Source: Cryobacterium breve
Lineage (GTDB): Bacteria > Actinomycetota > Actinomycetes > Actinomycetales > Microbacteriaceae
NCBI RefSeq assembly: GCF_004402375.1
Contig: NZ_SOGJ01000034.1
Span: 62,001 to 126,000, forward strand
Direction: 5' to 3'
Length of the DNA stretch: 64,000 nucleotides
Of the stretch, positions 1-64,000 are shown in pieces. The position numbers and the translations under genes were made by a program. The notes below the pieces were generated by a model. That model ran no database searches and was not told the DNA's origin. It worked only from the letters and a program-made list of their open reading frames with translations. The first letter of the stretch is position 1; each line of letters opens with the position of its first letter.

Positions 1-40
1 TGGCCACCCTCCCACCCTCGATGTGGAATGAGGCGAAGAT

Positions 41-1003
41 TTGATCCAGGCACAGGCTCTGTCCAAACGCTACGGCAGCAAGACGGCGGTGGATTCCATC
101 GACTTCACCGTGCAACCCGGAAAGGTGACCGGTCTGCTCGGCCCGAACGGCGCAGGCAAATCGACGACCATGCGCATGGTGGTCGGGCTCGACCGACCCA
201 CCAGCGGATCCGTGATCGTGAACGGCAAACCCTACCGCGAGCACAAGGCTCCCCTGCGGGAAGTGGGCGTGCTGCTCGACGCGAAGGCCGTGCACACCGG
301 TCGCTCGGCTTATAAGCACCTGCTTGCCCTTGCGGCGACCCACGGCATCCCGGCCGGCCGGGTGCGCGAGGTCATCGAACTCACCGGGCTGCAGTCCGTG
401 GCGCGCAAACGCGTCGGCGGGTTCTCGCTCGGCATGGGTCAGCGCCTTGGCATCGCCGCCGCGCTGCTCGGCGACCCGGCCACGTTGATCCTTGATGAGC
501 CGGTCAACGGCCTCGACCCCGAAGGCGTGCAGTGGGTGCGCCACCTCATGCGCCACCTGGCGTCCGAAGGTCGCACCGTCCTGCTCTCCTCGCATCTGAT
601 GAGCGAGATGGCCCTCACCGCCGACCACATCATCGTGCTCGGACGCGGCAAGGTCATCGCAGACGCCCCCGTCGACTCCATCATCAACGCCGGCGGTCGC
701 AGCACCACCCGGGTGCGCAGCCCGCGCGCCGCCGAGCTCGCCGCCCTGCTCGCGAACCCGGCCGTTCTGGTCACCGACCTCGAGCCCGATGTGCTCGAGG
801 TTGCCGGGATGAGCCCAGCCGAGATCGGCGACGCGGCCGCCCGTGCGGGCATCGCCCTGCACGAACTCTCCGCGCTGAGCGGATCCCTCGAAGAGGCCTA
901 CATGGCACTCACCCAGAACGAGGTCGAGTACCGAACCGGCGGATCGAACGGCCTGGCCGCCGCCGACCTGGCCACCAGCGAGCCGCAGGAGGCAGCACGA
1001 TGA
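41..1003 (+). CDS. ABC transporter ATP-binding protein (ABC-2 exporter type)
   Basis: Cytoplasmic ATPase that would power an ABC-2 type export pump with the permease encoded next. Walker A GPNGAGKST lies at residues 34-42, the signature region SLGMGQ near 129, Walker B LILDEP near 150, and a switch histidine in the following SSHLMSEM stretch. The 320-aa length, with an extended C-terminal region, fits the CcmA/antibiotic-exporter subfamily. The start is taken as TTG because it is preceded by a GAGG-type ribosome site, an in-frame stop lies just upstream, and the first in-frame ATG would remove Walker A. The stop overlaps the permease start (ATGA), so the two are translationally coupled. Substrate unknown. 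Confidence 0.9.
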   Translation: MIQAQALSKRYGSKTAVDSIDFTVQPGKVTGLLGPNGAGKSTTMRMVVGLDRPTSGSVIVNGKPYREHKAPLREVGVLLDAKAVHTGRSAYKHLLALAATHGIPAGRVREVIELTGLQSVARKRVGGFSLGMGQRLGIAAALLGDPATLILDEPVNGLDPEGVQWVRHLMRHLASEGRTVLLSSHLMSEMALTADHIIVLGRGKVIADAPVDSIINAGGRSTTRVRSPRAAELAALLANPAVLVTDLEPDVLEVAGMSPAEIGDAAARAGIALHELSALSGSLEEAYMALTQNEVEYRTGGSNGLAAADLATSEPQEAAR

Positions 1004-1851
1004 GCACCAACACCATGAATTCCCTCGCGGATGCCTCTGGCCGCGTCGGCGCATCCGTCACCACCGGCTCGGGTTTGAGCTTCGTGGGCGTGCTGCGCTC
1101 TGAGTGGATCAAGCTGTGGAGCCTGCGCTCGACCGTGTGGTCGTTCGCCCTCGTTGTCGTCGTCTCGGTGGGCATGGCACTGTTGATTGCCCTGGCCAGC
1201 CGGATGGACCAGTCCGGGGTGGCGATCCCGCCGGAAGCTCAGGTTGGGTACCTCGTGACAGCGTCGACGGTGGGCATCTTCTTCGCCCAGATGATCGTCG
1301 CCGTGCTCGGGGTCATGTCAGTCACGGGGGAGTACTCCACCGGCATGATCAAGTCCAGCCTGACCGCCGTGCCCCGGCGGCTGCCGATGCTGGCGGCCAA
1401 AGGCGTCGTGGTGTTCGTCGCGACCTATCTCGTAGGCCTCGGCAGCATCCTTGCCGCTTACCTGGTGGCGTCGGCCATCTTCGCCCAGGGCGACATCGGT
1501 GCCAGCCTTGCCGAGCCCGAGATGCTGCGCGGCCTCTTTGCCGGGCCGCTGTTCCTCGCGCTGATCGCCATCTTCGCGCTCGGAATGGGCACCGTCTTCC
1601 GCAGCACTGCGGGCGGTATCGCCACGGTTCTCGGCATCCTGCTGGTGCTCCCGATCGTGCTGGGCCTGATTCCGGCCGATTGGGCGACCGACGCCTCCCC
1701 ATATCTGATCGGCAATGCCGGTCCGGAGATTGTCGCCTCGTCGGGCTTCAGCGCGGTCAAGGAAGGCTGGCAGAATCTGCTGATCGTGATCGGCTGGGTC
1801 GCGGTCAGCAGTGTCTTCGCGGCCCTGCTGCTGAAGCGGCGCGACGCCTAA
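1000..1851 (+). CDS. ABC-2 type transporter permease
   Basis: Membrane partner of the preceding ATPase, 283 residues. After a short Ser/Thr-rich N-terminus it contains VLRSEWIKLWSLRSTVWS, a typical opening of ABC-2 permeases, then about six hydrophobic segments, including VVVVSVGMALLIALA and the C-terminal LLIVIGWVAVSSVFAALLL, ending in KRRDA. The start ATG overlaps the ATPase stop by four bases. Longer upstream extensions in this frame run antisense-like through the ATPase gene and are rejected. The pair resembles drug or lantibiotic exporters, but no dedicated biosynthesis gene is adjacent, so the substrate cannot be named. Confidence 0.88.
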   Translation: MSTNTMNSLADASGRVGASVTTGSGLSFVGVLRSEWIKLWSLRSTVWSFALVVVVSVGMALLIALASRMDQSGVAIPPEAQVGYLVTASTVGIFFAQMIVAVLGVMSVTGEYSTGMIKSSLTAVPRRLPMLAAKGVVVFVATYLVGLGSILAAYLVASAIFAQGDIGASLAEPEMLRGLFAGPLFLALIAIFALGMGTVFRSTAGGIATVLGILLVLPIVLGLIPADWATDASPYLIGNAGPEIVASSGFSAVKEGWQNLLIVIGWVAVSSVFAALLLKRRDA

Positions 1852-1892
1852 GGCGCTAGGCCTCAAGCGTTATGCCTCAGGCACCACGAGCG

Positions 1893-1941
1893 ACGCCAGA
1901 ACCCCGACCTCACCGGCATGCCGAGGTCGGGGTTCTGGCGT
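1893..1941. terminator. bidirectional hairpin between convergent permease and EIIA genes
   Basis: Perfect 19-bp inverted repeat (1893-1911 with 1923-1941, arm begins ACGCCAGAACCCCGACC) with an 11-nt loop. It sits between two convergent stops. No long T-run follows, as is common in high-GC actinobacteria. Confidence 0.75.
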
Positions 1942-1975
1942 TGAGCGAGGTTCTGACGGCAGGCGAGACTGATGC

Positions 1976-2476
1976 TCAGCGAGTGACCGTCAGGAAGGTA
2001 TCGCCGGACTCGAGCTGCGCGCCGGCCGTGACGGCATCCGCCAGCAAGATGCTCTCCGGCTTCTGCTCGAGGATGATCACGGGCACGATCGGGTTGCGCC
2101 CGGTGGCCTCAATGGCCGACACATCCCAGGTGACGATGACGTCACCGGCGGAGACGAGGTCGCCCTGGGTTGCGCGGAGGGTGAAGCCTTCGCCGTGCAG
2201 TTCGACGGTGTCGATGCCCAGGTGCACGAGCACGCCCAGGCCGTCGGGGGAGACGATCACATAGGCGTGCGGGAACACCTTCAGCAGTGTGCCGCTGATC
2301 GGCGCGATGGCGTCGACTATGGCGCGGGGCGGGTCGATTGCGGCGCCAGGGCCAACGATGGCCTGGGCGAAGGTGGGATCGGGAACCTCGGCGAGCGCGA
2401 CGGCGCGGCCGGGAACCGGGGAGAGAACAATCACCGGGGCGACAACGGAGGTGCCCACGGGCGTGGCCGGGCTCAC
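1976..2476 (-). CDS. crr: PTS EIIA component, glucose/N-acetylglucosamine family
   Basis: Cytoplasmic phosphocarrier of the sugar phosphotransferase system: it takes phosphate from HPr and passes it to EIIB. In this 166-aa reading the phospho-accepting histidine is His85 in VHLGIDTVELHGEGF, and the second active-site histidine is His70 in FPHAYVIVSPDG. Both are diagnostic of the EIIA-Glc fold. The GTG start overlaps the EIIB stop (GTGA), so IIB-IIA form a two-gene operon on the minus strand. A much longer upstream extension only reads through EIIB out of frame. As a free-standing EIIA it probably serves the separate EIIC encoded divergently, and possibly other EIIBC proteins. Confidence 0.88.
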   Translation of the reverse strand: MSPATPVGTSVVAPVIVLSPVPGRAVALAEVPDPTFAQAIVGPGAAIDPPRAIVDAIAPISGTLLKVFPHAYVIVSPDGLGVLVHLGIDTVELHGEGFTLRATQGDLVSAGDVIVTWDVSAIEATGRNPIVPVIILEQKPESILLADAVTAGAQLESGDTFLTVTR

Positions 2477-2706
2477 AGCAGGTCCTCGATGTCCTCGGCC
2501 AGGTTGTCGGCCTCGGGGCCCACGACGACCTGAACGATGGTGCCGGAGCGGAAGACTCCATGCGCTCCGGCGGCTTTGAGGGCTGCCTCGTTCACGACCG
2601 TCGGGTCGGTCACCTCGGTGCGCAGCCGGGTGATGCACGCCTCGATTTCCACGATGTTGTCTTTTCCGCCGAGGGCGGCCAGGATCTGCGCGGCTTTGCT
2701 AGTCAT
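2473..2706 (-). CDS. PTS EIIB component, glucose/N-acetylglucosamine family
   Basis: Free-standing 77-aa EIIB domain. The phosphocysteine is Cys24 in the classic IEACITRLR motif, and the rest (a VVVGPEADNLAEDIEDLL tail) has normal EIIB length. EIIB carries phosphate from EIIA to the sugar bound by EIIC at the membrane. The ATG start is preceded by an AGAAGG-type ribosome site, read on the minus strand. In Streptomyces the GlcNAc system also uses separate EIIB and EIIC genes. Here the IIB-IIA pair is divergent from the regulator-IIC-nagBA operon. Confidence 0.9.
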   Translation of the reverse strand: MTSKAAQILAALGGKDNIVEIEACITRLRTEVTDPTVVNEAALKAAGAHGVFRSGTIVQVVVGPEADNLAEDIEDLL

Positions 2707-2826
2707 CTTCTGTTCCTTCTGTGGTGGGCACTGCGACGGGCTCATCGACTGCGGTTCGATCGAGGGCCCGTACTGCTCGCGGGATTGACAAGAGGGGTGC
2801 CGTGCCTTCATGATCGAACTATTGGA

Positions 2827-2863
2827 TCGTACCAGTACGAACCACTCAGTGGAAGTGGTACGA
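2827..2863. promoter_or_regulatory. candidate GntR/UTRA operator in the divergent PTS promoter region
   Basis: The 210-nt gap between EIIB and the GntR gene holds a compound palindrome. TCGTACCA (2827-2834) is mirrored by TGGTACGA (2856-2863). Inside it, TCGTAC-CA-GTACGA is a 6-bp inverted repeat (2827-2840), and CCACT-C-AGTGG (2842-2852) is another. HutC-type GntR regulators bind such symmetrical sites, and the position would allow control of both divergent units. Confidence 0.55.
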
Positions 2864-2916
2864 AGCTGATGCGGTCTGAAGCAGACCAGAACGATCAACG
2901 ACGGGAAGGCAACGCC

Positions 2917-3666
2917 ATGAGGCAGACCCAGGACGAGGGTTCAATGCTCGCAGCCGGGCCCGTGTCCAAGCAAACGCAGCTGCGCTCGATCCTGCAGGAG
3001 ATGGTCGAGAAGACCCTGGCGCCGCACGCAGCGATCCCGCCCGAGCGCAAGCTGATGGCGAAGTACGGTGTGAGCCGGTCGACAGTGCGTGAGGCCATCC
3101 GTCAGCTCGTCGAGGAGGGTCTGCTCTATCGCATCCAGGGCAAGGGCACCTTTGTGGCCGGCGAGCGGGTGCAGAGCGATCTGCACCTGGCCTCCTTCAC
3201 CGAAGACATGCGCCGGCGCGGACTCGTGCCTGCCACGCTGCTGCTGTCCACCTCTCTGATCGAGGCGCCGCTCGATGTTCGGGCGGCCCTCGGCCTCGGT
3301 GCGGGCGCCCGGGTGCAGGTCGTTGAACGCCTCCGGCTGGCCGGCGGCACCCCGATGGCCCTCGAGCGGGGTTTCTACCCGGCGGAGCTGCTGCCGAATC
3401 TGGGCGAACAAGATCTGACCCGTTCCCTCTATGCGACCTTCGCGACCGAATACGGGTTGCGCATCGACAACGCCGAGCAGGCGGTGTGGGCGGATGCCGC
3501 CGGTCCCGAGATCGCGGCGACGCTGGGTGTCACCGCGGGGGCGCCGCTCATCGTCTTCCGGCGCACCTCGTCGGCCGGGTCGGCCGCCGTCGAGTACGTC
3601 ACCTCCTGGTACCGCGGAGATCGCTACCAGATCCACATGACCTTGAATCTCCAGCACCAGCTGTGA
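2917..3666 (+). CDS. GntR-family (HutC/UTRA) regulator of amino-sugar genes, NagR/DasR-like
   Basis: 249-aa transcription factor with an N-terminal winged helix-turn-helix (about residues 20-90: PPERKLMAKYGVSRSTVREAI, then a wing at YRIQGKGTFV) and a C-terminal UTRA effector domain. Relatives (DasR, NagR/YvoA) sense GlcN-6-P or GlcNAc-6-P and release their operators. It lies first in the plus-strand unit with EIIC, nagB and nagA and faces the EIIB-EIIA pair, which implies local control of GlcNAc uptake. The ATG is preceded by GGGAAGG. An alternative ATG lies nine codons downstream. Confidence 0.85.
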   Translation: MRQTQDEGSMLAAGPVSKQTQLRSILQEMVEKTLAPHAAIPPERKLMAKYGVSRSTVREAIRQLVEEGLLYRIQGKGTFVAGERVQSDLHLASFTEDMRRRGLVPATLLLSTSLIEAPLDVRAALGLGAGARVQVVERLRLAGGTPMALERGFYPAELLPNLGEQDLTRSLYATFATEYGLRIDNAEQAVWADAAGPEIAATLGVTAGAPLIVFRRTSSAGSAAVEYVTSWYRGDRYQIHMTLNLQHQL

Positions 3667-3724
3667 CTTTCGGCCTGGCATCGGGCCGGGCTCCACACAC
3701 CACACCCATCACAGGAGGAAATCC

Positions 3725-4969
3725 ATGTCCAGCATCACCGTAGACGCCGGGACGCGACGAAAAATACCGGGCCTCGGCCAGGCTCAGAGAGTGGGGCGCA
3801 GCCTTATGTTGCCCATCGCGGCGCTGCCTGCCGCCGGGCTGCTCCTCCGTATCGGCCAACCTGACCTGCTCGGCGGCATTCCGGGTTTCGAGACGGGCGG
3901 GGCCGTCATCGCCTCCGCCGGTGGGGCCCTGTTCGGCGCCCTCCCGCTCCTCTTCGCGGTTGGAGTCGCGATCGGCTTCGCCAAGAAGTCCGACGGCTCG
4001 ACCGCCCTCGCCGCCGTCGTCGGCTATCTCGTCTTCTCCAAGGTCGGTGAGGCGATGTCGCCTCTCGTGCTGGGATTGCCGGCCAAGGGCGACCCCCAGG
4101 TGCTTGTCGATTACAGCGTGCTCGGCGGCATCCTGATGGGTATCGTCTCTGCGGTCCTCTGGCAGAAATACCATCGCATCTCCCTGCCGAGTTATCTCGC
4201 ATTCTTCGGCGGCCGACGCTTCGTTCCGATCATCACGGCCGTGGTGGCGCTCGCACTCGGTGTTCTCCTCAGCTTCGTCTACCCGGCCTTCGCCGGCGGA
4301 TTGACGGCCTTCGGCGATGTGGTCACCTCCAATGACATCTGGGGCGGTTTCCTCTACGGCACGACCAACCGGTTGCTCATCCCCGTGGGGCTGCACCACA
4401 TTCTCAATTCCGTGGTCTGGTTCGTGATCGGCGATTACAACGGCGCCAGCGGCGACATCGCCCGGTTCTTCGCCGGAGACCCCACCGCGGGCTCCTTCAT
4501 GACCGGGTTCTTTCCGATCATGATGTTCGCCCTGCCTGCCGGCGCCCTTGCCATCTGGCACGAGGCCAAGCCCTCGCAGAAGAAGATCGTCGGCGGCATC
4601 ATGCTCTCTGGTGCCCTCACGGCCATGCTCACCGGCGTCACCGAGCCCCTCGAGTTCTCGTTCATGTTCGTTGCGTTCCCGTTGTTCGTCATCCACGCGT
4701 TCCTGACCGGAACGTCGATGGCCCTGGTGAACGCGCTGGGCATCCGCGACGGCTTCAGTTTCAGCGCGGGTCTGTTCGACTACGTGCTCAACTTCGGGCT
4801 TGCCGAGAAGCCGTTGCTGCTCATCCCGATCGGGCTGGCGTACGGCGCGATCTACTACTTCCTGTTCCGCTTCGTGATTCGCAAGTGGAACCTGAAGACC
4901 CCGGGCCGCGGCGACGACGAGGTGCCCGACGCCAGCGCGCCGGACTCCGCCTCCTCGACGTCGGTCTAG
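3725..4969 (+). CDS. nagE: PTS EIIC permease, N-acetylglucosamine type
   Basis: 414-aa integral membrane sugar translocator of the Glc family. Family landmarks are visible: GLHHILNSVVWFVIGDYNG, then DIARFFAGDPTAGSFMTGFFP (typical of the GlcNAc rather than the glucose subgroup) and TGVTEPLEFSFMFV near residue 305. It lacks fused EIIB and EIIA domains and ends in a Ser/Asp-rich tail, so it needs the separate EIIB/EIIA encoded divergently. A strong AGGAGGA ribosome site lies before the ATG. It is followed by nagB and nagA, which degrade the imported GlcNAc-6-P. Confidence 0.92.
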   Translation: MSSITVDAGTRRKIPGLGQAQRVGRSLMLPIAALPAAGLLLRIGQPDLLGGIPGFETGGAVIASAGGALFGALPLLFAVGVAIGFAKKSDGSTALAAVVGYLVFSKVGEAMSPLVLGLPAKGDPQVLVDYSVLGGILMGIVSAVLWQKYHRISLPSYLAFFGGRRFVPIITAVVALALGVLLSFVYPAFAGGLTAFGDVVTSNDIWGGFLYGTTNRLLIPVGLHHILNSVVWFVIGDYNGASGDIARFFAGDPTAGSFMTGFFPIMMFALPAGALAIWHEAKPSQKKIVGGIMLSGALTAMLTGVTEPLEFSFMFVAFPLFVIHAFLTGTSMALVNALGIRDGFSFSAGLFDYVLNFGLAEKPLLLIPIGLAYGAIYYFLFRFVIRKWNLKTPGRGDDEVPDASAPDSASSTSV

Positions 4970-5000
4970 TCCACCCGATCCAGAATCTGGAGCACGAAAA

Positions 5001-5786
5001 ATGGCTGAAGTAGTTTTTGTTGACAGTGAGGCCGCGGCGGGAACGCTCGCGGCGGCATCCATTCGCGCACTCATCACCCGCACTCCCGACGCGGTGTTGG
5101 GGCTGGCCACCGGCTCGACCCCGCTCTCGGTCTATGCGGCTCTCGCTGCCTCCCTGGCAGAGAACCCGCTGGACGTCTCCCGCGTGCGCGGCTTCGCACT
5201 GGACGAATACGTGGGCCTGCCTGCCGACCACCCGGAAAGCTACCGCTCCGTGATCATCCGCGACGCCGTCGTGCCGATCGGTCTCACCCCGGAGAACATT
5301 CAGGTGCCCAACGGCGACCTGGCCACCATCGAGACCGCGGGCGTCGACTACGAGGCCGCCATTCGCGCCGCCGGCGGGGTCGACGTGCAGATTCTCGGTA
5401 TCGGCCGCACCGGGCACGTCGGGTTCAACGAACCGGGCTCCTCGTTCGCGTCGATCACACGCATCAAGACCCTGGCCGAGAAGACCCGCATCGACAACGC
5501 GCGGTTCTTCTCCTCGGCCGACGAGGTGCCGATCCACTGCATGACGCAGGGTCTGGGCACTATTCTGCGGGCCCGGCACCTGATTCTGCTGGCCTTCGGC
5601 GAGGAGAAAGCGGATGCGATCGCCGCCGCCGTCGAGGGACCGATCACGTCGAGCAAGCCAGGATCCGTCATCCAACTGCACCCGCATGTGACGGTCATCG
5701 TCGACGAGGCTGCCGCCTCCCGGCTCGAGAACCTCGCGTACTACAAGTACGCCTGGGCGAACAAGCACGCCTGGCAGGGAATCTGA
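5001..5786 (+). CDS. nagB: glucosamine-6-phosphate deaminase
   Basis: Cytoplasmic enzyme converting glucosamine-6-phosphate to fructose-6-phosphate and ammonia. The 261-aa protein shows LATGSTP at 35-41, the catalytic LDEY at 67-70 (Asp68), and GRTGHVGFNEPGS around 135-147 with the ring-opening His139 and Glu144. Family length is normal. It lies 31 bp after the EIIC gene, and its TGA overlaps the ATG of nagA by one base, so uptake, deacetylation and deamination are encoded in one run. Confidence 0.95.
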   Translation: MAEVVFVDSEAAAGTLAAASIRALITRTPDAVLGLATGSTPLSVYAALAASLAENPLDVSRVRGFALDEYVGLPADHPESYRSVIIRDAVVPIGLTPENIQVPNGDLATIETAGVDYEAAIRAAGGVDVQILGIGRTGHVGFNEPGSSFASITRIKTLAEKTRIDNARFFSSADEVPIHCMTQGLGTILRARHLILLAFGEEKADAIAAAVEGPITSSKPGSVIQLHPHVTVIVDEAAASRLENLAYYKYAWANKHAWQGI

Positions 5787-6928
5787 TGCTCGTCGCTGCG
5801 GGTACCGTGATCGCACCCGACGCAGTGCACAGTCCGGGGTGGGTGGACATCCGTGCGGGGCAGATCGTGGCCTGCGGGGCGGGGGAGCCGCCCCGCGAGC
5901 CCGACCATGTCTTCGCGCAGAGCGCCCTGGCGCCCGGGTACGTCGACATCCACACCCACGGCGGGGGCGGCAGCAGCTTCAACGACGCCGACACGGACGC
6001 CGCCGTGGCGCGGATCACGGCGACCCACCTGGCCCACGGCACGACCACGATGATGGCCAGCCTGGTCACGGCCCCGCTCGACGAGTTCGAGCGCACGGTG
6101 GCGGCCTTGGCCGGGCAGGTTGAGAGGGGAGTGCTGGCCGGCATCCACCTGGAGGGGCCGTGGCTGAGTCCGGCCCACCGCGGGGCCCACGACGAGAGTC
6201 TGCTGCGCGAGCCTGACACGGAAACCGTCGATCGGTTGATGCGGGCCGGCCGAGGCACCGTTCGCATGGTCACCATCGCGCCGGAGCTTGAGGGCGGACT
6301 CGCCGCCGTGGCGCAGATCGTTGGCTTCGGGGCCGTGGCTGCGATCGGGCACACCGACGCGAACTACGACATGACTCGTCAGGCGATCGCGGCCGGGGCC
6401 ACGGCTGGTACGCACGTGTTCAACGCGATGCGGCAGATCCACCACCGCGAGCCCGGTCCGGCGCTCGCCCTGCTCGAGAACCCGACGGTCTTCGCCGAGC
6501 TCATCGCCGACGGCGTGCACCTGCACCCGGCCATCGTTCGGTTCATCATCGAGAGCCCGTCGCGGCCCGTCTTCGTCACGGATGCCATGGCTGCCGCCGG
6601 AGCGGACGAGGGCGACTACAAGCTCGGCGCCCTCGATGTGAGCGTTTCCGACGGTCAGGCGCGTCTCGCCGACGGCACGATCGCCGGCAGCGTGCTCACT
6701 TTGAGCGAGGCCGTGCGGTACGCCGTGCACACAGCCGGCGTTCCGCTGGCCGTGGCGGTACGGGCGGCGAGCCAAAACCCGGCCGATATGATCGGCCTCC
6801 CGGGCCGTGGCCGGCTCGCCGCCGGTCACCGAGCGGACCTGATCGTGCTCGACGCGGGCCTGCAGGTCACGGACACGATGCAGGCCGGGCGGTGGCGCAC
6901 CGCCGAGGTCGTTTCTCCCTTCCGCTAG
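5786..6928 (+). CDS. nagA: N-acetylglucosamine-6-phosphate deacetylase
   Basis: Metal-dependent amidohydrolase that removes acetate from GlcNAc-6-P, supplying NagB. The 380-aa protein has the metal-binding HTHGG at 56-60, IHLEGPWLSP (the metal-binding glutamate loop), GHTDANYD, GTHVFNAM and the catalytic Asp in VTDAMAAAG. It starts inside the nagB stop codon (TGATG). Family length is complete. It is the last gene of the amino-sugar operon; a palindromic repeat element follows about 100 bp downstream. Confidence 0.95.
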   Translation: MLVAAGTVIAPDAVHSPGWVDIRAGQIVACGAGEPPREPDHVFAQSALAPGYVDIHTHGGGGSSFNDADTDAAVARITATHLAHGTTTMMASLVTAPLDEFERTVAALAGQVERGVLAGIHLEGPWLSPAHRGAHDESLLREPDTETVDRLMRAGRGTVRMVTIAPELEGGLAAVAQIVGFGAVAAIGHTDANYDMTRQAIAAGATAGTHVFNAMRQIHHREPGPALALLENPTVFAELIADGVHLHPAIVRFIIESPSRPVFVTDAMAAAGADEGDYKLGALDVSVSDGQARLADGTIAGSVLTLSEAVRYAVHTAGVPLAVAVRAASQNPADMIGLPGRGRLAAGHRADLIVLDAGLQVTDTMQAGRWRTAEVVSPFR

Positions 6929-7309
6929 GCTCGCCCGTTCTGTCCGTCCTGTCCGTCCCGTCCGTCCGTCCCATCCTGTCCGTCCCGTCCCGTCCTGCGT
7001 CAGCTCCCGATCCCGGCTCCGAACGAATTCGACGGAGATTTTCGGGGAAACGTGCCTATGAGGCCGATTTCCGGGCGTCAGAGCCAAAATCTCCGTCGAA
7101 TTGGTTCGCGAAGGACTGATGAGCAGAGTGCGTGAGCAGAGTGCGGAGGACTGGCGGGGTGCCCTGGATCGTTCGGCTTCTGACGGGGACCGGTGACCTG
7201 GACACTCGGGTGCCCTCCGGCGGCATTTCTCCGTGTTGCATAGGAGCAGCGCTGAAGGGCGCTGTCTGTCTCGCTGAGGGAGACGGTGCACGTCTCAGAG
7301 GAGAGAAAC
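6929..7309. other. intergenic region, nagA to osmC pseudogene
   Basis: 381 bp without a convincing gene. It opens with an imperfect C/T-rich repeat of CTGTCCGTC-like words (6940-7000) and then carries the palindromic element described at 7026-7102. A good ribosome site (AGAGGAGAG) just before 7310 belongs to the broken osmC gene. Confidence 0.6.
7026..7102. repeat. 77-nt palindromic element, copy 1 (family E)
   Basis: Perfect 17-bp inverted repeat, AATTCGACGGAGATTTT at 7026-7042 and its complement at 7086-7102, around a 43-nt spacer. Pairing extends outward by four more bases (GAAC/GTTC) past one mismatch. The second copy at 50507-50583 has identical arms and the same 43-nt spacer length. 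Confidence 0.85.
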
Positions 7310-7800
7310 ATGTCCGTCAAGCCACTCACGGTCACCGTAACGGGAACCTCGGAATCGCCGACCTAGCTCGCGGTTTCGGTGGGAGATTTCTCGTTCATCA
7401 TTGGCGAGCCCGCCACGTTTGGAGGTGAGGATGCCGGGCCCAATCCGGTCGAATTCGCCCTGGCCTCCCTCGCCGGCTGCATGAATGTCGTCATCCACCT
7501 CGTCGCCAAAGAGCAGGGAGGCGAGCTGCGGTCGTTACAGCTCTCGATCACGGGCGAGCTGGATCCCTCGCGACTGCTGGCGCTGCCCACTGAGAGCCGG
7601 TCCGGATTCGGGGGCATCGAGCTCATCGCCGAACTCGATTCGGACTCCAGCACGGAGCAACTCGATGAGATTCTCCGCCTGGCCGATCTTCGCTGCCCCG
7701 TTTCGGGCAATTTGGCAACGCCACTTCCGTGGTCGTACGGCTCGCTGCTTCGGCCGAGTTGGAATCAGCCCTCGTCGTCGGGTCGCAGCACATACGCCGC
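7310..7800 (+). pseudogene. broken OsmC-family protein
   Basis: Reads as an OsmC/YhfA-type protein (peroxide-reducing fold), with FALASLAGCMNVVIH carrying the first conserved cysteine and ADLRCPVSGNLA carrying the second. Two lesions are visible: an in-frame TAG as codon 19 (7364-7366), and a one-base loss near 7714-7716, after which the expected NLANATSVVVRL continues in another frame. A healthy ribosome site before the ATG shows it was once expressed. No natural stop follows; the shifted frame runs into a palindromic repeat at 7828. Either lesion could be a base-call error, but together they point to a pseudogene. The 3' end is approximate. Confidence 0.7.
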
Positions 7801-7827
7801 CCGGTACCGCGCAAGCGGGCGACGGAT

Positions 7828-7897
7828 GTCGCGGCGCACCTAACAGAAGCCGGCGTACGTTCTAACCTGCGCCCACTTCCGCAAGGTGCGCCGCGAC
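7828..7897. repeat. 70-nt palindromic element, copy 1 (family A)
   Basis: Perfect 14-bp inverted repeat, GTCGCGGCGCACCT (7828-7841) and its complement (7884-7897). The whole 70-nt unit aligns without gaps to 13035-13104 with 54 of 70 positions identical by direct count. It abuts the 3' end of the osmC pseudogene. Confidence 0.75.
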
Positions 7898-7975
7898 GCC
7901 AACCATTCGTCCCGAGGCGCGTCTGCCCACACTCCGGATCGGCGGCGCGGCAGGCACACCCCGGTCTGGGCGCAG

Positions 7976-8605
7976 CTACACCCCGAGTGCCATCCGCGCC
8001 CCGAGGGAGAGCATCACGACGGCGATGAAGCCGTCGAGGATGCGCCACGAACTCGGGCGGGCGAAGAACCGCCGCAGGTGGCGGGCACCGAATCCGAGGC
8101 TGAAGAACCACACGAAACTGCCCGTGATCGCCCCGGCGCCCCACCACCAGCGGGCGGACTCGCCCTGCTGGTTGGCGACCGATCCGAGGAAGATCAGCGT
8201 GTCCAGGTAGACGTGCGGGTTCAGCCAGGTGAGCGCGAGCATGGTCGTTACTGCGACCCCGGTGCTGATCGGGATTGGCGAGGCGTTCGCCTCCAGGGCC
8301 CCCGGTTTGAATGCCCGCACGGCGGCGAACACTCCGTAGGCCAGCAGGAACGCGGCCCCCACGATGCGGATGACGATCAGCGCCACCGGGGTCTGTTCCA
8401 CGAGCAAGCCGATGCCGAGGATTCCGGCGAAGATGAGCGCCGCATCCGAGATGGAGCAGATCAGCACCGCTGGCAGAATGGTTCGCGTGCGCCCCTCGAT
8501 CCCGAGCCGCAGAACGTAGGCGTTCTGGGCGCCGATCGCCACGATCAGGGCAAGCCCGGTGCCGAACCCGAGGAGCGCGGGAAGAAGGGTGGTGGCGAGG
8601 TCCAT
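7976..8605 (-). CDS. lysE: LysE/ArgO-family basic amino acid exporter
   Basis: 209-aa inner-membrane exporter of the LysE superfamily. Five to six hydrophobic segments are evident, and the family-defining GIGLALIVAIGAQNAYVLR-like segment appears as ALIVAIGAQNAYVLRLGIEG near residues 15-35, with TWLNPHVYLDT in the middle. It is divergently paired with a LysG/ArgP-type regulator, the classical arrangement for export of lysine/arginine when intracellular levels rise. The start is set at MDLATT; the longer reading includes MLHKFSC, which lies in the divergent promoter region. Confidence 0.88.
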   Translation of the reverse strand: MDLATTLLPALLGFGTGLALIVAIGAQNAYVLRLGIEGRTRTILPAVLICSISDAALIFAGILGIGLLVEQTPVALIVIRIVGAAFLLAYGVFAAVRAFKPGALEANASPIPISTGVAVTTMLALTWLNPHVYLDTLIFLGSVANQQGESARWWWGAGAITGSFVWFFSLGFGARHLRRFFARPSSWRILDGFIAVVMLSLGARMALGV

Positions 8606-8674
8606 GATGGCAAACCTAGGAGACGTGTCGTCTGTAGTACAGCTAAACTTATGAAGCATACCTAAGCGAGGCTA

Positions 8675-9691
8675 ATGATGCCATTCCAGATTGACCACCT
8701 GCATACGCTGGTTGCGCTCGTCGAGGAAGGCACGTTCGAGGCGGCGGCGCAGCGGCTGCGTCTCACGGCATCCGCTGTCTCCCAACGAATCAAGGCCATG
8801 GAACAGGCGGCGGGTCAGGTGCTGATCCAGCGGGTGAACCCGGTTGTGCCCACTATTGCCGGCGACGTGGTGCTGCGGCATGCGCGCCAGGTGCAGTTGC
8901 TCGAGAGCGACGTGGCCACCGAGCTCGGCGCGGGCCTGCAGCCGGGCGGTCGCACCTCGCTGGCGTTGGCGGTCAACGCCGATTCCCTGGGCACTTGGTT
9001 CCTCGATGCGCTCGCCGCCGTGCCTGCCGAAAGCCGCGCTGTCTTCGACATTTACCGCGAGGACCAGGAGCACACCACCTCTCTGCTGCGGTCGGGCGCC
9101 GTGATGGCGGCGGTCACGTCGACGGCGGAGGCGGTGCAGGGGTGCAGCTCGGCGCGGTTGGGCTCGATGCGCTATCGGGCCGTGGCCAGCCCCCGTTTCG
9201 TCGCTGCCTGGCTGGGCGGCGACTCCGGCGCTGCGGGGTCGAGTGCTGCGGGGCCGAACGCTGCGGGGCCGAGTGCAGGGAGGTCGAGTGCTGCGGGGTC
9301 GAGTGCTGCGGGGCCGAGTGCTGCGGGGTCGAACCGCACGGGGATCGACCTCGCGGGGCTCGCGACGGCCCCGATGGTCAACTTCGACCGTCGCGACGAG
9401 CTGCAGCACCGGTTCCTGCGTGGCATCGGCGGCCGGGTCACGGATGTCCCGCGTCACCACATCCCGACCTCCGCCGACTTCGCCCGCGCGGTGGTGCTCG
9501 GCCTGGGCTGGGGGCTGCTGCCCGAGCAGCAATGCCTCACCGAGCTCGGCGACGGCCGGCTCGTGGAACTGGCGCCGGGGCATCCGATCGACGTGGTGCT
9601 CTACTGGCAGCGCTGGAATATCGCCTCCCGGCTGCTCGACCAGGTGACGGATGCCGTGGGCCGAGTTGCGGCCGCCAGCCTTCACCCGTAG
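8675..9691 (+). CDS. lysG: LysR-family regulator of amino-acid export (LysG/ArgP-like)
   Basis: 338-aa LysR regulator with an N-terminal winged HTH (FEAAAQRLRLTASAVSQRIKAME at about 23-45), typical of the ArgP/LysG subgroup, followed by an effector domain. In the family, lysine or arginine binding activates the divergent exporter gene. An insertion of seven 15-nt repeats (9230-9334) places an Ala/Gly/Ser/Pro tract of about 35 residues in the middle of the effector domain, making the protein roughly 35 residues longer than usual. Both ATGs (8675, 8678) are possible starts. Confidence 0.85.
   Translation: MMPFQIDHLHTLVALVEEGTFEAAAQRLRLTASAVSQRIKAMEQAAGQVLIQRVNPVVPTIAGDVVLRHARQVQLLESDVATELGAGLQPGGRTSLALAVNADSLGTWFLDALAAVPAESRAVFDIYREDQEHTTSLLRSGAVMAAVTSTAEAVQGCSSARLGSMRYRAVASPRFVAAWLGGDSGAAGSSAAGPNAAGPSAGRSSAAGSSAAGPSAAGSNRTGIDLAGLATAPMVNFDRRDELQHRFLRGIGGRVTDVPRHHIPTSADFARAVVLGLGWGLLPEQQCLTELGDGRLVELAPGHPIDVVLYWQRWNIASRLLDQVTDAVGRVAAASLHP
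9230..9334 (+). repeat. 15-nt tandem repeat inside lysG (7 copies)
   Basis: Seven consecutive units of the type GCTGCGGGGTCGAGT, with small variations and one diverged unit, all in frame and encoding Ala-Ala-Gly-Ser/Pro-Ser/Asn. A multiple of three keeps the regulator open. Confidence 0.9.
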
Positions 9692-9735
9692 GGTCTCGGA
9701 GGTTCTGACCGTCAAATCGGGGGTGGAGTCTGCGG

Positions 9736-10398
9736 TTAGTCGCGCGCCCACACCTCGACTTCGCTGATTGAGGTGTCAGCGGCCCGGTCGCCGCCGACTC
9801 CGCCCACCGCGATGGCGATCGTGAGCACGATCTCCGAGGTGCTGCCCTTCGGAAGGGCCAGGCTTTGGTACGCCGCGTAATCGGCGACAGGCTTCTGACG
9901 AAGCATGGAGGGTTGGCTGCCCTGGTCGGTCTGCACTGTGAATTGCCGCACCCGGGCATTGCGGAGGTACAGGGCCTCCGACTTCGCATAGCCATTGATC
10001 ACGCAGACGAGCTGCACATCGGGTGTGCCAGGCAGGCTCAGCGTCAGCGTTTCGTTCGTGCCCAGGCCGTCTACGCCCTCCACCCACGACGTGCCGAGAT
10101 CCCCATCGATCGCCAAAACTGCCGGATGCTCAACAACACGTGGATCGGATTCGGTCAGGGCACTGGAACTCTCGGCGCCGACCCCCGACACCAGGTGAAG
10201 CCCGCGGGGATCCTCGCAGTCGGCCTCGGCAAGCGCGCTCTTGAAGTGCGGAGTGAGCATAAGCAGCAGCAGGGATGTGGCGACAGCCGTGAAGATGCCG
10301 ATCAGCAGCCCACTCAGAAGTCCGGGCCAGCGGTTCTGGGGCGGTTGAACGACGCCGACCCACAGCCTCGGTTCGGTGGTGTTTCCGCGAGTAGCCAT
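9736..10398 (-). CDS. membrane-anchored protein with a discoidin/NADase-type glycan-binding-like domain
   Basis: 220-aa protein. A cytoplasmic N-terminus (MATRGNTTEPRLW) is followed by one transmembrane helix (SGLLIGIFTAVATSLLLLML, about 38-57) and an extracytoplasmic domain containing AIDGDLGTSWVEG, ETLTLSL, VINGYAKSEALYLRNARV and IAIAVGG. This pattern is familiar from actinobacterial proteins annotated with a discoidin (F5/8C)-like, NADase-type glycan-binding domain. It probably binds surface polysaccharide; no catalytic domain is visible. GGAG precedes the chosen ATG. A longer reading overlaps the neighbouring HNH gene and is rejected. Confidence 0.65.
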   Translation of the reverse strand: MATRGNTTEPRLWVGVVQPPQNRWPGLLSGLLIGIFTAVATSLLLLMLTPHFKSALAEADCEDPRGLHLVSGVGAESSSALTESDPRVVEHPAVLAIDGDLGTSWVEGVDGLGTNETLTLSLPGTPDVQLVCVINGYAKSEALYLRNARVRQFTVQTDQGSQPSMLRQKPVADYAAYQSLALPKGSTSEIVLTIAIAVGGVGGDRAADTSISEVEVWARD

Positions 10399-10560
10399 TT
10401 TCGCTCCAGTCCACTTCGTGTGACACCGGTACTGACGATTCCAGGAAGTCCAGAACGCGGGATCGCGCACAGGACGAGTGCAGGGCTTGGGCCGGAGCCT
10501 ACGCGCGAGAGCGTTGATTCGGCAGAAAGACTCCAGGGGTGTCGCCAGGCGCTCCTGGCC

Positions 10561-10626
10561 GGCAATCGCATGGTCGGCAAGCGGATGGCCGGCAATCGGA
10601 TGGCCGGCAATCGGATGGTTGGCAAG
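10561..10626. repeat. 15-nt tandem repeat upstream of the first DUF222-HNH gene
   Basis: Four full copies and a partial fifth of a GGCAATCGGATGGCC-like unit (10561-10620 plus six bases). It lies in the gap before the HNH gene, about 130 bp upstream of its start. Confidence 0.85.
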
Positions 10627-10756
10627 CCGGCACGGATGCCCGGAGCGCGCGTTCACCGAGCCCCGGCAATCCCTCCACAAAACTCGTTTGACCAGCTTAT
10701 TCACACCTCCGCTGAACCCCGGTGGAATGTCAGTGGTACCCCGTAACGTGATTGTT

Positions 10757-12046
10757 ATGTCCATATCAGTCAGCACCTCGCAGGCGCAGCTTGGCTCGCG
10801 TTTCGACGCGATCTCAGCCGTTGACCGCAAGCTGGCAAGGGGCTTCGCGCAGCGGGCCGAGATGATCGATGAGGCCCGCCGGTTCAGCGAGGCGACGGCC
10901 GGGATGGCCTCCCGCAACACGAGTGCCCGATGGGACCCCGACGAGATCGCCCGACGAGAGTTCTCAAGCGAGCTGGCCTGCACCCTGCGCATTCCCGAAC
11001 CCACCGCCGTGAGCCTGATCGCCGAGTCGCAGGCCCTGGCTGAAGACCTCCCCGCCACCCGGGCGGCGCTCGAGGCCGGCGAGATCAGCTACCGGCACGC
11101 TCAGGTGCTGATCGGGCAGGCCTGCTCGGTGCCCGCCGAGGCTCTGGCCGCCTTCGAAGAGGCGCTGCTACCGGCCGCGCGCACCCTCACCGCGGCCAAG
11201 CTCAAGCACAAGGCCCGCGTGCTGCGCGAGCGACTGCACCCCGAGTCGATCACCGCCCGGCGGGAGAAATCCTTTCGCGACCGCACCTCCTGGGTGCAGG
11301 CGGAACCCGACGGGATGGCGACTCTGAGCGTGACCACCAGCGCCGATATCGTGCACTCCATGTTCGCCCGGGCGAACGACGCCGCCGTCAGCCTGCTGGG
11401 CCCAGGGGAGCCCCGCACCCTGACCCAGGTGCGCACCGACGTGATGAGTGACCTGCTGGTCGACGGGGTGACCCCGTCGGGAATCGGGAAGGGCGTTCGG
11501 GCGACGGTTCAGATCACGGTCCCGGTGATGACCCTTCTCGGACACAGCGAAGAGCCTGGCTACCTCGAGGGCTACGGGCCGATCGACCCCGACACGGCCC
11601 GCGACCTGGCCTCGCGAGCGCCGAGCTTCACGCGCATCCTGGTGCATCCCGAGACCGGAGTCGTGCTCTCGGTCGGTCGCACACGTTACAAGGTGTCGAA
11701 GGAACTCCGACGGTTCCTCCGTTTGCGCGACGAAACCTGCCGCTTCGCCGGGTGTAACCAGCCGGCCCGCACCGCCGACCTCGACCATACCCACGAATGG
11801 CAAGACGGCGGCCGCACAGCCCACGACAATCTGGCCCACCTCTGTCCGGGCTGCCATGCCTTGAAGACCGAGACCGGGTGGACGGTGGAGCAGCAGCCAG
11901 GCGGCATCCTTGCCTGGAAATCACCGACCGGGCGCGAGTTCGTGACGCAGCCGCCCGCTCCGATCCCTCCACCGGGCGGGGGATCGGCTACTCCTCATCC
12001 GTCGAGACCTGCCCGACATCCGCTGCCCGACGACGCACCGTTCTAA
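10757..12046 (+). CDS. DUF222 / 13E12-type HNH endonuclease, copy 1
   Basis: 429-aa protein with an N-terminal helical DUF222 region and a C-terminal HNH nuclease. The zinc/HNH core reads CRFAGCNQPA, DLDHTHEWQDGG, NLAHLCPGCHALK (about residues 325-375), with both CxxC-type pairs and the catalytic histidine intact. Such genes are multicopy in Microbacteriaceae and mycobacteria (13E12 family); their role is unsettled (mobility or DNA repair). The ATG at 10757 is chosen although an upstream GTG is in frame. It is preceded by a 15-nt tandem repeat and followed within 150 bp by a long hexanucleotide repeat. Its stop overlaps a minus-strand stop at 12043. Confidence 0.85.
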   Translation: MSISVSTSQAQLGSRFDAISAVDRKLARGFAQRAEMIDEARRFSEATAGMASRNTSARWDPDEIARREFSSELACTLRIPEPTAVSLIAESQALAEDLPATRAALEAGEISYRHAQVLIGQACSVPAEALAAFEEALLPAARTLTAAKLKHKARVLRERLHPESITARREKSFRDRTSWVQAEPDGMATLSVTTSADIVHSMFARANDAAVSLLGPGEPRTLTQVRTDVMSDLLVDGVTPSGIGKGVRATVQITVPVMTLLGHSEEPGYLEGYGPIDPDTARDLASRAPSFTRILVHPETGVVLSVGRTRYKVSKELRRFLRLRDETCRFAGCNQPARTADLDHTHEWQDGGRTAHDNLAHLCPGCHALKTETGWTVEQQPGGILAWKSPTGREFVTQPPAPIPPPGGGSATPHPSRPARHPLPDDAPF

Positions 12047-12193
12047 CCGTCGGTCGGCACCTGCGGTGCCGTTGTTGCCAGCTGGGCGACCCTGTAGTCG
12101 ATCAGCTCGGCAATGGCCGCAGCCGACGCCGCGGATCCGTCTGATTGTGCCGTGGCGACTTTTGTTCCGACTGAAGCACTCTCGACAGTGAAG

Positions 12194-12277
<84 letters not shown>

Positions 12278-12411
12278 ATTGGATTGCCAACGGGCATCGG
12301 GCGCGTTGATCAGAGTCTTGGCGCTTTGCCAAAGCCCGCTGGCCAGGAGAGCATCCACGATCTGATCGCCGACGGCCGTGCTGTAGGGCGAGGGCAGGAT
12401 GCAGTAATGCC

Positions 12412-12480
12412 GCGTGCGTGGGTGCGTGCGTGCGTGCGTGGCGTGGCGTGGCGTGGCGCGGCGTGGCGTGGCGTGGCGTG
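12412..12480. repeat. adjacent tetra- and pentanucleotide simple repeats
   Basis: A GTGC-type tetranucleotide run (12412-12440, with one interruption) passes directly into nine GCGTG pentamers (12436-12480, one variant GCGCG). Unit lengths of four and five can alter reading frame by slippage. Confidence 0.9.
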
Positions 12481-12613
12481 GCTGGCCGTGGCACACTGCC
12501 GCGTTCGTCATTCGTGGGGCATGCCTGCAGCCTAGGGAGTAGGTGCGCTCCCTTGAAGCGCGGCTCGGCGGTGGATACCCTCACAGGCAAGACGCACAAG
12601 GAGGCTGGTTCAC

Positions 12614-13003
12614 ATGGGCGAGACCGTGACACACATAGTGCTCGAAGGCTTTCTGGATGCCTTCAACCGGCATGACCTAAACGCCATCATGAGCTACTTC
12701 GCCGAAGACTGCGTCTTCTATATGCCGCGGGGCGCTAAGCCGCGTGGTGATCGCGCTGTGGGCAAGGCTGCGGTCAGGGCAGGGCTGGCGAAGCGCTTCG
12801 AGGGCATTCCCGATGTGCACTACGGCGACGACCGGCACTGGGTGGGCGACGACGGTGTCAGCGCATGCGGGGTGTCCGAGTGGACGCTGACCGGAACCTC
12901 GACCGCGGGCCAGCAGATCGAGGTGCGCGGGCTCGACTTGCTCGAGTTCGACCGGGAGGGCAAGATCACCCGCAAGGATTCCTTCTGGAAGATCGTCGAG
13001 TGA
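12614..13003 (+). CDS. SnoaL-like / NTF2-fold protein
   Basis: 129-aa protein of the SnoaL-like (nuclear transport factor 2 fold) superfamily. It opens with VLEGFLDAFNRHDLNAIMSYF, then AEDCVFYMPRG, has a central strand pair around HWVGDDGVSACGVSEWTLTG, and ends GKITRKDSFWKIVE. Members are small ligand-binding cones acting as hydrolases, isomerases or polyketide cyclases; the substrate cannot be inferred. AAGGAGG with 10-nt spacing supports the ATG. It stands alone and is followed by a strong palindromic element. Confidence 0.8.
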   Translation: MGETVTHIVLEGFLDAFNRHDLNAIMSYFAEDCVFYMPRGAKPRGDRAVGKAAVRAGLAKRFEGIPDVHYGDDRHWVGDDGVSACGVSEWTLTGTSTAGQQIEVRGLDLLEFDREGKITRKDSFWKIVE

Positions 13004-13430
13004 CGCCAACGGCCCCCAAGCTCGTGTGACGGATGCCGCGGCGCACCCTATGGAAGCGGGCGCACGTTCCACCGTGCGCCCGCATCCATAGGGTGCGCCA
13101 CGACCGCAGGAGAACCCGGGCACGGTGGAAAGTCATCGGCTGAGCTGCGGTTAGTGCGCGCAGGCTGCGGAGACCCAGGCGCAGACTGCCGAGACCCAGG
13201 CGCAGGCTGCGGAGTAGGCGGCAATGGTGACGGCCGCCAGAACCACGGTGGTTGACCCGGTTCCGACGGCCAGCGCGCATCCGATCAGGCCGACCGCTGC
13301 AGCGGTGTTCGCTGGATGTCAGCCGGAGACGGCGTCAAGCAGCTGATTGCGGCCGCACCGGACGAGTGCAGCCAAGAGGGCTGACACAGGTGTCCGGTGC
13401 GGCCACGAATCTGGCCGTGCGGAGTGCTGG
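13004..13430. other. intergenic region with palindrome, 21-nt repeats and a C-terminal peptide remnant
   Basis: 427 bp between convergent genes. It holds the 70-nt palindromic element (13035-13104), imperfect 21-nt repeats (CAGGCTGCGGAGACCCAGGCG type, about 13159-13216), and an open minus-strand frame (13151-13318) that reads like the end of a hydrophobic Ala/Cys-rich protein but has no start codon near its 5' end. Confidence 0.55.
13035..13104. repeat. 70-nt palindromic element, copy 2 (family A)
   Basis: Forms an almost perfect 27-bp hairpin: 13040-13066 pairs with 13073-13099 with a single A-A mismatch, leaving a 6-nt loop TTCCAC. Same 70-nt length as the copy at 7828-7897, 77 percent identical. 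Lies just after the SnoaL-like gene, so it may act as a terminator, but its copy elsewhere does not. Confidence 0.8.
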
Positions 13431-14234
13431 CTAGAGCGCGGGCTGGGTGACCGCGTTCATTTGCAGGGTGACGGCGGTCTGCGAGAGCAGGCGACCGTTG
13501 ACCGTCGCGCCGGTCTTCACCGCGATGAGCGACTTGGAGAGCACGACGCCCTCGAAGTGCGCCGCCGTGCCGATCGACACGGAGCCGGCGGTCTGCCAGA
13601 ACACGTTCTTCGCCTGTACGCCACCGGCGAGGGTGACCTGTTTGGCGCCAGCCTCGCTGATGTTCCCGGCGACCTGGAAGATGAACACGTCGTTCGGGCC
13701 ACCGGTCAGGGTGACGTCGCTCGAGATGGTGACTCCGGTGTTCCACTGGTAGAGGCCCGGGTTCAGGGTGAGGCCGCCGATCTCACCGGCGCCCAAGTCG
13801 ATCGCGTCGGCCTGGTCGCGGCTGACGGCATCCTGGTAGGCGATGCCCATGTCGCCGACGACGGTGTTCAGGTAGGCCGGGTCGGTGACCGCGCAGGCCG
13901 GGCCGGCAGCGTCGACCGTGTAGATGATGCCCGTCTGCACTTCGTCGCAGCTCAGGTGGATGGCGGCACCCGTGATCGGGCTGGCGCCGACGTTTCCGTT
14001 GACGGCCGACGCGTAGACATCCGTTACACCAGTCTGGGCAAGAATGGCGAAGGTGCCGGCGGAGCCGAGCGCGATCGGCGCGCGCACGGACCCGGTGGGC
14101 ACGGCTGCCGACGCCGGGGTGGCGCCCGCGGTGCCGAGGCCGGCCGTGCCGACGCCTGCGATGGCGACTGCGAAGAGCATTGCCGGCAGCCAGCGACGGA
14201 TGCCGGAGTGTGGTTTCTTAGTGAAAGTGGACAT
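13431..14234 (-). CDS. secreted ice-binding protein (DUF3494 family)
   Basis: 267-aa protein with a Sec signal peptide (basic start MSTFTKKPHSGIRRW, hydrophobic core, cleavage near TPASAAVP) followed by a single DUF3494 beta-helix domain: LGSAGTFAILAQTGVT, VNGNVGASPITG, GLTLNPGLYQWNTGV, DVFIFQVAGNI, NVFWQTAGSVSIGT, LLSQTAVTLQMNAV. Proteins of this family bind ice surfaces, inhibit recrystallisation and help cells keep a liquid brine habitat. The start at MSTFTKK follows a GAAAGG ribosome site; upstream in-frame methionines give implausible N-termini. No anchoring motif is seen, so the mature protein is probably released. Confidence 0.92.
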   Translation of the reverse strand: MSTFTKKPHSGIRRWLPAMLFAVAIAGVGTAGLGTAGATPASAAVPTGSVRAPIALGSAGTFAILAQTGVTDVYASAVNGNVGASPITGAAIHLSCDEVQTGIIYTVDAAGPACAVTDPAYLNTVVGDMGIAYQDAVSRDQADAIDLGAGEIGGLTLNPGLYQWNTGVTISSDVTLTGGPNDVFIFQVAGNISEAGAKQVTLAGGVQAKNVFWQTAGSVSIGTAAHFEGVVLSKSLIAVKTGATVNGRLLSQTAVTLQMNAVTQPAL

Positions 14235-14677
14235 GGTGATTGCCTTTCCCGTGAGACACATCCGCGAGCGCGGACGCGAGGGCAGGGCCGCTGAACATGG
14301 CGGTCCCCGGAACGATGGCCGGGTTTCGCTCACTGGCGGAAGTGTGCCGGGAATGCACCTCTCCAGCCGCGCAGGAAAGACGGGCATCACGCACGAGAAA
14401 GTGCGCCCCACTGAGCTGGAATCCAACGAATCGAATCTGTCTAACCCCAGACTAGGGCTAATAACTGCGCCCCCGAACACGGCGCGTGGCGTTCAGATGA
14501 ATAGCTCGCGTCGCTGAGGAGTCACGTGCCGCCGAGGGGGAATATTGCACGCACGAGCCCGCGAACGGCGCACTCGCCTGGGAGTCGAGGTCGGCGAAGC
14601 ATCCGTCGACCGTGGCCAAAAAAGTCGACGGATGCCCAGGGCGACCATGTGCGCCCCCGCCCCACCCCCACTGGGGA

Positions 14678-14705
14678 CAAAAAAGCTGGCTAAGGCGCTT
14701 TTTTG
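14678..14705 (+). promoter_or_regulatory. conserved hairpin upstream of decayed gene copy
   Basis: CAAAAAAGC (14678-14686) pairs perfectly with GCTTTTTTG (14697-14705) over a 10-nt loop, immediately after ACTGGGGA. The counterpart at 17846-17873 keeps the pairing with different arm sequence, so the structure rather than the sequence appears conserved. Confidence 0.65.
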
Positions 14706-14766
14706 ACTCTCGAGCCCGCCTAGGCTCGAACTTTGCAGTGAAGTTAGACAGCTGGGGGGCTGAAGC

Positions 14767-14836
14767 GTGGGTTCAGATAACGTACTGCTCGCGACGGGGC
14801 GCTGGTCGGTTTCCTGGTTCGAATGGTGAAGCTCCT
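14767..14836 (+). pseudogene. internally deleted copy of the small membrane-protein gene
   Basis: The GTG start and the next ~45 nt match the start of the gene at 17933 (GTGrGTTCAGA then GCGCTGGTyG). The sequence then jumps to the equivalent of that gene's 3' end (GGTTCGAATGGTGAA). About 300 nt of the middle are missing and one base is lost. Only about 20 codons remain open. Confidence 0.6.
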
Positions 14837-14945
14837 CCGGAACGCTCGGCGGGAGGCGGGAGGCGGGAGGCGGACAGGCTGCAGTACACGCTGATGTCGC
14901 GCCAATGAGGGCTCGGTCATCTCCCTCCAGGCTCCAGGCTCCGGC

Positions 14946-15920
14946 TCAGCCTCGCAGGCGAAGAAGGACTGGGCTGGTTGGACTCTTCTGCTCGATCTCG
15001 ATCACCGACGACCGGGATTTCAGGAAATCGGAGAACTGGGTAAAGCCGAGCGCGCGCTCCTGAAAGGCCGGATCCATCCGTTTCATCTGTAGCTTCAGCG
15101 CCGATGCGTGTTGCCACTCCTGGTCGTTCTGCGCCAGCAACTCCATGGCTCGCAGGAGCAGCGGCGTCGCCGCCTTCCCTGCACTGGGAGTGACCGCGGC
15201 TTCGGCGGTAACTGTGGCTGCCGGGGCGGGAACGAGGGGAAGCGTAGAAACGGATGCGGCGGCATCCGACTTCTTGGTTGAAACCTCTGTGGCAGGCGGG
15301 GCCGGAGCCGCGGCCGGCGCTGAAATCGCAACGAGCGTCGCCGCACTCGTGACACCGGGCAGGGAGTCGTAGTCGGCGAACTCGTCCCAGGCGGCCGCGA
15401 GCGTACTGCTCGTCGAGCCAAAAACGCCGATTCCGATGACGTAGCGGCCCAGCCTCCTGCAGCGCTGGGCGAGCGGGACGTAGTCGGAATCTCCGGCGAC
15501 GATGACGACGTGGGTGAGGTCGGTGAGCCGCAACACGTCCTCGACGACGTCGATGGCCAACCGGATATCCGCGCCGTTCTTCAGCGACGAGACGGTCGGG
15601 AACAGTTGCGTCAGGTCGACAGCGCGGTCGGTGAGCTGGCGCTGGTACCTCGCGTTGACCGCCGCCGACCAGTCGGCGTAGGCGCGACTGACCACGACTG
15701 ACCCGAACGATGACGCGTAGTCCAGCACGGCGCCCACATCGATCATGGCCTGGTGGATGCGCGCGGTCACTTCAGCGTCGGCCCTGGGATTCGACGACAC
15801 GTGATTGCGCGCCTTGTCTTTGGCGAACTGGTTCTTGCCGTGCAACTGGTTGTAGCGCGAGATGACGATGTTGTCGAAGTCCAGGTAGACGCCGACTCGT
15901 TCGCGGGACTGCTCAGCCAT
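14946..15920 (-). CDS. NYN-domain (PIN-like) protein with C-terminal OST-HTH/LOTUS-like domain
   Basis: 324-aa protein. The N-terminal NYN/LabA-type PIN-fold nuclease domain shows the acidic cluster VYLDFDNI (about 11-18), GADIRLAIDVVEDV and VAGDSDYVPLAQRCRRLG, which are metal-binding positions of this fold. An Ala/Pro/Thr-rich linker (about 190-240) leads to a C-terminal region (LLLRAMELLAQNDQEW, KRMDPAFQERALGF, FSDFLKSRS) consistent with an OST-HTH/LOTUS RNA-binding domain. Such proteins are predicted ribonucleases, some linked to RNA decay or silencing-like processes. It stands divergent from the NERD gene. Target unknown. Confidence 0.8.
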   Translation of the reverse strand: MAEQSRERVGVYLDFDNIVISRYNQLHGKNQFAKDKARNHVSSNPRADAEVTARIHQAMIDVGAVLDYASSFGSVVVSRAYADWSAAVNARYQRQLTDRAVDLTQLFPTVSSLKNGADIRLAIDVVEDVLRLTDLTHVVIVAGDSDYVPLAQRCRRLGRYVIGIGVFGSTSSTLAAAWDEFADYDSLPGVTSAATLVAISAPAAAPAPPATEVSTKKSDAAASVSTLPLVPAPAATVTAEAAVTPSAGKAATPLLLRAMELLAQNDQEWQHASALKLQMKRMDPAFQERALGFTQFSDFLKSRSSVIEIEQKSPTSPVLLRLRG

Positions 15921-16078
15921 CCGGTGCTCCTCCTGGGTCGATGCCGGTGACGAGCATCGCGCCAGTCCCCCCGCCAGTCAGTCTCTCAGAGATGGGTGGA
16001 GGGCATTGCGAGCCCGTTCTGGGGCTGCTGCCCCCGCCACCGCAGCCGCTAGATTCGACGAGGGGGAACGGGGGAACC

Positions 16079-16897
16079 ATGACTATTCACGCGCAAACAA
16101 TGCGGCAGCAGTTCGCGGCCCAGGCGGTCATCGAGGAGTTGCTGCGGCAGCACGCCGATACGCCACCGCGCAGCACGTTCGCGCGGTTCTGCGGCGACTC
16201 TCCGCTGCGCGCCGACAGTGTCAGCTGGTATCTGGGTGCCAAAGGCGAGATCGTGGTCGGCCAGATCCTGGCGACTCTGCCTCCGGAGTGGACGTCTTTC
16301 CACGCCCTGCCGATCGGCAAGAAGGGCTCGGACATCGATCACATCGTCATCGGCCCGGGCGGCATCTTCACAATCAACACGAAGCACCACGCGGGCAAGA
16401 CCGTCTGGGTGGCCGGGCGTGGCCTGATGGTGTCCGGCCAGAAGCAGCCCTACATCCGCAACGCCGAATACGAAGCAGGGCGGGTTACGAAACTGCTGCG
16501 AGAACGGATGCCGCTGCTCCCTGCCGCGCAACCCGTGCTCGCGCTGGTCAACCCCAAGTCGCTGACCGTCAAGGTGACGCCGGAACAGGTGAAAGTCACG
16601 ACCGCCGCTGCCCTGAGTCGCTGGATTGTAAAGCGTCCCGTGGTCTTGAACGCCGGTGATCTGGCGGAGCTCGCCGCGATCATCGACGACCCGGCGACGT
16701 GGCCGGCCCCGCTGGTCCCCCCCACCGAGAACGTGCTGGCTCGCTTCGACGCGCTCGATGCCGAGGTTCTCGCGGCGCGATCGCGGCGGAGAGTGTGGAG
16801 CTTCAGCGGCACGCTCGCACTCTGTGCGGCAGCCTTCGGCGCGTGGCTGCTGCTGCCGGCCGTGCTCGGCACCGTTCTGACGGGCGGGCCGCAATGA
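16079..16897 (+). CDS. NERD-domain membrane protein
   Basis: 272-aa protein with an N-terminal NERD (nuclease-related) domain: LGAKGEIVVGQILATLP, then KGSDIDHIVIGPGGIFTINTK (about 70-115), carrying the acidic and lysine residues of restriction-endonuclease-like folds. A C-terminal hydrophobic helix (TLALCAAAFGAWLLLPAVLG) would anchor it in the membrane. NERD proteins are thought to act in DNA processing or signalling, but the family is poorly characterised. The chosen ATG follows GGGGGAACC. A longer upstream reading has no better site. Confidence 0.8.
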   Translation: MTIHAQTMRQQFAAQAVIEELLRQHADTPPRSTFARFCGDSPLRADSVSWYLGAKGEIVVGQILATLPPEWTSFHALPIGKKGSDIDHIVIGPGGIFTINTKHHAGKTVWVAGRGLMVSGQKQPYIRNAEYEAGRVTKLLRERMPLLPAAQPVLALVNPKSLTVKVTPEQVKVTTAAALSRWIVKRPVVLNAGDLAELAAIIDDPATWPAPLVPPTENVLARFDALDAEVLAARSRRRVWSFSGTLALCAAAFGAWLLLPAVLGTVLTGGPQ

Positions 16898-16941
16898 TCA
16901 AGCAGCCTGGCCGGTAGTCGTCCTTTGCAGCCGGCAGCTCC

Positions 16942-17787
16942 CTACGAGGCCAGGTCTCGAAGCAGAAGCTCGACAAGCAAGCGCTGGCTCCGTTGCGATG
17001 GCAGCGCGTGGACATATTCGCTGGTCCGAGTTTCGGCGTCGACCGCGCCCGGTAGCAGGGGCAGCAGCTCGGCCCGAGCGGCAGCTCGAAGCTCAGGCCC
17101 GGTCAACAGTACGAGGTCGTCGCCGTTCAACGATGCCAGGGGAGTCAGCCCGGCGTGCCGCATCGCGTCGCGATAGGCCTCGCATACACCCTCAAGCGCG
17201 ATGGACTTTTCCGGCTCACGCAAAATGAAAGCTCGGTTGCTGGTGTGCCGCGTGTTCCAGGCTTTCAGCCCCCGGGCATCCGCGTAGTCGCCGAATCGCT
17301 TTTTCGACATGAACTGTCGAACGCTCCGGTGAGCATCGCCGCCGTGGGCAACGATCGACTGGATGTTGGGGTGCAGGTCGAGAAGGCGCTTGAGCGCATC
17401 GAGCCCGTCGTCAATGAGATTATTCGGCAAGCCGTTTGGGTGTGTTTCGTGAACGTGCCACGGGTACGCGTTCCACGGCACGATCTGGGCGTCGGTCAGG
17501 CCGACGGTCTCGTAGATGTCGCCCATCCGGGCAGCCGAACCATCGTTGTTCTCTCGCGAGAGCAGGCCCGAGCCCTTCGCTCCGCCAGCCCGCGGTCCGG
17601 GGTTCGAGGACAAGGAGAGAATGACGGCGCTGGCAGCACCGTAGTGGGGCGCGATATAGGGCACGGAGAAGCCGGGCAGTTCCTCCATGAGTTGATCGCA
17701 GAGTTTGTTGATCGCGCAAACCTGCGGCTCGCGGATTCGACGCATCTGGTCGTCGCGAAATGCTGGGTCGGCCATCCGTCGAGTCAT
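16942..17787 (-). CDS. uracil-DNA glycosylase-superfamily protein
   Basis: 281-aa protein resembling actinobacterial proteins annotated as uracil-DNA glycosylase family. SLSSNPGPRAGG, GSGLLSRENNDGSAAR and VPWNAYPWHVHE match the conserved blocks (NPGP loop, S-x-x-N-x-D, WN-x-x-PW). A later IVAHGGDAHRS replaces the usual C-terminal histidine motif. UDG enzymes remove uracil from DNA. This branch is uncharacterised and could instead process another base or nucleotide. It is convergent with the NERD gene, and its upstream region faces the hairpin-led small membrane-protein gene. Confidence 0.65.
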   Translation of the reverse strand: MTRRMADPAFRDDQMRRIREPQVCAINKLCDQLMEELPGFSVPYIAPHYGAASAVILSLSSNPGPRAGGAKGSGLLSRENNDGSAARMGDIYETVGLTDAQIVPWNAYPWHVHETHPNGLPNNLIDDGLDALKRLLDLHPNIQSIVAHGGDAHRSVRQFMSKKRFGDYADARGLKAWNTRHTSNRAFILREPEKSIALEGVCEAYRDAMRHAGLTPLASLNGDDLVLLTGPELRAAARAELLPLLPGAVDAETRTSEYVHALPSQRSQRLLVELLLRDLAS

Positions 17788-17845
17788 GTCTGCAGCCTAA
17801 GTGCGATCGCGGGCACGCTCACCGCAGCGATACCCGCACTGGGGA

Positions 17846-17873
17846 CAAAAGAGCCGATTACAGGACTCTTTTG
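17846..17873 (+). promoter_or_regulatory. conserved hairpin in the leader of the small membrane-protein gene
   Basis: CAAAAGAG (17846-17853) pairs perfectly with CTCTTTTG (17866-17873) over a 12-nt loop, directly after ACTGGGGA, 60 nt before the GTG start. Arms differ from those of the copy at 14678 but pairing is retained. Confidence 0.65.
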
Positions 17874-17932
17874 CGAAGTGAGCACGCTTACGCTTAAAAC
17901 TGAAGTGAAATTAGCAGGTGGGGGACTGAAGC

Positions 17933-18283
17933 GTGAGTTCAGAAGATTTGCTTTTCGGCATCGGTGCGCTGGTTGTGGCCTATTCAGGGATTTTTATTGG
18001 CACGGTTGGCCTGCCCTTCATGGCCTCATTCATTCTGGATGGCATCGTGGAGCTGCTGCGGGGCAACGGCCCGAAGCTGTTCGTGCTCACCTTCGCCTTC
18101 AGTGCGATGCTGGCCGGTGGTGGATACGCCTTGTGGCACTTCGGAACCGGAAATCCAACAGTTACCTCGGGCACGCTGGCAAGCATGGCCGTGGCGACCC
18201 AGTACCTACTCACATTCTCGATCGTGTTCGCACTGATCGGGTTCGGGGTTCGAATGGTGAAATTGCCGTCGAGGGCGCGTTGA
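17933..18283 (+). CDS. small membrane protein of unknown function
   Basis: 116 residues with three hydrophobic segments: LLFGIGALVVAYSGIFIGTV, LFVLTFAFSAMLAGGGYALW and MAVATQYLLTFSIVFALIGF. It ends in a basic tail (VRMVKLPSRAR). The GTG start is supported by GGTGGGGG and by exact conservation of the start context in the decayed copy at 14767. I recognise no family. Its leader carries a conserved hairpin. A large helicase gene begins 40 bp downstream and may be co-transcribed. Confidence 0.7.
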   Translation: MSSEDLLFGIGALVVAYSGIFIGTVGLPFMASFILDGIVELLRGNGPKLFVLTFAFSAMLAGGGYALWHFGTGNPTVTSGTLASMAVATQYLLTFSIVFALIGFGVRMVKLPSRAR

Positions 18284-18323
18284 GCCGCGGCGTGGTGGTT
18301 CGTGAAACCCAGATGTCCCGCCC

Positions 18324-21059
18324 GTGACCGTCCCCGCCCCAACGCAGACCTGGCGCCCATCGGCCCTCGGCAAGCGCTTCACGAAGTCCCGAGACTGGCG
18401 ACTGACCCTCACCGGCCCCGACCTCACGATCACCGTCGACGGTGAGCCCGTCGCCCGCGACATTGGCTCATTCGGCGGCCTGACCGTGACCCCGGGCCGT
18501 GTCTGGGCGCACCTCGAGCTGGAGCATCCGGATCGGCGCTTTCGGTTCCGCGGCATCCCGAACCGGCGTGCGGCATCCTTCGCGAGCGCCTTCGCCGCCG
18601 CACAGGCCGAGGCCGCGCACGCGCTCAGGCTGCGGCAACTGGTCGAGGAATTCGATCAGGCAGCCAACCAGGTGCGGCTCTTCACCGAAGCGCTCGCCAC
18701 CGCAGTTGCCGTGCACCTCAAGACGACGGGCTGGCTCACCACCGAGTTCTCCGCCTACTGGGCTGCGCGCAAAGCCGCCGTCGGGTTCGGCCAGCTGCTC
18801 GACGACCCTGATCTCCAGCCGCACATCAAGGCACTCTCCGCGGTGTCCCGGGAGACGGTCAGAATCTGGCGTGAGGACCTGCCCGCGTTCATCGCCGCCC
18901 AGAACGAGCGGCACCTCGCCGCCGAGCTCGACGCCTGCCACGACTTCTTCGACACGGTCGAGAAGTCGCCGCTCACGCCCGAGCAGGCGCGTGCAGTCGT
19001 CTGCTTCGACAACCGGATGCTCGTTGTCGCCTCAGCCGGATCAGGCAAGACCTCGACGATGGTCGCCAAGGCCGGTTACGCGCTGCACCGCAACCTGATC
19101 CCGGCCGACAAGATCCTGATGCTGGCGTTCAACAATGCCGCGGCGAAGGAGCTGGGCGCGCGCACTCGGGAACGCCTGGCACCCCTGGGGCTGGACGCCG
19201 ACAAGGTCGTCGCGAAGACGTTCCACGCGTTCGGTCTCGAGATCATCGGGAAGGCCACCGGCCGCAAGCCGTCGCTGGCGCCCTGGCTCGAGGGTGGGGG
19301 AGACATCGCCCAGCTGGGCCGGATCGTCGACGTTCTCCGCGCGACCAATCCGCCGTTCCGTCTGCACTGGGATTTCTTCCGGGCGGTGCTCGCGCGCGAC
19401 TATCCCGACCCCGACGCAGAGTCCGGCGAAACGGACAAGCCGACTGCCTTCCGCACGGCCCAGGGCGAGCAGGTCAGAAGCACCGGCGAACGGATGATTG
19501 CCGACTGGCTCTACTTCAACAGTGTTGAGTACGTCTACGAGCGCTCCTACGAGGTCGACCTGGCGGACTCCGAGCACCGGCAATACCACCCGGACTTCTA
19601 CTACCCGCAGATCGACGCGTACCACGAGCATTGGGCGGTCGACGAGAACGGGCAGGCTCCGGAGGAATTCGTCGGCTACCTGGAGGGCATGAAGTGGAAG
19701 CGTGAGACCCATCGCCACCACGGCACGACGCTTCTGGAGACGACGAAGGCACAGCTGTGGAGCGGAGAGGGCCTCAGCCATCTTGAGAAGGAGCTGACCG
19801 CGCGGGGCATCCGTTTGCAGGCTAATCCTGACCGGCTGCTGGCCGGACAAACGCCCACGGATTATGGGCGTCTGCTGCAGACGTTCCGCTCCTTCCTCAC
19901 CCACGCCAAGAGCAATCGCCTCAGCGACGACCAGCTCCGCGAACGCCTCGACGAGCTCACCGAAGGCGAGGTGCGCTTCCGCGACGCCGCGTTCCTGCGT
20001 CTGTTCGCCCCGATTCGGCGCGAGTGGGACAAGCAGCTGGCCGCGGAGGGCTGCATCGACTTCGAGGACATGCTCAACCTGTCGACGGAGCACCTGGAGG
20101 CCGGCGACTGGGAGAGCCCCTACGAATTGGTCATGGTCGACGAGTTCCAGGACGCCAGCCACGCCCGGGCCCGGCTCGCCGCCGCCCTCGTGGCCAGGCC
20201 CGGCCGCCACCTGTTCGCCGTCGGTGACGACTGGCAGAGCATCAACCGGTTCGCCGGCGCCGACCTGTCGGTGATGACCGATTTCGAGCATCTGTTCGGG
20301 CCGAGCGTGGCACTGCGGCTGGAGCGCACGTTCCGGTTTCCGCAATCGATAGCGGATGTCTCCAGCCGGTTCGTGCTGCAGAATCCCAGCCAACTGATCA
20401 AACGCGTCGTGTCATCGACCCCGGAATTCCCGCCGACGATCGGTGCCGTCTCGGTCGACACCGACAAAGCCGTGAAGGCGGCCATCCACCACCGGCTCAA
20501 GGCGCTGCACACCCAGATCGCCCGGGGTCGAATCCCTCAGCCTGTGGGTGTCAAGGTCACCGTGTTCGTGCTGGGACGTTACCGCCACCAGGTCGACTAC
20601 CTGCCGGACAGCCGCGACCTCAATGACCTTCTGGACGTGAAGTTCATGACCATCCACGCTTCCAAAGGCGCCGAGGCGGACTACATTGTGATCCCGGGCA
20701 TGGTCTCGGGCAAGTGGGGCTTTCCGAGCACCATCCCGAACAACCCGGTGCTGCGCATGGCGATGCCCGCCGCCGAAGACTTCAAGCGGGCCGAGGAGCG
20801 GCGGCTGTTCTATGTGGCCATGACCCGCGCCCGGCGGGGCGTGTTGCTGTTCACCGTCAAGAACCGGGAATCATCGTTCCTGATGGAACTGATTCGGGAT
20901 CACGGGATCGTGCGTACCAACGCAATCGGCGAGGTTCTTGATTCAACGGTCTGCCCTCGGTGTGGCCGGGCGTTCATGGTCGAGCGCGCCGGCAGACGCG
21001 GGCCATTCCTGGGCTGCCGGCGGTACCCGCGGTGCACGAGCACGCTCGCGCTGACCTGA
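18324..21059 (+). CDS. UvrD/Rep-type SF1 helicase, helicase IV-like, with C4 zinc finger
   Basis: 911-aa ATP-dependent DNA helicase. An N-terminal beta-rich region (WRLTLTGPDLTITVDGEPVA) resembles the helicase IV N-terminus. Motif I is ASAGSGKTS near residue 237, motif II VDEFQDAS near 604, GDDWQSINRFAGAD is motif III, and FMTIHASKGAEAD and YVAMTRARRGVLLF are motifs V and VI. The C-terminus is a topoisomerase-type C4 zinc finger (CPRCGRAFM, GPFLGCRRYPRC). A middle segment with NSVEYVYERSYEVDLAD and YHPDFYYPQID looks like an inserted nuclease-like region, as found in helicase IV relatives. Probable role in recombination or repair, or in defence given its neighbours. GTG start. Confidence 0.88.
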   Translation: MTVPAPTQTWRPSALGKRFTKSRDWRLTLTGPDLTITVDGEPVARDIGSFGGLTVTPGRVWAHLELEHPDRRFRFRGIPNRRAASFASAFAAAQAEAAHALRLRQLVEEFDQAANQVRLFTEALATAVAVHLKTTGWLTTEFSAYWAARKAAVGFGQLLDDPDLQPHIKALSAVSRETVRIWREDLPAFIAAQNERHLAAELDACHDFFDTVEKSPLTPEQARAVVCFDNRMLVVASAGSGKTSTMVAKAGYALHRNLIPADKILMLAFNNAAAKELGARTRERLAPLGLDADKVVAKTFHAFGLEIIGKATGRKPSLAPWLEGGGDIAQLGRIVDVLRATNPPFRLHWDFFRAVLARDYPDPDAESGETDKPTAFRTAQGEQVRSTGERMIADWLYFNSVEYVYERSYEVDLADSEHRQYHPDFYYPQIDAYHEHWAVDENGQAPEEFVGYLEGMKWKRETHRHHGTTLLETTKAQLWSGEGLSHLEKELTARGIRLQANPDRLLAGQTPTDYGRLLQTFRSFLTHAKSNRLSDDQLRERLDELTEGEVRFRDAAFLRLFAPIRREWDKQLAAEGCIDFEDMLNLSTEHLEAGDWESPYELVMVDEFQDASHARARLAAALVARPGRHLFAVGDDWQSINRFAGADLSVMTDFEHLFGPSVALRLERTFRFPQSIADVSSRFVLQNPSQLIKRVVSSTPEFPPTIGAVSVDTDKAVKAAIHHRLKALHTQIARGRIPQPVGVKVTVFVLGRYRHQVDYLPDSRDLNDLLDVKFMTIHASKGAEADYIVIPGMVSGKWGFPSTIPNNPVLRMAMPAAEDFKRAEERRLFYVAMTRARRGVLLFTVKNRESSFLMELIRDHGIVRTNAIGEVLDSTVCPRCGRAFMVERAGRRGPFLGCRRYPRCTSTLALT

Positions 21060-21185
21060 GCGCGACCGTGACGGGTCGTAAACGACCTCAATAGGGGCGC
21101 CCCCCGGTATCCAATCGGCTGACGGCGGCCTAGCGTTCGCACTGTACGCGTCAACCCCGCTGTCCCCGCACCAGGAGGAGGAATC

Positions 21186-21689
21186 ATGCCCGCGAACCCA
21201 GCCGGGGTAGCCGGCATCCGCGTCAAGACCGCGCGCGACATCGAGTCGACCGGAGACCCCAGCGCCCTGGACCGGTACCTCATTGACAGTGCTGACTCGG
21301 GTGGAGCTATCGCGGTCGTGGAACACCTGCTGGCACCGCGCACCCTCGCGGCACCGATCCACCGGCACAGCAGGGAAGACGAGTACAGTCTCGTGCTTGC
21401 CGGGCGGCTCGGCGTCTTCGAGGACGGCGACGTCGTCGTTGCCTTGCCGGGTGACCTGGTCTTCAAACCGAGGGGTCGGTGGCACACATTTTGGAATGCC
21501 GGCGAAGAGCCACTGCGGGTGCTCGAACTGATCGTGCCGGGTGGAATCGAGCAGCTCTTCCGCCAGCTGGCCGAACCGGGTGGCGAGTACGACCCGGCGA
21601 CGCTCCCGGCGCTGGCGGCTGGGTATGGCTGCGATGTGGACTTTGAGGCCACCATGCTCCTGGTACAGCTGCACAAGCTCGTGTTCTGA
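21186..21689 (+). CDS. cupin-domain protein
   Basis: 167-aa single-domain cupin. The metal-binding motif 1 is apparent in PIHRHSREDEYSLVLAGRLGVF (His-x-His, Glu), and motif 2 in PRGRWHTFWNAGEEPLRVLEL. Small cupins of this type act as sensors, isomerases or oxygenases; nothing nearby fixes the substrate. A strong AGGAGGAGG ribosome site precedes the ATG. It lies between the helicase and the convergent SRA-HNH endonuclease. A 270-bp gap downstream shows no gene. Confidence 0.8.
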   Translation: MPANPAGVAGIRVKTARDIESTGDPSALDRYLIDSADSGGAIAVVEHLLAPRTLAAPIHRHSREDEYSLVLAGRLGVFEDGDVVVALPGDLVFKPRGRWHTFWNAGEEPLRVLELIVPGGIEQLFRQLAEPGGEYDPATLPALAAGYGCDVDFEATMLLVQLHKLVF

Positions 21690-21960
21690 GGCGCTGGCAA
21701 CCACGCACAGCGCAGGCGCACGATTCTCGCCCAGCCCAGGTTGGTCCGGTTCGGGGCGTCGAAGATGGGTGCGTTGGACCCGGCTTAACATGACGCCGAG
21801 TGTGGACGCCCGGCCGTGGGCTCGCAAACCGGACTCACCGAACAAGCTCAGGCCTTTCTGCCAAGCTCTAAACGGAGTGCTCGCCGACAACCGCATCGCC
21901 CGCGCCCGAATGCGGGGTATCGCGCCGCATGACGTGACGTCGGTGAGGCCAACCGGGGTA

Positions 21961-22875
21961 CTAGGCTGTCGGCTGCAGCAAACGCAGGTCGCTCGACATG
22001 CCACGTGCCCCCAGCCAGAGGGCTCGATGATAGCCAGCATTCGAAGCTGCGACGACGTGATTTTTGCGGAACGAGAGGCTGGCAAACGGGGTCATCGTTC
22101 GTGTCTCAATGGCCTCCATCTGGTCTGTCAAAACGAGTCCTCCCAGATCAAACTGAGAGTGGTGATTTGGGCAGAGACACAGAATGTTGCTCAGAGCATC
22201 ATGGCCAAGATGGGGTCGTCCCAACGGTCTGACATGAGCGCCTTCGGCGTAGAACGCGTTGTTCGAGGTCGGGATTGCCTGTTCGCAGACCTGACACTCA
22301 TAGTCGTAGAGCTTCTTCACCTCACGCGCCAGCTGCGAGTCTCGAATCCGGCGGGACACGATAGTCGTGGCAAATTCCGGGTCGGGTAGATTCAGCGATT
22401 GCGGCTCAAGTGGGACTTGTTCATCGATTCGCTCGAGTCGGAAGCGAATGATTTGGAAGCCATCGGGTCTCATCTCCATCCACCACTGGGTGACCAAATA
22501 GAGCCCCGAATATACGTAACCCGCGGGTGGGGCAAAAGGAGAACCTTTGTGTTTACCTCGAACGACACGAACGGGCAGAGCCTCGGCATGGCTCGTGATT
22601 AGGCCTGCATTGCCCGGAGCGTCCCGCGACTGATCCGCGATTTGGCGGGTGCTGTTGGGATCCTTGCCACCATGACCGGAGTAGATAATGTAGTCGCCAT
22701 TGTCCTCGTCGCCGACATAGCCGCCGGAAATGACGATCGAGTCGGAGCCCTCCAACTTGGTGCCGCTGATGCCGGCTTGAGTTGGGCGGTGGACGAATGC
22801 CTCGTGAAGCTCGCGGCGGTCAATGAAGAATTGGCCGGCTTTGACCCCTGCCGGTGTTCCAAAAAATCTAGTCAT
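21961..22875 (-). CDS. SRA(YDG)-HNH modification-dependent restriction endonuclease
   Basis: 304-aa protein with an N-terminal SRA/YDG domain (GVKAGQFFIDRRELHEAFVH, DSIVISGGYVGDEDNGDYI, YSGHGG, KGSPFAPPAGYVYSGLY) that flips and reads modified cytosines, and a C-terminal HNH nuclease (CQVCEQAI, AEGAHVRPLG, NILCLCPNHHSQFD). This SRA-HNH architecture is that of type IV, methylation-dependent restriction enzymes, which cut incoming DNA carrying 5mC or 5hmC; no methyltransferase is needed and none is present. The start is at MTRFFGTP; longer readings run through the divergent oxidoreductase gene. Both domains look intact. Confidence 0.88.
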   Translation of the reverse strand: MTRFFGTPAGVKAGQFFIDRRELHEAFVHRPTQAGISGTKLEGSDSIVISGGYVGDEDNGDYIIYSGHGGKDPNSTRQIADQSRDAPGNAGLITSHAEALPVRVVRGKHKGSPFAPPAGYVYSGLYLVTQWWMEMRPDGFQIIRFRLERIDEQVPLEPQSLNLPDPEFATTIVSRRIRDSQLAREVKKLYDYECQVCEQAIPTSNNAFYAEGAHVRPLGRPHLGHDALSNILCLCPNHHSQFDLGGLVLTDQMEAIETRTMTPFASLSFRKNHVVAASNAGYHRALWLGARGMSSDLRLLQPTA

Positions 22876-23008
22876 GGTGACGCCCCCTTCGCTGACTCTA
22901 CCGTTGCATGAAAAAGAATTTGTGCAGGCTGGAGCCATTTTGTATGGCCTCGACAGGCAGCTTGCGGCAGGCGGGAACCATTCCGCCCCCACCCGCGTTA
23001 CCCCTGAC

Positions 23009-24040
23009 ATGAAGTCCATTGTGTACAGCCAGACCGGTGACCCGTCCGTGCTCCAGCTCGTCGATCGGCCGGTGACCGAACCCGGAGCCGGCGAGGTGCG
23101 GGTGCGGATCGTGGTCAGCGGCGTGAACCCCACCGACTGGAAGTCGCGCCGCGGCTCGGCACCGGGGCAGGCGCTGGCGTTCGACGACGTCGTGCCGGGG
23201 CAGGACGGCGCCGGCATCGTCGAGGCGGTCGGCGCCGGCGTGCAGCACGTCAGCGTGGGCGACCGGGTGTGGCTGGCGCTCGCCGCGTACCAGCGCGCGA
23301 ACAGCGGCTCGGCCCAGGAGTACGCGGTGCTTCCCGCGGAGCGTGTCTTCGTGTTGCCGGCGAACGCGAGCTTCGACCAGGGCGCGAGCCTCGGGGTGCC
23401 GGCGATCACGGCGTACCGCGCGTTGACGGTGGCCGAAGACGGACCGCGGCGGCTGCGCCCGGGCGCCCTGGCCGGCAAGGTGGTGCTCGTGGCCGGCGGA
23501 GCAGGTGCGGTGGGGCACGCGGCGATCCAGCTGGCCCGGTGGGCGGGGGCATCCGTCGTCACGACTGTGAGCGGCCCGGCGAAAGCGGCGCTCGCCACGG
23601 CGGCCGGCGCGCAGCACGTGCTCACCTACACCGACCCGGATGTCGTCGAACAGATTCGGGCGATCGCACCGGAGGGGGTGGATCTGATCGTGGAGGTCGC
23701 ACCGGCCCAGAATGCGGGGCTCGACCTGGCTGTCATCCGCAATCGGGGGTCGATCGCGGTCTATGCCAACAACGGCGGTGACCAGGTGACGCTCGACGTG
23801 CGCCAGCACTTCAGTCTCAACGTGCGCTACCAGTTCGTGCTGCTCTACACGGTGGGTGCCGACGTGATTCGAGCGGCGGCCGAGGACATCAACGCGGCCC
23901 TCGTCGACGGCGCGCTGAGCGTGGGGGAGGAGGCGGGGCTGCCGCTGCACCGCACCGACCTCGCGCACACGGCGGATGCCCATGCCCTGGTCGAGAGCGG
24001 GGTTGTTGGGAAGGTGCTGGTCGACGTGTCGGCGGGGTGA
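23009..24040 (+). CDS. NADPH:quinone oxidoreductase-like MDR protein
   Basis: 343-aa zinc-free medium-chain dehydrogenase/reductase of the quinone oxidoreductase type. It starts MKSIVYSQTGDPSVLQLVD, has GVNPTDWKSRRG and PGQDGAGIVEAVGAGV in the catalytic domain, and a Rossmann motif VVLVAGGAGAVGHAAIQLARWAG for NADPH. No structural zinc cysteines are seen. Such enzymes reduce quinones or activated alkenes. It is divergent from the SRA-HNH gene, with 133 bp between starts, and convergent with the antiterminator gene. The earlier in-frame start would overlap the divergent promoter. Confidence 0.85.
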   Translation: MKSIVYSQTGDPSVLQLVDRPVTEPGAGEVRVRIVVSGVNPTDWKSRRGSAPGQALAFDDVVPGQDGAGIVEAVGAGVQHVSVGDRVWLALAAYQRANSGSAQEYAVLPAERVFVLPANASFDQGASLGVPAITAYRALTVAEDGPRRLRPGALAGKVVLVAGGAGAVGHAAIQLARWAGASVVTTVSGPAKAALATAAGAQHVLTYTDPDVVEQIRAIAPEGVDLIVEVAPAQNAGLDLAVIRNRGSIAVYANNGGDQVTLDVRQHFSLNVRYQFVLLYTVGADVIRAAAEDINAALVDGALSVGEEAGLPLHRTDLAHTADAHALVESGVVGKVLVDVSAG

Positions 24041-24069
24041 TCGTCAGGACTGGTCTCGTCTGTCGCGTG

Positions 24070-24675
24070 CTACATCAGCCACACGCCGCGATTCGATGAG
24101 GCGATTGCACTCGCGCCCGCGTTTAAGGCGGCCATCACATCTTCCTTGTCACAGACCAAACCCCCAGCAATCAAGGGGAGGTCGGTGTCGTTACAGACCC
24201 AGGAGATCACCCGGGGCATGCACCCGGGGAGGATCATGATGGCGTCCGGTTCCGAAATTTTCACCTGCTTGGACACATTGTTGTAGCTGAAGGAATCGAC
24301 CAGGAATAGTCGGTGAACGGCCATCAGGCCAGCTGTCTTTGCAGCTTTCACCATGATGGATTTTGAGCTGAGGACTCCGTCAACCTTTGTGTGAGCTTTC
24401 AGGAAGTCGACCGCGATGGGCTTGCTGGAAAAACCGTCCAGCAGATCCACATCCACGAAGACTGTCTTCCCAGACTTTTTCAAGGCCGCCACAATGTTGT
24501 GAATCGTCATTATCGACCCGAAGAGAACGAAGACAACAGGGCAGGGGGCATGGAGAACCGCCCGCAATCCATCCTCATCCTTGATGCTTGCGATTACCGG
24601 GTGAAGCGACAGCACGTCGCGGATTGCAGACGATTCGTCGACGACGGGGAATGCTCTACTCGGCGATCCTGACAC
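24070..24675 (-). CDS. ygcP: GlpP-family antiterminator, YgcP-like
   Basis: 201-aa TIM-barrel-like protein of the glycerol-3-phosphate responsive antiterminator family (GlpP; E. coli YgcP). Landmarks are HPVIASIKDEDGL, VFVLFGSIMTIHNIV, FVDVDLLDGFSSKP, DGVLSSKSIMVKAAKTAGL, PDAIMILPGCMPRV and LPLIAGGLVCDKEDV. In Bacillus GlpP binds leader RNA and prevents termination when its phosphorylated ligand is present. Here the gene is divergent from a catabolic operon whose leader carries a clear terminator at 24871-24913. The GTG start is used because the nearby ATG frame stops at once. The ligand is probably a phosphate ester made by the cluster's own kinase (inference). Confidence 0.85.
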   Translation of the reverse strand: MSGSPSRAFPVVDESSAIRDVLSLHPVIASIKDEDGLRAVLHAPCPVVFVLFGSIMTIHNIVAALKKSGKTVFVDVDLLDGFSSKPIAVDFLKAHTKVDGVLSSKSIMVKAAKTAGLMAVHRLFLVDSFSYNNVSKQVKISEPDAIMILPGCMPRVISWVCNDTDLPLIAGGLVCDKEDVMAALNAGASAIASSNRGVWLM

Positions 24676-24833
24676 GCATCATTCCTTCGCTGAAGAACCC
24701 GACCTGGGGCGGCTTGAAATCGACGATCGTCGCAGACCCGCAACTCTGACTACCCTACGCCCGATAATTTGCTGGAGTCCCACAGCAGGGAAAGGTCGTG
24801 TTAGGCTTCCGCACAACCTAAAACTTCATACAT

Positions 24834-24854
24834 GTTCCGGGCTTGCTCCGGAAC
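24834..24854 (+). promoter_or_regulatory. leader hairpin, candidate antiterminator element
   Basis: GTTCCGG (24834-24840) pairs with CCGGAAC (24848-24854) over a 7-nt loop, 17 nt upstream of the leader terminator. Together with a weaker TTAGG/CCTAA pair near 24801-24820 it could form the alternative fold recognised by the adjacent GlpP-family protein. Confidence 0.45.
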
Positions 24855-24870
24855 TGTTGCTAAAACCTAG

Positions 24871-24913
24871 AGAACAGCGACCCTTTCATTTGAGGGGATC
24901 GCTGTTTTTTTTG
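24871..24913 (+). terminator. intrinsic terminator in the leader of the ygcU operon
   Basis: AACAGCGA (24873-24880) pairs with TCGCTGTT, extended by CCC/GGG with one bulge, over a short A/T-rich loop. An uninterrupted run of eight Ts (24905-24912) follows. It is the clearest U-tract terminator in this high-GC window and lies about 80 nt before the first gene of the operon, where it can only act as an attenuator. Confidence 0.85.
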
Positions 24914-24993
24914 TCTTTAACCCACGATGAGGTGGACGAGTTGCTCAACATCCCACAACAGGAACACCAAGAACGAACGGAATCAGTCGAATA

Positions 24994-26439
24994 ATGCGCC
25001 TCACCCGTGAAGAAATTGTCAGTGCCTACGTTGACCTGCTCGGCAGCGAGCGAGTGCTAACCGACGAGCAAACGCTCAAGGACAACAGCGCGGATCGGTA
25101 CTACAAAGTCGAGAACATCTTCGGCATCTACGCCCTGCCACTGCCTGCGGCCGTGGTGAAGCCCGGCACCCCGCAGGAGGTGGCCCAGGTACTGAAATTC
25201 GCGAACGATAACGGCATCAACGTTGTGCCGAAGACGGGCGGATCCGCGACCGAGGGCGGCCTCGAGACCGTTGTCGAGAATTCCATCGTTGTTGACGGTT
25301 CGGGCATGAATCAGATCCTCAACATCGATACCGACAACATGCTGGCGACCGTGCAGTGCGGAGTCTGCCTCGAGGACCTCGAGAACGAGCTCCGCAAGAT
25401 CGGCTTCACCACCGGTCACTCGCCGCAGTCCAAGCCCTTGGCCCAATATGGCGGACTGGTCGCTACCCGCTCCATCGGCCAGTTCTCCACTCTTTACGGT
25501 GGAATCGAAGACATGCTCGTCGGAGTCGAAACGGTCTTCCCAAACGGCGAAATCTGCCGCATCAAGAACGTCCCCCGTCGCGCAGCCGGCCCCGACATCC
25601 GTCACCTCGTGCTCGGCAACGAAGGTGCACTCAACTACATCACCGAAGTCACCGTCAAGATTTTCCGCTACTACCCGGAGAACAATAAGTTCTACGGCTA
25701 CCTGCTCAACGACATGAAGACCGGCCTGGAAATTCTCCGGGAGGTCATCACCCAGGGCTACCGTCCGTCCGTCGCCCGGCTCTACGACAAAGAAGATGGG
25801 CTGTACCACTTCAAGCACTTCTCGGACGGACGCTGCGTACTCATCTTTGTCGCCGAAGGGCCCAAGCCCATCGCTGACGCAACGGGAGCCGCCATCGAAG
25901 AGATCGTCTCCACCTTCGGCTCGGCGGATCGAGTCGACGACAAACTCATTGAGGACTGGTTCGACAACCTCAACTGGGACGTCTCGAAGATTGAAGAAGA
26001 ACGAATTGAGATTCGGGACACCTTGATCAACGGCTTCACCACGGAGATCTCGGGCAATTGGAGTGTCATTCACGACATCTACACCAATGCCCTCGACCGC
26101 ATCCGGAATGAAATCTCGGCGGAATTCAGCCTGCTCGGCGGGCACTCCAGCCACAGCTATCTCAACGGAACCAACATGTACTTCGTCTACTACTACAAGA
26201 TCGACGTTGATCCGACGGAAGAACGTGCCACATACCACGACCCGATCCAGAACATCATCGTCGAGGAAACCCTGAAACTGGGCGGTTCGATGTGCCACCA
26301 CCACGGCGTTGGAAAGCACCGCACGCACTTTCTGGCCGAGGAATACGGCTCTTCGCTCTACATGCTCGAAACGCTCAAAGCCGCATTCGACCCGAACGGG
26401 ATCATGAACCGCGGCACCATCTTCCCGCTCAAGAAGTAA
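24994..26439 (+). CDS. ygcU: FAD-linked oxidase/dehydrogenase, AGPS-like, YgcU-like
   Basis: 481-aa flavoenzyme of the VAO/PCMH superfamily, related to alkyldihydroxyacetonephosphate synthase. The FAD-binding half shows PAAVVKPGTPQEVAQVLKFA, VVPKTGGSATEGG, TGHSPQSKPLAQYGGLVATR and NEGALNYITEVTVK. The C-terminal half ends in SMCHHHGVGKHRTHFLAEEYG (about 430-450), the AGPS-type HHHGVG active-site motif. E. coli YgcU is the closest named relative I can recognise; its substrate is unknown. First gene of a four-gene operon behind an attenuator. An oxidised hydroxy-acid or sugar acid is the likely substrate class (inference). Confidence 0.8.
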   Translation: MRLTREEIVSAYVDLLGSERVLTDEQTLKDNSADRYYKVENIFGIYALPLPAAVVKPGTPQEVAQVLKFANDNGINVVPKTGGSATEGGLETVVENSIVVDGSGMNQILNIDTDNMLATVQCGVCLEDLENELRKIGFTTGHSPQSKPLAQYGGLVATRSIGQFSTLYGGIEDMLVGVETVFPNGEICRIKNVPRRAAGPDIRHLVLGNEGALNYITEVTVKIFRYYPENNKFYGYLLNDMKTGLEILREVITQGYRPSVARLYDKEDGLYHFKHFSDGRCVLIFVAEGPKPIADATGAAIEEIVSTFGSADRVDDKLIEDWFDNLNWDVSKIEEERIEIRDTLINGFTTEISGNWSVIHDIYTNALDRIRNEISAEFSLLGGHSSHSYLNGTNMYFVYYYKIDVDPTEERATYHDPIQNIIVEETLKLGGSMCHHHGVGKHRTHFLAEEYGSSLYMLETLKAAFDPNGIMNRGTIFPLKK

Positions 26440-26451
26440 CTTCCCCTTCCG

Positions 26452-26503
26452 GCGCGGGTGCGCCAGAGCGCACACAGAGGTGTGGCTCCTGGCGCACCCG
26501 CGC
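26452..26503. repeat. 15-bp intergenic hairpin inside the ygc operon
   Basis: GCGCGGGTGCGCCAG (26452-26466) pairs perfectly with 26489-26503, with an inner CACAC/GTGTG stem in the 22-nt loop. It lies between ygcU and ygcW in the middle of an apparent operon, so it may tune relative expression or protect mRNA ends. Confidence 0.7.
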
Positions 26504-26529
26504 GCCAAACATAGAAATCGAGAATACGC

Positions 26530-27318
26530 ATGACTGACGTCAACATTTCTGACTTCCAGATGGACTTCTTCTCAATCAAGGGCAAGAACGCCATCGTCAC
26601 CGGCGGAAACACCGGACTCGGGCAGGCCTTCAGCCTCGCCTTGGCCAAAGCAGGCGCGAATGTGTTCGCCGTCAGCATCATGCCCGACGACGGGGAAACC
26701 GGCGCACTGGTCGAGGCAGCCGGCGCTAAGTACGCATACCTCATGTCGGATATCACGGCCGAGGGAAACCCCAAACTGATTGTCGAGGCCTGCATTGCGG
26801 AATTCGGCAGCGTCGATGTCCTCGTGAACTGCGCCGGCCGCAGCCTCAACGAACCCGACGTCACCAAGTACACGCGCAAGCAGTGGGACCCGATGGTTGC
26901 TCTCAACCTCACCGCGGCCTTCGAGATGTCGCACGAATGCGCAAAGTATATGATCCCGCAGGGCAGCGGCAAGATCATCAACATTTGCTCGGTGTTCACC
27001 TTCCTCGGTGGCCAGTGGTCACCCGCGTACGCCGCAACCAAGCACGGCATCGCAGGCTTCACCAAGGCATACTGCGACGAACTGGCTCAGTTCGGAATCC
27101 AAGTGAACGGCATCGCTCCCGGCTATTACGCCACCGAGCTCACGTCGGAAACCCGCGCCAACGCTGACACCAACCAGCGCGTCCTCGACCACATCCCGGC
27201 CAACCGTTGGGGCCAGACCCAGGACCTCATGGGGGCAACAGTGTTCCTCGCAAGCCGCGCTTCCGACTACGTGAACGGGCACATCCTCAGCGTCGACGGG
27301 GGATACCTGGTGCGCTAA
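26530..27318 (+). CDS. ygcW: SDR-family dehydrogenase, YgcW-like
   Basis: 262-aa short-chain dehydrogenase/reductase. It has the coenzyme motif TGGNTGLG (24-31), NCAG in VLVNCAGRS, the catalytic Ser in NICSVFTFLGG and the YAATK active site (Tyr about 167, Lys about 171), and ends with GHILSVDGGYLVR. Relatives include 2-deoxy-D-gluconate 3-dehydrogenase and gluconate 5-dehydrogenase; YgcW of E. coli is the matching member of the ygc cluster. It would interconvert a keto and hydroxy group on a sugar-acid-like substrate using NAD(P). An upstream hairpin separates it from ygcU. Confidence 0.82.
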   Translation: MTDVNISDFQMDFFSIKGKNAIVTGGNTGLGQAFSLALAKAGANVFAVSIMPDDGETGALVEAAGAKYAYLMSDITAEGNPKLIVEACIAEFGSVDVLVNCAGRSLNEPDVTKYTRKQWDPMVALNLTAAFEMSHECAKYMIPQGSGKIINICSVFTFLGGQWSPAYAATKHGIAGFTKAYCDELAQFGIQVNGIAPGYYATELTSETRANADTNQRVLDHIPANRWGQTQDLMGATVFLASRASDYVNGHILSVDGGYLVR

Positions 27319-27328
27319 GCGCCGGCAC

Positions 27329-28804
27329 ATGACGATGAATCTCACAATGACGAAGAAGTACATTCTTGGGATCGACGGCGGCTCGCAAAGTTCGAAGGTG
27401 GTCATATTCGACACCGAAGGACGAGTTGTGTGCGAGGCCAGCCAGGCCTTGGAGCCCCTCTACACACCCGAACCGGGGGTTGTAGAGCATCCGAACGACG
27501 ACCTCTACGACTCTATTGTTGCCGCCGCGTCGCGCGCAATGAAGGCATTCCAGGGCGATCCGGCAGACATCATCGGTGTGGGCCTGTGCACCATCCGGTG
27601 CTGTCGCGCCCTGACCCGCGCAGACGGCACTCTCGTCGAGCCAGTGCAGAGCTGGATGGACGAACGCCTCTCCAAACCCTACGAACCGACCAACGATGAC
27701 GTCGTCCACGTGACGACGACGTCGGGCTACCTGATGGGGCGGCTCACGGGCCAGCTCACCGATACCATCGCCAACTATATCGGCCCCTGGCCAATGGATG
27801 TCGAGACCTGGGACTGGTTCACCGACCAGAAAACCTTCGACTCCTACAACCTCAGCCGAAGCATGTTGTATCGGCTGCAGATGCCTGGCGAAGTCGGCGG
27901 TTACGTGAACGAAGAGTTCGCGACCCGCACCGGTATCCCGCAGGGTCTCCCGGTCGTACACACCGCAAACGACAAGGCCGCTGAGGCGCTGGGGGCCGGC
28001 CTCCGCGACGAAACGACAGGACTGGTGTCACTCGGCACGTACATAACGGGGATGATCGTTGGCAACGAATACGTTGCCGAACCAAAGTCCTACTTCTCCA
28101 ATTTTGCGTCCGAACCGCATCGGTACCTCTACGAATGCGGGGGTATCCGCCGTGGCATGTGGACTGTTTCGTGGCTGCGTAACCTGCTCGGACGGGAAAT
28201 CACCGAGGCCGCAGCGGCCGCCGGGGTGACCGGAGATGAACACCTCAACGCAGTGGCGTCCGGCGTTCCTGCGGGGAGTGACGGCCTCCTGTGCGTCCTC
28301 GATTGGCTCGCACCTCCCACACAGCCGTATAAGAAGGGGATGTTCATCGGTTTTGATGAACGCCACGGCTATGCCCACATGTATCGCGCCATCCTCGAAG
28401 GCATCGCCTTCACCATGAAGCAAAACATGGTGGAGATGGAAGAAGAGCGAGCGATCAGCATCGAAACGCTCGTCATCTCCGGCGGAGGTTCCTACAGCGA
28501 TTTGTGCATGCAGATCTTTGCCGATGTCTTCGGCCTCCCTGTGGTGCGCAATGAGGTGCGCAACGCAGCCGGCCTCGGCGCCGCCATCTGCGTCGCCGTG
28601 GCCTGCGGCGTGTACCCCACCTTCGATGACGCCTCAGGTCAAATGGTCCATCGCGAGGATCGCTTTGAGCCCAATGCCGACAACGTCGATCTCTACACCC
28701 AGCTCCGCGCGGTTTCCGTCGAAATCACGACGCAGACCGACGTCATTCTCCAACGCACGCACCGTATCCTTCACGATCGCAAAGGGGCAATCGCACATGT
28801 ATAA
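27329..28804 (+). CDS. ygcE: FGGY-family carbohydrate kinase, YgcE-like
   Basis: 491-aa sugar kinase of the FGGY family. The phosphate-1 motif ILGIDGGSQSSKVVIFD lies near the N-terminus, VGLCTIRCCRAL and VEPVQSWMDER in the first domain, and LVISGGGSYSDLCMQIFADV with VRNEVRNAAGLGAA in the second (the FGGY signature region). It would phosphorylate a polyol, ketose or sugar acid; the product is a plausible ligand for the GlpP-family regulator. It begins 11 bp after ygcW. ATGs at 27335 and 27347 are alternative starts. Its end overlaps the transporter start by eight bases. Confidence 0.85.
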   Translation: MTMNLTMTKKYILGIDGGSQSSKVVIFDTEGRVVCEASQALEPLYTPEPGVVEHPNDDLYDSIVAAASRAMKAFQGDPADIIGVGLCTIRCCRALTRADGTLVEPVQSWMDERLSKPYEPTNDDVVHVTTTSGYLMGRLTGQLTDTIANYIGPWPMDVETWDWFTDQKTFDSYNLSRSMLYRLQMPGEVGGYVNEEFATRTGIPQGLPVVHTANDKAAEALGAGLRDETTGLVSLGTYITGMIVGNEYVAEPKSYFSNFASEPHRYLYECGGIRRGMWTVSWLRNLLGREITEAAAAAGVTGDEHLNAVASGVPAGSDGLLCVLDWLAPPTQPYKKGMFIGFDERHGYAHMYRAILEGIAFTMKQNMVEMEEERAISIETLVISGGGSYSDLCMQIFADVFGLPVVRNEVRNAAGLGAAICVAVACGVYPTFDDASGQMVHREDRFEPNADNVDLYTQLRAVSVEITTQTDVILQRTHRILHDRKGAIAHV

Positions 28805-30113
28805 ATCCGGCCAGTCCAAGAAGATCTTTCAACTCGTCCTGCTGATTCTGGCGGGAGGTTCCATCTACCCGTTGGTGTACCTGCGTCAAAACTTTGAAGC
28901 GACCATTCTGCAGGTCTTCGACATGTCCAACGCTGAGTTGGCGAATCTGTACTCGATGCTCGGCATCATCTTCGTCGTCGGCTACCTCCCCAGCGGATGG
29001 CTGGCCGACAAGTTCCCGACGAAATACATGATCACCTTTTCGTTGGTGCTCACAGCGGTCGCGGGCTTGTTCTACGCCCGAATCCCGGACAAGTCGATGT
29101 TGGTCTACATCTTCCTGGTCTGGGGCTTTGCCTCGGTGTTCACGTTCTGGAGCGCACTCCTCAAGGCCGTCAACCTGCTCGCCGAAAAGAACGAAGAAGG
29201 TAGATTCTTCGGCGCTCTGGATGGGGGTCGCGGAGTGGTTGAGGCGGCACTCGCCACCGTCGCGGTTGCCATCTTCGCCGCCTTCGTCGGTGACGGCGGG
29301 TCGAACCTGGCCGACACAAAAGCTGGATTCCAAGCGGTCGTGTACATGTACTGTGCTGTGCTCATCGTGCTCGCTCTTGTGCTCTTCTTCGTGCTCTCCA
29401 GCGACGAGACGGCGAAAGATGAGGTGACCCACGGCGAACCCGCCGAATCGACATTCGCCGCAGTTCGCCGAATCCTCAAGATCCGCGAAGTCTGGGTGCT
29501 GATGCTCGCCCTGTTCTGCGGTTACACCCTCTTCTGGGCCTACTACTACTTCTCGGGATACCTCACCACCAACCACGCTGTGACACCCGTTGCAGCCGGC
29601 GTCGTGACAGTCGTCGTGATGTGGATGCGCCCCATCGGAGGCTTCGGCGGAGGGTACCTCGCCGACAAACTCGGCAAATCTCGCGTCTTGTCGGCCGCCA
29701 TGTTGGTTTCGGCGATCGGGCTCATCGCTCTGGCGCTCATGCCGGGTGGTTTCGCCATTGGACTGGTCTACGCTCTGGTCGTTCTGGTCGGGCTGTTCGT
29801 CTACGTCATCCGGGGTGTCTACTGGTCGCTACTGGAAGACTGCCGCGTCCCAGTTGCCGCGACAGGGATCGCGATTGGACTGATCTCGCTGGTCGGGTAC
29901 CTTCCCGACATCGTCCTTCCTCAGATCAGCGCCGCGATATACACCGCCTACGGTGACGACGTCGCCGGTGCCAATAACCTGTACTTCCTCATCACGGCTG
30001 GCATTGGTCTAGTGGGCGCAGTGGCTGCGGGATACTTCGCCGTCCTGGTCAAGAAACGCAAGGTCGCCGAGGCTGAGCAGAGCGCCGTCTCCGCCACTCT
30101 CGTGGGATCCTGA
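28797..30113 (+). CDS. yqcE: MFS transporter, YqcE-like
   Basis: 438-aa major facilitator with about twelve hydrophobic helices. It has a loop motif GYLPSGWLADKFPTKYMITF between helices 2 and 3 and GGFGGGYLADKLGKSRVLSA as its second-half counterpart. Of the E. coli ygc genes it matches the transporter yqcE in context: kinase, SDR, FAD enzyme and transporter together. The ATG lies inside the kinase 3' end, so translation is coupled; a longer reading overlaps the kinase out of frame. It is presumably the uptake system for the cluster's substrate. Confidence 0.82.
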   Translation: MYKSGQSKKIFQLVLLILAGGSIYPLVYLRQNFEATILQVFDMSNAELANLYSMLGIIFVVGYLPSGWLADKFPTKYMITFSLVLTAVAGLFYARIPDKSMLVYIFLVWGFASVFTFWSALLKAVNLLAEKNEEGRFFGALDGGRGVVEAALATVAVAIFAAFVGDGGSNLADTKAGFQAVVYMYCAVLIVLALVLFFVLSSDETAKDEVTHGEPAESTFAAVRRILKIREVWVLMLALFCGYTLFWAYYYFSGYLTTNHAVTPVAAGVVTVVVMWMRPIGGFGGGYLADKLGKSRVLSAAMLVSAIGLIALALMPGGFAIGLVYALVVLVGLFVYVIRGVYWSLLEDCRVPVAATGIAIGLISLVGYLPDIVLPQISAAIYTAYGDDVAGANNLYFLITAGIGLVGAVAAGYFAVLVKKRKVAEAEQSAVSATLVGS

Positions 30114-30184
30114 GCTCGGTTCGGGGAGTGGGCAGCGGGCTCGGAGTCAGCCTCCCGACCGTCTAGCTTCACCACCTCATGATT

Positions 30185-30224
30185 CGCCAGAGGGCGGCCC
30201 CGATCGCGGGGTCGCCCTCTGGCG
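30185..30224. terminator. bidirectional hairpin after yqcE
   Basis: CGCCAGAGGGCG (30185-30196) pairs with CGCCCTCTGGCG (30213-30224), continued by an inner CCCCG/CGGGG stem: about 18 bp with one G-T pair. It lies between convergent genes. Confidence 0.75.
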
Positions 30225-30282
30225 TTGTGCGGAAGAGGGCCTGGCGGCGGGGTCTGGTTCGGGGTAGACCTGCGACCAGGTG

Positions 30283-31002
30283 TCAGACCGCCGGCATCGC
30301 TGCATCCGTCACTGCGTCGAGCACGGCCCGCACGGTTCCCGGGTCACCGATGATGCGGAAGTGCCCGCCCACGCGTAGCTGGATGTTGCGGGCACCGACG
30401 AGTTCACTGCCCTCGGGGATATGCGGGTCGAACACACCGTAGATCGAGGTGATGCGGTCGTTGACCCGGTGGTCAAGGCCAAGGTCGTGCAGTGCCACAT
30501 TGGCGGGGGCGAAGGCACGGATGCTCGGAACGACCCAGTAGCGCGCATAGCGGGAGCCGCCGAAGGGAGCACTGATCGCGGCCATCGCGCTCACCCGGCG
30601 GCCCGGGTCATCCGTCGTCATCAGCAGTTTGCCGATCAGGCCGCCCTTGCTGTGCGCGACGATGATGACGTCGGTCAGGTTCTCCCGCTCGAGGTAGTCG
30701 GACACTGTTGCAGCAGCATCCGCCAGCGAACGCCGGTTGCGACCGAGCTTCGCCACCACGTGCACCGGATGCCCGTGGTTGTGCAGAATCTGGATCAGTG
30801 GCCGCATGAACTGCCAGGACTCGTACACCCCGGGGATGATGACGATCGGAGCTTTGACGCCGGAGCGGAAGTCCGCCGGTCGGGCACGGGAAAGGAAGGC
30901 GCGGGTCTGCCCGATTGACGCGTAGACGTAATCGAGCAGCCACCATCGGGCTTCGCGCAGGTGGCGGCGCAGTAGACGGGGGTTCAGCAGACGCAGACTC
31001 AT
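30283..31002 (-). CDS. alpha/beta hydrolase (lipase-like)
   Basis: 239-aa alpha/beta hydrolase. PIVIIPGVYESWQFMRPLI carries the oxyanion-loop region, and VAHSKGGLIGKLL holds the nucleophile serine in a variant Gly-x-Ser-x-Gly (His-Ser-Lys-Gly-Gly). An acidic residue follows in SIYGVFDPHIPEGS, and the catalytic histidine lies in VGGHFRIIGD. This resembles esterase/lipase proteins acting on lipids or small esters. Its ATG overlaps the stop of the upstream hydrolase (ATGA), so the two form an operon on the minus strand. Substrate unknown. Confidence 0.8.
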   Translation of the reverse strand: MSLRLLNPRLLRRHLREARWWLLDYVYASIGQTRAFLSRARPADFRSGVKAPIVIIPGVYESWQFMRPLIQILHNHGHPVHVVAKLGRNRRSLADAAATVSDYLERENLTDVIIVAHSKGGLIGKLLMTTDDPGRRVSAMAAISAPFGGSRYARYWVVPSIRAFAPANVALHDLGLDHRVNDRITSIYGVFDPHIPEGSELVGARNIQLRVGGHFRIIGDPGTVRAVLDAVTDAAMPAV

Positions 31003-31895
31003 GGGGCCGGATACTCGATTGGCCGCTGCGCGGTCGGCGGCTGCTTGACCGACGGATGTCGTTGAACGTGCGCATCGATGACGGCGGATGTATGCGCAGC
31101 GGCGCTGTGGTGAACCAGGTGGCGGTGCCCCGCGACCTCCAGGAGACGCCCATCCGGCGCGGCGGCGGCCAGCGCCGCACACCAGGAGCTGCCCGAAACG
31201 GGATCGTCGTCGCCGCGGATCACGAGGGTGGGGGAGCGCACTTCGTGGAGGGCCAGGTCGGTGCGGTAGTCGAGCATGGCCGCGAGTTCGGTGGAGAACC
31301 AGCGCGGGCCGCACTCGAGGTAGTCCTGGAACACGATCAGGTTGCCGGACGGTGACTCCTTGACCACATCCCGGGTCAGGCCCATCGCCTGCTGCACGGC
31401 AGTGGCCCGACGCGGATCGGTGACGGGACCGATCAGAACCAGGTGGGAGACGGCATCCGGTCGTTGCCGGGCCAACTCGGTGACGAACTGGGCACCCATC
31501 GAATGGCCGACCACAACCACCCGCGGCACCTCGAGCTGGTCGAGAACTCGGCCGAGCAGGGTGCCATATTCTTCGACCGCAAGCGGCCGCTCGGGCTTGC
31601 GGGTGCCGCCGAAACCGGGGAGGTCGAGCGAATGGGTGTGACCGGTGGCCGCCAGGCTCTGCTGCATCCGGCGGAAGTAGCGGTGCGAGGCGCCGATGCC
31701 GTGCACCAGCAGGTAGGTGGGCGGCTCGGCCTCCGACGCCGCGTCGCGCGCATGGGCGGTGCTGGCCAGGGAGTGCACGGTGAACTCATGCCCGTCCACC
31801 TCGATGTTGCGGCGACGGGCGGGCACGCCGGCCGGGCGCCGTCGGTCGGCGCTCGCGCGGGTACTGCTCGTCACGGGGGTTTCCTTCGGGTTCAT
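30999..31895 (-). CDS. alpha/beta hydrolase
   Basis: 298-aa alpha/beta-fold hydrolase. YLLVHGIGASHRYFRRM is the oxyanion loop, VVVGHSMGAQF the nucleophile elbow (GHSMG), RGDDDPVSG the acid region and EVAGHRHLVHHS the histidine. The N-terminus is Arg/Ala-rich. It is translationally coupled to the second hydrolase. The family includes esterases, epoxide hydrolases and haloperoxidase-like enzymes; no neighbouring pathway narrows this. Confidence 0.82.
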   Translation of the reverse strand: MNPKETPVTSSTRASADRRRPAGVPARRRNIEVDGHEFTVHSLASTAHARDAASEAEPPTYLLVHGIGASHRYFRRMQQSLAATGHTHSLDLPGFGGTRKPERPLAVEEYGTLLGRVLDQLEVPRVVVVGHSMGAQFVTELARQRPDAVSHLVLIGPVTDPRRATAVQQAMGLTRDVVKESPSGNLIVFQDYLECGPRWFSTELAAMLDYRTDLALHEVRSPTLVIRGDDDPVSGSSWCAALAAAAPDGRLLEVAGHRHLVHHSAAAHTSAVIDAHVQRHPSVKQPPTAQRPIEYPAP

Positions 31896-32059
31896 GTGCA
31901 GAAATACTAGCGTTCGCGGATACGGGCGGTCTCGGCGAGCGGAGGGGGCCGGGCTGGGGGGTGGGCTGGGCTATTTCGGGCGGGAGGGGATATCCGTCAG
32001 TGATAAGACGGATGCCCGCCGGATTCCTCACGCTCGCTTCATCGCGCAGGATAGAAGGC

Positions 32060-32470
32060 ATGGCCCATCGTCAACGCAAGCCCGCCGCTTCCGACCTCGC
32101 CCGCGACCGGGCGGAGAAGACGTGCGCCTCGTGTGGGCGGCGCATCGAATGGCGCGCGAAGTGGGCGAGCAACTGGGACTCGGTGAAGTACTGCTCGACC
32201 GCGTGCCGTGCACATGGTGTCAACGCGACCGATGTCCGGCTGGAAGAGGCCATCGGGGCATTGCTCACTGCGCGGGCGAACGATGCCACGATCTGCCCGT
32301 CCGAGGCGGCGAAAGCGGTCGGCGGCGAGGAGTGGCGCGAGCTCATGGAGCCGTCCCGACGAGCCGCACGCCGCATGGTCGCCCGCGGTGAACTGCAGAT
32401 CACGCAGGGCGGGGCCGTGGTCGATCCGTCGACCGCGAAGGGTCCGATTCGGTTGCGACGGGTGCGTTAG
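32060..32470 (+). CDS. DUF2256/DUF3253 protein
   Basis: 136-aa protein with an N-terminal four-cysteine zinc motif (KTCASCGRRIEW and VKYCSTACRAHG; DUF2256-like) and a C-terminal winged-helix-like DUF3253 region (LEEAIGALLTARANDATICP, RRAARRMVARGELQITQ). Both domains are widespread but uncharacterised; the C-terminal one suggests nucleic-acid binding. The start after AGAAGG is at MAHRQRK. A short inverted repeat (ATCCGTC/GACGGAT) lies about 50 bp upstream. Confidence 0.82.
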   Translation: MAHRQRKPAASDLARDRAEKTCASCGRRIEWRAKWASNWDSVKYCSTACRAHGVNATDVRLEEAIGALLTARANDATICPSEAAKAVGGEEWRELMEPSRRAARRMVARGELQITQGGAVVDPSTAKGPIRLRRVR

Positions 32471-33019
32471 GAGCCTGAACTGCCATCGACCAGGAAGGAG
32501 CGAACGTCGATGACCGGAATGCATAACCCTCTCACCCAGGCCTGCTCCTCGAGGACTATCTCGGGGACGTCAGGCTTGCCGGCGCCGCGCGATGCCGCGC
32601 GACGCCTCCACGTCATTCGGGGACGCTGTCTCGCATCTGCCATGCACACTCTGCCGTGACCGCCGACATGGCAGTGCGAATATGCCACGGCCGGAGTTGC
32701 GGCCGCTCGCAGGTTGGGTGCGCGAGAGCGGTCTGGCCGCGCGCGGGTGCTGCGCCGCTTGGCGCGTGGCACGCCACCAGCGCAACGGCGCGGCACCCGC
32801 GCTCGCGGAGCGCCTCGGCGTGCACGTCGACGTGATGAGCGACCGGGGCGAAAGCATCATCCGCGACCGGGCCGCCGCCAAGCATCCGGCTTCGGAAGGG
32901 CGCGCAGTGCTGAAAGCGACCGGCACGATGCCCATTTGCCGGAATGCTTGCGTGGCCGGCTGTTCGCCCGATACGGTTGGCCTACGCCACGCCACGCAAT
33001 GCCACGAGAGGAGCCGCAC
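32471..33019. other. intergenic region with repeat element and ORF remnants
   Basis: No gene I can name. A 49-codon ORF at 32510-32659 has a strong AGGAAGGAG site, but its sequence is Arg/Ser-rich and unconvincing. On the minus strand, a 35-codon tail ending at 32467 (PDVPEIVLEEQAWVRGLCIP and onward) reads like the end of a lost gene. A 60-nt palindromic element lies at 32741-32800. Confidence 0.5.
32741..32800. repeat. 60-nt nested palindrome, copy 1 (family D)
   Basis: Outer arms CGCGGGTGCTGCGCCG and CGGCGCGGCACCCGCG pair over 16 bp with one G-T, enclosing an inner GTGGC-AC-GCCAC palindrome. Related 60-nt units lie at 35348, 36648 and 43400. Confidence 0.8.
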
Positions 33020-33088
33020 ATGATTCGTTCAGACTTTGCAGGATTGACCTGCATGACCGCCGGCCTCTTCGGCGTCACTACCGACTGA
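33020..33088 (+). CDS. 22-codon leader ORF upstream of the exporter locus
   Basis: Short ORF, MIRSDFAGLTCM then TAGLFGVTTD, with a GAGAGGAG ribosome site seven bases before its ATG. It lies 224 bp upstream of the next gene and is followed by GC-rich hairpins. It is too short for a functional assignment and may be an attenuator leader peptide. This rests only on its ribosome site and position. Confidence 0.4.
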   Translation: MIRSDFAGLTCMTAGLFGVTTD

Positions 33089-33252
33089 TCGGCCGAGAGA
33101 TTCCGCCGCCCGTCGGGCGGTGACGCCCTCGACGCCCCTGCCGAAACCCGCGCACTCCGCGCTTTCGGTCTGATCGCTCCGGCGATCGCTTCCCTGACAT
33201 CGCGCAGTTGACGATGTCGTTCCTGTGCCGCCTCAGGCGGCCCCGCCGGTGC

Positions 33253-33282
33253 GCACGACGGATGCGATTGCATCCGTCGTGC
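33253..33282 (+). terminator. strong leader hairpin (attenuator-like)
   Basis: GCACGACGGATGC (33253-33265) pairs perfectly with 33270-33282 over the tetraloop GATT, 30 nt before the start of the next gene. There is no T-run after it. A stem this stable directly upstream of a start could act in attenuation or limit translation. Confidence 0.55.
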
Positions 33283-33311
33283 CTGCACCGTCACAGTGAG
33301 GCTCAATCACC

Positions 33312-33620
33312 ATGAATACAACCCTGTCGACCACGACCGGTCGCCACGACCATCCGCCGCAACCGCGGCCCGAACAGGCGCCGGAGCGCTCGCAGCCGCG
33401 GCCGCGGCGCGTCGGCCCGATCGATCGCCTCGCCCTGCACGTGGGCGTCGCCCTGATCAAATGGGGGCGACGCCCCGGCGCGGTCCGTCCTGCCACCCAA
33501 GTAGCTGTAGAGGCAGCGGACTGGGACGCCGCGCTCCGTGTCCGAGAGGAGCGCGAGCGGGCTGTGGAACGCCGGCGCGTGGACCTGCTCGGTTACCGGT
33601 TGACCGTCCCGTTCCGATGA
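33312..33620 (+). CDS. small basic protein of unknown function
   Basis: 102 residues, rich in Arg and Pro in the first third. The middle reads GPIDRLALHVGVALIKWGRR and the last third is a charged, probably helical, segment (AALRVREERERAVERRRVD). There is no signal peptide or clear membrane span. It sits between the short leader ORF and the DHA2 exporter and is followed by a 12-bp hairpin. I do not recognise a family. Confidence 0.6.
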   Translation: MNTTLSTTTGRHDHPPQPRPEQAPERSQPRPRRVGPIDRLALHVGVALIKWGRRPGAVRPATQVAVEAADWDAALRVREERERAVERRRVDLLGYRLTVPFR

Positions 33621-33636
33621 GCCAACGTGACGATGG

Positions 33637-33671
33637 GTGCCCACGGCGGCCTGTGCGGTCGCCGTGGGCAC
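33637..33671 (+). terminator. hairpin after the 102-aa gene
   Basis: GTGCCCACGGCG (33637-33648) pairs with CGCCGTGGGCAC (33660-33671) over 11 nt, 16 bp past the stop codon and before the exporter gene. Confidence 0.65.
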
Positions 33672-33813
33672 GATGCGCGGTCGTGGCAGCGCCCGCACCA
33701 CTTTCGTACTCTTGGAATGCATTCGGTGCCGAACCCGTTGCTCCCTTGCACAGCCAGCGCGCGCGACGCCAGCCGCACAATTACTTGACCGCACACCTCG
33801 ACGGGACCTTCGC

Positions 33814-35334
33814 ATGACTGAAACCGCCACCGCCACAAACGTCCCCACCACCGCAGACATCATCCCGGGCACGGATGCCGCCGCGCACCCGGTCGACGCA
33901 TCCGTTGCCGACGCGGCCCTGTCCAGTCGTAACCGTCTGGTCATCACGCTGCTGCTGGTCTCGACCTTCGTCGTGATCCTGAACGAGACCATCATGGGTG
34001 TGGCCCTGCCGCGCCTGATGAGCGACCTCTCCATCACCGCCAGCGCCGCGCAGTGGCTGACCAGCGCGTTCATGCTCACGATGGCGGTGGTCATCCCGAT
34101 CACGGGGTTCCTGCTGCAGCGCTTCAACACCCGGCCGGTCTTCATCGCGGCCATGACGCTGTTCAGCACGGGCACCTTGATCGCGGCCGTCGCACCCGGC
34201 TTCGAGGTTCTGCTGGCCGCCCGGGTCGTGCAGGCCACCGGCACGGCGATCATGTTCCCGCTGCTGCTGACCACGGTGATGACCCTCGTGCCGCCGGCGC
34301 ACCTCGGCCGCATGATGGGCAACATCTCCATCGTCATCTCGGTCGCCCCGGCAATCGGCCCGACAATCTCGGGCGCCATCCTCAGCGTGCTCGACTGGCG
34401 CTGGATGTTCATCCTCGTTCTGCCGATCGCCCTCACCGCGCTGGTCGTGGGCGGCATCCTGATGAAGAACGTGACGACGCCGCGCAAGACGCCCATCGAC
34501 GTGGTCTCGGTCGTGCTTTCGGCGCTCGGCTTCGGCGGGCTCGTCTACGGCCTCAGCAACCTGGGCACGACGCCCGGCGGCATCGCGTCGGTCGCCGGCG
34601 GGCTGCCGCTCGTGGTCGGCGCCCTCGGACTCACCCTGTTCATCCTGCGTCAGCTCGTTCTCCAGCGCACGGATGCCGCGCTCCTCGACCTGCGCACCTT
34701 CCGTTCGCGCACGTTCACCTTCTCCATCGTGATGATGGCGATCAGCATGATGGCCCTGTTCGGCACCATCATCCTGCTGCCGATCTACACGCAGACCGTG
34801 CTCGGCCTCAGCGCGCTCTACGCCGGCCTGATGCTGCTGCCCGGCGGCCTCGTGATGGGCCTGCTCGCGCCGTTCGTCGGACGCCTCTACGACCGCTCCG
34901 GCCCCACCCTGCTGCTGATCGTGGGCTCCAGCATCGTCAGCGCCGTGTTCTGGGCGATGACGATGCTGGGTGCGAACAGCTCGCCCTGGCTTGTGCTCGC
35001 CGCCCACGTCATCCTCAGCTTCGGGCTCGCCCTGCTCTTCACTCCGCTGTTCACTGCGAGCCTCGCCGCCGTGCGCCCGTCGCTCTACTCGCACGGCAGC
35101 GCGGTCGTGGGCACTGTGCAACAGCTCGCCGGAGCGGTCGGCACGGCACTGTTCGTGACCGTGATGGCATCCGTTTCGGCGTCGCGCCTTGCCTCCGGGG
35201 CAACGGATGTCGCCGCCACCGCCGCGGGAATCCAGGCCGCGTTCCTGTGCGGCGCCATGATCTCGTTGTTCGCGATCCCCGCGGCGTTCTTCATCCGCCG
35301 CCCGGCGGCTCCGACAGCTGGCGCGCACGACTGA
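33814..35334 (+). CDS. DHA2-family MFS drug exporter
   Basis: 506-aa transporter with 14 predicted membrane helices, typical of the DHA2 (14-TMS) drug:H+ antiporters. After a Thr/Ala-rich start come LLLVSTFVVILNETIMGVALPRLM (helix 1 with motif D1), QWLTSAFMLTMAVVIPITGF, VVQATGTAIMFPLLLTTVM and the antiporter motif region VISVAPAIGPTISGAILSVLDWRWMF. Relatives (LmrB/EmrB-like) export lincosamides and other toxic compounds. The start is set at MTETATA; a longer reading lacks support. A leader ORF and hairpins upstream hint at inducible expression. Confidence 0.88.
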   Translation: MTETATATNVPTTADIIPGTDAAAHPVDASVADAALSSRNRLVITLLLVSTFVVILNETIMGVALPRLMSDLSITASAAQWLTSAFMLTMAVVIPITGFLLQRFNTRPVFIAAMTLFSTGTLIAAVAPGFEVLLAARVVQATGTAIMFPLLLTTVMTLVPPAHLGRMMGNISIVISVAPAIGPTISGAILSVLDWRWMFILVLPIALTALVVGGILMKNVTTPRKTPIDVVSVVLSALGFGGLVYGLSNLGTTPGGIASVAGGLPLVVGALGLTLFILRQLVLQRTDAALLDLRTFRSRTFTFSIVMMAISMMALFGTIILLPIYTQTVLGLSALYAGLMLLPGGLVMGLLAPFVGRLYDRSGPTLLLIVGSSIVSAVFWAMTMLGANSSPWLVLAAHVILSFGLALLFTPLFTASLAAVRPSLYSHGSAVVGTVQQLAGAVGTALFVTVMASVSASRLASGATDVAATAAGIQAAFLCGAMISLFAIPAAFFIRRPAAPTAGAHD

Positions 35335-35633
35335 CCCCGTCAGCTGCCGCGCGTGCTGCGCCGTTCCGCGCGTGGCACGCCACCGGCGCAGCGGCGCAGC
35401 ACGCGCGCAGGAAGAACAGGGAGCCCCCGACCGGGCACAGAAAGCCCGTCGAAACCTGCGTCGATCCTCTTCTGCCCATGACTTTCGCAGCTTAAAGTGA
35501 GGGGTTGTTCAGAAACTTCAGGAAGGATTGTTGCTTCGTCTGCGCCGCCCTCCGAGAGCGCAGACCCGATGCTCAGTGAGCCCGGCCCGCTCACGCGCGC
35601 GGGCTTGCGTAACACGGAAGTCAATCGCTCAAC
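35335..35633. other. intergenic region between exporter and APF-like gene
   Basis: 299 bp. It begins with a 60-nt palindromic element 14 bp past the exporter stop, which may serve as terminator. The rest is likely promoter sequence for the secreted cell-wall gene, with a CCCG/CGGG-based stem at about 35579-35610. I looked for a c-di-AMP (ydaO-type) riboswitch and could not recognise one. Confidence 0.5.
35348..35407. repeat. 60-nt nested palindrome, copy 2 (family D)
   Basis: Outer 15-bp arms GCGCGTGCTGCGCCG (35349-35363) and CGGCGCAGCACGCGC (35392-35406) are perfect, with inner GTGGC-AC-GCCAC. 52 of 60 positions match the copy at 32741. Confidence 0.8.
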
Positions 35634-36530
35634 ATGCCTGAAACACCCGAAGAACTCAGCGTCCGGTTCGCAGCCCAGAATAAGCGAAACAACAGCACCC
35701 CGAGCAGCAACAGCAAGCACGGCACGACCACGGTCAAAGGCCCGCGCCGCATCGCGATCATCGCAGGCAGCGTGCTCGCCATCTCCGGCCTCGCGGTCGG
35801 CGCCGGTTTCGCGGGGCAGGCCGCAGCGGCCACGCAGGCCCGCGTCTCGGCCACGTCCGAGCTTGCCGACAGCACCGGCCTGCACCGCGAGCAGCTCAGC
35901 GCCTACAGCGCAGTTGCCAAGGCTCACGTCGATAACACGGCCTCCACCACCCTGAACGAAGCCAACCAGGTCATCGCCGCCAGCCAGAACAAAGTGGACG
36001 CCTCCAGCCTGGCCGCGGTAGCCAGTTCGCTCGCCAGCTATGAGGTTCTGCCTCTCGACGAGATCACGTCTCTGACGGCTCAGACCAAGGCAGAGACCGC
36101 CGCGGTGAGCGCCGCCACTGCCGAAGCGGACCGGGCGGCCGCCGAGGCGGTCGCTGCGGCCGCAGCACAGGCCGCGGCCGCGGAAGCCGCCCGCGCCCAG
36201 ACCCTGGCCGCCGGCAACACCCCCGCTGGTGCCCGCGCCACGGCTCAGGCCATGGCCTCATCCCAGTACGGTTGGGGCTCGGACCAGTTCTCCTGCCTGA
36301 ACCAGCTGTGGCAGAAGGAATCCGAGTGGAAGTTCGACGCGGTCAACTCCAACGGCGGTGCCACCGGCATCCCGCAGGCGTTGCCCGGCAACAAGATGGC
36401 CACGGCCGGCAGCGATTGGGCCACCAACGCCACCACTCAGATCGCCTGGGGCCTGGGCTACATCAAGGCGTCGTCGTACGGCACCCCCTGCGCCGCCTGG
36501 TCGCACTCGCAGGCCAACAACTGGTACTGA
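35634..36530 (+). CDS. secreted cell-wall protein, aggregation-promoting-factor/transglycosylase-like
   Basis: 298-aa exported protein. A signal-anchor lies at about 40-65 (IAIIAGSVLAISGLAVGAG, then GFAGQAAAA), followed by an Ala-rich, probably coiled region (AEADRAAAEAVAAAAAQAAA). The C-terminal APF/lysozyme-like domain reads AMASSQYGWGSDQFSCLNQL, WQKESEWKFDAVN, SNGGATGIPQALPGNKM and TQIAWGLGYIKASSYGTPC. Such domains are predicted to cleave peptidoglycan or act in surface adhesion; the Glu in KESEW is the likely catalytic residue. The ribosome site before the ATG is weak. Confidence 0.82.
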   Translation: MPETPEELSVRFAAQNKRNNSTPSSNSKHGTTTVKGPRRIAIIAGSVLAISGLAVGAGFAGQAAAATQARVSATSELADSTGLHREQLSAYSAVAKAHVDNTASTTLNEANQVIAASQNKVDASSLAAVASSLASYEVLPLDEITSLTAQTKAETAAVSAATAEADRAAAEAVAAAAAQAAAAEAARAQTLAAGNTPAGARATAQAMASSQYGWGSDQFSCLNQLWQKESEWKFDAVNSNGGATGIPQALPGNKMATAGSDWATNATTQIAWGLGYIKASSYGTPCAAWSHSQANNWY

Positions 36531-36647
36531 TGCCCTGAGTGGGGACCTCGCCTGGTCGGGCGACAACTCTGCCGGGAGGGCTGCTCACGGAAGGTGCGGT
36601 CACGCATCCGTCACCCGTCGTGCCCGCGCTGGTCGTGCCCGCGCCGG

Positions 36648-36707
36648 TGCCGGTCCTGCGCCGGTTCGCTCGTGGCATGCCACGCGCGAAGCGGCGCAGC
36701 ACCCGCG
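36648..36707. repeat. 60-nt nested palindrome, copy 3 (family D)
   Basis: Shares CTGCGCCG, CGTGGCATGCCACG and GAAGCGGCGCAGCACCCGCG with the other copies, but one outer arm is decayed. It lies between convergent genes. Confidence 0.65.
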
Positions 36708-36747
36708 TTCGAGCGATAGGTCGGTGCGACGGATGCAGCGCCGCGAC

Positions 36748-37776
36748 CTATGCGACGTCGCTCGGCACGCGCACGGTGAGGCTGGCCGCATCCACCCAGG
36801 TCTTGAGCGCGACGGCGGTGCCGAACCCGTCACCGTCGAGTTCGATCTCTTCCGGGCCGCTGAGGCGCAGGATGAGCTTCGTCCCGGTGGCGTAATTGAG
36901 CGCGTCGACATCTCCGGAGCGCAGTTTGCGCCCGAGCGCCGTGCGGCTGAGCACGCCGTTCTCCCAGAGCACCTTCGACAGGATCTGCAGCCAGCCGCCG
37001 ATGCCCTCCGGCTTCAGAACTACAACGTCGAATTTACCGTCGTCGAGCGCCGCGTCCGGAATGAGTTCGATGCTGGCCGGCAGCGACCCGCAGTTGCCGA
37101 CCATGATGGTGTGTGCGCGCAGCGACTGTTCGGGCTGGTTGTTCAGGCGGTACCGGAAGCGCAGCTCGGAGTCGTCCTTGCCAACCGCGATCAGGGCCTT
37201 CACGTAGGCGAGCCAGCCCGCCTTCGCCTTCAGAGCGTCGTCGGTGTTCGCGAGCATCTTGGCATCGAGGCCGAGCCCGGCCATGACGAGGTAGGTGTGG
37301 CGGTCGATCGACCGGTCCGCGCGTTCGATGTCGATCAGGCACACGTCGATGGTTTTGTCCCGGCCGGTGAAGGCAGTGTGGATGGAGTGGGCGGCGTCGT
37401 CGAGGGGCAGCTGCAGGTTGCGGGCGAGCAGATTGCCGGTTCCCGACGGCAGCAGCGCCAGAGCGCAGTCGGTGCCGTGCACCGCCTCAGCCACGGCCCG
37501 CACGGTGCCGTCGCCGCCCGCCACGATGATAACGGATGCCCCGGCCTCGATCGCCTCCCGCGCGGGGCCCTGCCCGGGGTCCTCCGCTGACGTTTCGAAC
37601 CACAGCGTCTCCGGCCAGCCGGCCTCGGCCTGCTCGGCAGCAACGGTGGTCTTGAGCTCGTCGAGGTTCACCTTGACCGGGTTGTAGACGACCGCGGCGA
37701 GCCGGTGGGCGGCCGCGGCTTCACCAGGCAGCGCGTGGTCGTGCAGGGCGTCGTCGTGCAGGTCGCTGCTGGTCAT
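36748..37776 (-). CDS. diacylglycerol/sphingosine kinase-like lipid kinase
   Basis: 342-aa member of the DAGK catalytic domain family. It has VVYNPVKVNLDEL near the N-terminus, the nucleotide-binding VIIVAGGDGTVRAVAEAV (GGDGT) near residue 88, LPSGTGNLLARNLQLP, and the second domain with VMAGLGLDAKMLAN and GDGFGTAVALKTWV. It phosphorylates diacylglycerol or a related lipid with ATP, feeding phospholipid recycling; actinobacterial relatives also act on glycolipid precursors. MTSSDLHD is chosen as the start; a GTG 22 codons upstream gives a less typical N-terminus. Confidence 0.85.
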   Translation of the reverse strand: MTSSDLHDDALHDHALPGEAAAAHRLAAVVYNPVKVNLDELKTTVAAEQAEAGWPETLWFETSAEDPGQGPAREAIEAGASVIIVAGGDGTVRAVAEAVHGTDCALALLPSGTGNLLARNLQLPLDDAAHSIHTAFTGRDKTIDVCLIDIERADRSIDRHTYLVMAGLGLDAKMLANTDDALKAKAGWLAYVKALIAVGKDDSELRFRYRLNNQPEQSLRAHTIMVGNCGSLPASIELIPDAALDDGKFDVVVLKPEGIGGWLQILSKVLWENGVLSRTALGRKLRSGDVDALNYATGTKLILRLSGPEEIELDGDGFGTAVALKTWVDAASLTVRVPSDVA

Positions 37777-38233
37777 GGGTTCCGTTCGGGTGGAAGCGGG
37801 CAGATCGGACTCACTGATCGGTCTCTTTGAATAGACGCACACCGGCGCCTATTCGTCACGCAGCGCTCCGCCGGGGAAGAGCCTTCCCAGGCACAGACCG
37901 CCTTCCCATGGTGGCAGCAATCGCGCTCGAATCCCATACGTCGGTTCAATTCACCCGAGAGCTGGAGACTGTCACAAACTCGGAACGCCTGCCGAAAGCC
38001 CCGGCCGACCCGTGGCCGACCCGTGAAATACCTGACCCGGGTCGGCGCCGGGCGGTGTCTCGACGTGCCGAGGCGGTTACGGGGGCCTCGGGGCGCGGGT
38101 ACTGTCACCAACGGTTACTGCGGAGCAGGCGGTGTCGGAACCGTTGGTGGCGGAACCGGTCATTGCGGAGCCGGCGGCGCCGGCGCCGGCCGAGCGCATC
38201 CGGAACAGTCAGCGAAATGAAAGGGTCGATTCG
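37777..38233. other. divergent intergenic region with an 11-bp inverted repeat
   Basis: 457 bp between the lipid kinase and a hydrolase. CACCAACGGTT (38106-38116) is mirrored at 38139-38149 with a 22-nt spacer. Nearby GC-rich short repeats give glycine-rich reading frames in several phases, so none is credited as a gene. Confidence 0.5.
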
Positions 38234-39100
38234 ATGCCTCCCACGACAGAAACGAAAAAAGCCGCCGATGCGCGCTCCATGGCGCGGCGAACAGGCACCC
38301 TCCTGGGCGGGATGCCCTATCTGAGGTTCGGCACGGGCACGCCGCTGGTGGCGATTCCGGGCCTCGCCCCGAGCTACGAGCCGACCGTCGGCTACGAGCG
38401 GATGTTCGTCGCCACAATGTTGATGCCGTTGACGATCCGGCACCGTGTGCTCAGGCTCACACCGCGTCCGGGCCTCGACCCGAGCGCGAACATGGCCGAC
38501 ATTGCGCGGGACTTTGCCGACGCCCTGCGCCTGGAGTTCCCGAATCCCGTGGATGTGATGGGCATCTCAACAGGGGGAAGCATTGCCCTGCAGCTCGCTG
38601 CCGACCACCCCGATGTGGTGAAGCGGCTGATCGTGGTCTGCGCGGCCTACGCCTTGGGGCCGAACGGCAGGAAGGTGCAGCGGCGCGTCGCTGAAGAGAC
38701 CCTCGCCGGACGCCCGCGCCGGGCCGGCCGGGAGATGTTCGCGGCCGTCGGCAGCGCGCCCCGGAGCCGGGTGGCAGCCGGCGTGGGCTGGGTGATGGGA
38801 CGCAGGATGTTCGGCTCGGCGAGCCCCGACCTGATCACCACCATCCGCGCCGAGGACGCCTTCAACCTGCGCGACCGGCTGCGCGAGATCGAGGCGCCGA
38901 CCCTCGTCGTCGGCGGCGACCAGGACGGCTTCTATACGCCCGAACTGTTCCGCGACACGGCGGCGTTGATCCCGAACGGCCGGCTGATCCTCTATCCCGG
39001 CCAGGGCCACCTGGCCGCGATCTCAGACCCCCGACTCATGCCGGACGTGCTCGAGTTCCTCGACGGGCCGAGTGCGGCTGGGCGAGCAGGCAGGCGCTGA
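38234..39100 (+). CDS. alpha/beta hydrolase
   Basis: 288-aa alpha/beta hydrolase. It has PLVAIPGLAPSYEPTVGYER in place of the usual HG-rich oxyanion loop, VMGISTGGSIALQLAADHPD as nucleophile elbow (G-x-S-x-G with GISTG), LVVGGDQDGFYTPEL as acid loop and LYPGQGHLAAI with the catalytic histidine. The start at MPPTTETKK follows AAAGGG. A GTG further upstream would add a repeat-derived leader and is less likely. Substrate unknown. It is convergent with the heliorhodopsin gene. Confidence 0.8.
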   Translation: MPPTTETKKAADARSMARRTGTLLGGMPYLRFGTGTPLVAIPGLAPSYEPTVGYERMFVATMLMPLTIRHRVLRLTPRPGLDPSANMADIARDFADALRLEFPNPVDVMGISTGGSIALQLAADHPDVVKRLIVVCAAYALGPNGRKVQRRVAEETLAGRPRRAGREMFAAVGSAPRSRVAAGVGWVMGRRMFGSASPDLITTIRAEDAFNLRDRLREIEAPTLVVGGDQDGFYTPELFRDTAALIPNGRLILYPGQGHLAAISDPRLMPDVLEFLDGPSAAGRAGRR

Positions 39101-39222
39101 TCCAGGCCTCCTCACCTCTGGTTGCGACTGACGACGGATGCCGACCTCGGTCGAGACCGACGGCCTCCGATGCAGTCCGCGCCCTGGGCTCCTGCCCCAA
39201 CCTCGCGCCCTAGCCGCCCGCC

Positions 39223-40023
39223 CTAGGTGAGTGCCGGGATGATCGCGCCGGAGAAGACCTGCCAGGCCAGCGCGGTCTTGGCGACCAGGCTCAGCGTGAT
39301 GTAGGCGCGCTCACCGCGCAGGTAGTCCCGCCAGCCGCCGATCTGCCGGTACTGCAGCACCTGGTTGACGGCGAAGGTGTTGAAGAACAAGAAGAGGGAG
39401 ATGATGATGCCGTAGACGAAGGCCGGCGGTGCGGTGTCGCTGTTCGAACCCGGGGCAATGAAGTAGACGAGGATGACGACCCACGGCACCACGCCCACCA
39501 TCGACCCGAAGATGAAGGGGAGGAACCTGCCGTTGCCGGGCGTCTCGTATTTCTCCTGCAGCGCCCCGAACATGATCATGGCGGCGTTCGCGGCGAAGAT
39601 CGAGAATAGGGCCGCGATGTCAGTGATGCCGGTGATCTGAGCGATCAGCCAGATCATGATCGACGAGCTCAGGGAGTACTCGACCCAGCGGAAATAGTTC
39701 CGGTTGGCCTGGAGTCCGGCCTTGTAGCGGGGGAAGAACATCGGCGATGAGATCAGGAAGTGGAAGAAGGCGGACAGGGCCAGAAAGGAGACGACCCCGA
39801 TACCCACATTGACGTCGAACACAGTGACCCGCTCGGGCGGCAGAGGCACGCCGGGTGGACCGGAGAGGAAGTCGGCGGTGACGGCGAAGGTGACCTGAGT
39901 GCTCAGGAGGGTGAGCACGTAGGCAAAGCCGAGGGCCTGCACGAGGTGCAGGGAGCCGGCCACGATGTTGTAGATCCTGAGGCGGGAGATCTTCTGGTCC
40001 GTGGTGAGGTTCTTGCGTGCCAT
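39223..40023 (-). CDS. heliorhodopsin
   Basis: 266-aa seven-helix retinal protein of the heliorhodopsin family. Retinal would bind Lys249 in SLVAKTALAWQVFSG (helix 7). The Schiff-base counterion is Glu115 in RWVEYSLSSSIMIWLI (helix 3), and conserved histidines are His26 and His88. These correspond to the family's Lys/Glu/His positions and differ from type-1 rhodopsins. Heliorhodopsins sit inverted in the membrane, do not pump ions in most cases, and are suspected sensors or enzyme regulators. GAAGGAG precedes the ATG. It lies 75 bp downstream of a MOSC gene in the same direction. No retinal-forming oxygenase or carotenoid gene is in the window. Confidence 0.92.
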   Translation of the reverse strand: MARKNLTTDQKISRLRIYNIVAGSLHLVQALGFAYVLTLLSTQVTFAVTADFLSGPPGVPLPPERVTVFDVNVGIGVVSFLALSAFFHFLISSPMFFPRYKAGLQANRNYFRWVEYSLSSSIMIWLIAQITGITDIAALFSIFAANAAMIMFGALQEKYETPGNGRFLPFIFGSMVGVVPWVVILVYFIAPGSNSDTAPPAFVYGIIISLFLFFNTFAVNQVLQYRQIGGWRDYLRGERAYITLSLVAKTALAWQVFSGAIIPALT

Positions 40024-40098
40024 CGGGACTCCTTCACAGGTGTATGAGGTCGAGAATAGCAGGAACGCCGGCCCCGGCCACCGCAGGTGAGGCCGTGA

Positions 40099-40746
40099 TC
40101 AGACCACGCCGAGGGGCCTCTGTTCCCCGGCCGGGAGTTCCACCCGGATCGCGTCACCGGGTGCCACCGTGCCGCCGACGATGACGATGCCCATGATGCC
40201 GGCCCTGCGGATCGCCTGGCCGGAGGCATCCGTTGTGATCAAGCTTTTCATCAAGCCTTTCTGGTAGCCGTTGATCAGGGAGCACGGGTTGCGCATACCG
40301 GTGATCTCCACGACGGCAGCGCTGCCGAGCCGAAGCCGTGCGCCCAGCGGAAGGCGAACCAGATCTAGCCCGCGGGTCGTGACGTTCTCACCCAGCTCGC
40401 CGGGGGCGACCTCGAACGCACCGCTCAGCTCGTCGAACAGTTCGGCGGGCATGAGGTGCACCTGGGTGAGGTTCGGCCGGGTCGGGTCCTTCCCCACCAG
40501 GTAGCGGTGCTGCGTGGTGGGGCCGGCGTGCGCGTCGCCCTCCACCCCGAATCCGGCGATCAAACGAATGTCGGGCACCGTCGCCTTGCTGAATCGGTGT
40601 CGGTCATCGCGGCTGACCGACTCCACCGTGCCCGTGCTCGTGTCCGGTGCCGTTGCCGTCACCGTTGCCGTGCCCGTGCCCGTGCCCGTTGCCGTCACCG
40701 TTGCCGTCGCTGTGCCGGGCACCGTTGGCGTCGAATCCTGCGTCAT
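40099..40746 (-). CDS. MOSC-domain protein
   Basis: 215-aa protein. The MOSC core includes LIAGFGVEGDAHAG, HRYLVGKDPTRPNLTQVHLM, GELGENVTTRGLDLVRLP and the conserved cysteine in TGMRNPCSLING. MOSC domains bind molybdenum-cofactor sulfur species and act in metal-sulfur transfer or N-oxide reduction. The first ~40 residues are an unusual Thr/Ala/Gly repeat (TVTATGTGTGTATVTATA) written by a degenerate hexanucleotide array (40647-40717), so the true start might be further in (for example near VESVSRDDRH) if that tract is not translated. Confidence 0.82.
   Translation of the reverse strand: MTQDSTPTVPGTATATVTATGTGTGTATVTATAPDTSTGTVESVSRDDRHRFSKATVPDIRLIAGFGVEGDAHAGPTTQHRYLVGKDPTRPNLTQVHLMPAELFDELSGAFEVAPGELGENVTTRGLDLVRLPLGARLRLGSAAVVEITGMRNPCSLINGYQKGLMKSLITTDASGQAIRRAGIMGIVIVGGTVAPGDAIRVELPAGEQRPLGVV
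40647..40717. repeat. degenerate hexanucleotide array in the MOSC gene 5' end
   Basis: CCGTTG, CCGTCA, CCGTGC-type hexamers in tandem over about 70 nt, in frame with the MOSC gene. The architecture resembles the hexamer array at 12194-12277. Confidence 0.85.
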
Positions 40747-40865
40747 GCCTCCGAGTCTCGCACGGACGCCGTCGAGAATTCACCCTGCCGATATAGCATT
40801 CTCGCGTCGCAAACGTAGGCTGGGTGAGTGTTCATCGAGTCGAGTCGAGTCGAAAAAGGTAAGTC

Positions 40866-41612
40866 GTGAAAGTCATCAGCTATAACCTCCGCAAGAATCG
40901 TGCCAGTGGAGAGCTCATCTCCCTGTCCGAGAGTTACGACCCGGACGTGCTGTGTTTGCAAGAGTGCGACACTCTCGAGCTCCCCGAAGAGATCGGTCGC
41001 ATGCACCTCGCCGACTCCACCGTGCGGAACCGGCTCGGCCTGGCGATCTACTACCGCAAAGACCGGTTCACCAACGAGAAGACCAAGACGTTCGCGCTGA
41101 AGAAGTCGTTGCACGACCGGGTTCTGACTCCCGCGCACGAGCGCCTCATCGGCACCCGGCTGACCGACCTCGTGGCGCATCGTGAACTCGTCGTCGCGTC
41201 GTTCCACGCCGCGCCGCTGACCGCGCTCAATTCCCTGCGGCGCAACCAGATCCGCACGGCTCATGAGGAGCTGAACCTGCTCGGTCCGGGCCTGCCGACC
41301 CTGATGGTGGGCGACTACAACTACCCCATCTTCAAAGGGCGCCTCGGCGACCACGTCACCCAATCCGGCTACGACCTCACCCTGAGCGACACTCGAACCT
41401 ACACGCGCTACAAATTCTTCCGTGGCCACTTCGACCTGGCGACGTCTATCGGCCTGACCATCGACAGCGTCGAAACGCTGCCCATGGGCACTTCAGACCA
41501 CCTGCCCATCCTGGTCACGTCCACCTATAGCGATGAGCCGGTGAACGCGACGGATGTCCCGGCCAGCCTCGCCGACGTCGAGCGCGGCCCTGGCGGCAAC
41601 TTCTCGATCTAG
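40866..41612 (+). CDS. endonuclease/exonuclease/phosphatase-family protein
   Basis: 248-aa EEP-fold hydrolase. It has KVISYNLRKN at the start, DVLCLQECDTLELP with the metal-binding glutamate, LMVGDYNYPIFKG (Asp/Asn pair), and TSDHLPILVTS with the catalytic Asp-His. Members cleave DNA, RNA or phosphodiesters including sphingomyelin and cyclic nucleotides; the substrate cannot be read from sequence. There is no signal peptide. The start follows AAAGGTAAG. It ends one base before the convergent small membrane-protein gene. Confidence 0.85.
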   Translation: MKVISYNLRKNRASGELISLSESYDPDVLCLQECDTLELPEEIGRMHLADSTVRNRLGLAIYYRKDRFTNEKTKTFALKKSLHDRVLTPAHERLIGTRLTDLVAHRELVVASFHAAPLTALNSLRRNQIRTAHEELNLLGPGLPTLMVGDYNYPIFKGRLGDHVTQSGYDLTLSDTRTYTRYKFFRGHFDLATSIGLTIDSVETLPMGTSDHLPILVTSTYSDEPVNATDVPASLADVERGPGGNFSI

Positions 41613-41813
41613 CTAGCGGCTGCCACCACGCGACCAGAGGAAGTGGGCGCGCACCGACAGTGCGCCACCGATCAGCAGGGACACCCCGGCCAGGGACAGA
41701 AGTAGATTCAGGAACAGGTTGGCCGTGACCGCGTTGAAGATGACCAGCGCCACCGCGAAGGTGCTGAAGCTGAACCCGGCGATCGCGCAGGTGTTGAAGG
41801 ACCAGTTCTTCAT
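41613..41813 (-). CDS. small two-helix membrane protein
   Basis: 66-aa protein with two hydrophobic spans (FSFSTFAVALVIFNAV and LFLNLLLSLAGVSLLIGGAL) and a basic C-terminus. The ATG has a GGAA ribosome-like site. Its stop codon directly abuts that of the convergent EEP gene, which supports a real coding end. No family recognised. Confidence 0.6.
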   Translation of the reverse strand: MKNWSFNTCAIAGFSFSTFAVALVIFNAVTANLFLNLLLSLAGVSLLIGGALSVRAHFLWSRGGSR

Positions 41814-42368
41814 GCGGGTGGTTCCAATCGGGTGGGGATTCGACAGCGTTCACGGTAGCAGCCCCACTGGGCATTCACCGTGCCTCCTGCCTGGCTGCCT
41901 AAAGCCCGAGCGCGCGGTCGAGCCGCGGCATCCGTGACCGTCGCTAACTGCGGAGTTTTTCGCGACACGCCGTCATTTGTGCCAGTGATCCCGGCATGTC
42001 CCGAATTTCTCCTCAGTAACGTGCCCCGGATGCTCCGAGCCGACCGCGCGATCTCCCGGTGGTTGCTCCGTCCGGTGGTTGAGCCGTCTGGGGGTTGAGC
42101 CGTTCGGTGGCTCTGCTGGCACCACCACAGCATCGACACCTCAGGGTGGGAGATCCGCATGATGCGGGGCAAACCCCGAATCAAGGCAGCGTCCTGCTAC
42201 GACCCCACTCAAACCTGGCAGCCCGCGGGCGAACACCGGGCCGGAGCTCCCGCAGGGCCTGCATCTCGGCCTGGATCACGACCGGCTCGACCAACACCGA
42301 CGTGAGTTTTCGGCAGCACGTCACCAACACGGCGTCGGTGGTTGAGCCTGGCAGTGAACCTGACGGGC
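41814..42368. other. intergenic region with a 75-nt palindromic element
   Basis: 555 bp with no credible full gene. It holds the repeat element at 41946-42020, GTTGAGCCGT-type short direct repeats (42060-42110), and a minus-strand open stretch of about 60 codons before 42181 that I cannot assign. It may contain the remnant of a lost gene. Confidence 0.5.
41946..42020. repeat. 75-nt palindromic element, copy 1 (family F)
   Basis: Begins AACTGCGGAG and ends CTCCTCAGTAAC, an imperfect inverted repeat. It aligns without gaps to 60972-61046, with 53 of 75 positions identical by direct count; the outer parts are most alike and the centre is divergent. Confidence 0.75.
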
Positions 42369-43349
42369 TCAATCACCGACCAGCAGAATCTTGCCCACGT
42401 GAACGGATGCCTCCAGCCGCCGGTGTGCCTCGGCGGCCTTCTCGAACGGGAAAATGCTGTCGATCACCGGGCGGAAGCGGCCGGATTCGAGCCAGGGCCA
42501 GACATCCGTCCTGAGGGCCTGCATGATGGCCGCCTTCTCCTCGAAGGGGCGGGCACGGAGGGTGGTGCCCCAGTACCGGCCGCGCTTCTGCATGAGTTGG
42601 AACGGGTTGAAGTCGGCGTTTTCGCCGCTCTGGTTGGCGATCACCATGATGCGGCCGTCGACCGCGAGGGCAGCCACATTGCGGGCCGCGTAGGAGCCGC
42701 CGATGATGTCAAGGATCACATCGGCGCCGTGCCCGCCGGTGGCGGCGGCGATCTCGGCCGGGAAGTCCTGCTCGTGGTAGTTGATCAGGATATCCGCGCC
42801 CAGACTGCGGCACACATCGAGCTTCTCCGCTGAGCCGGCCGTCACGGCAACCCGGGCGCCGGCCAGCACGCCCAGCTGGATGGCCGTGGTGCCGATGCCG
42901 CTGGCCCCGCCGTGCACGAGCAGGGTCTCGCCCGCGGCCAGCCCGGCGCTGAGGAACACATTGGACCAGACCGTGGCCAGCGCCTCCGGCAGCCCGGCCG
43001 CGTCGACGAGATCGATGGAGTCCGGAACCGGCAGTGCGAGGTCCTCGTGCACCACGGCCTCGGTGGCGTAGCCGCCGCCCGCGAGCAAGGCGCACACCCG
43101 GTCGCCGAGCGCGAACCGGGTGACGTCGGCGCCCACCTCGGTCACGACGCCCGACACCTCCAGCCCCGGCCATTCGGGCGTGCCGGCCGGCGAGGGGTAG
43201 CTACCCAGCCGCTGCGCGACATCCGCCCGGTTCACGCCCGCCGCCGCCACCCGAATCCGGATGTCCCGGGACCCGGCCGACAGGTCGGCCACCGTCGTGA
43301 AGGTGAGTTTGTCGGGTCCGCCGGGGGAGTCGATCAGAATCGCGCGCAT
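42369..43349 (-). CDS. NAD(P)H-quinone oxidoreductase (MDR superfamily)
   Basis: 326-aa zinc-free MDR protein of the QOR/PIG3 type. It starts MRAILIDSPGGPDKLTF, has GVNRADVAQRLGSYPSPAGTP and PGLEVSGVVTEVG in the catalytic half, and LLVHGGASGIGTTAIQLGVLAG as the coenzyme motif. It ends HRRLEASVHVGKILLVGD. Such proteins reduce quinones and protect from oxidative cycling. Starts and ends agree with the family length. It is divergent from the glutamate dehydrogenase gene, with a palindromic element between them. Confidence 0.88.
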   Translation of the reverse strand: MRAILIDSPGGPDKLTFTTVADLSAGSRDIRIRVAAAGVNRADVAQRLGSYPSPAGTPEWPGLEVSGVVTEVGADVTRFALGDRVCALLAGGGYATEAVVHEDLALPVPDSIDLVDAAGLPEALATVWSNVFLSAGLAAGETLLVHGGASGIGTTAIQLGVLAGARVAVTAGSAEKLDVCRSLGADILINYHEQDFPAEIAAATGGHGADVILDIIGGSYAARNVAALAVDGRIMVIANQSGENADFNPFQLMQKRGRYWGTTLRARPFEEKAAIMQALRTDVWPWLESGRFRPVIDSIFPFEKAAEAHRRLEASVHVGKILLVGD

Positions 43350-43658
43350 CGGCCCATTCTACGATCGCCTGACCCACCCCGCCCGAGGGTGCGGCCTCAC
43401 GCGGGTGCTGCGCCGCCGCGCGCATGGCACGCCACCAGCGAAGCGGCGCGGCACCAGCGCGGCACTCGCGCGGCACCAGCGCGGCGCGCGCGCTGCCCGT
43501 CCCGGGAGCCGATTCTGGGACCCGCCGCCGGGCGAGTGGCGGATCAGCGGAACAAAACTACGATGGGCAGGGGGCTCCACGTTCGCGTGAGAAACCCCAC
43601 GGCTTGACGGCTACCGCAACGACGCGGGAGCCAGTTATCTGATGGAGGCTAATTTTCA
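43350..43658. other. divergent region before gdh, with family D palindrome
   Basis: 309 bp. It contains the 60-nt palindrome at 43400-43459, followed by imperfect GCGGCACCAGC direct repeats (43450-43495). The final 70 bp before the ATG of gdh should hold its promoter, and GATGGAGG is the probable ribosome site. Confidence 0.5.
43400..43459. repeat. 60-nt nested palindrome, copy 4 (family D)
   Basis: 53 of 60 positions are identical to the copy at 32741, including CGCGGGTGCTGCGCCG, GGCACGCCACCAGCG and GCGGCGCGGCACC. It lies in a divergent promoter region, so it is not acting there as a gene-end terminator. Confidence 0.8.
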
Positions 43659-46600
43659 ATGACGTCTGAGTCCACCCGTGCGGGTCTGCCCCCGCAAGAC
43701 ACGCTCGACGCTTTCATCTTCGACTACTACGAGCACCTCGCGGCCGAAGACCGCCAGAACTACAACGTGGAGCTGCTCCGCACGCGGGCCCTGCAGCACT
43801 GGCAGGTCGCCCATGACCGGATGCCGGGCACCGCCCGCGTTGAGATCCGAAACGAATCTGACCGCAGCGTCGTCTACGTCGTCATGGACGACATGCCATT
43901 CCTGGTCGATTCGGTCACCGCCGAGATCGTGCGGCAGCACGCGGCCATCCACCTCGTCGTGCACCCGCTGCTGGTCGTGGCCCGCGACCGCGACACGCAT
44001 GTGCTGCAGAGCGCCGCCCGGGTGTCCGCAACCGCCGCGAAAGACGATGCGTCTCAGCGGGAATCCTGGATCGCCATCGAGATCGACCGTGCGACCGACG
44101 AGGCCCAGGCCCGTCTGTGCGAGGGCCTGTTGAAGGTGCTCGGCGACGTGCGGGCCGCGGTGGAAGACTGGCCGGCGATGACCGGAAAGGCCCAGGAGAT
44201 CGCCCACGCGCTCGACGAGGTGGCGCACGCCGAGGGGATCGAGGACATCCGTCAGGCGCAGGAGCTGCTGGGTTGGCTGGGCGGCGACAACTTCACCTTC
44301 CTCGGCTACCGCGAGTACGACCTGAAGACCGTCGACGGCGAAGACGTGCTCGTCATCCGCGAGGGCAGCGGCCTGGGGCTGCTGCGCTCCGAAGAAGACG
44401 GCCACCAGATCCAGCACCTCACGGATGCCGGCCGCCAGAAGGCGCGCGAACGCGCCGCCCTGGTGATCACCAAGGCGAATTCCCGGTCCAGCGTTCACCG
44501 TCCCGCCTACTTCGACTACATCGGGATCAAGAGTTTCGATGCCGAAGGCAAGGTCGTCGGCGAGCGCCGCTTCATCGGCCTGTTCGCCGCCACGGCCTAC
44601 ACCAGCTCCGTGCGCGATGTTCCGATCCTCCGCGACAAGGTCAACGCCGTCATGATCCAGGCCGGTTTTCCAGCCGGGTCGCACAGCGGCAAGGACCTGA
44701 TGGGGATCATGGAGACCTATCCCCGCGACGAGCTGTTCCAGATCGACGTGCCCACCCTGCTGACCACCGCGCTCGCCATTCAGCGCCTGCAGGAACGACG
44801 CCGCACCCGGCTCTTCCTGCGACCGGATGTCTACGGCCGTTTCATGACCGCCATGGTCTACCTGCCGCGTGACCGCTACACGACCGCGGTGCGCCTGCGG
44901 ATCGAGGAGGAGCTGCGGGTCACCTTCAACGCGGAATCCGTCGACTTCGAAGCCCGCATGACGGAATCCGCTCTCGCCCGGCTGTTCTTCCGCATCCGTT
45001 TGCAGAAAGATGCCCCGGCCGTCTCCGTCGATGCCGCCGCGCTGGAACGCCGTCTGGTGATGGCGGTGCGCTCCTGGTCGGAGGGCCTCAGCGAGCAGCT
45101 GCGGGAGAGCCGCCCGCTGGCTGAGGCCGAGCGCCTGTCTGACCTGTGGGCCGAGGCTTTCCCGGCCAGCTACCGGGTAGACTACGAGATCGAAAACGCC
45201 CTGCAGGACATCGGCAGGTTCGAGGCATCCGCCGCCGCCGCCGAGGATGCCGTCCGCACAGGCCTGGGCACGGCACGGCCCGGCCTCTACGTCTACCTCC
45301 CCGCCGACGCCGGGGAGGCCGCGGAAGAGGATGCCCGCATCAAGCTCTACATGATGGAGCCCAAGAGCCTCAGCCAGATCCTGCCGTTCCTGCAGAACCT
45401 CGGCATCGAGGTGCTCGACGAGGTGCCCTTCGAAATCGAGACCGCCGACGGCCGCGCCTTCTACCTCTATGACCTGGGCCTGAACTACCCGGAGGGTGTG
45501 GACCCGATCACGACCGGCGCTCTCCTGGCGGACTCCTTCGGTGCCGCGGTCAGCGGGGCCATCCAATCGGACGGCCTCGACCGCCTCGTGCTCCGGGAGG
45601 GCATGCCCTGGCACCGGGTCGTCATCCTGCGCAGCTATGCAAAATACCTGCGCCAGGCCGGCAACACCAACTCCTACGGCTTCATCGCCGACACACTGCT
45701 CGCCAATCCGGCCGTCACCCGCGGGCTGGTGGCGCTCTTCGAGGCCCGCTTCGATCCCGACCTGGCCGAGCCGGAACGCATCCGTCGCAGCCTGCAGGTC
45801 ACGGCCGACCTCACGGCGGCTATGGAACAGGTCACCACACTTGACGCCGACCGGGTGCTGCGCACACTGATCAACCTGATCGAGTCGTCGTTGCGCACGA
45901 ACTTCTACCAGGACAAGCCCTACCTGAGCATTAAACTCGACCCGACCTCGATCGAGCTTCTGCCGTTCCCCCGGCCGAAATACGAGATCTGGGTGTACTC
46001 CCCGCAGGTGGAGGGCGTGCACCTGCGCTTCGGCAAGGTGGCCCGTGGCGGGCTGCGCTGGTCGGACCGGCGGGAGGACTTCCGCACCGAGGTGCTTGGC
46101 CTGGTCAAGGCGCAGACGGTCAAGAACGCCGTGATCGTGCCCACCGGCGCCAAGGGCGGCTTCTTCGCCAAACAGCTGCCCGACCCGGCCCTCGACCGCG
46201 TGGCCTGGATGAACGAGGGCATCGAGAGCTACAAGACCTTCATCCGGGGGCTGCTCGACCTGACCGACAACCTGGTGACCACGCCGGAGGGAGAGCAGCT
46301 CGTGCCGCCCGCTCGCGTGGTGCGGCACGACGACGACGATTCGTACCTCGTTGTCGCGGCCGACAAGGGCACGGCCACCTTCTCTGACGTGGCCAACGGG
46401 CTCGCCGCCGAATACGGTTTCTGGATGGGGGACGCGTTCGCCTCCGGCGGTTCGATCGGCTACGACCACAAGGCCATGGGCATCACCGCCCGCGGCGCGT
46501 GGGAGTCGGTCAAGCGTCACTTCAGCGAGCTGGGCGTCGACACGCAGTCGGAGGACTTCACGGTCGTCGGGGTGGGCGACATGTCCGGCGACGTCTTCGG

Positions 46601-48455
46601 CAACGGCATGCTGCTGTCGCAGCACATCCGTTTGCTGGCGGCCTTCGACCACCGCCATATTTTCCTGGATCCGAATCCGGATGCCGCGCTCTCCTTCCAG
46701 GAACGACGTCGCCTTTTCGCCCTGCCTCGTTCGTCTTGGGCTGACTACAACCCGAGCCTGATCAGCGCCGGTGGCGGGGTCTTCCCGCGCCAGGCCAAGG
46801 TGGTGCCGATTTCCGCCGAGGTGCGCGCAGCCCTCGGGCTGCCGGCCGGCACCGTGCGGTTGAGCCCCCCTGAACTGCTCCGCGCCATCCTGACCGCCCC
46901 GGCCGACCTGCTCTACAACGGTGGCATCGGAACCTATGTGAAGGCGAGCAGCGAGACGGCCGCCGAGGTCGGAGACAAGGCGAACGACTCCATCCGGGTG
47001 GACGGCAAGGACCTTCGGGTCAGGGTTGTCGGAGAGGGCGGCAACCTCGGGATGACCCAGCACGGGCGCATTGAGGCTGCCCTCGCGGGCGTCATCCTCA
47101 ACACCGACGCGATCGACAACTCCGCCGGCGTGGACTGCTCCGACCACGAGGTCAACATCAAGATCTTCGTCGACCGGATGGTGGCCGCCGGCAAGCTGGC
47201 CGAGTCGGAGCGGGCGGAGTTCCTCGCCTCCATGTCCGACGAGGTCGCGCGGCTGGTGCTGGAGGACAACGTCGACCAGAACATCCTGCTGCTCAACGAC
47301 CGGGCTAAGGTGACCAGCTGGAGCCCCAGCTACGAGCGGCTGATGGACTGGCAGGAGGCGTCGGGCGACCTCAAGCGTGAGCTCGAGGCGTTGCCCACCA
47401 CGGCGACGCTGCGGGAGCGCCTCGAAACGGGCCAGGGTCTGACCTCACCCGAGCTGTCCGTGCTGGCGGCATACGCCAAGATCGAGCTGGCGACGGCGCT
47501 GCGGGACAGTGACCTGCCCGAGGACCCCTGGTTCGGTCGCACCCTGCGCCGGTACTTCCCGGTGCAGCTCTCCGAGCGCTTCGACGCCGAGCTCGACACT
47601 CATCCGCTGCGCCGCGAGATCATCGCCACTGTCGTAGCGAACGACATGATCAACCTCGGCGGGGTGACCTTCGCGTTCCGGGCCATGGAGGAGACCTCGG
47701 CCAATCAGGCCACGGTCGCCAAAGCGTTCGTCGCCCTGCGCGAGATCTTCGAGATCGATGTGCTCGTCGATGAGGTCAACGCCCTGCCGTCGTCGTTCCC
47801 GACGACGCACTGGACGGCGATCCACCTGGACATCCGTCGTCTGCTCGACCGGGCCGTGCGCTGGCAGGTCAACCAGGGGGCGTCGCGCCCGGTCGGCGAG
47901 GTCGTCGCCCAGTACAAGCCGCAGATGGACCTGATGCGTGCGCACCTCGACGACTACCTCAAGGGTGGCGACCTCAAGCGGGTGCTGGCCCTGCTGGACA
48001 CGGCCAAGGAGTGGGGCGTGCCGGAAAACCTCGGACGCCGGTGGGCCGAGCTCTTCGAGGCGTTCGCCCTGCTGGACGTGGCGCAGATCGCGGCGCAGGC
48101 CGGTGAGCCCATGGCTGACGTGGCCGGCGTCTACTACACGGTCTACGACCGGTTCCGGGTGGACAACCTGCTGGAGCGCATCACCGTGCTGCCCCGGAAG
48201 GACCGCTGGCAGGCCCTAGCCCGCGCCGCGCTCCGTGACGATCTCTACTCGACGGTGGCCGATATGACGCGGGCGGTGCTGACGCAGACGGATGCCGGCA
48301 ATGCCGATGAGCGCGTCGTCGCCTGGGAGGGCCTCAACGTGGAACAGCTGGGACGGGCCCGCAGCGTTTTCGAGGAGGTCAACGCCCTGGGTCAGGACGA
48401 TATGGCCTCCCTATCCGTGGTCGTGCGGCTGCTGCGCTCGATCGTGCGCCGCTGA
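43659..48455 (+). CDS. gdh: NAD-specific glutamate dehydrogenase, large (~180 kDa) class
   Basis: 1598-aa enzyme of the L-GDH180 class first known from Streptomyces. It oxidises glutamate to 2-oxoglutarate and ammonia with NAD and mainly serves catabolism. A long N-terminal regulatory region with ACT-like segments (about 1-700) precedes the catalytic core, where KFGKVARGGLRWSDRREDF-like sequence (HLRFGKVARGGLRWSD) and VPTGAKGGFFAKQLPD (about 827-842) carry the substrate lysines. VGVGDMSGDVFGNGML and NPDAALSFQERRRLF follow in the coenzyme domain. Length is normal for the class, with no visible break. The ammonia-releasing role fits the nearby formamidase operon, but regulation is not evident. 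Confidence 0.93.
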   Translation: MTSESTRAGLPPQDTLDAFIFDYYEHLAAEDRQNYNVELLRTRALQHWQVAHDRMPGTARVEIRNESDRSVVYVVMDDMPFLVDSVTAEIVRQHAAIHLVVHPLLVVARDRDTHVLQSAARVSATAAKDDASQRESWIAIEIDRATDEAQARLCEGLLKVLGDVRAAVEDWPAMTGKAQEIAHALDEVAHAEGIEDIRQAQELLGWLGGDNFTFLGYREYDLKTVDGEDVLVIREGSGLGLLRSEEDGHQIQHLTDAGRQKARERAALVITKANSRSSVHRPAYFDYIGIKSFDAEGKVVGERRFIGLFAATAYTSSVRDVPILRDKVNAVMIQAGFPAGSHSGKDLMGIMETYPRDELFQIDVPTLLTTALAIQRLQERRRTRLFLRPDVYGRFMTAMVYLPRDRYTTAVRLRIEEELRVTFNAESVDFEARMTESALARLFFRIRLQKDAPAVSVDAAALERRLVMAVRSWSEGLSEQLRESRPLAEAERLSDLWAEAFPASYRVDYEIENALQDIGRFEASAAAAEDAVRTGLGTARPGLYVYLPADAGEAAEEDARIKLYMMEPKSLSQILPFLQNLGIEVLDEVPFEIETADGRAFYLYDLGLNYPEGVDPITTGALLADSFGAAVSGAIQSDGLDRLVLREGMPWHRVVILRSYAKYLRQAGNTNSYGFIADTLLANPAVTRGLVALFEARFDPDLAEPERIRRSLQVTADLTAAMEQVTTLDADRVLRTLINLIESSLRTNFYQDKPYLSIKLDPTSIELLPFPRPKYEIWVYSPQVEGVHLRFGKVARGGLRWSDRREDFRTEVLGLVKAQTVKNAVIVPTGAKGGFFAKQLPDPALDRVAWMNEGIESYKTFIRGLLDLTDNLVTTPEGEQLVPPARVVRHDDDDSYLVVAADKGTATFSDVANGLAAEYGFWMGDAFASGGSIGYDHKAMGITARGAWESVKRHFSELGVDTQSEDFTVVGVGDMSGDVFGNGMLLSQHIRLLAAFDHRHIFLDPNPDAALSFQERRRLFALPRSSWADYNPSLISAGGGVFPRQAKVVPISAEVRAALGLPAGTVRLSPPELLRAILTAPADLLYNGGIGTYVKASSETAAEVGDKANDSIRVDGKDLRVRVVGEGGNLGMTQHGRIEAALAGVILNTDAIDNSAGVDCSDHEVNIKIFVDRMVAAGKLAESERAEFLASMSDEVARLVLEDNVDQNILLLNDRAKVTSWSPSYERLMDWQEASGDLKRELEALPTTATLRERLETGQGLTSPELSVLAAYAKIELATALRDSDLPEDPWFGRTLRRYFPVQLSERFDAELDTHPLRREIIATVVANDMINLGGVTFAFRAMEETSANQATVAKAFVALREIFEIDVLVDEVNALPSSFPTTHWTAIHLDIRRLLDRAVRWQVNQGASRPVGEVVAQYKPQMDLMRAHLDDYLKGGDLKRVLALLDTAKEWGVPENLGRRWAELFEAFALLDVAQIAAQAGEPMADVAGVYYTVYDRFRVDNLLERITVLPRKDRWQALARAALRDDLYSTVADMTRAVLTQTDAGNADERVVAWEGLNVEQLGRARSVFEEVNALGQDDMASLSVVVRLLRSIVRR

Positions 48456-48526
48456 CCTGCCGCGTGCGGGCATCCGTCGCTGCTGCGCGTGCCTGCGCGC
48501 TACCAGCTGCTGCCGGCGCGCCCGCT

Positions 48527-48627
48527 GCTAACTCAGGAGAAGTCCGAGTCTGATGCCTCAATGCGGGGAATGCGCCGCGGAATCACGCGGCAGGTGTCGG
48601 GCGCGCGCGTGGATCTCCTGAGTTAGC
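48527..48627. repeat. long palindromic element (family F-like)
   Basis: GCTAACTCAGGAGA (48527-48540) has a perfect 14-bp complement at 48614-48627 across a 73-nt spacer. The arm resembles the GCTAACTGCGGAG arm of the element at 41943, suggesting a longer member of the same family. It lies between convergent genes. Confidence 0.7.
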
Positions 48628-48697
48628 CACCGTGGGTGCCGCCCACACGTAGAGGTGGGGGCCGCCGCATGCGGGGGCAGCCTCCCGGGTGCGCGTG

Positions 48698-49327
48698 CTA
48701 GTGGCCGCGGGCGATCCACTCGTCGAGGTGCACGGCCTCCTCGCCGATCGTCGTCGACTCGCCGTGGCCGGTGAGCACGACAGTGCTCGTCGGGAGTGTG
48801 AGCAGCTTGTCCGTGATCGACGCGATGATCGTGGGGAAGTCACTGAACGAGCGGCCGGTCGCGCCGGGACCGCCCTGGAACAGGGTGTCGCCGCTGAAGA
48901 CGGTACCCAGCGCGGACGCGTAGAAGCAGACGGCGCCGGGGGAGTGCCCGGGAGTGTGCAGCACCTCGAGGTCGATGCCGGACACGTAAATGTGCTGACC
49001 GTTCTCCAATGGGCGGCTCGGCGGGGTATCCGGGTAGACCCGGTCCCACAGCACCATATCGTCAGGGTGGAGGTAGGTTGGCGCGGTGTGTGCGGCTTGC
49101 ACGCCGGCGACGGCGCCGATGTGGTCGTCGTGTGCGTGGGTGCACAGGATTCCCACCAGCTTGCGGTCCCCGACGGCTCCTAGGATGGCGTCGACGGAGT
49201 GGGCGGCGTCGATCACGACGCACTCGTCGTCGTCGCCGACGATCCAGACGTTGTTGTCCACGTCCCAGGTGCCGCCGTCGAGGCTGAAGCTGCCCGACGT
49301 GACGAGGTGTTCGATGCGGGCGGCCAC
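48698..49327 (-). CDS. MBL-fold hydrolase, candidate S-formylmycothiol hydrolase
   Basis: 209-aa metallo-beta-lactamase-fold protein. The zinc motif is ILCTHAHDDHIGAVAG (HxHxDH), with LHTPGHSPGAVCF and FSGDTLFQGGPG supplying further ligands and VLTGHGESTTIG the last histidine. The GTG start overlaps the stop of the upstream dehydrogenase (TAGTG), so the two are coupled. Mycobacteria and other actinobacteria show the same adjacency, where the hydrolase is thought to release formate from S-formylmycothiol. That step is inferred from context. Confidence 0.85.
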   Translation of the reverse strand: MAARIEHLVTSGSFSLDGGTWDVDNNVWIVGDDDECVVIDAAHSVDAILGAVGDRKLVGILCTHAHDDHIGAVAGVQAAHTAPTYLHPDDMVLWDRVYPDTPPSRPLENGQHIYVSGIDLEVLHTPGHSPGAVCFYASALGTVFSGDTLFQGGPGATGRSFSDFPTIIASITDKLLTLPTSTVVLTGHGESTTIGEEAVHLDEWIARGH

Positions 49328-50421
49328 TAGAGCACGACCACGGAGCGCAGCACGTCGCCGCGGGCCATCTTCGCGAAGGCCTCCTCGATGTGGCCGATGC
49401 CGATGCGTTCGCTGACGAACTCGTCCAGCGGCAGGCGGCCTTGCAGGTATAAGTCGGTCAACATCGGGAAGTCGCGCTCCGGCAGGCAGTCGCCGTACCA
49501 GGACGACTTCAGCGCGCCGCCGCGTCCGAACACGTCCAGCAGTGGAATCTCGAGCATCATCTCGGGGGTGGGCACGCCCACCAGGACGACGGTTCCGGCC
49601 AGGTCGCGGGCGTAGAACGCCTGCCGCCAGGTCTCGGGACGCCCCACGGCGTCGATCACGACATCCGCGCCGAAGCCGTCGGTGAGATTCTGAACGGCCG
49701 AGACCACGCCATCCTCGTCGAGGCCACCCGAGTCGATGGTGTGCGTGGCACCGAGCGTCACGGCGGTGGCAAGCTTCTTCTGGTCGCGGTCGATGGCGAT
49801 GATGACGGATGCCCCGGCGAGCCGGGCTCCGACGATCGCCGCGTTGCCGACGCCGCCGCATCCGATCACGGCGACTGAGTTGCCGCGGGTCACATTGCCC
49901 GTGTTCAGGGCGGCGCCGATACCGGCCATGATGCCGCAGCCGAGCAGTCCGACGACCGCAGGGTCGGCGGCAGGATCGACCTTGGTGCACTGCTTCTCGT
50001 GCACGAGGGTCTTCTCGGCAAAGGCGCCGATGCCGAGGGCCGGGGTGAGCTCGGTGCCGTCGGTGAGGGTCATCTTCTGACCGGCGTTGAAGGTGTCGAA
50101 GCAGTACCAGGGCTCGGCGCGCTTGCAGGCGCGGCAGTCACCGCAGACCGCACGCCAGTTCAGCACCACGAAGTCTCCCACGGCGACGTGCGTGACGCCC
50201 GCGCCGATCACGCTCACCCGGCCGGCGGCCTCATGGCCGAGCAGGAAGGGGAACTCGTCGTTGATGCCGCCGTCCCGGTAGTGCACATCGGTGTGGCAGA
50301 CGCCGCACGTCTCGATGTCGACGATGACCTCGCCCGCAGCAGGGTCGGGGATGACGATGTCAACGAGCTCCACCGGCGCGCCCTTCGATCGAGCGATGAC
50401 GCCTTTAACGGTGATCGACAT
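49327..50421 (-). CDS. mscR: S-(hydroxymethyl)mycothiol dehydrogenase
   Basis: 364-aa zinc alcohol dehydrogenase of the mycothiol-dependent formaldehyde dehydrogenase (MscR/AdhE2) group. Catalytic zinc ligands lie in [15 protein letters not shown] and [10 protein letters not shown]. The structural-zinc region ([15 protein letters not shown]) is followed by the coenzyme motif [14 protein letters not shown]. Formaldehyde bound to mycothiol is oxidised to S-formylmycothiol with NAD. The pathway also supports the actinobacterial identity, since only mycothiol producers need it. It is coupled to the MBL-fold gene downstream. A palindromic element lies about 90 bp upstream. Confidence 0.92.
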
Positions 50422-50506
50422 GGAACTCCTCTGGGTCGGTGCGCGGGCAGGCGCTGGTGGAACCCGTCCACACTACCCAACCTCCCTGCGCCTGCCCTGT
50501 CGAACC

Positions 50507-50583
50507 AATTCGACGGAGATTTTGCCGTGAGGGCCGGGTTTCGGTCCGAATCGGCCTCGTAGGGCCAAAATCTCCGTCGAATT
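50507..50583. repeat. 77-nt palindromic element, copy 2 (family E)
   Basis: Perfect 17-bp arms AATTCGACGGAGATTTT (50507-50523) and complement (50567-50583), identical to those at 7026, with the same 43-nt spacer. The spacer shares an AATCGGCCTCRTAGG core with the reverse complement of the first copy, so the two copies are inverted relative to each other. Confidence 0.85.
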
Positions 50584-50647
50584 CGTGAGGGCCAGGGCCA
50601 TGGCCAGGGGCGTGGTGCGGATGCCGCGAGCCACGCCACGGGAGCGG

Positions 50648-50758
50648 CTACGCGAATTCCTGGCAGTGATCGCACCACCAACCGCCGCCGACCGGTGCCA
50701 TCGGGTCGTAGCAGGAAGCGCAGGCAGGAGTCGGCAGTAGGCGGTCGTCGTTGTTCAT
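50648..50758 (-). CDS. 36-aa zinc-ribbon-like small protein
   Basis: Short ORF beginning MNNDDRLLPTPACASCYDPM and ending GGGWWCDHCQEFA. It has a CxxC/CxxC pair spaced as in a small zinc ribbon. Codon usage matches neighbours. The ribosome site is weak (GAG). Proteins this small with paired CxxC motifs are common in actinobacteria but mostly unannotated. It lies upstream of mscR on the same strand; co-transcription is possible but the palindromic element intervenes. Confidence 0.55.
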   Translation of the reverse strand: MNNDDRLLPTPACASCYDPMAPVGGGWWCDHCQEFA

Positions 50759-51201
50759 ACGGAGCTCGGTATCGATTCTCAGCACGAGGTCCCCAACCCA
50801 GGAAAGGGCATTCGCGACCACAAGTGTAGGCAGACCTCAGCCCGGATGTCTAGGTAAGTTGACAATCTCGAGTGCGAACTTTCGTCCTCGGCGACGGATG
50901 CGCCGAGCGCGACAGCACGCGCTCCGGCACGTCCCGCAGAAGGATTTCCGCCGTGATCGGCTCGATGTCCGTGAGTGCCAGGAGCCTGGGCGGGGGCTCT
51001 TCCTGCCAGGTCGCTTCCGAGGTCGGTGGCGGTGAGGTGTCCGGTCAGCACACCGATGCACCTCTGCCGGCGTGGGATGCGTCGGCTTCCGTTGACACCC
51101 CCGGAGGCCCGGTCTACCGTGACCGGTGTTCGAGCGCGTTCGTACGCCAACTGAGCGGCTGTGGAATCTGTTGCGGCTGCTCCTGAGCCGGGAGTTCTCT
51201 G
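50759..51201. other. leader region before the amide operon
   Basis: 443 bp with no supported gene. A minus-strand frame contains LLALTDIEPITAEILLRDVP, which reads like the tail of a lost regulator but has no start. I looked for a guanidine- or urea-type riboswitch before amiS and could not recognise one. CGGGAG just before 51202 is the ribosome site of amiS. Confidence 0.45.
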
Positions 51202-51837
51202 ATGGGCGCTGTAGGTCTGCTCTATGTGGGTGCCGTTCTCTTCATCAACGGCCTGATGTTGGTGGGAGCGATACCAGGCAAGTCGGCTGGAATCCTTAAT
51301 TTCTTCGTCGGTGGAATGCAGGTCATCTTTCCGACGCTGATCATCCTCGGCGCCGACGGCGACCTGGCCATCATCTTCGGAGCGGCGGGGCTCTACCTTT
51401 TCGGATTCACCTATCTCTATGTGGCGATCCTGCAGTTCACCGGCATCAGCGGTGAAGGCCTCGGCTGGTTCTCCCTGTTCGTGGTGCTCTGTGCCACGGT
51501 GATCGGCGTTCTCCAATTCACCCTGCTCGACGACCCCGTCTTCGGGGTGATCTGGCTGATCTGGGCGGTGCTCTGGTTCCTCTTCTTCCTCGTGCTGGGG
51601 CTCGGCAAAGACTCGCTGACCCACACGACCGGGTGGTTCACGATCTTCATCAGCCATATGACCGGAACGATCCCGGCCTTTCTGCTACTGCTGGGCGAGT
51701 ACGAGACCAACGCGGGCTACGCACTGATCGTGGCGCTCGCCGCTGCGCTGTCACTGGCGGCGGCCTGGATGCTCGGCCACGGCGCGCTCCCGGCGCGGGA
51801 GAGCCCCGTCCCGGCCGAGTCGACCCGGTCCGCCTGA
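51202..51837 (+). CDS. amiS: AmiS/UreI-family amide/urea channel
   Basis: 211-aa membrane protein with six to seven helices. It starts MGAVGLLYVGAVLFINGLML, then GILNFFVGGMQVIFP, GLYLFGFTYLYVAI and TGWFTIFISHMTGTIPAFLL, all characteristic of the AmiS/UreI family of small-amide and urea channels. It leads a three-gene operon with fmdB and fmdA and would admit formamide or acetamide for cleavage. The GTGGG-type upstream in-frame start codons are not needed. Confidence 0.9.
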   Translation: MGAVGLLYVGAVLFINGLMLVGAIPGKSAGILNFFVGGMQVIFPTLIILGADGDLAIIFGAAGLYLFGFTYLYVAILQFTGISGEGLGWFSLFVVLCATVIGVLQFTLLDDPVFGVIWLIWAVLWFLFFLVLGLGKDSLTHTTGWFTIFISHMTGTIPAFLLLLGEYETNAGYALIVALAAALSLAAAWMLGHGALPARESPVPAESTRSA

Positions 51838-51853
51838 GAAGGGAACACCAGCC

Positions 51854-52144
51854 ATGCCCGTCTACGAGTTTCGCTGCGTTGACTGCTCCGGCTTCGAGCT
51901 GATCCTCCCCATCGGCACGGCCCCGGATGTCGCGACCTGCCCTTCCTGCCAGGGCGACGCTCGGCGGCGGATCACCGCCCCGAACGTCTCCCGAACCGGT
52001 TCGTCGGCGTTCCAGCTGATCGATGCGGCGAACCGGAGCGCGCACGAGCCGAGCGTCGTCGGTTCGGCGAAGCCCGGGGTGCGCACCGGCACGACCCAGC
52101 GTTATACCTCCAACCCGCTCCATCAGAAACTGCCGCGGCCCTAG
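51854..52144 (+). CDS. fmdB: FmdB-family zinc-ribbon protein
   Basis: 96-aa protein with an N-terminal zinc ribbon (PVYEFRCVDCSGFELILPIG and VATCPSCQGDARRRI, two CxxC pairs), typical of FmdB. It was first described as a presumed regulator beside formamidase genes; it could bind nucleic acid or assist expression. The C-terminal half is polar and has no recognisable domain. GAAGGGAACACC precedes the ATG. It sits 16 bp after amiS and 37 bp before fmdA. Confidence 0.88.
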   Translation: MPVYEFRCVDCSGFELILPIGTAPDVATCPSCQGDARRRITAPNVSRTGSSAFQLIDAANRSAHEPSVVGSAKPGVRTGTTQRYTSNPLHQKLPRP

Positions 52145-52181
52145 CTTGTCCGGCCCGGCTCGACCAGATACAGGAGACGTC

Positions 52182-53438
52182 ATGCCCAAGAAGATTTTTC
52201 CCCTTGATTCGAGCAAGAAGTTCGAAGACCAGGAACTCGTCGGCCATAACCGGTGGCACCCGGAGATTCCCCCGGTGGCCACCGTCAAGCCCGGTGAATC
52301 GTTCCGGGTCGATTGCCGGGAGTGGTTCGACGGGGCGATCGTCAATGACGACTCGGCCGATGACATCCTGAACGCTCCACTGATGACCGTGCACAAGCTC
52401 AGCGGTCCCTTCGCCGTGGCGGGTGCCCAGCCGGGAGATCTGCTGATCGTCGACATCCTGGACGTGGGCCCGATCCCGCAGGAGGACTCCGGACCGCTGG
52501 CCGGGCAAGGCTGGGGCTACACCGGCATCTTCTCCAAGAACAACGGTGGCGGGTTCCTGGTCGACCAGTTCCCGGATGCCTACAAGGCCATCTGGGACTT
52601 CACCGGCCAGACTGCGACCTCCCGCCATGTACCCGGCGTCTCCTTCACCGGACTCATCCACCCCGGTCTGATGGGAACGGCGCCGTCGGCCGCGCTGCTC
52701 GCGAAGTGGAACAAGCGCGAGGGTGACCTGATTGCCACGGACCCGAACCGGGTGCCGCCGCTGGCGCTGCCGCCCGAACCGCAGTTCGCGGTGCTGGGCA
52801 GCCTCGCCGCGTCCGAGTTCGACCGGGTGGCCGGCGAGGCGGCCCGCACGGCGCCGCCCCGCGAGAACGGGGGCAACCAGGACATCAAGAACATGTCCAA
52901 GGGCACCCGGATCTTCTACCCGGTCTTCGTCGACGGCGCCAACCTGTCGCTCGGCGACCTGCACTTCTCGCAGGGCGACGGTGAGATCACGTTCTGCGGC
53001 GCCATCGAGATGGGCGGGTTCATCGACCTGCGGGTGGACCTCATCAAGGGCGGCATGGACACCTACGGTGTGAGCGAGAACGCGATCTTCATGCCCGGCA
53101 ACGTGGACCCCCGCTACAGCGAGTGGTTGGCGTTCTCGGGCACCTCGGTGACCCTCGACGGCACCCAGCGCTACCTGGACTCCCACCTGTCGTACCAGAG
53201 GGCCTGTCTGCACGCGATCGACTACCTGGTCAAGTTCGGCTACAGCCCCGAGCAGGCGTACATCATTCTCGGTGCCGCTCCGATCGAGGGTCGGCTCTCG
53301 GGGGTGGTGGATATCCCGAACTCCTGTTCCACCGTCTACATCCCCACGGCGATCTTCGACTTCGACGTGCGACCCTCCGCCGCCGGTCCGCACCAGATCG
53401 ACCCGGGCATCGGTGCACCCCGGGCGAATAATAAGTGA
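52182..53438 (+). CDS. fmdA: formamidase (acetamidase/formamidase family)
   Basis: 418-aa enzyme hydrolysing formamide to formate and ammonia. Landmarks are RWHPEIPPVATVKPGESFRVDC, VHKLSGPFAVAGAQPGDLL, GVSFTGLIHPGLMGTAPS, GGNQDIKNMSKGTRIFYPVF and FCGAIEMGGFIDLRVDLIKGG, all standard for FmdA. Length is normal. A strong AGGAG site precedes the ATG at 52182; the longer reading overlaps fmdB. With AmiS and FmdB it forms a complete amide-use operon. Its product formate could feed the convergent FdhF-type enzyme (inference). Confidence 0.95.
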   Translation: MPKKIFPLDSSKKFEDQELVGHNRWHPEIPPVATVKPGESFRVDCREWFDGAIVNDDSADDILNAPLMTVHKLSGPFAVAGAQPGDLLIVDILDVGPIPQEDSGPLAGQGWGYTGIFSKNNGGGFLVDQFPDAYKAIWDFTGQTATSRHVPGVSFTGLIHPGLMGTAPSAALLAKWNKREGDLIATDPNRVPPLALPPEPQFAVLGSLAASEFDRVAGEAARTAPPRENGGNQDIKNMSKGTRIFYPVFVDGANLSLGDLHFSQGDGEITFCGAIEMGGFIDLRVDLIKGGMDTYGVSENAIFMPGNVDPRYSEWLAFSGTSVTLDGTQRYLDSHLSYQRACLHAIDYLVKFGYSPEQAYIILGAAPIEGRLSGVVDIPNSCSTVYIPTAIFDFDVRPSAAGPHQIDPGIGAPRANNK

Positions 53439-53539
53439 GGCTGGGCTAGCCGCACGGCCGAGCACACGGGCGCACGGTCCAGTGGACCGGGCGCCCGTGT
53501 CGGTTCGGGGCGGGTGTGTTCGGCACCCACGATCTCGGA

Positions 53540-55822
53540 TCAGCGCGACGGTTCCAGCCGCACCAGCACTGCCTTCGAGACGGGCGTGTTGCTGCCCTCT
53601 GCGGTGGAGTCCAGCGGCACGAGCACATTGGCCTCGGGAAAGTAGGCCGCGGCGCATCCGCGGGCGCTCGGGTAGGCCACCACCCGGAGCCGGCGCAGCA
53701 CACGATCCACGTCGTCGCTGAACTCACTGTGCACATCGACAAGCATGCCGCTGACCAGGCCCAGCTCCTCGACATCCTCCGGGTTCACGAAGATGACCTG
53801 GCGGCCGTTCTTGATGCCGCGGTAACGGTCATTCGGGCTGTAGATGGTGGTGTTGAACTGGTCGTGCGAGCGCAGGGTCTGCAGGAGCAGCCGCCCCGGC
53901 GGCCGTACGAGGTGTTCCAGCTCGTTGACCGTGAGCAGCGCCTTGCCGCTGGGGGTGGAGAAGGTTCGCAGATCGCGGGGGCCGTTGGGAAGGGAGAAGC
54001 CTTCCTGCTGGCGGATCCGTCGGTTGAAGTCGGCGAAGCCCGGAAGGACATGCGCGATGTGATCCCGGATGAGGTCGTAGTCGTTCTCGAAGCCGGCCCA
54101 GTCGATCGAGGTGGTGGCGTCGAGCGTGGCCCGGGCGAGGCGCGACACGATGGCGACCTCGGAGAGCAGCCGGTCCGACACCGGTTCGAGTGGGCCGGCG
54201 GAGGAATGCACCGCGCACACCGTGTCTTCTACGGACACGAACTGCGGGCCGGTGACCTGTCGGTCGATCTCCGTGCGGCCCAGTGTGGGCAGGATGAGTG
54301 CCGCGTCGCCGACCACAGCATGGGACCGGTTCAGCTTCGTGGAGATCTGCACGCTCAGTGCCGTCTTCGAGATCGCGGCCTCGGCTACTGCGGTATCGGA
54401 AATCGCCGCCACCAGGTTGCCGCCGAGGGCGATCCAGACCTTCACCAGGCCGTCCCGCATGGCCCGGATGGCCCCCACGCTGTCGAGGCCGTCGACGCGG
54501 GGCGGGTTGAACCCGAATTCCCGTTCCAGCGCGTCGAGGAACACCGGCGGCATCCGTTCCCAGATGCCCATGGTGCGGTCGCCCTGCACATTGCTGTGGC
54601 CGCGGATCGGGGAGGCGCCGGCGCCGGGTTTGCCGATGTTGCCGCGCAGCAGCAGCAGATTGATGATCTCCTTGATGGTCGGCACGGCCTTCTTGTGCTG
54701 CGTGATCCCCATGGCCCAGGTGATGATGACCTTATCCGCCCGCAGGTAGCGGTCGGCGAGCTCGTCGATCTCGGACTCGGCCAGGCCCGTGGCCGTTGCG
54801 ACGACGGCGTCGTCGAGCTGGGCCAGATGCGCGCGCAGCTCGTCGAGGCCCACGCAGTGCGTCCGCAGGAAATCGTGGTCGAGGACGGTTCCGGGCCGGG
54901 CGGCTTCGGCATCGAGCACCCGTTTGGAGATGGCCTGCATGAGCGCCATGTCGCCCCCGAGCCGGATTTGCAGGTGCTGGTCGGCGATCACGGTGCCGGA
55001 CCCGATGACGCCTTGCACCGTCTGCGGGTTCTTGTAGCGCAGCAGGCCGGCCTCCGGGAGCGGGTTGATGGCGACAACGGATGCGCCGGCCTGCTTCGCC
55101 TCCTCAAGCGCCGTGAGCATCCGCGGATGATTGCTGCCCGGGTTCTGTCCCATGATGATGATCAGGTCGGCGCGAGCGAAGTCGGCATAGGTGATGGTGC
55201 TCTTGCCGATGCCCACGGTCTCGGCCATCGCGTAGCTGGTCGATTCGTGGCACATGTTCGAACAGTCCGGCAGGTTGTTGGTGCCGAACGCGCGCACGAA
55301 GAGCTGGTAGAGGAACGCGGCCTCGTTCGAGGTGCGGCCGCTGGTGTAGAACGCCGCCTGGTCGGGGGAGTCGAGCTCGCGAAGGGTGTCACCCACCAGC
55401 GTGAACGCGTCGTCCCAGCTGATCGGCCGGTAGTGCTCGGCGCCGGCCGGTTTGTAGACCGGCTCCACAAGTCGACCCTGCATGCCGAGCCAGTACTCTG
55501 ACTTCGTCAGCAGCTCGCTGATCGGGTTCTCAGCCCAGAACGTGGTGGGAACCGTGACCGGTGTTGCCTCCCAGGTCACCGCTTTGGCCCCGTTCTCGCA
55601 GAACTCGAACGTCTTGCGAAGCGCGGGATCCGGCCAGGCGCAGCTCATGCAGTCGAAGCCGTCGCGCTGGTTCATTGCGGTCAGGGCCCGGAGGCTGCGG
55701 GGCACGCCCATCTGTCGGAAGGCCGGGCCCATGGCATGGGTTACGCCGGGGACTCCCGCAGCCCAGGTTTTGGGCCGGGAGATCTCGATGGCGTCCTCGT
55801 TGATGTCGTCGACACTGCTCAT
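53540..55822 (-). CDS. FdhF/YdeP-family molybdopterin oxidoreductase
   Basis: 760-aa molybdopterin enzyme of the FdhF/YdeP type. It begins MSSVDDINEDAIEISRPKTW, has FDCMSCAWPDP (a short cysteine pair instead of a full 4Fe-4S motif), YTSGRTSNEAAFLYQLFVRA, MGQNPGSNHPRMLTALEEAK and the MGD-binding QNPGSNHP and GHSNVQGDRTMGI segments, and a C-terminal dinucleotide-binding domain. YdeP relatives support acid resistance in enterobacteria and formate oxidation has not been shown for most. It ends convergent with fmdA. No FdhD/FdhE partner gene is in the window. Confidence 0.88.
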   Translation of the reverse strand: MSSVDDINEDAIEISRPKTWAAGVPGVTHAMGPAFRQMGVPRSLRALTAMNQRDGFDCMSCAWPDPALRKTFEFCENGAKAVTWEATPVTVPTTFWAENPISELLTKSEYWLGMQGRLVEPVYKPAGAEHYRPISWDDAFTLVGDTLRELDSPDQAAFYTSGRTSNEAAFLYQLFVRAFGTNNLPDCSNMCHESTSYAMAETVGIGKSTITYADFARADLIIIMGQNPGSNHPRMLTALEEAKQAGASVVAINPLPEAGLLRYKNPQTVQGVIGSGTVIADQHLQIRLGGDMALMQAISKRVLDAEAARPGTVLDHDFLRTHCVGLDELRAHLAQLDDAVVATATGLAESEIDELADRYLRADKVIITWAMGITQHKKAVPTIKEIINLLLLRGNIGKPGAGASPIRGHSNVQGDRTMGIWERMPPVFLDALEREFGFNPPRVDGLDSVGAIRAMRDGLVKVWIALGGNLVAAISDTAVAEAAISKTALSVQISTKLNRSHAVVGDAALILPTLGRTEIDRQVTGPQFVSVEDTVCAVHSSAGPLEPVSDRLLSEVAIVSRLARATLDATTSIDWAGFENDYDLIRDHIAHVLPGFADFNRRIRQQEGFSLPNGPRDLRTFSTPSGKALLTVNELEHLVRPPGRLLLQTLRSHDQFNTTIYSPNDRYRGIKNGRQVIFVNPEDVEELGLVSGMLVDVHSEFSDDVDRVLRRLRVVAYPSARGCAAAYFPEANVLVPLDSTAEGSNTPVSKAVLVRLEPSR

Positions 55823-56007
55823 ACGTCGGTAGTAGCATCCCTGGCCGTTGCCGGCAAGGCACGGTGCGGCCGGCCCGGCCGAAATGGTGCCAACGAATCC
55901 CGCCAACGGTCACCATCGGGTGCAAAATGACCGTACCGTTGATATGTGGTCTTCGAGCATCGGACTTGAAGAGTGTGGGGGCCACGCACACGAAAGGTTT
56001 TTCTAGC

Positions 56008-56955
56008 TTGAGCGACGAATGTATCCATGGACTCGAGGGCGGGCTGTGCGCCAGCTGCTTCCCGAAGGCCGCTCCCGAAATCGTGCCCGGAGTAGCCACC
56101 CGAGCTACTCGGAGCAAGTCCGCGGGCCGCGCCCCGTCGCTGCGCAGCTCACCGTCACCCCGTACCGTGACCCTCGGCGGACCGAACCCCACTCTGGGCA
56201 CCAAAACAGCCGCCGTGAAGCCCGTCACGATCAAGGCGGCCACCGGAGTGAAACGCGTCACCAGCTCGAAGTCTGCCGTTGACAACGTCGGTGAGCAGCG
56301 CATCTACCATGTCACGCACATCCGCAATCTGGCCGGCATCCTGAGCAGTGGTCGCCTGCTCGCCGACACGAGCGACGCCTGGACGACGCGCCCGCCCGTC
56401 GACCTCTCGTCAGCACCCCAGCGCGCGGCCCGGCGTGCCGCGCAAGTCGCCGGCGACGACAGCGCCAGCGTCGCAAGCTACGTGCCGTTCTACCTTTCGC
56501 CCAACGCCCGCCTGTGGGACAGCCTGCTCACCGAGTCCAACGACCCGCGCCTGTCGACAGAGGCCCACGGTTCGGAGACCTATGACTTCGTCATTCTGGT
56601 CAGCACGGTCAAGAAGCTCCGCGACGCCCACGACGGCGCCGCAGACGTCTCCGCGGCAGCCGTCGCGGTGACCAACGGGGATGCCGCCGGTGCATTGACC
56701 CGGTTCGGCACCGCGCCGGAAACCGCCGACCGCATGCTGCGGTCCCTCCGTGCCGACCAGGAATCGCAAAAGATCCGGGAGGCGGAACTGCTTGTCACCG
56801 AGTCGTTCCCGTTCGAATTGGTCACGCTCGTCGGAGTCGCCAACGACAAGGTGCGCGACGCCGTGCGTACTATCCTTGAGGCGGGGTCCTATAAGCCCAA
56901 GGTCGTCGTCTACCCGCCGTGGTTCCACGCGGTGGACGAGACCGCCGCGGTCTAG
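56008..56955 (+). CDS. DarT-like (DUF4433) ADP-ribosyltransferase with N-terminal zinc motif
   Basis: 315-aa protein (TTG start, GAAAGG site). The N-terminus DECIHGLEGGLCASCFPKAAP has a Cys/His cluster suggesting a small zinc site, followed by a basic Ser/Thr/Pro linker. The DUF4433 core begins YHVTHIRNLAGILSSGRLLAD, has SYVPFYLSPNARLWDSLL, and ends with IREAELLVTESFPFELVTLVGV, where the Glu near residue 260 matches the catalytic Glu of DarT. DarT enzymes transfer ADP-ribose from NAD to thymidine in DNA and are normally neutralised by DarG, a macrodomain protein. No DarG-like gene is adjacent. Activity is inferred only from motifs; an ATG at 55927 is an alternative start. Confidence 0.75.
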   Translation: MSDECIHGLEGGLCASCFPKAAPEIVPGVATRATRSKSAGRAPSLRSSPSPRTVTLGGPNPTLGTKTAAVKPVTIKAATGVKRVTSSKSAVDNVGEQRIYHVTHIRNLAGILSSGRLLADTSDAWTTRPPVDLSSAPQRAARRAAQVAGDDSASVASYVPFYLSPNARLWDSLLTESNDPRLSTEAHGSETYDFVILVSTVKKLRDAHDGAADVSAAAVAVTNGDAAGALTRFGTAPETADRMLRSLRADQESQKIREAELLVTESFPFELVTLVGVANDKVRDAVRTILEAGSYKPKVVVYPPWFHAVDETAAV

Positions 56956-57062
56956 CTCGGTGACGGAGCACTGGGCCGGTCAAACGTCGAACCGGCTCGG
57001 GGCTCCGGTTGTGGTGGAGCGGGGTGGCGAGCGACTGTCCAGCTCTGCCCTAGTCTCGGGGA

Positions 57063-57710
57063 ATGGGTAGACAACAGGGCCGTCCGGGCGTGCTGGTCGG
57101 TGTTCTCGTTCTCGGAGTCGTCGGATTCGCCTGGGTGCAGCAGTCCGGTGCTCTGGCGAACGCGTTCGAGGGCATGCTGAGCGCCCTGAGCCAGACCGAG
57201 AGCTCCGGTGAGAGCACCGACCCGGTCGTGAACGCTGCGAACGGCACCGCCGAGACGGCGGTCGGCGATGTGCCCGCGCCGCCCAGCGAGGCCGTCTCGA
57301 TGACGGTGGAATATGTGCACGACGGCGACACGCTCTTTCTGCGCACAGACCAACCGAATGCCCTGGTGGCGACGACGGATGAGGTCAAGGTGCGACTCCT
57401 CGGAATCGATACGCCGGAGGTGGGGAACAATGCCGAATGCTTCGGCGACCAAGCCACGGAGCAGCTGCGGACTCTGCTGCCGGAGGGCAGCCTGACCTGG
57501 GTCACCGCCGATCGGGATCCGGCCGACCGATACGGACGCAGCCTGTTCTATCTGTGGACCGAGGACGGACGATTCGTCAACTACGAGCTCGTTGCCAGTG
57601 GCGCGGCCGAGTCGCTCACGATCGCGCCGAACGACGCCCACTACCCGCTGCTGCGTGCGGCGGAGGATGCCGCGATGAACGCCGGTGTGGGCCAGTGGGG
57701 CGTCTGCTGA
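57063..57710 (+). CDS. secreted/membrane-anchored thermonuclease-family protein
   Basis: 215-aa staphylococcal-nuclease-like (SNase) protein. An N-terminal signal-anchor (GVLVGVLVLGVVGFAWVQ) leads to a Ser/Thr/Glu linker. The nuclease domain has VEYVHDGDTLFLRT, VRLLGIDTPEVGNNAE, ADRDPADRYGRSLFYLW and GVGQWGVC, carrying the Asp/Arg/Glu active-site set. It would hydrolyse DNA or RNA outside the membrane with calcium. The GGGGAATGGG region before the ATG is a plausible ribosome site. Its product lies beyond the membrane, unlike the DarT-like protein upstream. Confidence 0.85.
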   Translation: MGRQQGRPGVLVGVLVLGVVGFAWVQQSGALANAFEGMLSALSQTESSGESTDPVVNAANGTAETAVGDVPAPPSEAVSMTVEYVHDGDTLFLRTDQPNALVATTDEVKVRLLGIDTPEVGNNAECFGDQATEQLRTLLPEGSLTWVTADRDPADRYGRSLFYLWTEDGRFVNYELVASGAAESLTIAPNDAHYPLLRAAEDAAMNAGVGQWGVC

Positions 57711-57719
57711 CCCAGCAGA

Positions 57720-57900
57720 GCTCCAGCGCTCGGCCGGCGGCGGCAGGATCAGCCAGACCGCCACGATGTTCACCAGCACCGAGGCTCCGGTCACCTGGCC
57801 GGCTACCCGGATCAGGTAGACCGTGAGCTGGTAGCTGTCGAGTTCGGTGAACCTCGGCTGGAAGGCGAGGACGAACAGGCCACCACCGATGGTCTGTCGC
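57720..57900 (-). pseudogene. C-terminal fragment of a lost membrane protein
   Basis: An open minus-strand frame between the nuclease and ATPase genes encodes GGGLFVLAFQPRFTELDSYQ, then LTVYLIRVAGQVTGASVLVN and IVAVWLILPPPAERW. This looks like one or two membrane helices of a real protein, but the reading has no plausible start upstream and runs on into the antisense of the nuclease gene. Probably a remnant. The family is not recognised. Confidence 0.35.
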
Positions 57901-57930
57901 CGTGCACCACAGGGCCGGGGTTCAGCCCAG

Positions 57931-60756
57931 TCAGGTGCGTGTCCGCAGCATCCACTTGCGCAGTTCTTCGGTCCACAGCACGAGGGAGGCCATGCCCACG
58001 CAGACGGCCCAGTGCAGGGGGGTCATCGAGGCGGTTCCGAAGGCGGTCTGCAGGAAGGGGAATTCGACCACGGCCACCTGCAGCAGGACCGCGAGCAGGA
58101 TCGCACCCCACAACCACCGGTTCACGAACAGGCGGTGGAACGCGGTGGTCAGTTCGGAGCGCGCGTTGAGCGTGTTGAACAGCTGGGCGAAGACCAGGGT
58201 GGTGAAGCCGGCCGTGCGGGCTGCCGTGAGGTCGTCGCTGCCGGGATCCAGCGCCGGCAGCAGACCCCCGGGCAGGAACAGGTCGATGGTGGCCAGGGTG
58301 ACCGCGGCCATCACCAGGCCGGTCGACATGATGCCCATCCACATGCGCAGGTCGATCATGCGTTCGTGGATCGGCCGGGGCGGGCGGGCCATGACGTCGT
58401 CGATCTCCGGGTCGACGCCCATCGCCAGGGCCGGCCCGGAATCGGTGATGAGATTGATCCAGAGGATCTGGGTGACCAGCAGAGGCAGCACGACTGTCTC
58501 GCTGCTGGCGCCGGCCAGGCCCAGTACCCCGGACAGGAGCACGCCCAGGAACACCGTGAGCACCTCGCCCATGTTCGAGGAAAGCAGGTAGCGCAGGAAC
58601 TTCTTGATGTTGTCGAGGATGACCCGGCCACCCCGAACGGCGGCCACGATGGTGGCGAAGTTGTCGTCGACCAGGATGATCTTCGCCGCCTCCTTGGTCA
58701 CCTCGGTTCCGGTGATGCCCATGGCCACGCCGATGTCGGCGGATTTCAACGCCGGGGCGTCGTTGACGCCGTCTCCGGTCATCGCCACGATGTCGCCGTT
58801 CGCCTGCAGGGCGTCCACGATGCGCAGCTTGTGGTGGGGGGAGACACGAGCGAAGACGGATGTCCCGCGCACCGCGTCCCGCAGCCCCGGCTCGTCGAGG
58901 CGGTCGAGGTCTGCTCCCGCCAGTGCCGGCGCACCCGGTTCGACGATCCCGAGGTCGCTCGCTATCCGGGCGGCGGTCGCGGGATGGTCGCCCGTGATCA
59001 TGACCACCCGCACCCCTGCCCGGTGGGCTTGCGCTATCGCCGTCGTCACTTCGATGCGGGGCGGGTCGATGATGCCCACGACCCCCGCGTAGATGAGGCC
59101 ATGCTCGTCGGCCTCGTCCAGCGGTGCCGTGTTCTCGTCGGCGCGGCTGTAGGCCACACCCAGTGTGCGGAAAGCCTGAGCGGAAAGCGCCTGGATGTCG
59201 GCCAGCATCCGTTGTCGCCGCTCGTCGGTCAGCGGCACGACCGTCATGCCGATCTGCAGGGAGGTGCACCGTTCGAGGAGCACATCGGGGGCGCCCTTGC
59301 TGAAGATGCGGAGGCTGCCGTCGCTGGTCTCCTGGTGCAGGGTGGACATCATCTTGCGCTCCGAGGTGAAGGGCACCTCGTCCAGGCGGTCGAATCGGGC
59401 CATGTGGCCGGTAGTTCCCTCGAGCTTGGCCGCGGCCACCAGGAAGGCCGCCTCGGTGGGGTCACCCTGGATCTCCCATTCGCTGTTCCTCTCGGCGAGC
59501 TGGGCATTGCCGGCGAGGGATCCAGCGCCCAGCACCAGCTGGGCCTCGTAGCGGAGCGCCGGGTCGGTGAGCGGAGCGTCACCCTGGAGTACCTCGCCGT
59601 CGGGGCGGTAGCCCACCCCGGTCACGTCGACCCGCCCGGAGGCGGTCAGCACCTGCTGGATCGTCATCTCGTTCCGGGTCAACGTGCCGGTTTTGTCGCA
59701 GCAGATCACGGAGGCGGAACCCAGGGTTTCCACGGACTTCAGGTTCTTGACGACGGCGTTCTGCCGCGCCATCCGTTGCACGCCGATGGAGAGGATCACC
59801 GACAGGATCGCCGGTAGCCCCTCCGGAACGGCCGCGACGGCGAGGGACACCCCGAGTAGGAACACGATGACGAAGTCGGTCGGGGTGGATACCCCCTGCA
59901 CGAGCACGATGGTCAGCATCACGACGATGGCGATCACGATCACGACGATGCTGAGGAGCTTGCCGATGTGGCCGATCTCGACCTGCAGCGGGGTGGGGTG
60001 CGCCTCGGTGCGCTCGAGCATGCCGGCGATGGCGCCCACCTCGGTGTTCATGCCGGTTCCGGTGACGATGCCACGTCCGACGCCCTGGCTGACGGCCGTG
60101 CCCTTGAAGACCATGTTCAGGCGGTCACCGAGGGGTGCGGCAGCGGGGAGCGTGCGAGGGTTCTTCGTGACGGCCTCGCTCTCGCCGGTCAGGGAGGCTT
60201 CGGCGATGCGCAGCGAGTTCGCCTCGGTGAGCCGGGCATCCGCGCCCACGCTGTCGCCTTCGCCCAGCACCAGCAGGTCGCCGCGCACCAGCTTGGTGCT
60301 CGGCAGGGTGGTGAGCAGCCCGTCGCGCATGACGGTCGAGGCTGCCGCAGTCATCGTGGACAGGGCGGCTACGGCGTTGTCGGCCCGCGCCTCCTGCACC
60401 AGGCCGAGAACGGCGTTGAGCACCACGATGGCGGCGATCACGATGGCATCGACGGGCAGGCCCTGAGCGCCCTCGATCAGCCAGGCGCCGATCGATACCG
60501 TGGTGGCGACCAGAAGCAGGTAGATCAGAGGATCGTTGAACTGGGCCAGGATCCTCTGCCAGACCGGAACCGGGCGCACGGCGCGGAGCTCGTTCGGACC
60601 CTCGGCGGTGAGCCGGCGGGCGGCCTCGGACGCGGTCAGGCCGTGGGCGAGATCGGTTTCGAGCCGGCGGGCGATCTCAGTGGCATCGGCCAATGCGGGA
60701 TCGACGTCGAGTCGGTCGATCTGGTCCAGTTGATCCGATTGAGCGAGCGCGTCCAT
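57931..60756 (-). CDS. cation-translocating P-type ATPase, calcium-type (P2)
   Basis: 941-aa P-type ATPase. It has the N-terminal actuator region with SLTGESEAVTKNP, a transmembrane VAAVPEGLPAILSVILSIG (PEGL motif of P2-type Ca2+/cation pumps), the phosphorylation site CDKTGTLTRNEMT near residue 350, the KGAPDVLLERC nucleotide-binding loop, MITGDHPATA, and the hinge GDGVNDAPALKSADIG. The C-terminal six helices are complete. It probably exports Ca2+ or Mn2+ using ATP. The start at MDALAQSD suits the family. Confidence 0.92.
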   Translation of the reverse strand: MDALAQSDQLDQIDRLDVDPALADATEIARRLETDLAHGLTASEAARRLTAEGPNELRAVRPVPVWQRILAQFNDPLIYLLLVATTVSIGAWLIEGAQGLPVDAIVIAAIVVLNAVLGLVQEARADNAVAALSTMTAAASTVMRDGLLTTLPSTKLVRGDLLVLGEGDSVGADARLTEANSLRIAEASLTGESEAVTKNPRTLPAAAPLGDRLNMVFKGTAVSQGVGRGIVTGTGMNTEVGAIAGMLERTEAHPTPLQVEIGHIGKLLSIVVIVIAIVVMLTIVLVQGVSTPTDFVIVFLLGVSLAVAAVPEGLPAILSVILSIGVQRMARQNAVVKNLKSVETLGSASVICCDKTGTLTRNEMTIQQVLTASGRVDVTGVGYRPDGEVLQGDAPLTDPALRYEAQLVLGAGSLAGNAQLAERNSEWEIQGDPTEAAFLVAAAKLEGTTGHMARFDRLDEVPFTSERKMMSTLHQETSDGSLRIFSKGAPDVLLERCTSLQIGMTVVPLTDERRQRMLADIQALSAQAFRTLGVAYSRADENTAPLDEADEHGLIYAGVVGIIDPPRIEVTTAIAQAHRAGVRVVMITGDHPATAARIASDLGIVEPGAPALAGADLDRLDEPGLRDAVRGTSVFARVSPHHKLRIVDALQANGDIVAMTGDGVNDAPALKSADIGVAMGITGTEVTKEAAKIILVDDNFATIVAAVRGGRVILDNIKKFLRYLLSSNMGEVLTVFLGVLLSGVLGLAGASSETVVLPLLVTQILWINLITDSGPALAMGVDPEIDDVMARPPRPIHERMIDLRMWMGIMSTGLVMAAVTLATIDLFLPGGLLPALDPGSDDLTAARTAGFTTLVFAQLFNTLNARSELTTAFHRLFVNRWLWGAILLAVLLQVAVVEFPFLQTAFGTASMTPLHWAVCVGMASLVLWTEELRKWMLRTRT

Positions 60757-61163
60757 CGGGTGGGTTCCTCGTTTCCGGGAGTGCCGGGTCAGTCTGGCCC
60801 GCGGCCCTTCCAGTGTAGAACCGGTGGGTCAGGACCCGTCGGCCGTCGCACCGGCCGCGCCTCCCGGCGCGCGTCGCGGCTGCGCGTTCCGGACGCGTCG
60901 GTTATCCGGGGGTCGTGCTCGTCGAGACCTGGGGGCCCTACTCCCGGAGGTTCCGGCGGCATCCGCGCACCAACTGCGGAGATTTTCAGGAGACGCCGTG
61001 AATGCGGACGCCACGATCGGCATGTCGCAAATATCTCCTCAGCAACGTGTGGTCGGAGACCAGACAACACCCACCCCGCCGTCGTAGAATGTATCTACGA
61101 AATATTCCACCAGATACGTGAAAGACTCTCGACTTTGCGTACGACTCCTGCTATTCTCGGCAC
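60757..61163. other. divergent region between ATPase and second DUF222-HNH gene
   Basis: 407 bp with no gene. It holds the 75-nt palindromic element (60972-61046) and, closer to the HNH gene, the A/T-rich stretch GTAGAATGTATCTACGAAAT (about 61084-61103) with a 6-bp inverted repeat GTAGA/TCTAC, which is a candidate promoter or operator. Confidence 0.5.
60972..61046. repeat. 75-nt palindromic element, copy 2 (family F)
   Basis: AACTGCGGAGATTTTC at the left and ATATCTCCTCAGCAAC at the right form an imperfect inverted repeat. Same 75-nt length as the copy at 41946, 71 percent identical. CGGAGATTTT is also part of the family E arm. Confidence 0.75.
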
Positions 61164-62666
61164 ATGACGAACAGCGCAGATGACCTCAGGCAGGCGACGG
61201 ATGCCGTCGCTCGCCTGGGCGCGTCCTGCGCCGACTACGAGGCCCTCGCCGACGCCCAGGTGCTCGCCGGTCAGAAGCAGATCGCGGCCGCCCGCCGTCT
61301 GCTCGAAACCCGTTCCGCGTGGATGGCGGCGACCATCGCCCGCCGGTCGCGGCCCGAGCTGGGCCACTCCGGTCTGGCCGCGCAGCAGGGCTTTGTCTCG
61401 CCCGAGGCCCTGATCCAGAAGGTGACCGGCTCAACCAGGAACGACGTGTACAAGCTCGTCGCGGTCGGAACGATGATGGCCGAGACCGAGGTGGCGGACA
61501 AGCTCATCGAAGCGGCACTGGAATCACCTGGCAGCGATGCCGGTCTCGTTGAGGCTTTCGTCGCGAAGGTGCCTTGGCAGGCCCCGATCGCCCGTGCCGT
61601 GACTGCGGGAACCCTCTCGGTCGATGCGGCCGAGTCGATCCGGGCGGGGCTGGGCCAGATCGACGCTGCGGTCACCGCCAAGAAGCTCGGCGATGCCCTC
61701 GAATCGCTCCTTGCGGAGGTCGCGTCGCTGAACGCGGATGAGGTTTTCAAGCGGGCAAGGCATCTGCGTGACCGACTCGATGAGGCCGGCATTGCCGACC
61801 GGGAGAAGCAGGCCCACGACGATCGTTTCCTGCGGGTGTACCGGCTGGGCAATGGCAACGTGCGCTTGAACGGGCTCTTCGCCCCCGAAGACGGTGAGTT
61901 CGTGCTCTCCACCTTCGACTCGATCACCAGCCCTCGCCGCGGCGGGGTGCGTTTCGTCGACAAAGACAAGGCCGCCTGGGCCAAACGCATGCAGGACGAC
62001 CCCCGCAGCACCGACCAGATCGCCGCCGACGCCCTCGTGCAGCTGCTCAAGATCGCCGGAGAGGCCGATCAGGGCAAGGTGTTCGGTGGCCGCCGGCCCG
62101 CGGTGCGCGTCATCGCGACCGAGAATGTCATCAAGTCGGCCCGGCCGGACCATTCGGCCGACCGGACGGGCCAGCCGCTTCCCGGCCAAGCTGCGCAGGG
62201 CGCGCAGGGCGCACCGGTTCCCGCCGAACCGGCCGCGCACGGGCAGATCGAAGGCAACCCCGTCCCGATCTCGCAGAAAACCATCGACCGGCTGCTCTGC
62301 GACACCGGAACCCGCGGCATCCAATTCGACGACGCCGGACAGATCATCAACCTCGGCCGTGACGAACGCCTCTTCACCGAGGCCCAGCGCGCCGCGATGG
62401 GCGTGCGGGACGGCGGATGCCGCTGGGTGGACTGCGACAGATCACCCGCCTGGAGCGAAGCGCACCACATCAACGAATGGCTGAAGGACAACGGCTACAC
62501 CGACCTCGCCGACGGGGTACTGCTCTGCCACCCCCACCACCTGCTGCTGCACAACCAACACTGGACCATCACCCGCACCGGCGCGGAATACTGGCTGCGG
62601 CCACCGATCGAGGTCGACCCGGACCACACCCTGATCGCACTGCCCAGCAAGCGGGCAACCCTGTAA
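61164..62666 (+). CDS. DUF222 / 13E12-type HNH endonuclease, copy 2
   Basis: 500-aa protein. The DUF222 helical region (EVADKLIEAALESPGSDAGL and VTAGTLSVDAAESIRAGLGQ) is followed by a longer linker than copy 1 and the HNH core: GCRWVDCDRSPAWSEAHHIN (about 418-437), NGYTDLADGVLLCHPHHLLLH. The catalytic His pair and cysteines are intact. Copy 1 and this protein share architecture but little sequence. It is directly followed (25 bp) by a 12-copy octanucleotide repeat, as copy 1 is followed by a hexanucleotide repeat. Confidence 0.87.
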   Translation: MTNSADDLRQATDAVARLGASCADYEALADAQVLAGQKQIAAARRLLETRSAWMAATIARRSRPELGHSGLAAQQGFVSPEALIQKVTGSTRNDVYKLVAVGTMMAETEVADKLIEAALESPGSDAGLVEAFVAKVPWQAPIARAVTAGTLSVDAAESIRAGLGQIDAAVTAKKLGDALESLLAEVASLNADEVFKRARHLRDRLDEAGIADREKQAHDDRFLRVYRLGNGNVRLNGLFAPEDGEFVLSTFDSITSPRRGGVRFVDKDKAAWAKRMQDDPRSTDQIAADALVQLLKIAGEADQGKVFGGRRPAVRVIATENVIKSARPDHSADRTGQPLPGQAAQGAQGAPVPAEPAAHGQIEGNPVPISQKTIDRLLCDTGTRGIQFDDAGQIINLGRDERLFTEAQRAAMGVRDGGCRWVDCDRSPAWSEAHHINEWLKDNGYTDLADGVLLCHPHHLLLHNQHWTITRTGAEYWLRPPIEVDPDHTLIALPSKRATL

Positions 62667-63012
62667 ACCGAAGGCTGGGCCGCAGGGTACGTTTGCGTCT
62701 TTGCGTCTTTGCGTCTTTGCGTCTTTGCGTCTTTGCGTCTTTGCGTCTTTGCGTCTTTGCGTCTTTGCGTCTTTGCGTCTTTGCGTCTTTGCCGGTTCGT
62801 CTCGTCCGGCAGCGGGGTTCCGGAGGACGAGGCCCCAGGGAGGTCGGTGTCGGGGAGGCCGTTTCCGTAGCGGGACCCGGGGCGGAGGGTGTAGCGTCAC
62901 CACCGAGATTCGGGTCCCAGGGGGCGCGCGCCGTCGCGGCCAGGGTGGGAAATAGGAGCAGGGGAACCACCAGCATCCGTCGCAGTGAGGAATGTCGGAG
63001 CGTCATCTTCAT
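62569..63012 (-). CDS. hypothetical exported ORF interrupted by an octanucleotide repeat
   Basis: The reading from the ATG at 63012 starts MKMTLRHSSLRRMLVVPLLL and continues FPTLAATARAPWDPN, a good Sec signal peptide (basic, hydrophobic, Ala-x-Ala). A Pro/Thr/Ser-rich stretch follows, then a Lys/Arg/Gln repeat written by the octamer array at 62692-62792. After that it runs antisense through the end of the HNH gene, so the present C-terminus is not natural. Likely the 5' end of a former gene or a repeat-switched one. Family unknown. Confidence 0.4.
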   Translation of the reverse strand: MKMTLRHSSLRRMLVVPLLLFPTLAATARAPWDPNLGGDATPSAPGPATETASPTPTSLGPRPPEPRCRTRRTGKDAKTQRRKDAKTQRRKDAKTQRRKDAKTQRRKRTLRPSLRFTGLPACWAVRSGCGPGRPRSVAAASIPRRCG

Positions 63013-63074
63013 TCCCGATCCGCGTCCCGGTGAACCGGTGGACACGGTAGGTCAGGGCGCACTTTCAGGGCGGT
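62667..63074. other. region between the second HNH gene and the GGDEF-EAL gene
   Basis: 408 bp. It contains the octanucleotide array and the signal-peptide-bearing minus-strand frame; otherwise GC-rich sequence without a supported gene on the plus strand. Confidence 0.5.
62692..62792. repeat. octanucleotide simple repeat, 12.6 copies
   Basis: Twelve perfect TTTGCGTC units (62692-62787) plus five bases of a thirteenth. Eight is not a multiple of three, so each gain or loss changes frame; three units encode an 8-residue period (RLCVFASL on plus, KTQRRKDA on minus). Confidence 0.95.
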
Positions 63075-64000
63075 TCATACCTCGGCGGTCTCCACGACAA
63101 GACCATCGGTCGGCACAGCGTGCACATCCGCGGGTAGCAGGGGAGACTCTGCGAGAGCGAGGCGACGGGCCGCGAGCCAGCCATCCAGATCGTGCGCGGA
63201 AACCGGCTGCGACAGATGGAAGCCCTGCGCGAAGTCGCAACCGAAGCCAACCAGCTGGTCGTAGGCGGCCCCGTTGTCCACCCCCTCGGCCACCATGCGC
63301 AGCCCCAGGCTGTGGGCGAGTGCGATCGCCGACGACACGAGGGTTGCTGCACGTTCGCTCTCGGCCATGGGGAAGACGAAAGACTGATCCAGCTTGAGCT
63401 CATCGATCGGCAGGTCGCGCAGATAGGCCAGCGAGCTGTAGCCCGTTCCAAAGTCGTCGACGGAGATCCGGATGCCCTGCTCGTGCAACCGGGTCAGGAT
63501 GCTTCGAGCCCGATCGCGGTCGTTGAGGAGGAATTCCTCGGTGATCTCCAATGCGAGAGCTGATGGTGGCAGACCGCGGGCGGCGATCATGGCGCCGATC
63601 CGGTTTGGCAGCTCAATGTCCACCAGGGACGAGGCTGACAGGTTCACGGCGATGGTCAGAGGATGCCCCTGCGCCTGCCAGACGCCGGCCTGATCCAGCG
63701 CCTCGCGCAGAACGACCTGCGTCAGGGAGTGCATCAGCCCGGCCTCTTCGACGATAGAAATGAACTGATCGGGCAGCAGCAGTCCACGTGTGGGGTGGTC
63801 CCAGCGCACGAGGGCCTCGACGTCGCGCACCACCCCGGTGCCGAGGTCGACCTTCGGCTGATAGTGCAGGACCAGCTGGTCATCGGTGAGTGCGACGCGC
63901 AGTTCCGCCAGGGTGCGCAATCGGATCTCACCGTGGCTGTCGTCGTCGCTGTCGTACACGTGGTGCCCGCCGCGGCTCGTTTTCGCCTTGTACATGGCCA
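63075..64000 (-). CDS. GGDEF-EAL cyclic-di-GMP protein (3' part, runs off the window)
   Basis: The last ~308 residues of a larger protein. The window edge preserves the end of a GGDEF domain (AMYKAKTSRGGHHVYD) followed by a full EAL phosphodiesterase domain: VEALVRWDHPTRGLLLPDQF, VNLSASSL, LEITEEFLLND, VDDFGTGYSSLAYLRDLPID, LKLDQSFV and MVAEGVDNGAA. The EAL motif is intact (EALVRW) and the metal/catalytic Glu, Asn, Asp and Lys positions are present, so cyclic-di-GMP hydrolysis is plausible. The N-terminal sensing part lies outside. Confidence 0.92.
   Translation of the reverse strand, partial: AMYKAKTSRGGHHVYDSDDDSHGEIRLRTLAELRVALTDDQLVLHYQPKVDLGTGVVRDVEALVRWDHPTRGLLLPDQFISIVEEAGLMHSLTQVVLREALDQAGVWQAQGHPLTIAVNLSASSLVDIELPNRIGAMIAARGLPPSALALEITEEFLLNDRDRARSILTRLHEQGIRISVDDFGTGYSSLAYLRDLPIDELKLDQSFVFPMAESERAATLVSSAIALAHSLGLRMVAEGVDNGAAYDQLVGFGCDFAQGFHLSQPVSAHDLDGWLAARRLALAESPLLPADVHAVPTDGLVVETAEV

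Follow-up and report, generated by a model that had tools for sequence, protein, structure and literature searches.

What does the gene set known from E. coli as the ygc cluster do in an actinobacterium, and how is it switched on? The question arises from a 64,000-nucleotide stretch of Cryobacterium breve (contig NZ_SOGJ01000034.1, hereafter the window), in which a sequence-only reading had recognised a GlpP-family protein, an FAD oxidase, an SDR, an FGGY kinase and an MFS transporter, and had equated them with E. coli ygcP, ygcU, ygcW, ygcE and yqcE. No paper assigning a function to that cluster was found in the accessible text of the open-access literature searched. All five genes are indeed present, each product scoring above the curated Pfam cut-off of its family, and BLASTP against the E. 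coli cluster gave identities of 49% (YgcP), 63% (YgcU), 68% (YgcW), 49% (YgcE) and 26% (YqcE), the last over the whole length with an E-value of 4e-43. The predicted RNA-binding antiterminator of the YgcP type (201 aa; 24070-24675, minus strand) matches PF04309 (G3P_antiterm) at 201.9 bits against a cut-off of 27 and has PDB relatives 3kts and 1vkf. On the plus strand follow the AGPS-like, YgcU-type FAD enzyme (24994-26439; FAD_binding_4 and FAD-oxidase_C), the YgcW-type, KduD-like SDR (26530-27318; adh_short), the YgcE-type kinase (27329-28804; FGGY_N/FGGY_C) and the YqcE-like transporter (28797-30113; MFS_1), whose start at 28797 was set by eye. The set had been described as a compact operon; as the GlpP gene is divergent, the operon proper comprises the four plus-strand genes, and the regulator is encoded separately. 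Judged from these comparisons, the Cryobacterium locus is a ygc-type gene cluster with orthologues of YgcP, YgcU, YgcW and YgcE.

The gene set recurs together across phyla. Among the best 80 of 357 relatives encoding the FAD gene, several of them on short contigs, the SDR is present in every locus (80/80, within 3 kb in 78), the kinase in 77, a GlpP homologue in 73 and a YqcE-type MFS protein in 60, the latter being absent from all 17 Bacillota loci of the survey. By this neighbourhood evidence, the grouping is not chance. As for E. coli, 5050 of 5426 genomes contain DNA that aligns with the FAD-SDR stretch at 60-80% identity, the ygcU/ygcW site being identified in the five records listed. In the phylogenetic tree, the six named Micrococcales rows and the window form one clade (100/100); Schaalia is placed elsewhere, so that the Actinomycetota rows are not a single group. 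Three Cryobacterium loci and one from another member of the Microbacteriaceae resemble the window at the DNA level only over about 24.07-30.08 kb, no flanking match longer than 60 bases was seen between the window and these four loci, and the genes have a GC content of 0.55-0.61 vs. 0.66 for the window. On these three grounds, the cassette looks as if it had been acquired by transfer. The proposal of a complete portable pathway is supported as regards portability but, as stated, not as regards completeness, since E. coli and Clostridia add ETF genes (which lie beside the cluster in Clostridia and many enterics) and Bacillota use other transporters.

Between the divergent regulator gene and the FAD gene lies a leader in which a strong intrinsic terminator with its U-run (24870-24912, plus strand; terminator scan, folding and pair counts) has a 5' arm that may alternatively pair with an upstream hexamer. 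The resulting putative antiterminator (24856-24881), a predicted GlpP/YgcP target identified by descriptor scan, pair counts and covariance model, has a 6-bp stem (24856-24861 with 24876-24881) and a 14-nt loop, its 3' arm overlapping the 5' arm of the terminator; a further small hairpin lies upstream in the predicted fold of the leader (24834-24854, plus strand), its sequence having been read by eye. The segment 24869-24915 folds at -22.5 kcal/mol (z -5.75), although a simple terminator scan of the leader did not pick it up. The window antiterminator folded alone is weak, preferring a slightly shifted stem register at -4.7 kcal/mol, and that of E. coli is no better than shuffles (z -0.88). 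Pairing is conserved: across 33 aligned elements, 95.2% of the antiterminator pairs are formed, a figure inflated by the selection of the elements with a descriptor requiring at least 5 pairs, and five of the seven pairs show double changes. The terminator helix is likewise supported by pair counts with double changes. When strong terminators before U, W or T genes were picked without the antiterminator condition, the complement was found in 58 of 61, vs. 22.7% with shuffled upstream bases.

By descriptor scan, 75 of 82 sources contain the element (12/12 actinobacterial, 13/17 Bacillota and 50/53 others), with 115 copies in all. It precedes ygcU, ygcW or yqcE and, in some of the Bacillota, genes for betaine transporters. 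A mapped ygcU, ygcW or yqcE homologue lies within 240 nt of 107 of the 115; the others stand before BCCT genes (five) and in E. coli K-12 (two) and locus L072 (one) at the yqcE-ygcW gap. Shuffling the 80 loci three times (4.02 Mb, both strands) yielded one match. The covariance model R1 matches the window at 24854-24916 (E 1.8e-7), this being its one match in the C. breve genome, and it finds two true sites in E. coli and matches in 14 of 16 cluster-bearing genomes; a genome of the same genus that lacks GlpP gave one marginal match (E 0.004). Locus L082 has GlpP and no element; L025 and L037 have neither. Concerning known RNA families, neither the window leader nor the E. coli yqcE-ygcW gap reached the gathering score of any Rfam family, and the best matches, mir-6 and SurA, were rejected as falling below it. 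The E. coli ygcW riboswitch candidates described in the accessible part of PMC4448311 were also rejected as being this element, for they lie 3.5-4.2 kb from ygcW.

The sequence-only reading had credited the cluster with its own antiterminator, a proposal now strengthened by the matching leader element. Protein and element together suggest a dedicated system of GlpP-type antitermination, which is predicted in E. coli as well, and the operon is very probably regulated in this manner. We infer the following sequence of events. Without inducer, transcription of the four-gene operon would halt at the leader terminator; once a phosphorylated pathway intermediate accumulates, it would be bound by the divergently encoded GlpP homologue, which would keep the leader RNA in the alternative hairpin, consuming the 5' arm of the terminator and letting RNA polymerase enter the operon. 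The hairpin could instead be an ordinary terminator, stopping for instance stray upstream transcription, with an accidental complement and GlpP acting elsewhere; a promoter scan of the leader, which gave nothing convincing, fits this. It is nonetheless very unlikely, given that both alternative helices are conserved with double changes, that the element stands before each operon in three phyla, with one copy for each of the two divergent operons of E. coli, and is nearly absent elsewhere, and that there is a precedent in B. subtilis, where GlpP disrupts the leader terminators of glpD, glpFK and glpT (PMC9604022, accessible part).

In an alignment of 71 YgcP-type and seven canonical GlpP sequences (L021 and L035 left out because of a stop, L039 set apart), the window protein has in common with canonical GlpP many residues, including D77, G81, R122, D127, S128, G172 and W199, with H121 in place of Q. 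The possibility that it regulates ordinary glycerol genes was rejected. The genome carries two glpK and two glpF-type genes at two other places, and no element was seen at these two glpFK operons in the fetched stretches (about 1.5 kb of flank), a negative result that rests on the descriptor, R1 being a model that would miss canonical-type elements.

As to the chemistry, the nearest kin of the FAD enzyme by sequence profile and by fold is alkyl-dihydroxyacetonephosphate synthase (AGPS/ADPS). Its family profile scores 245 bits against AGPS 4bby, the next best match having 162 bits, and Foldseek places AGPS chains at all of ranks 1-29; D-lactate dehydrogenase folds are nearly as good by TM-score (0.82 vs. 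0.79-0.87 for AGPS). Flavin dehydrogenases of the LctD/EtfAB and GlcD types belong to the same superfamily, and a further point in common is the ETF genes found beside the cluster in Clostridia and many enterics, but both types score lower against the family (129-162 bits). R262, Y396 and H435-437, which align with R419, Y578 and H615-617 of AGPS, are kept in 32 of 32 aligned rows, including an outlier of 28% identity; in the Dictyostelium enzyme, the counterparts of R262 and Y396 (R352 and Y508) are important for catalysis, according to the accessible part of PMC3509576. R337, a candidate counterpart of the second catalytic arginine (Dictyostelium R447), is Arg in 28 and Lys in four of the 32 rows; its spacing to an aligned Glu fits, but the HMMER alignment places Glu and a gap there. 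The FAD enzyme differs from AGPS in being only 25-27% identical, in being shorter and in sitting in a catabolic operon with a kinase, an SDR and a transporter.

The nearest solved chain to the kinase is glycerol kinase 6ude (95.7 bits), by a thin margin over an FGGY kinase, AI-2 kinase and xylulokinase (87-84 bits); its 122 bits against the NCBIfam GlpK model TIGR01311 do not reach the cut-off of 590, and the genome has two true GlpK genes at other sites. The sequence-only reading had suggested a sugar acid or polyol derivative as substrate, which would make the cassette a pathway with a KduD-like SDR, a gluconate- or xylulose-type kinase, a D-galactonate-type MFS protein and a GlcD-like 2-hydroxy-acid dehydrogenase under GlpP-type antitermination. 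The SDR leans this way: its best NCBIfam models are KduD (equivalogs at 310.6 and 267.7 bits vs. cut-offs of 369 and 338.85, subfamily model at 241.3 vs. 430) and then gluconate 5-dehydrogenase, all below cut-off, and its best PDB chain is 2-deoxy-D-gluconate 3-dehydrogenase 4z9y (221 bits). The kinase has XylB as best NCBIfam model (below cut-off), the MFS protein resembles D-galactonate transporters weakly, and the FAD enzyme matches GlcD at 142 bits. However, none of the four operon proteins reached an equivalog cut-off, the FAD enzyme is nearer to AGPS than to GlcD, LctD or D-lactate dehydrogenases, a cousin cluster (L137) groups GlpP-, AGPS-, GlpD- and GlpK-like genes, and betaine transporters accompany every Bacillota locus. 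A sugar acid or polyol is therefore doubtful, and we regard this pathway as rather unlikely. By the account of the sequence-only reading itself, a kinase and a transporter assignable to gluconate or xylulose use would have counted against its proposal; no such assignment was obtained, no NCBIfam gluconokinase, xylulokinase or sugar-acid transport model reaching its cut-off.

The betaine transporters are of the BCCT or OsmF type. All 17 Bacillota loci have them, as do L039 and L082, vs. none of 15 comparison loci, which were chosen for a GlpP or R1 match rather than randomly and seven of which are actinobacterial ygc or variant loci. The idea that they accompany any locus in such genomes was rejected on this count. 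The leader element stands directly before BCCT genes in L015, L016 (twice), L017 and L026 by descriptor and, by eye, also in L014 and on the minus strand of L026, the L014 site being matched by R1 as well (E 6.1e-5). No betaine transporter was seen in the cluster of the window, of other Micrococcales loci or of enterics. The transporters could be passengers, exporters working by antiport of a betaine product (CaiT exchanges carnitine and butyrobetaine) or habitat-linked osmolyte uptake systems, in each case uninformative on the substrate. To judge by their names, several of the Bacillota hosts (Halobacillus, Salibacterium, Gracilibacillus) are halophiles, and enterics and most actinobacterial loci do without them; yet they also occur in Clostridia, Sporomusa, Cohnella, Schaalia and an alphaproteobacterial MAG, belong to two unrelated families and have the same leader element directly before BCCT genes, which makes such a role unlikely. 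The additional neighbouring genes of L025, L037 and L082 were uninformative about the substrate, and a corrinoid/methyltransferase link in L014 was rejected, the neighbours being cobalamin-synthesis genes.

For the pathway itself, we infer that the MFS protein would import the substrate, the FGGY kinase would phosphorylate it and the SDR would turn a secondary hydroxyl into a ketone at C2. The AGPS-like enzyme might then attack the carbon adjoining this ketone, in a 1-substituted DHAP, in the manner of AGPS at C1 of acyl-DHAP, and remove the substituent; in clusters accompanied by ETF genes, ETF would take up the electrons. A 1-substituted glycerol, or a short polyol resembling it, would serve as substrate, possibly bearing a quaternary ammonium (betaine) group in Bacillota. 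That AGPS-type chemistry takes place on a phosphorylated, glycerol-like compound with a substituent at position 1 has about even chances; that the substrate bears a betaine group is possible, with the balance leaning against it. The explanation as a whole, namely a transferred ygc-type cassette with a GlpP-type antitermination switch and AGPS-type catabolic chemistry, is slightly more likely than not.

A more specific and improbable version would have the pathway dismantle betaine-lipid headgroups, i.e. glycerol joined by an ether bond to trimethylhomoserine or a comparable betaine: the kinase would phosphorylate position 3, the SDR would form the ketone at C2, and YgcU would cleave by AGPS chemistry to DHAP-level carbon and a betaine alcohol. 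If true, it would account jointly for the E. coli cluster, the GlpP control, the AGPS kinship and the BCCT/OsmF transporters, and would provide a flavin-dependent bacterial route for breaking glyceryl ethers. Neither betaine-lipid headgroup breakdown nor bacterial glyceryl-ether cleavage was found in the accessible text of the literature searched, and an AGPS-like cleavage would be unusual beside alkylglycerol monooxygenase, called the only known alkylglycerol-degrading enzyme in the abstract of PMC7911779.

Whatever the substrate, the conserved leader element makes the ygc cluster a testable regulon. Compared with E. coli K-12 (ygcP/ygcWU(SRQ)/yqcE-ygcE), the window has an orthologous regulator, FAD enzyme, SDR and kinase, a similar MFS protein and the same type of leader terminator/antiterminator element; E. 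coli differs in having two divergent operons with one element each, together with YgcS, the ETF pair YgcR/YgcQ and YgcN/YgcO, whereas the window has one operon and one element, and none of these additional genes was mapped beside its cluster. As for B. subtilis GlpP, which acts on the 5' UTR terminators of its regulon, the regulator is of the same protein family, but the ygc system would have its own regulon; on the B. subtilis side this comparison draws on the accessible part of PMC9604022, the canonical stems compared being those of other Bacillota leaders. Of six Bacillota genomes, four gave canonical glp elements, by descriptor in Cohnella, Sporomusa and HGW-7 and by eye in Halobacillus, and none was seen in the Salibacterium and Geosporobacter stretches; two other descriptor matches, in loci L130 and L137, are at chance-looking places. 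The canonical elements have the GAGA..GAGA-type loop in common with the ygc element, and differ in the stem, which is A/U-rich in the latter (RTTACY or RTTGCT) vs. GC-rich in the canonical elements (GGYC, GCTGT, GTGGC). GlpP-type antitermination, described for the glycerol genes of B. subtilis, would thus extend to a second regulon in three phyla, and a loop that is kept on a stem that has changed suggests a way for paralogous antiterminators to stay apart within one cell.

The GlpP-family gene and a four-gene operon coding for an FAD enzyme, an SDR, an FGGY kinase and an MFS transporter occupy positions 24070-30113, the former divergent and the latter on the plus strand. The five-gene set of the sequence-only reading is confirmed in positions and families, and BLASTP against the E. 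coli cluster gave the expected ygc protein as the best match of every product. The SDR, kinase and MFS genes are tightly coupled, as there are 10 bases between the first two and an 8-base overlap between the last two. The 90-base gap between the FAD and SDR genes contains a very stable hairpin (26452-26505; -48.8 kcal/mol for 26436-26516, z -6.4), which could separate or stabilise two parts of the mRNA. Beyond the operon, two minus-strand ORFs of 343 and 298 aa (30283-31895) carry what we take to be GHSxG/AHSxG-like hydrolase motifs; they lie outside the cassette and, by DNA comparison, the DNA there is not common to related loci.

Relatives of the FAD gene were searched for in one genome per species, and the best 80 of 357 were taken. 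Among these 80 loci, an SDR is present in all, a kinase in 77, a GlpP homologue in 73, a YqcE-type MFS in 60 and the ETF-type genes ygcR and ygcQ in 47 each; eleven loci are actinobacterial (L004-L013, L039) and 17 belong to Bacillota, the remainder being mostly enteric. In clostridial versions (L014, L015, L022 and L026; about 11.2-14.8 kb), the first FAD gene and ETF pair are followed by another pair of ETF genes and another FAD gene, which is GlcD-like. L072 (labelled a Planctomycetota MAG) and L074 (labelled Chryseobacterium) are probably misassigned contigs or contamination, as their ygc genes share 99% and 88-93% identity, respectively, with those found in E. coli or its near enteric relatives.

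The cassette is rare and patchy in Actinomycetota, since the FAD protein (E up to 1e-100) was found in 2 of 394 genomes of the class and PF04309, above cut-off, in 8 of 150 genomes of the family, own genome included in both cases; according to the locus maps and the window, six of these eight are ygc-type and two (G003, G129) carry a variant. The closest named relatives among the matches listed are Cryobacterium (FAD protein 96%). DNA similarity to four Microbacteriaceae loci (L004-L007) covers about 24.8-30.1 kb, starting from 24.07 kb in L005, while no matching piece over 60 bases was found in the flanks, and the GC content of the cassette genes is 0.55-0.61 vs. 0.66 for the window. With similarity confined to it, unmatched flanks and lower GC, the cassette appears to have been transferred. 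In a tree of 32 FAD proteins, the window and six named Micrococcales form one clade (100/100), Schaalia adjoins the enterics (97/95), Bacillota fall at several positions and the Bacillaceae link is weak (83/65).

The FAD gene is preceded by a predicted leader RNA, in which a putative antiterminator hairpin (24856-24881) overlaps an intrinsic terminator (24870-24912; -22.5 kcal/mol, z -5.75): GTTGCT, just 5' of the terminator, can pair with AGCGAC in its 5' arm. An additional small hairpin (24834-24854) precedes the antiterminator and, by eye, several actinobacterial leaders also have it. E. coli has the same layout in two copies, one per divergent operon (ygcW, yqcE). A first scan for terminators only gave 121 before mapped genes; the upstream complement was present in 58 of 61 strong, near terminators preceding ygcU, ygcW or yqcE homologues (shuffles, 22.7%), and by eye in the remaining three, with an 18-base loop. 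With a descriptor of both hairpins, 75 of 82 sources (12/12 actinobacterial, window included, 13/17 Bacillota and 50/53 others) had matches, 115 in total; dinucleotide shuffling of the 80 loci, done three times, yielded one match overall. Of the seven sources without a descriptor match, L025 and L037 lack GlpP in the locus, L029 and L032 are short contigs that also lack it, L082 has GlpP but no element, and in L027 and L030 the element is visible by eye.

For pair statistics, a subset of 33 elements less than about 90% alike was taken from the 115. Antiterminator pairs were formed in 95.2% of cells and terminator pairs in 87.1%, in elements that had been selected for pairing; five of seven antiterminator pairs showed double changes, with a covariation of 0.395 vs. 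0.237 when shuffled (0/500 shuffles as high). The strand common to both helices therefore co-varies with two partners. Folded alone, the window antiterminator prefers a shifted register and that of E. coli is no better than shuffles, which fits, without proving it, a hairpin requiring a protein to hold it. A covariance model built on the terminator structure (matches at E up to 0.1) has exactly one match in the genome of the window (24854-24916). Over 20 genomes, it matched 14 of 16 with the cluster (exceptions, those of L082 and L025) and neither of two with the variant cluster; the two genomes of the same genus that lack GlpP gave no match in one case and a marginal one (E 0.004) in the other. 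E. coli gave four, at the two leaders and, as shadows, on the opposite strand of each. No Rfam family reached its gathering score for the window leader or the E. coli yqcE-ygcW gap. Regulation is likely by GlpP-type antitermination via this element.

A 32-row profile of the FAD enzyme family scored 245 bits with AGPS and 162 with the next family, and AGPS chains took Foldseek ranks 1-29 with the predicted model (pLDDT 86), the TM-score fit of D-lactate dehydrogenases being almost equal. R262, Y396 and H435-437, invariant in 32/32 rows, align with AGPS R419, Y578 and H615-617 (numbers counted from the printed alignment). AGPS is described as activating C1 of acyl-DHAP via a flavin adduct, with R352, Y508 and R447 important in the Dictyostelium enzyme (PMC3509576). 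R262 and Y396 would correspond to R352 and Y508, assuming a chain numbering shifted by three residues, to which both pairs point; the assignment of R337 is uncertain.

Concerning the substrate, BCCT or OsmF/OpuAC transporters (families checked by HMM on representatives) occur in all 17 Bacillota loci, Schaalia L039 and L082, vs. 0/15 comparison loci. BCCT genes immediately preceded by the element occur in L015, L016 (both strands), L017 and L026, which makes those genes part of the regulon predicted here. In two Microbacteriaceae genomes, the variant cluster (L137 8422-15528; L138 about 8564-15138) has a GlpP-like gene adjoining an AGPS-like FAD gene, together with GlpD-like, GlpK-like and MFS genes; in L137 the GlpD-like and GlpK-like genes that complete it score below equivalog cut-offs. 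Beside the ygc type, it is another catabolic operon with an AGPS-like gene, predicted to be controlled by a GlpP homologue, and in L137 its families plainly suggest the order kinase, C2 oxidation and AGPS step. Most likely, the ygc pathway would act on a phosphorylated 1-substituted glycerol-like compound. Counting against this, the SDR is most closely related to sugar-acid dehydrogenases, the kinase is nearest glycerol kinases by a thin margin and the window cluster lacks a betaine transporter, a BCCT gene lying elsewhere in the genome. The sequence-only interpretation is partly supported: the results favour an antiterminator of the operon's own, but the sugar acid or polyol that it proposed is doubtful.

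In betaine lipids, glycerol is in ether linkage to betaine. Breakdown of such a headgroup, an improbable though conceivable function, would employ every cassette gene. DGTS, reported as 20-40% of membrane glycerolipids in snow alga blooms (PMC10657455), would be a source suiting cold-living relatives.

The E. coli ygcW-yqcE gap is reported as a CRP target (PMC3105977), in keeping with a catabolic role, and leader terminators under GlpP control are described in B. subtilis (PMC9604022). One or two further GlpP genes exist in six Bacillota genomes, in four of which canonical glp leaders were seen to have a loop of the same kind as the ygc elements but different stems: GCTGT/ACAGC in Cohnella, GGAC/GTCC and GGACT/AGTCC in Sporomusa, GTGGC/GCCGT in HGW-7 and, by eye, GGTC/GACC in Halobacillus, vs. 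AAATTACT, AATTACTA, AATTACT and AAGTTACT for the ygc elements of these genomes. We infer that loop recognition is common to both GlpP types, the stem possibly serving as an address label.
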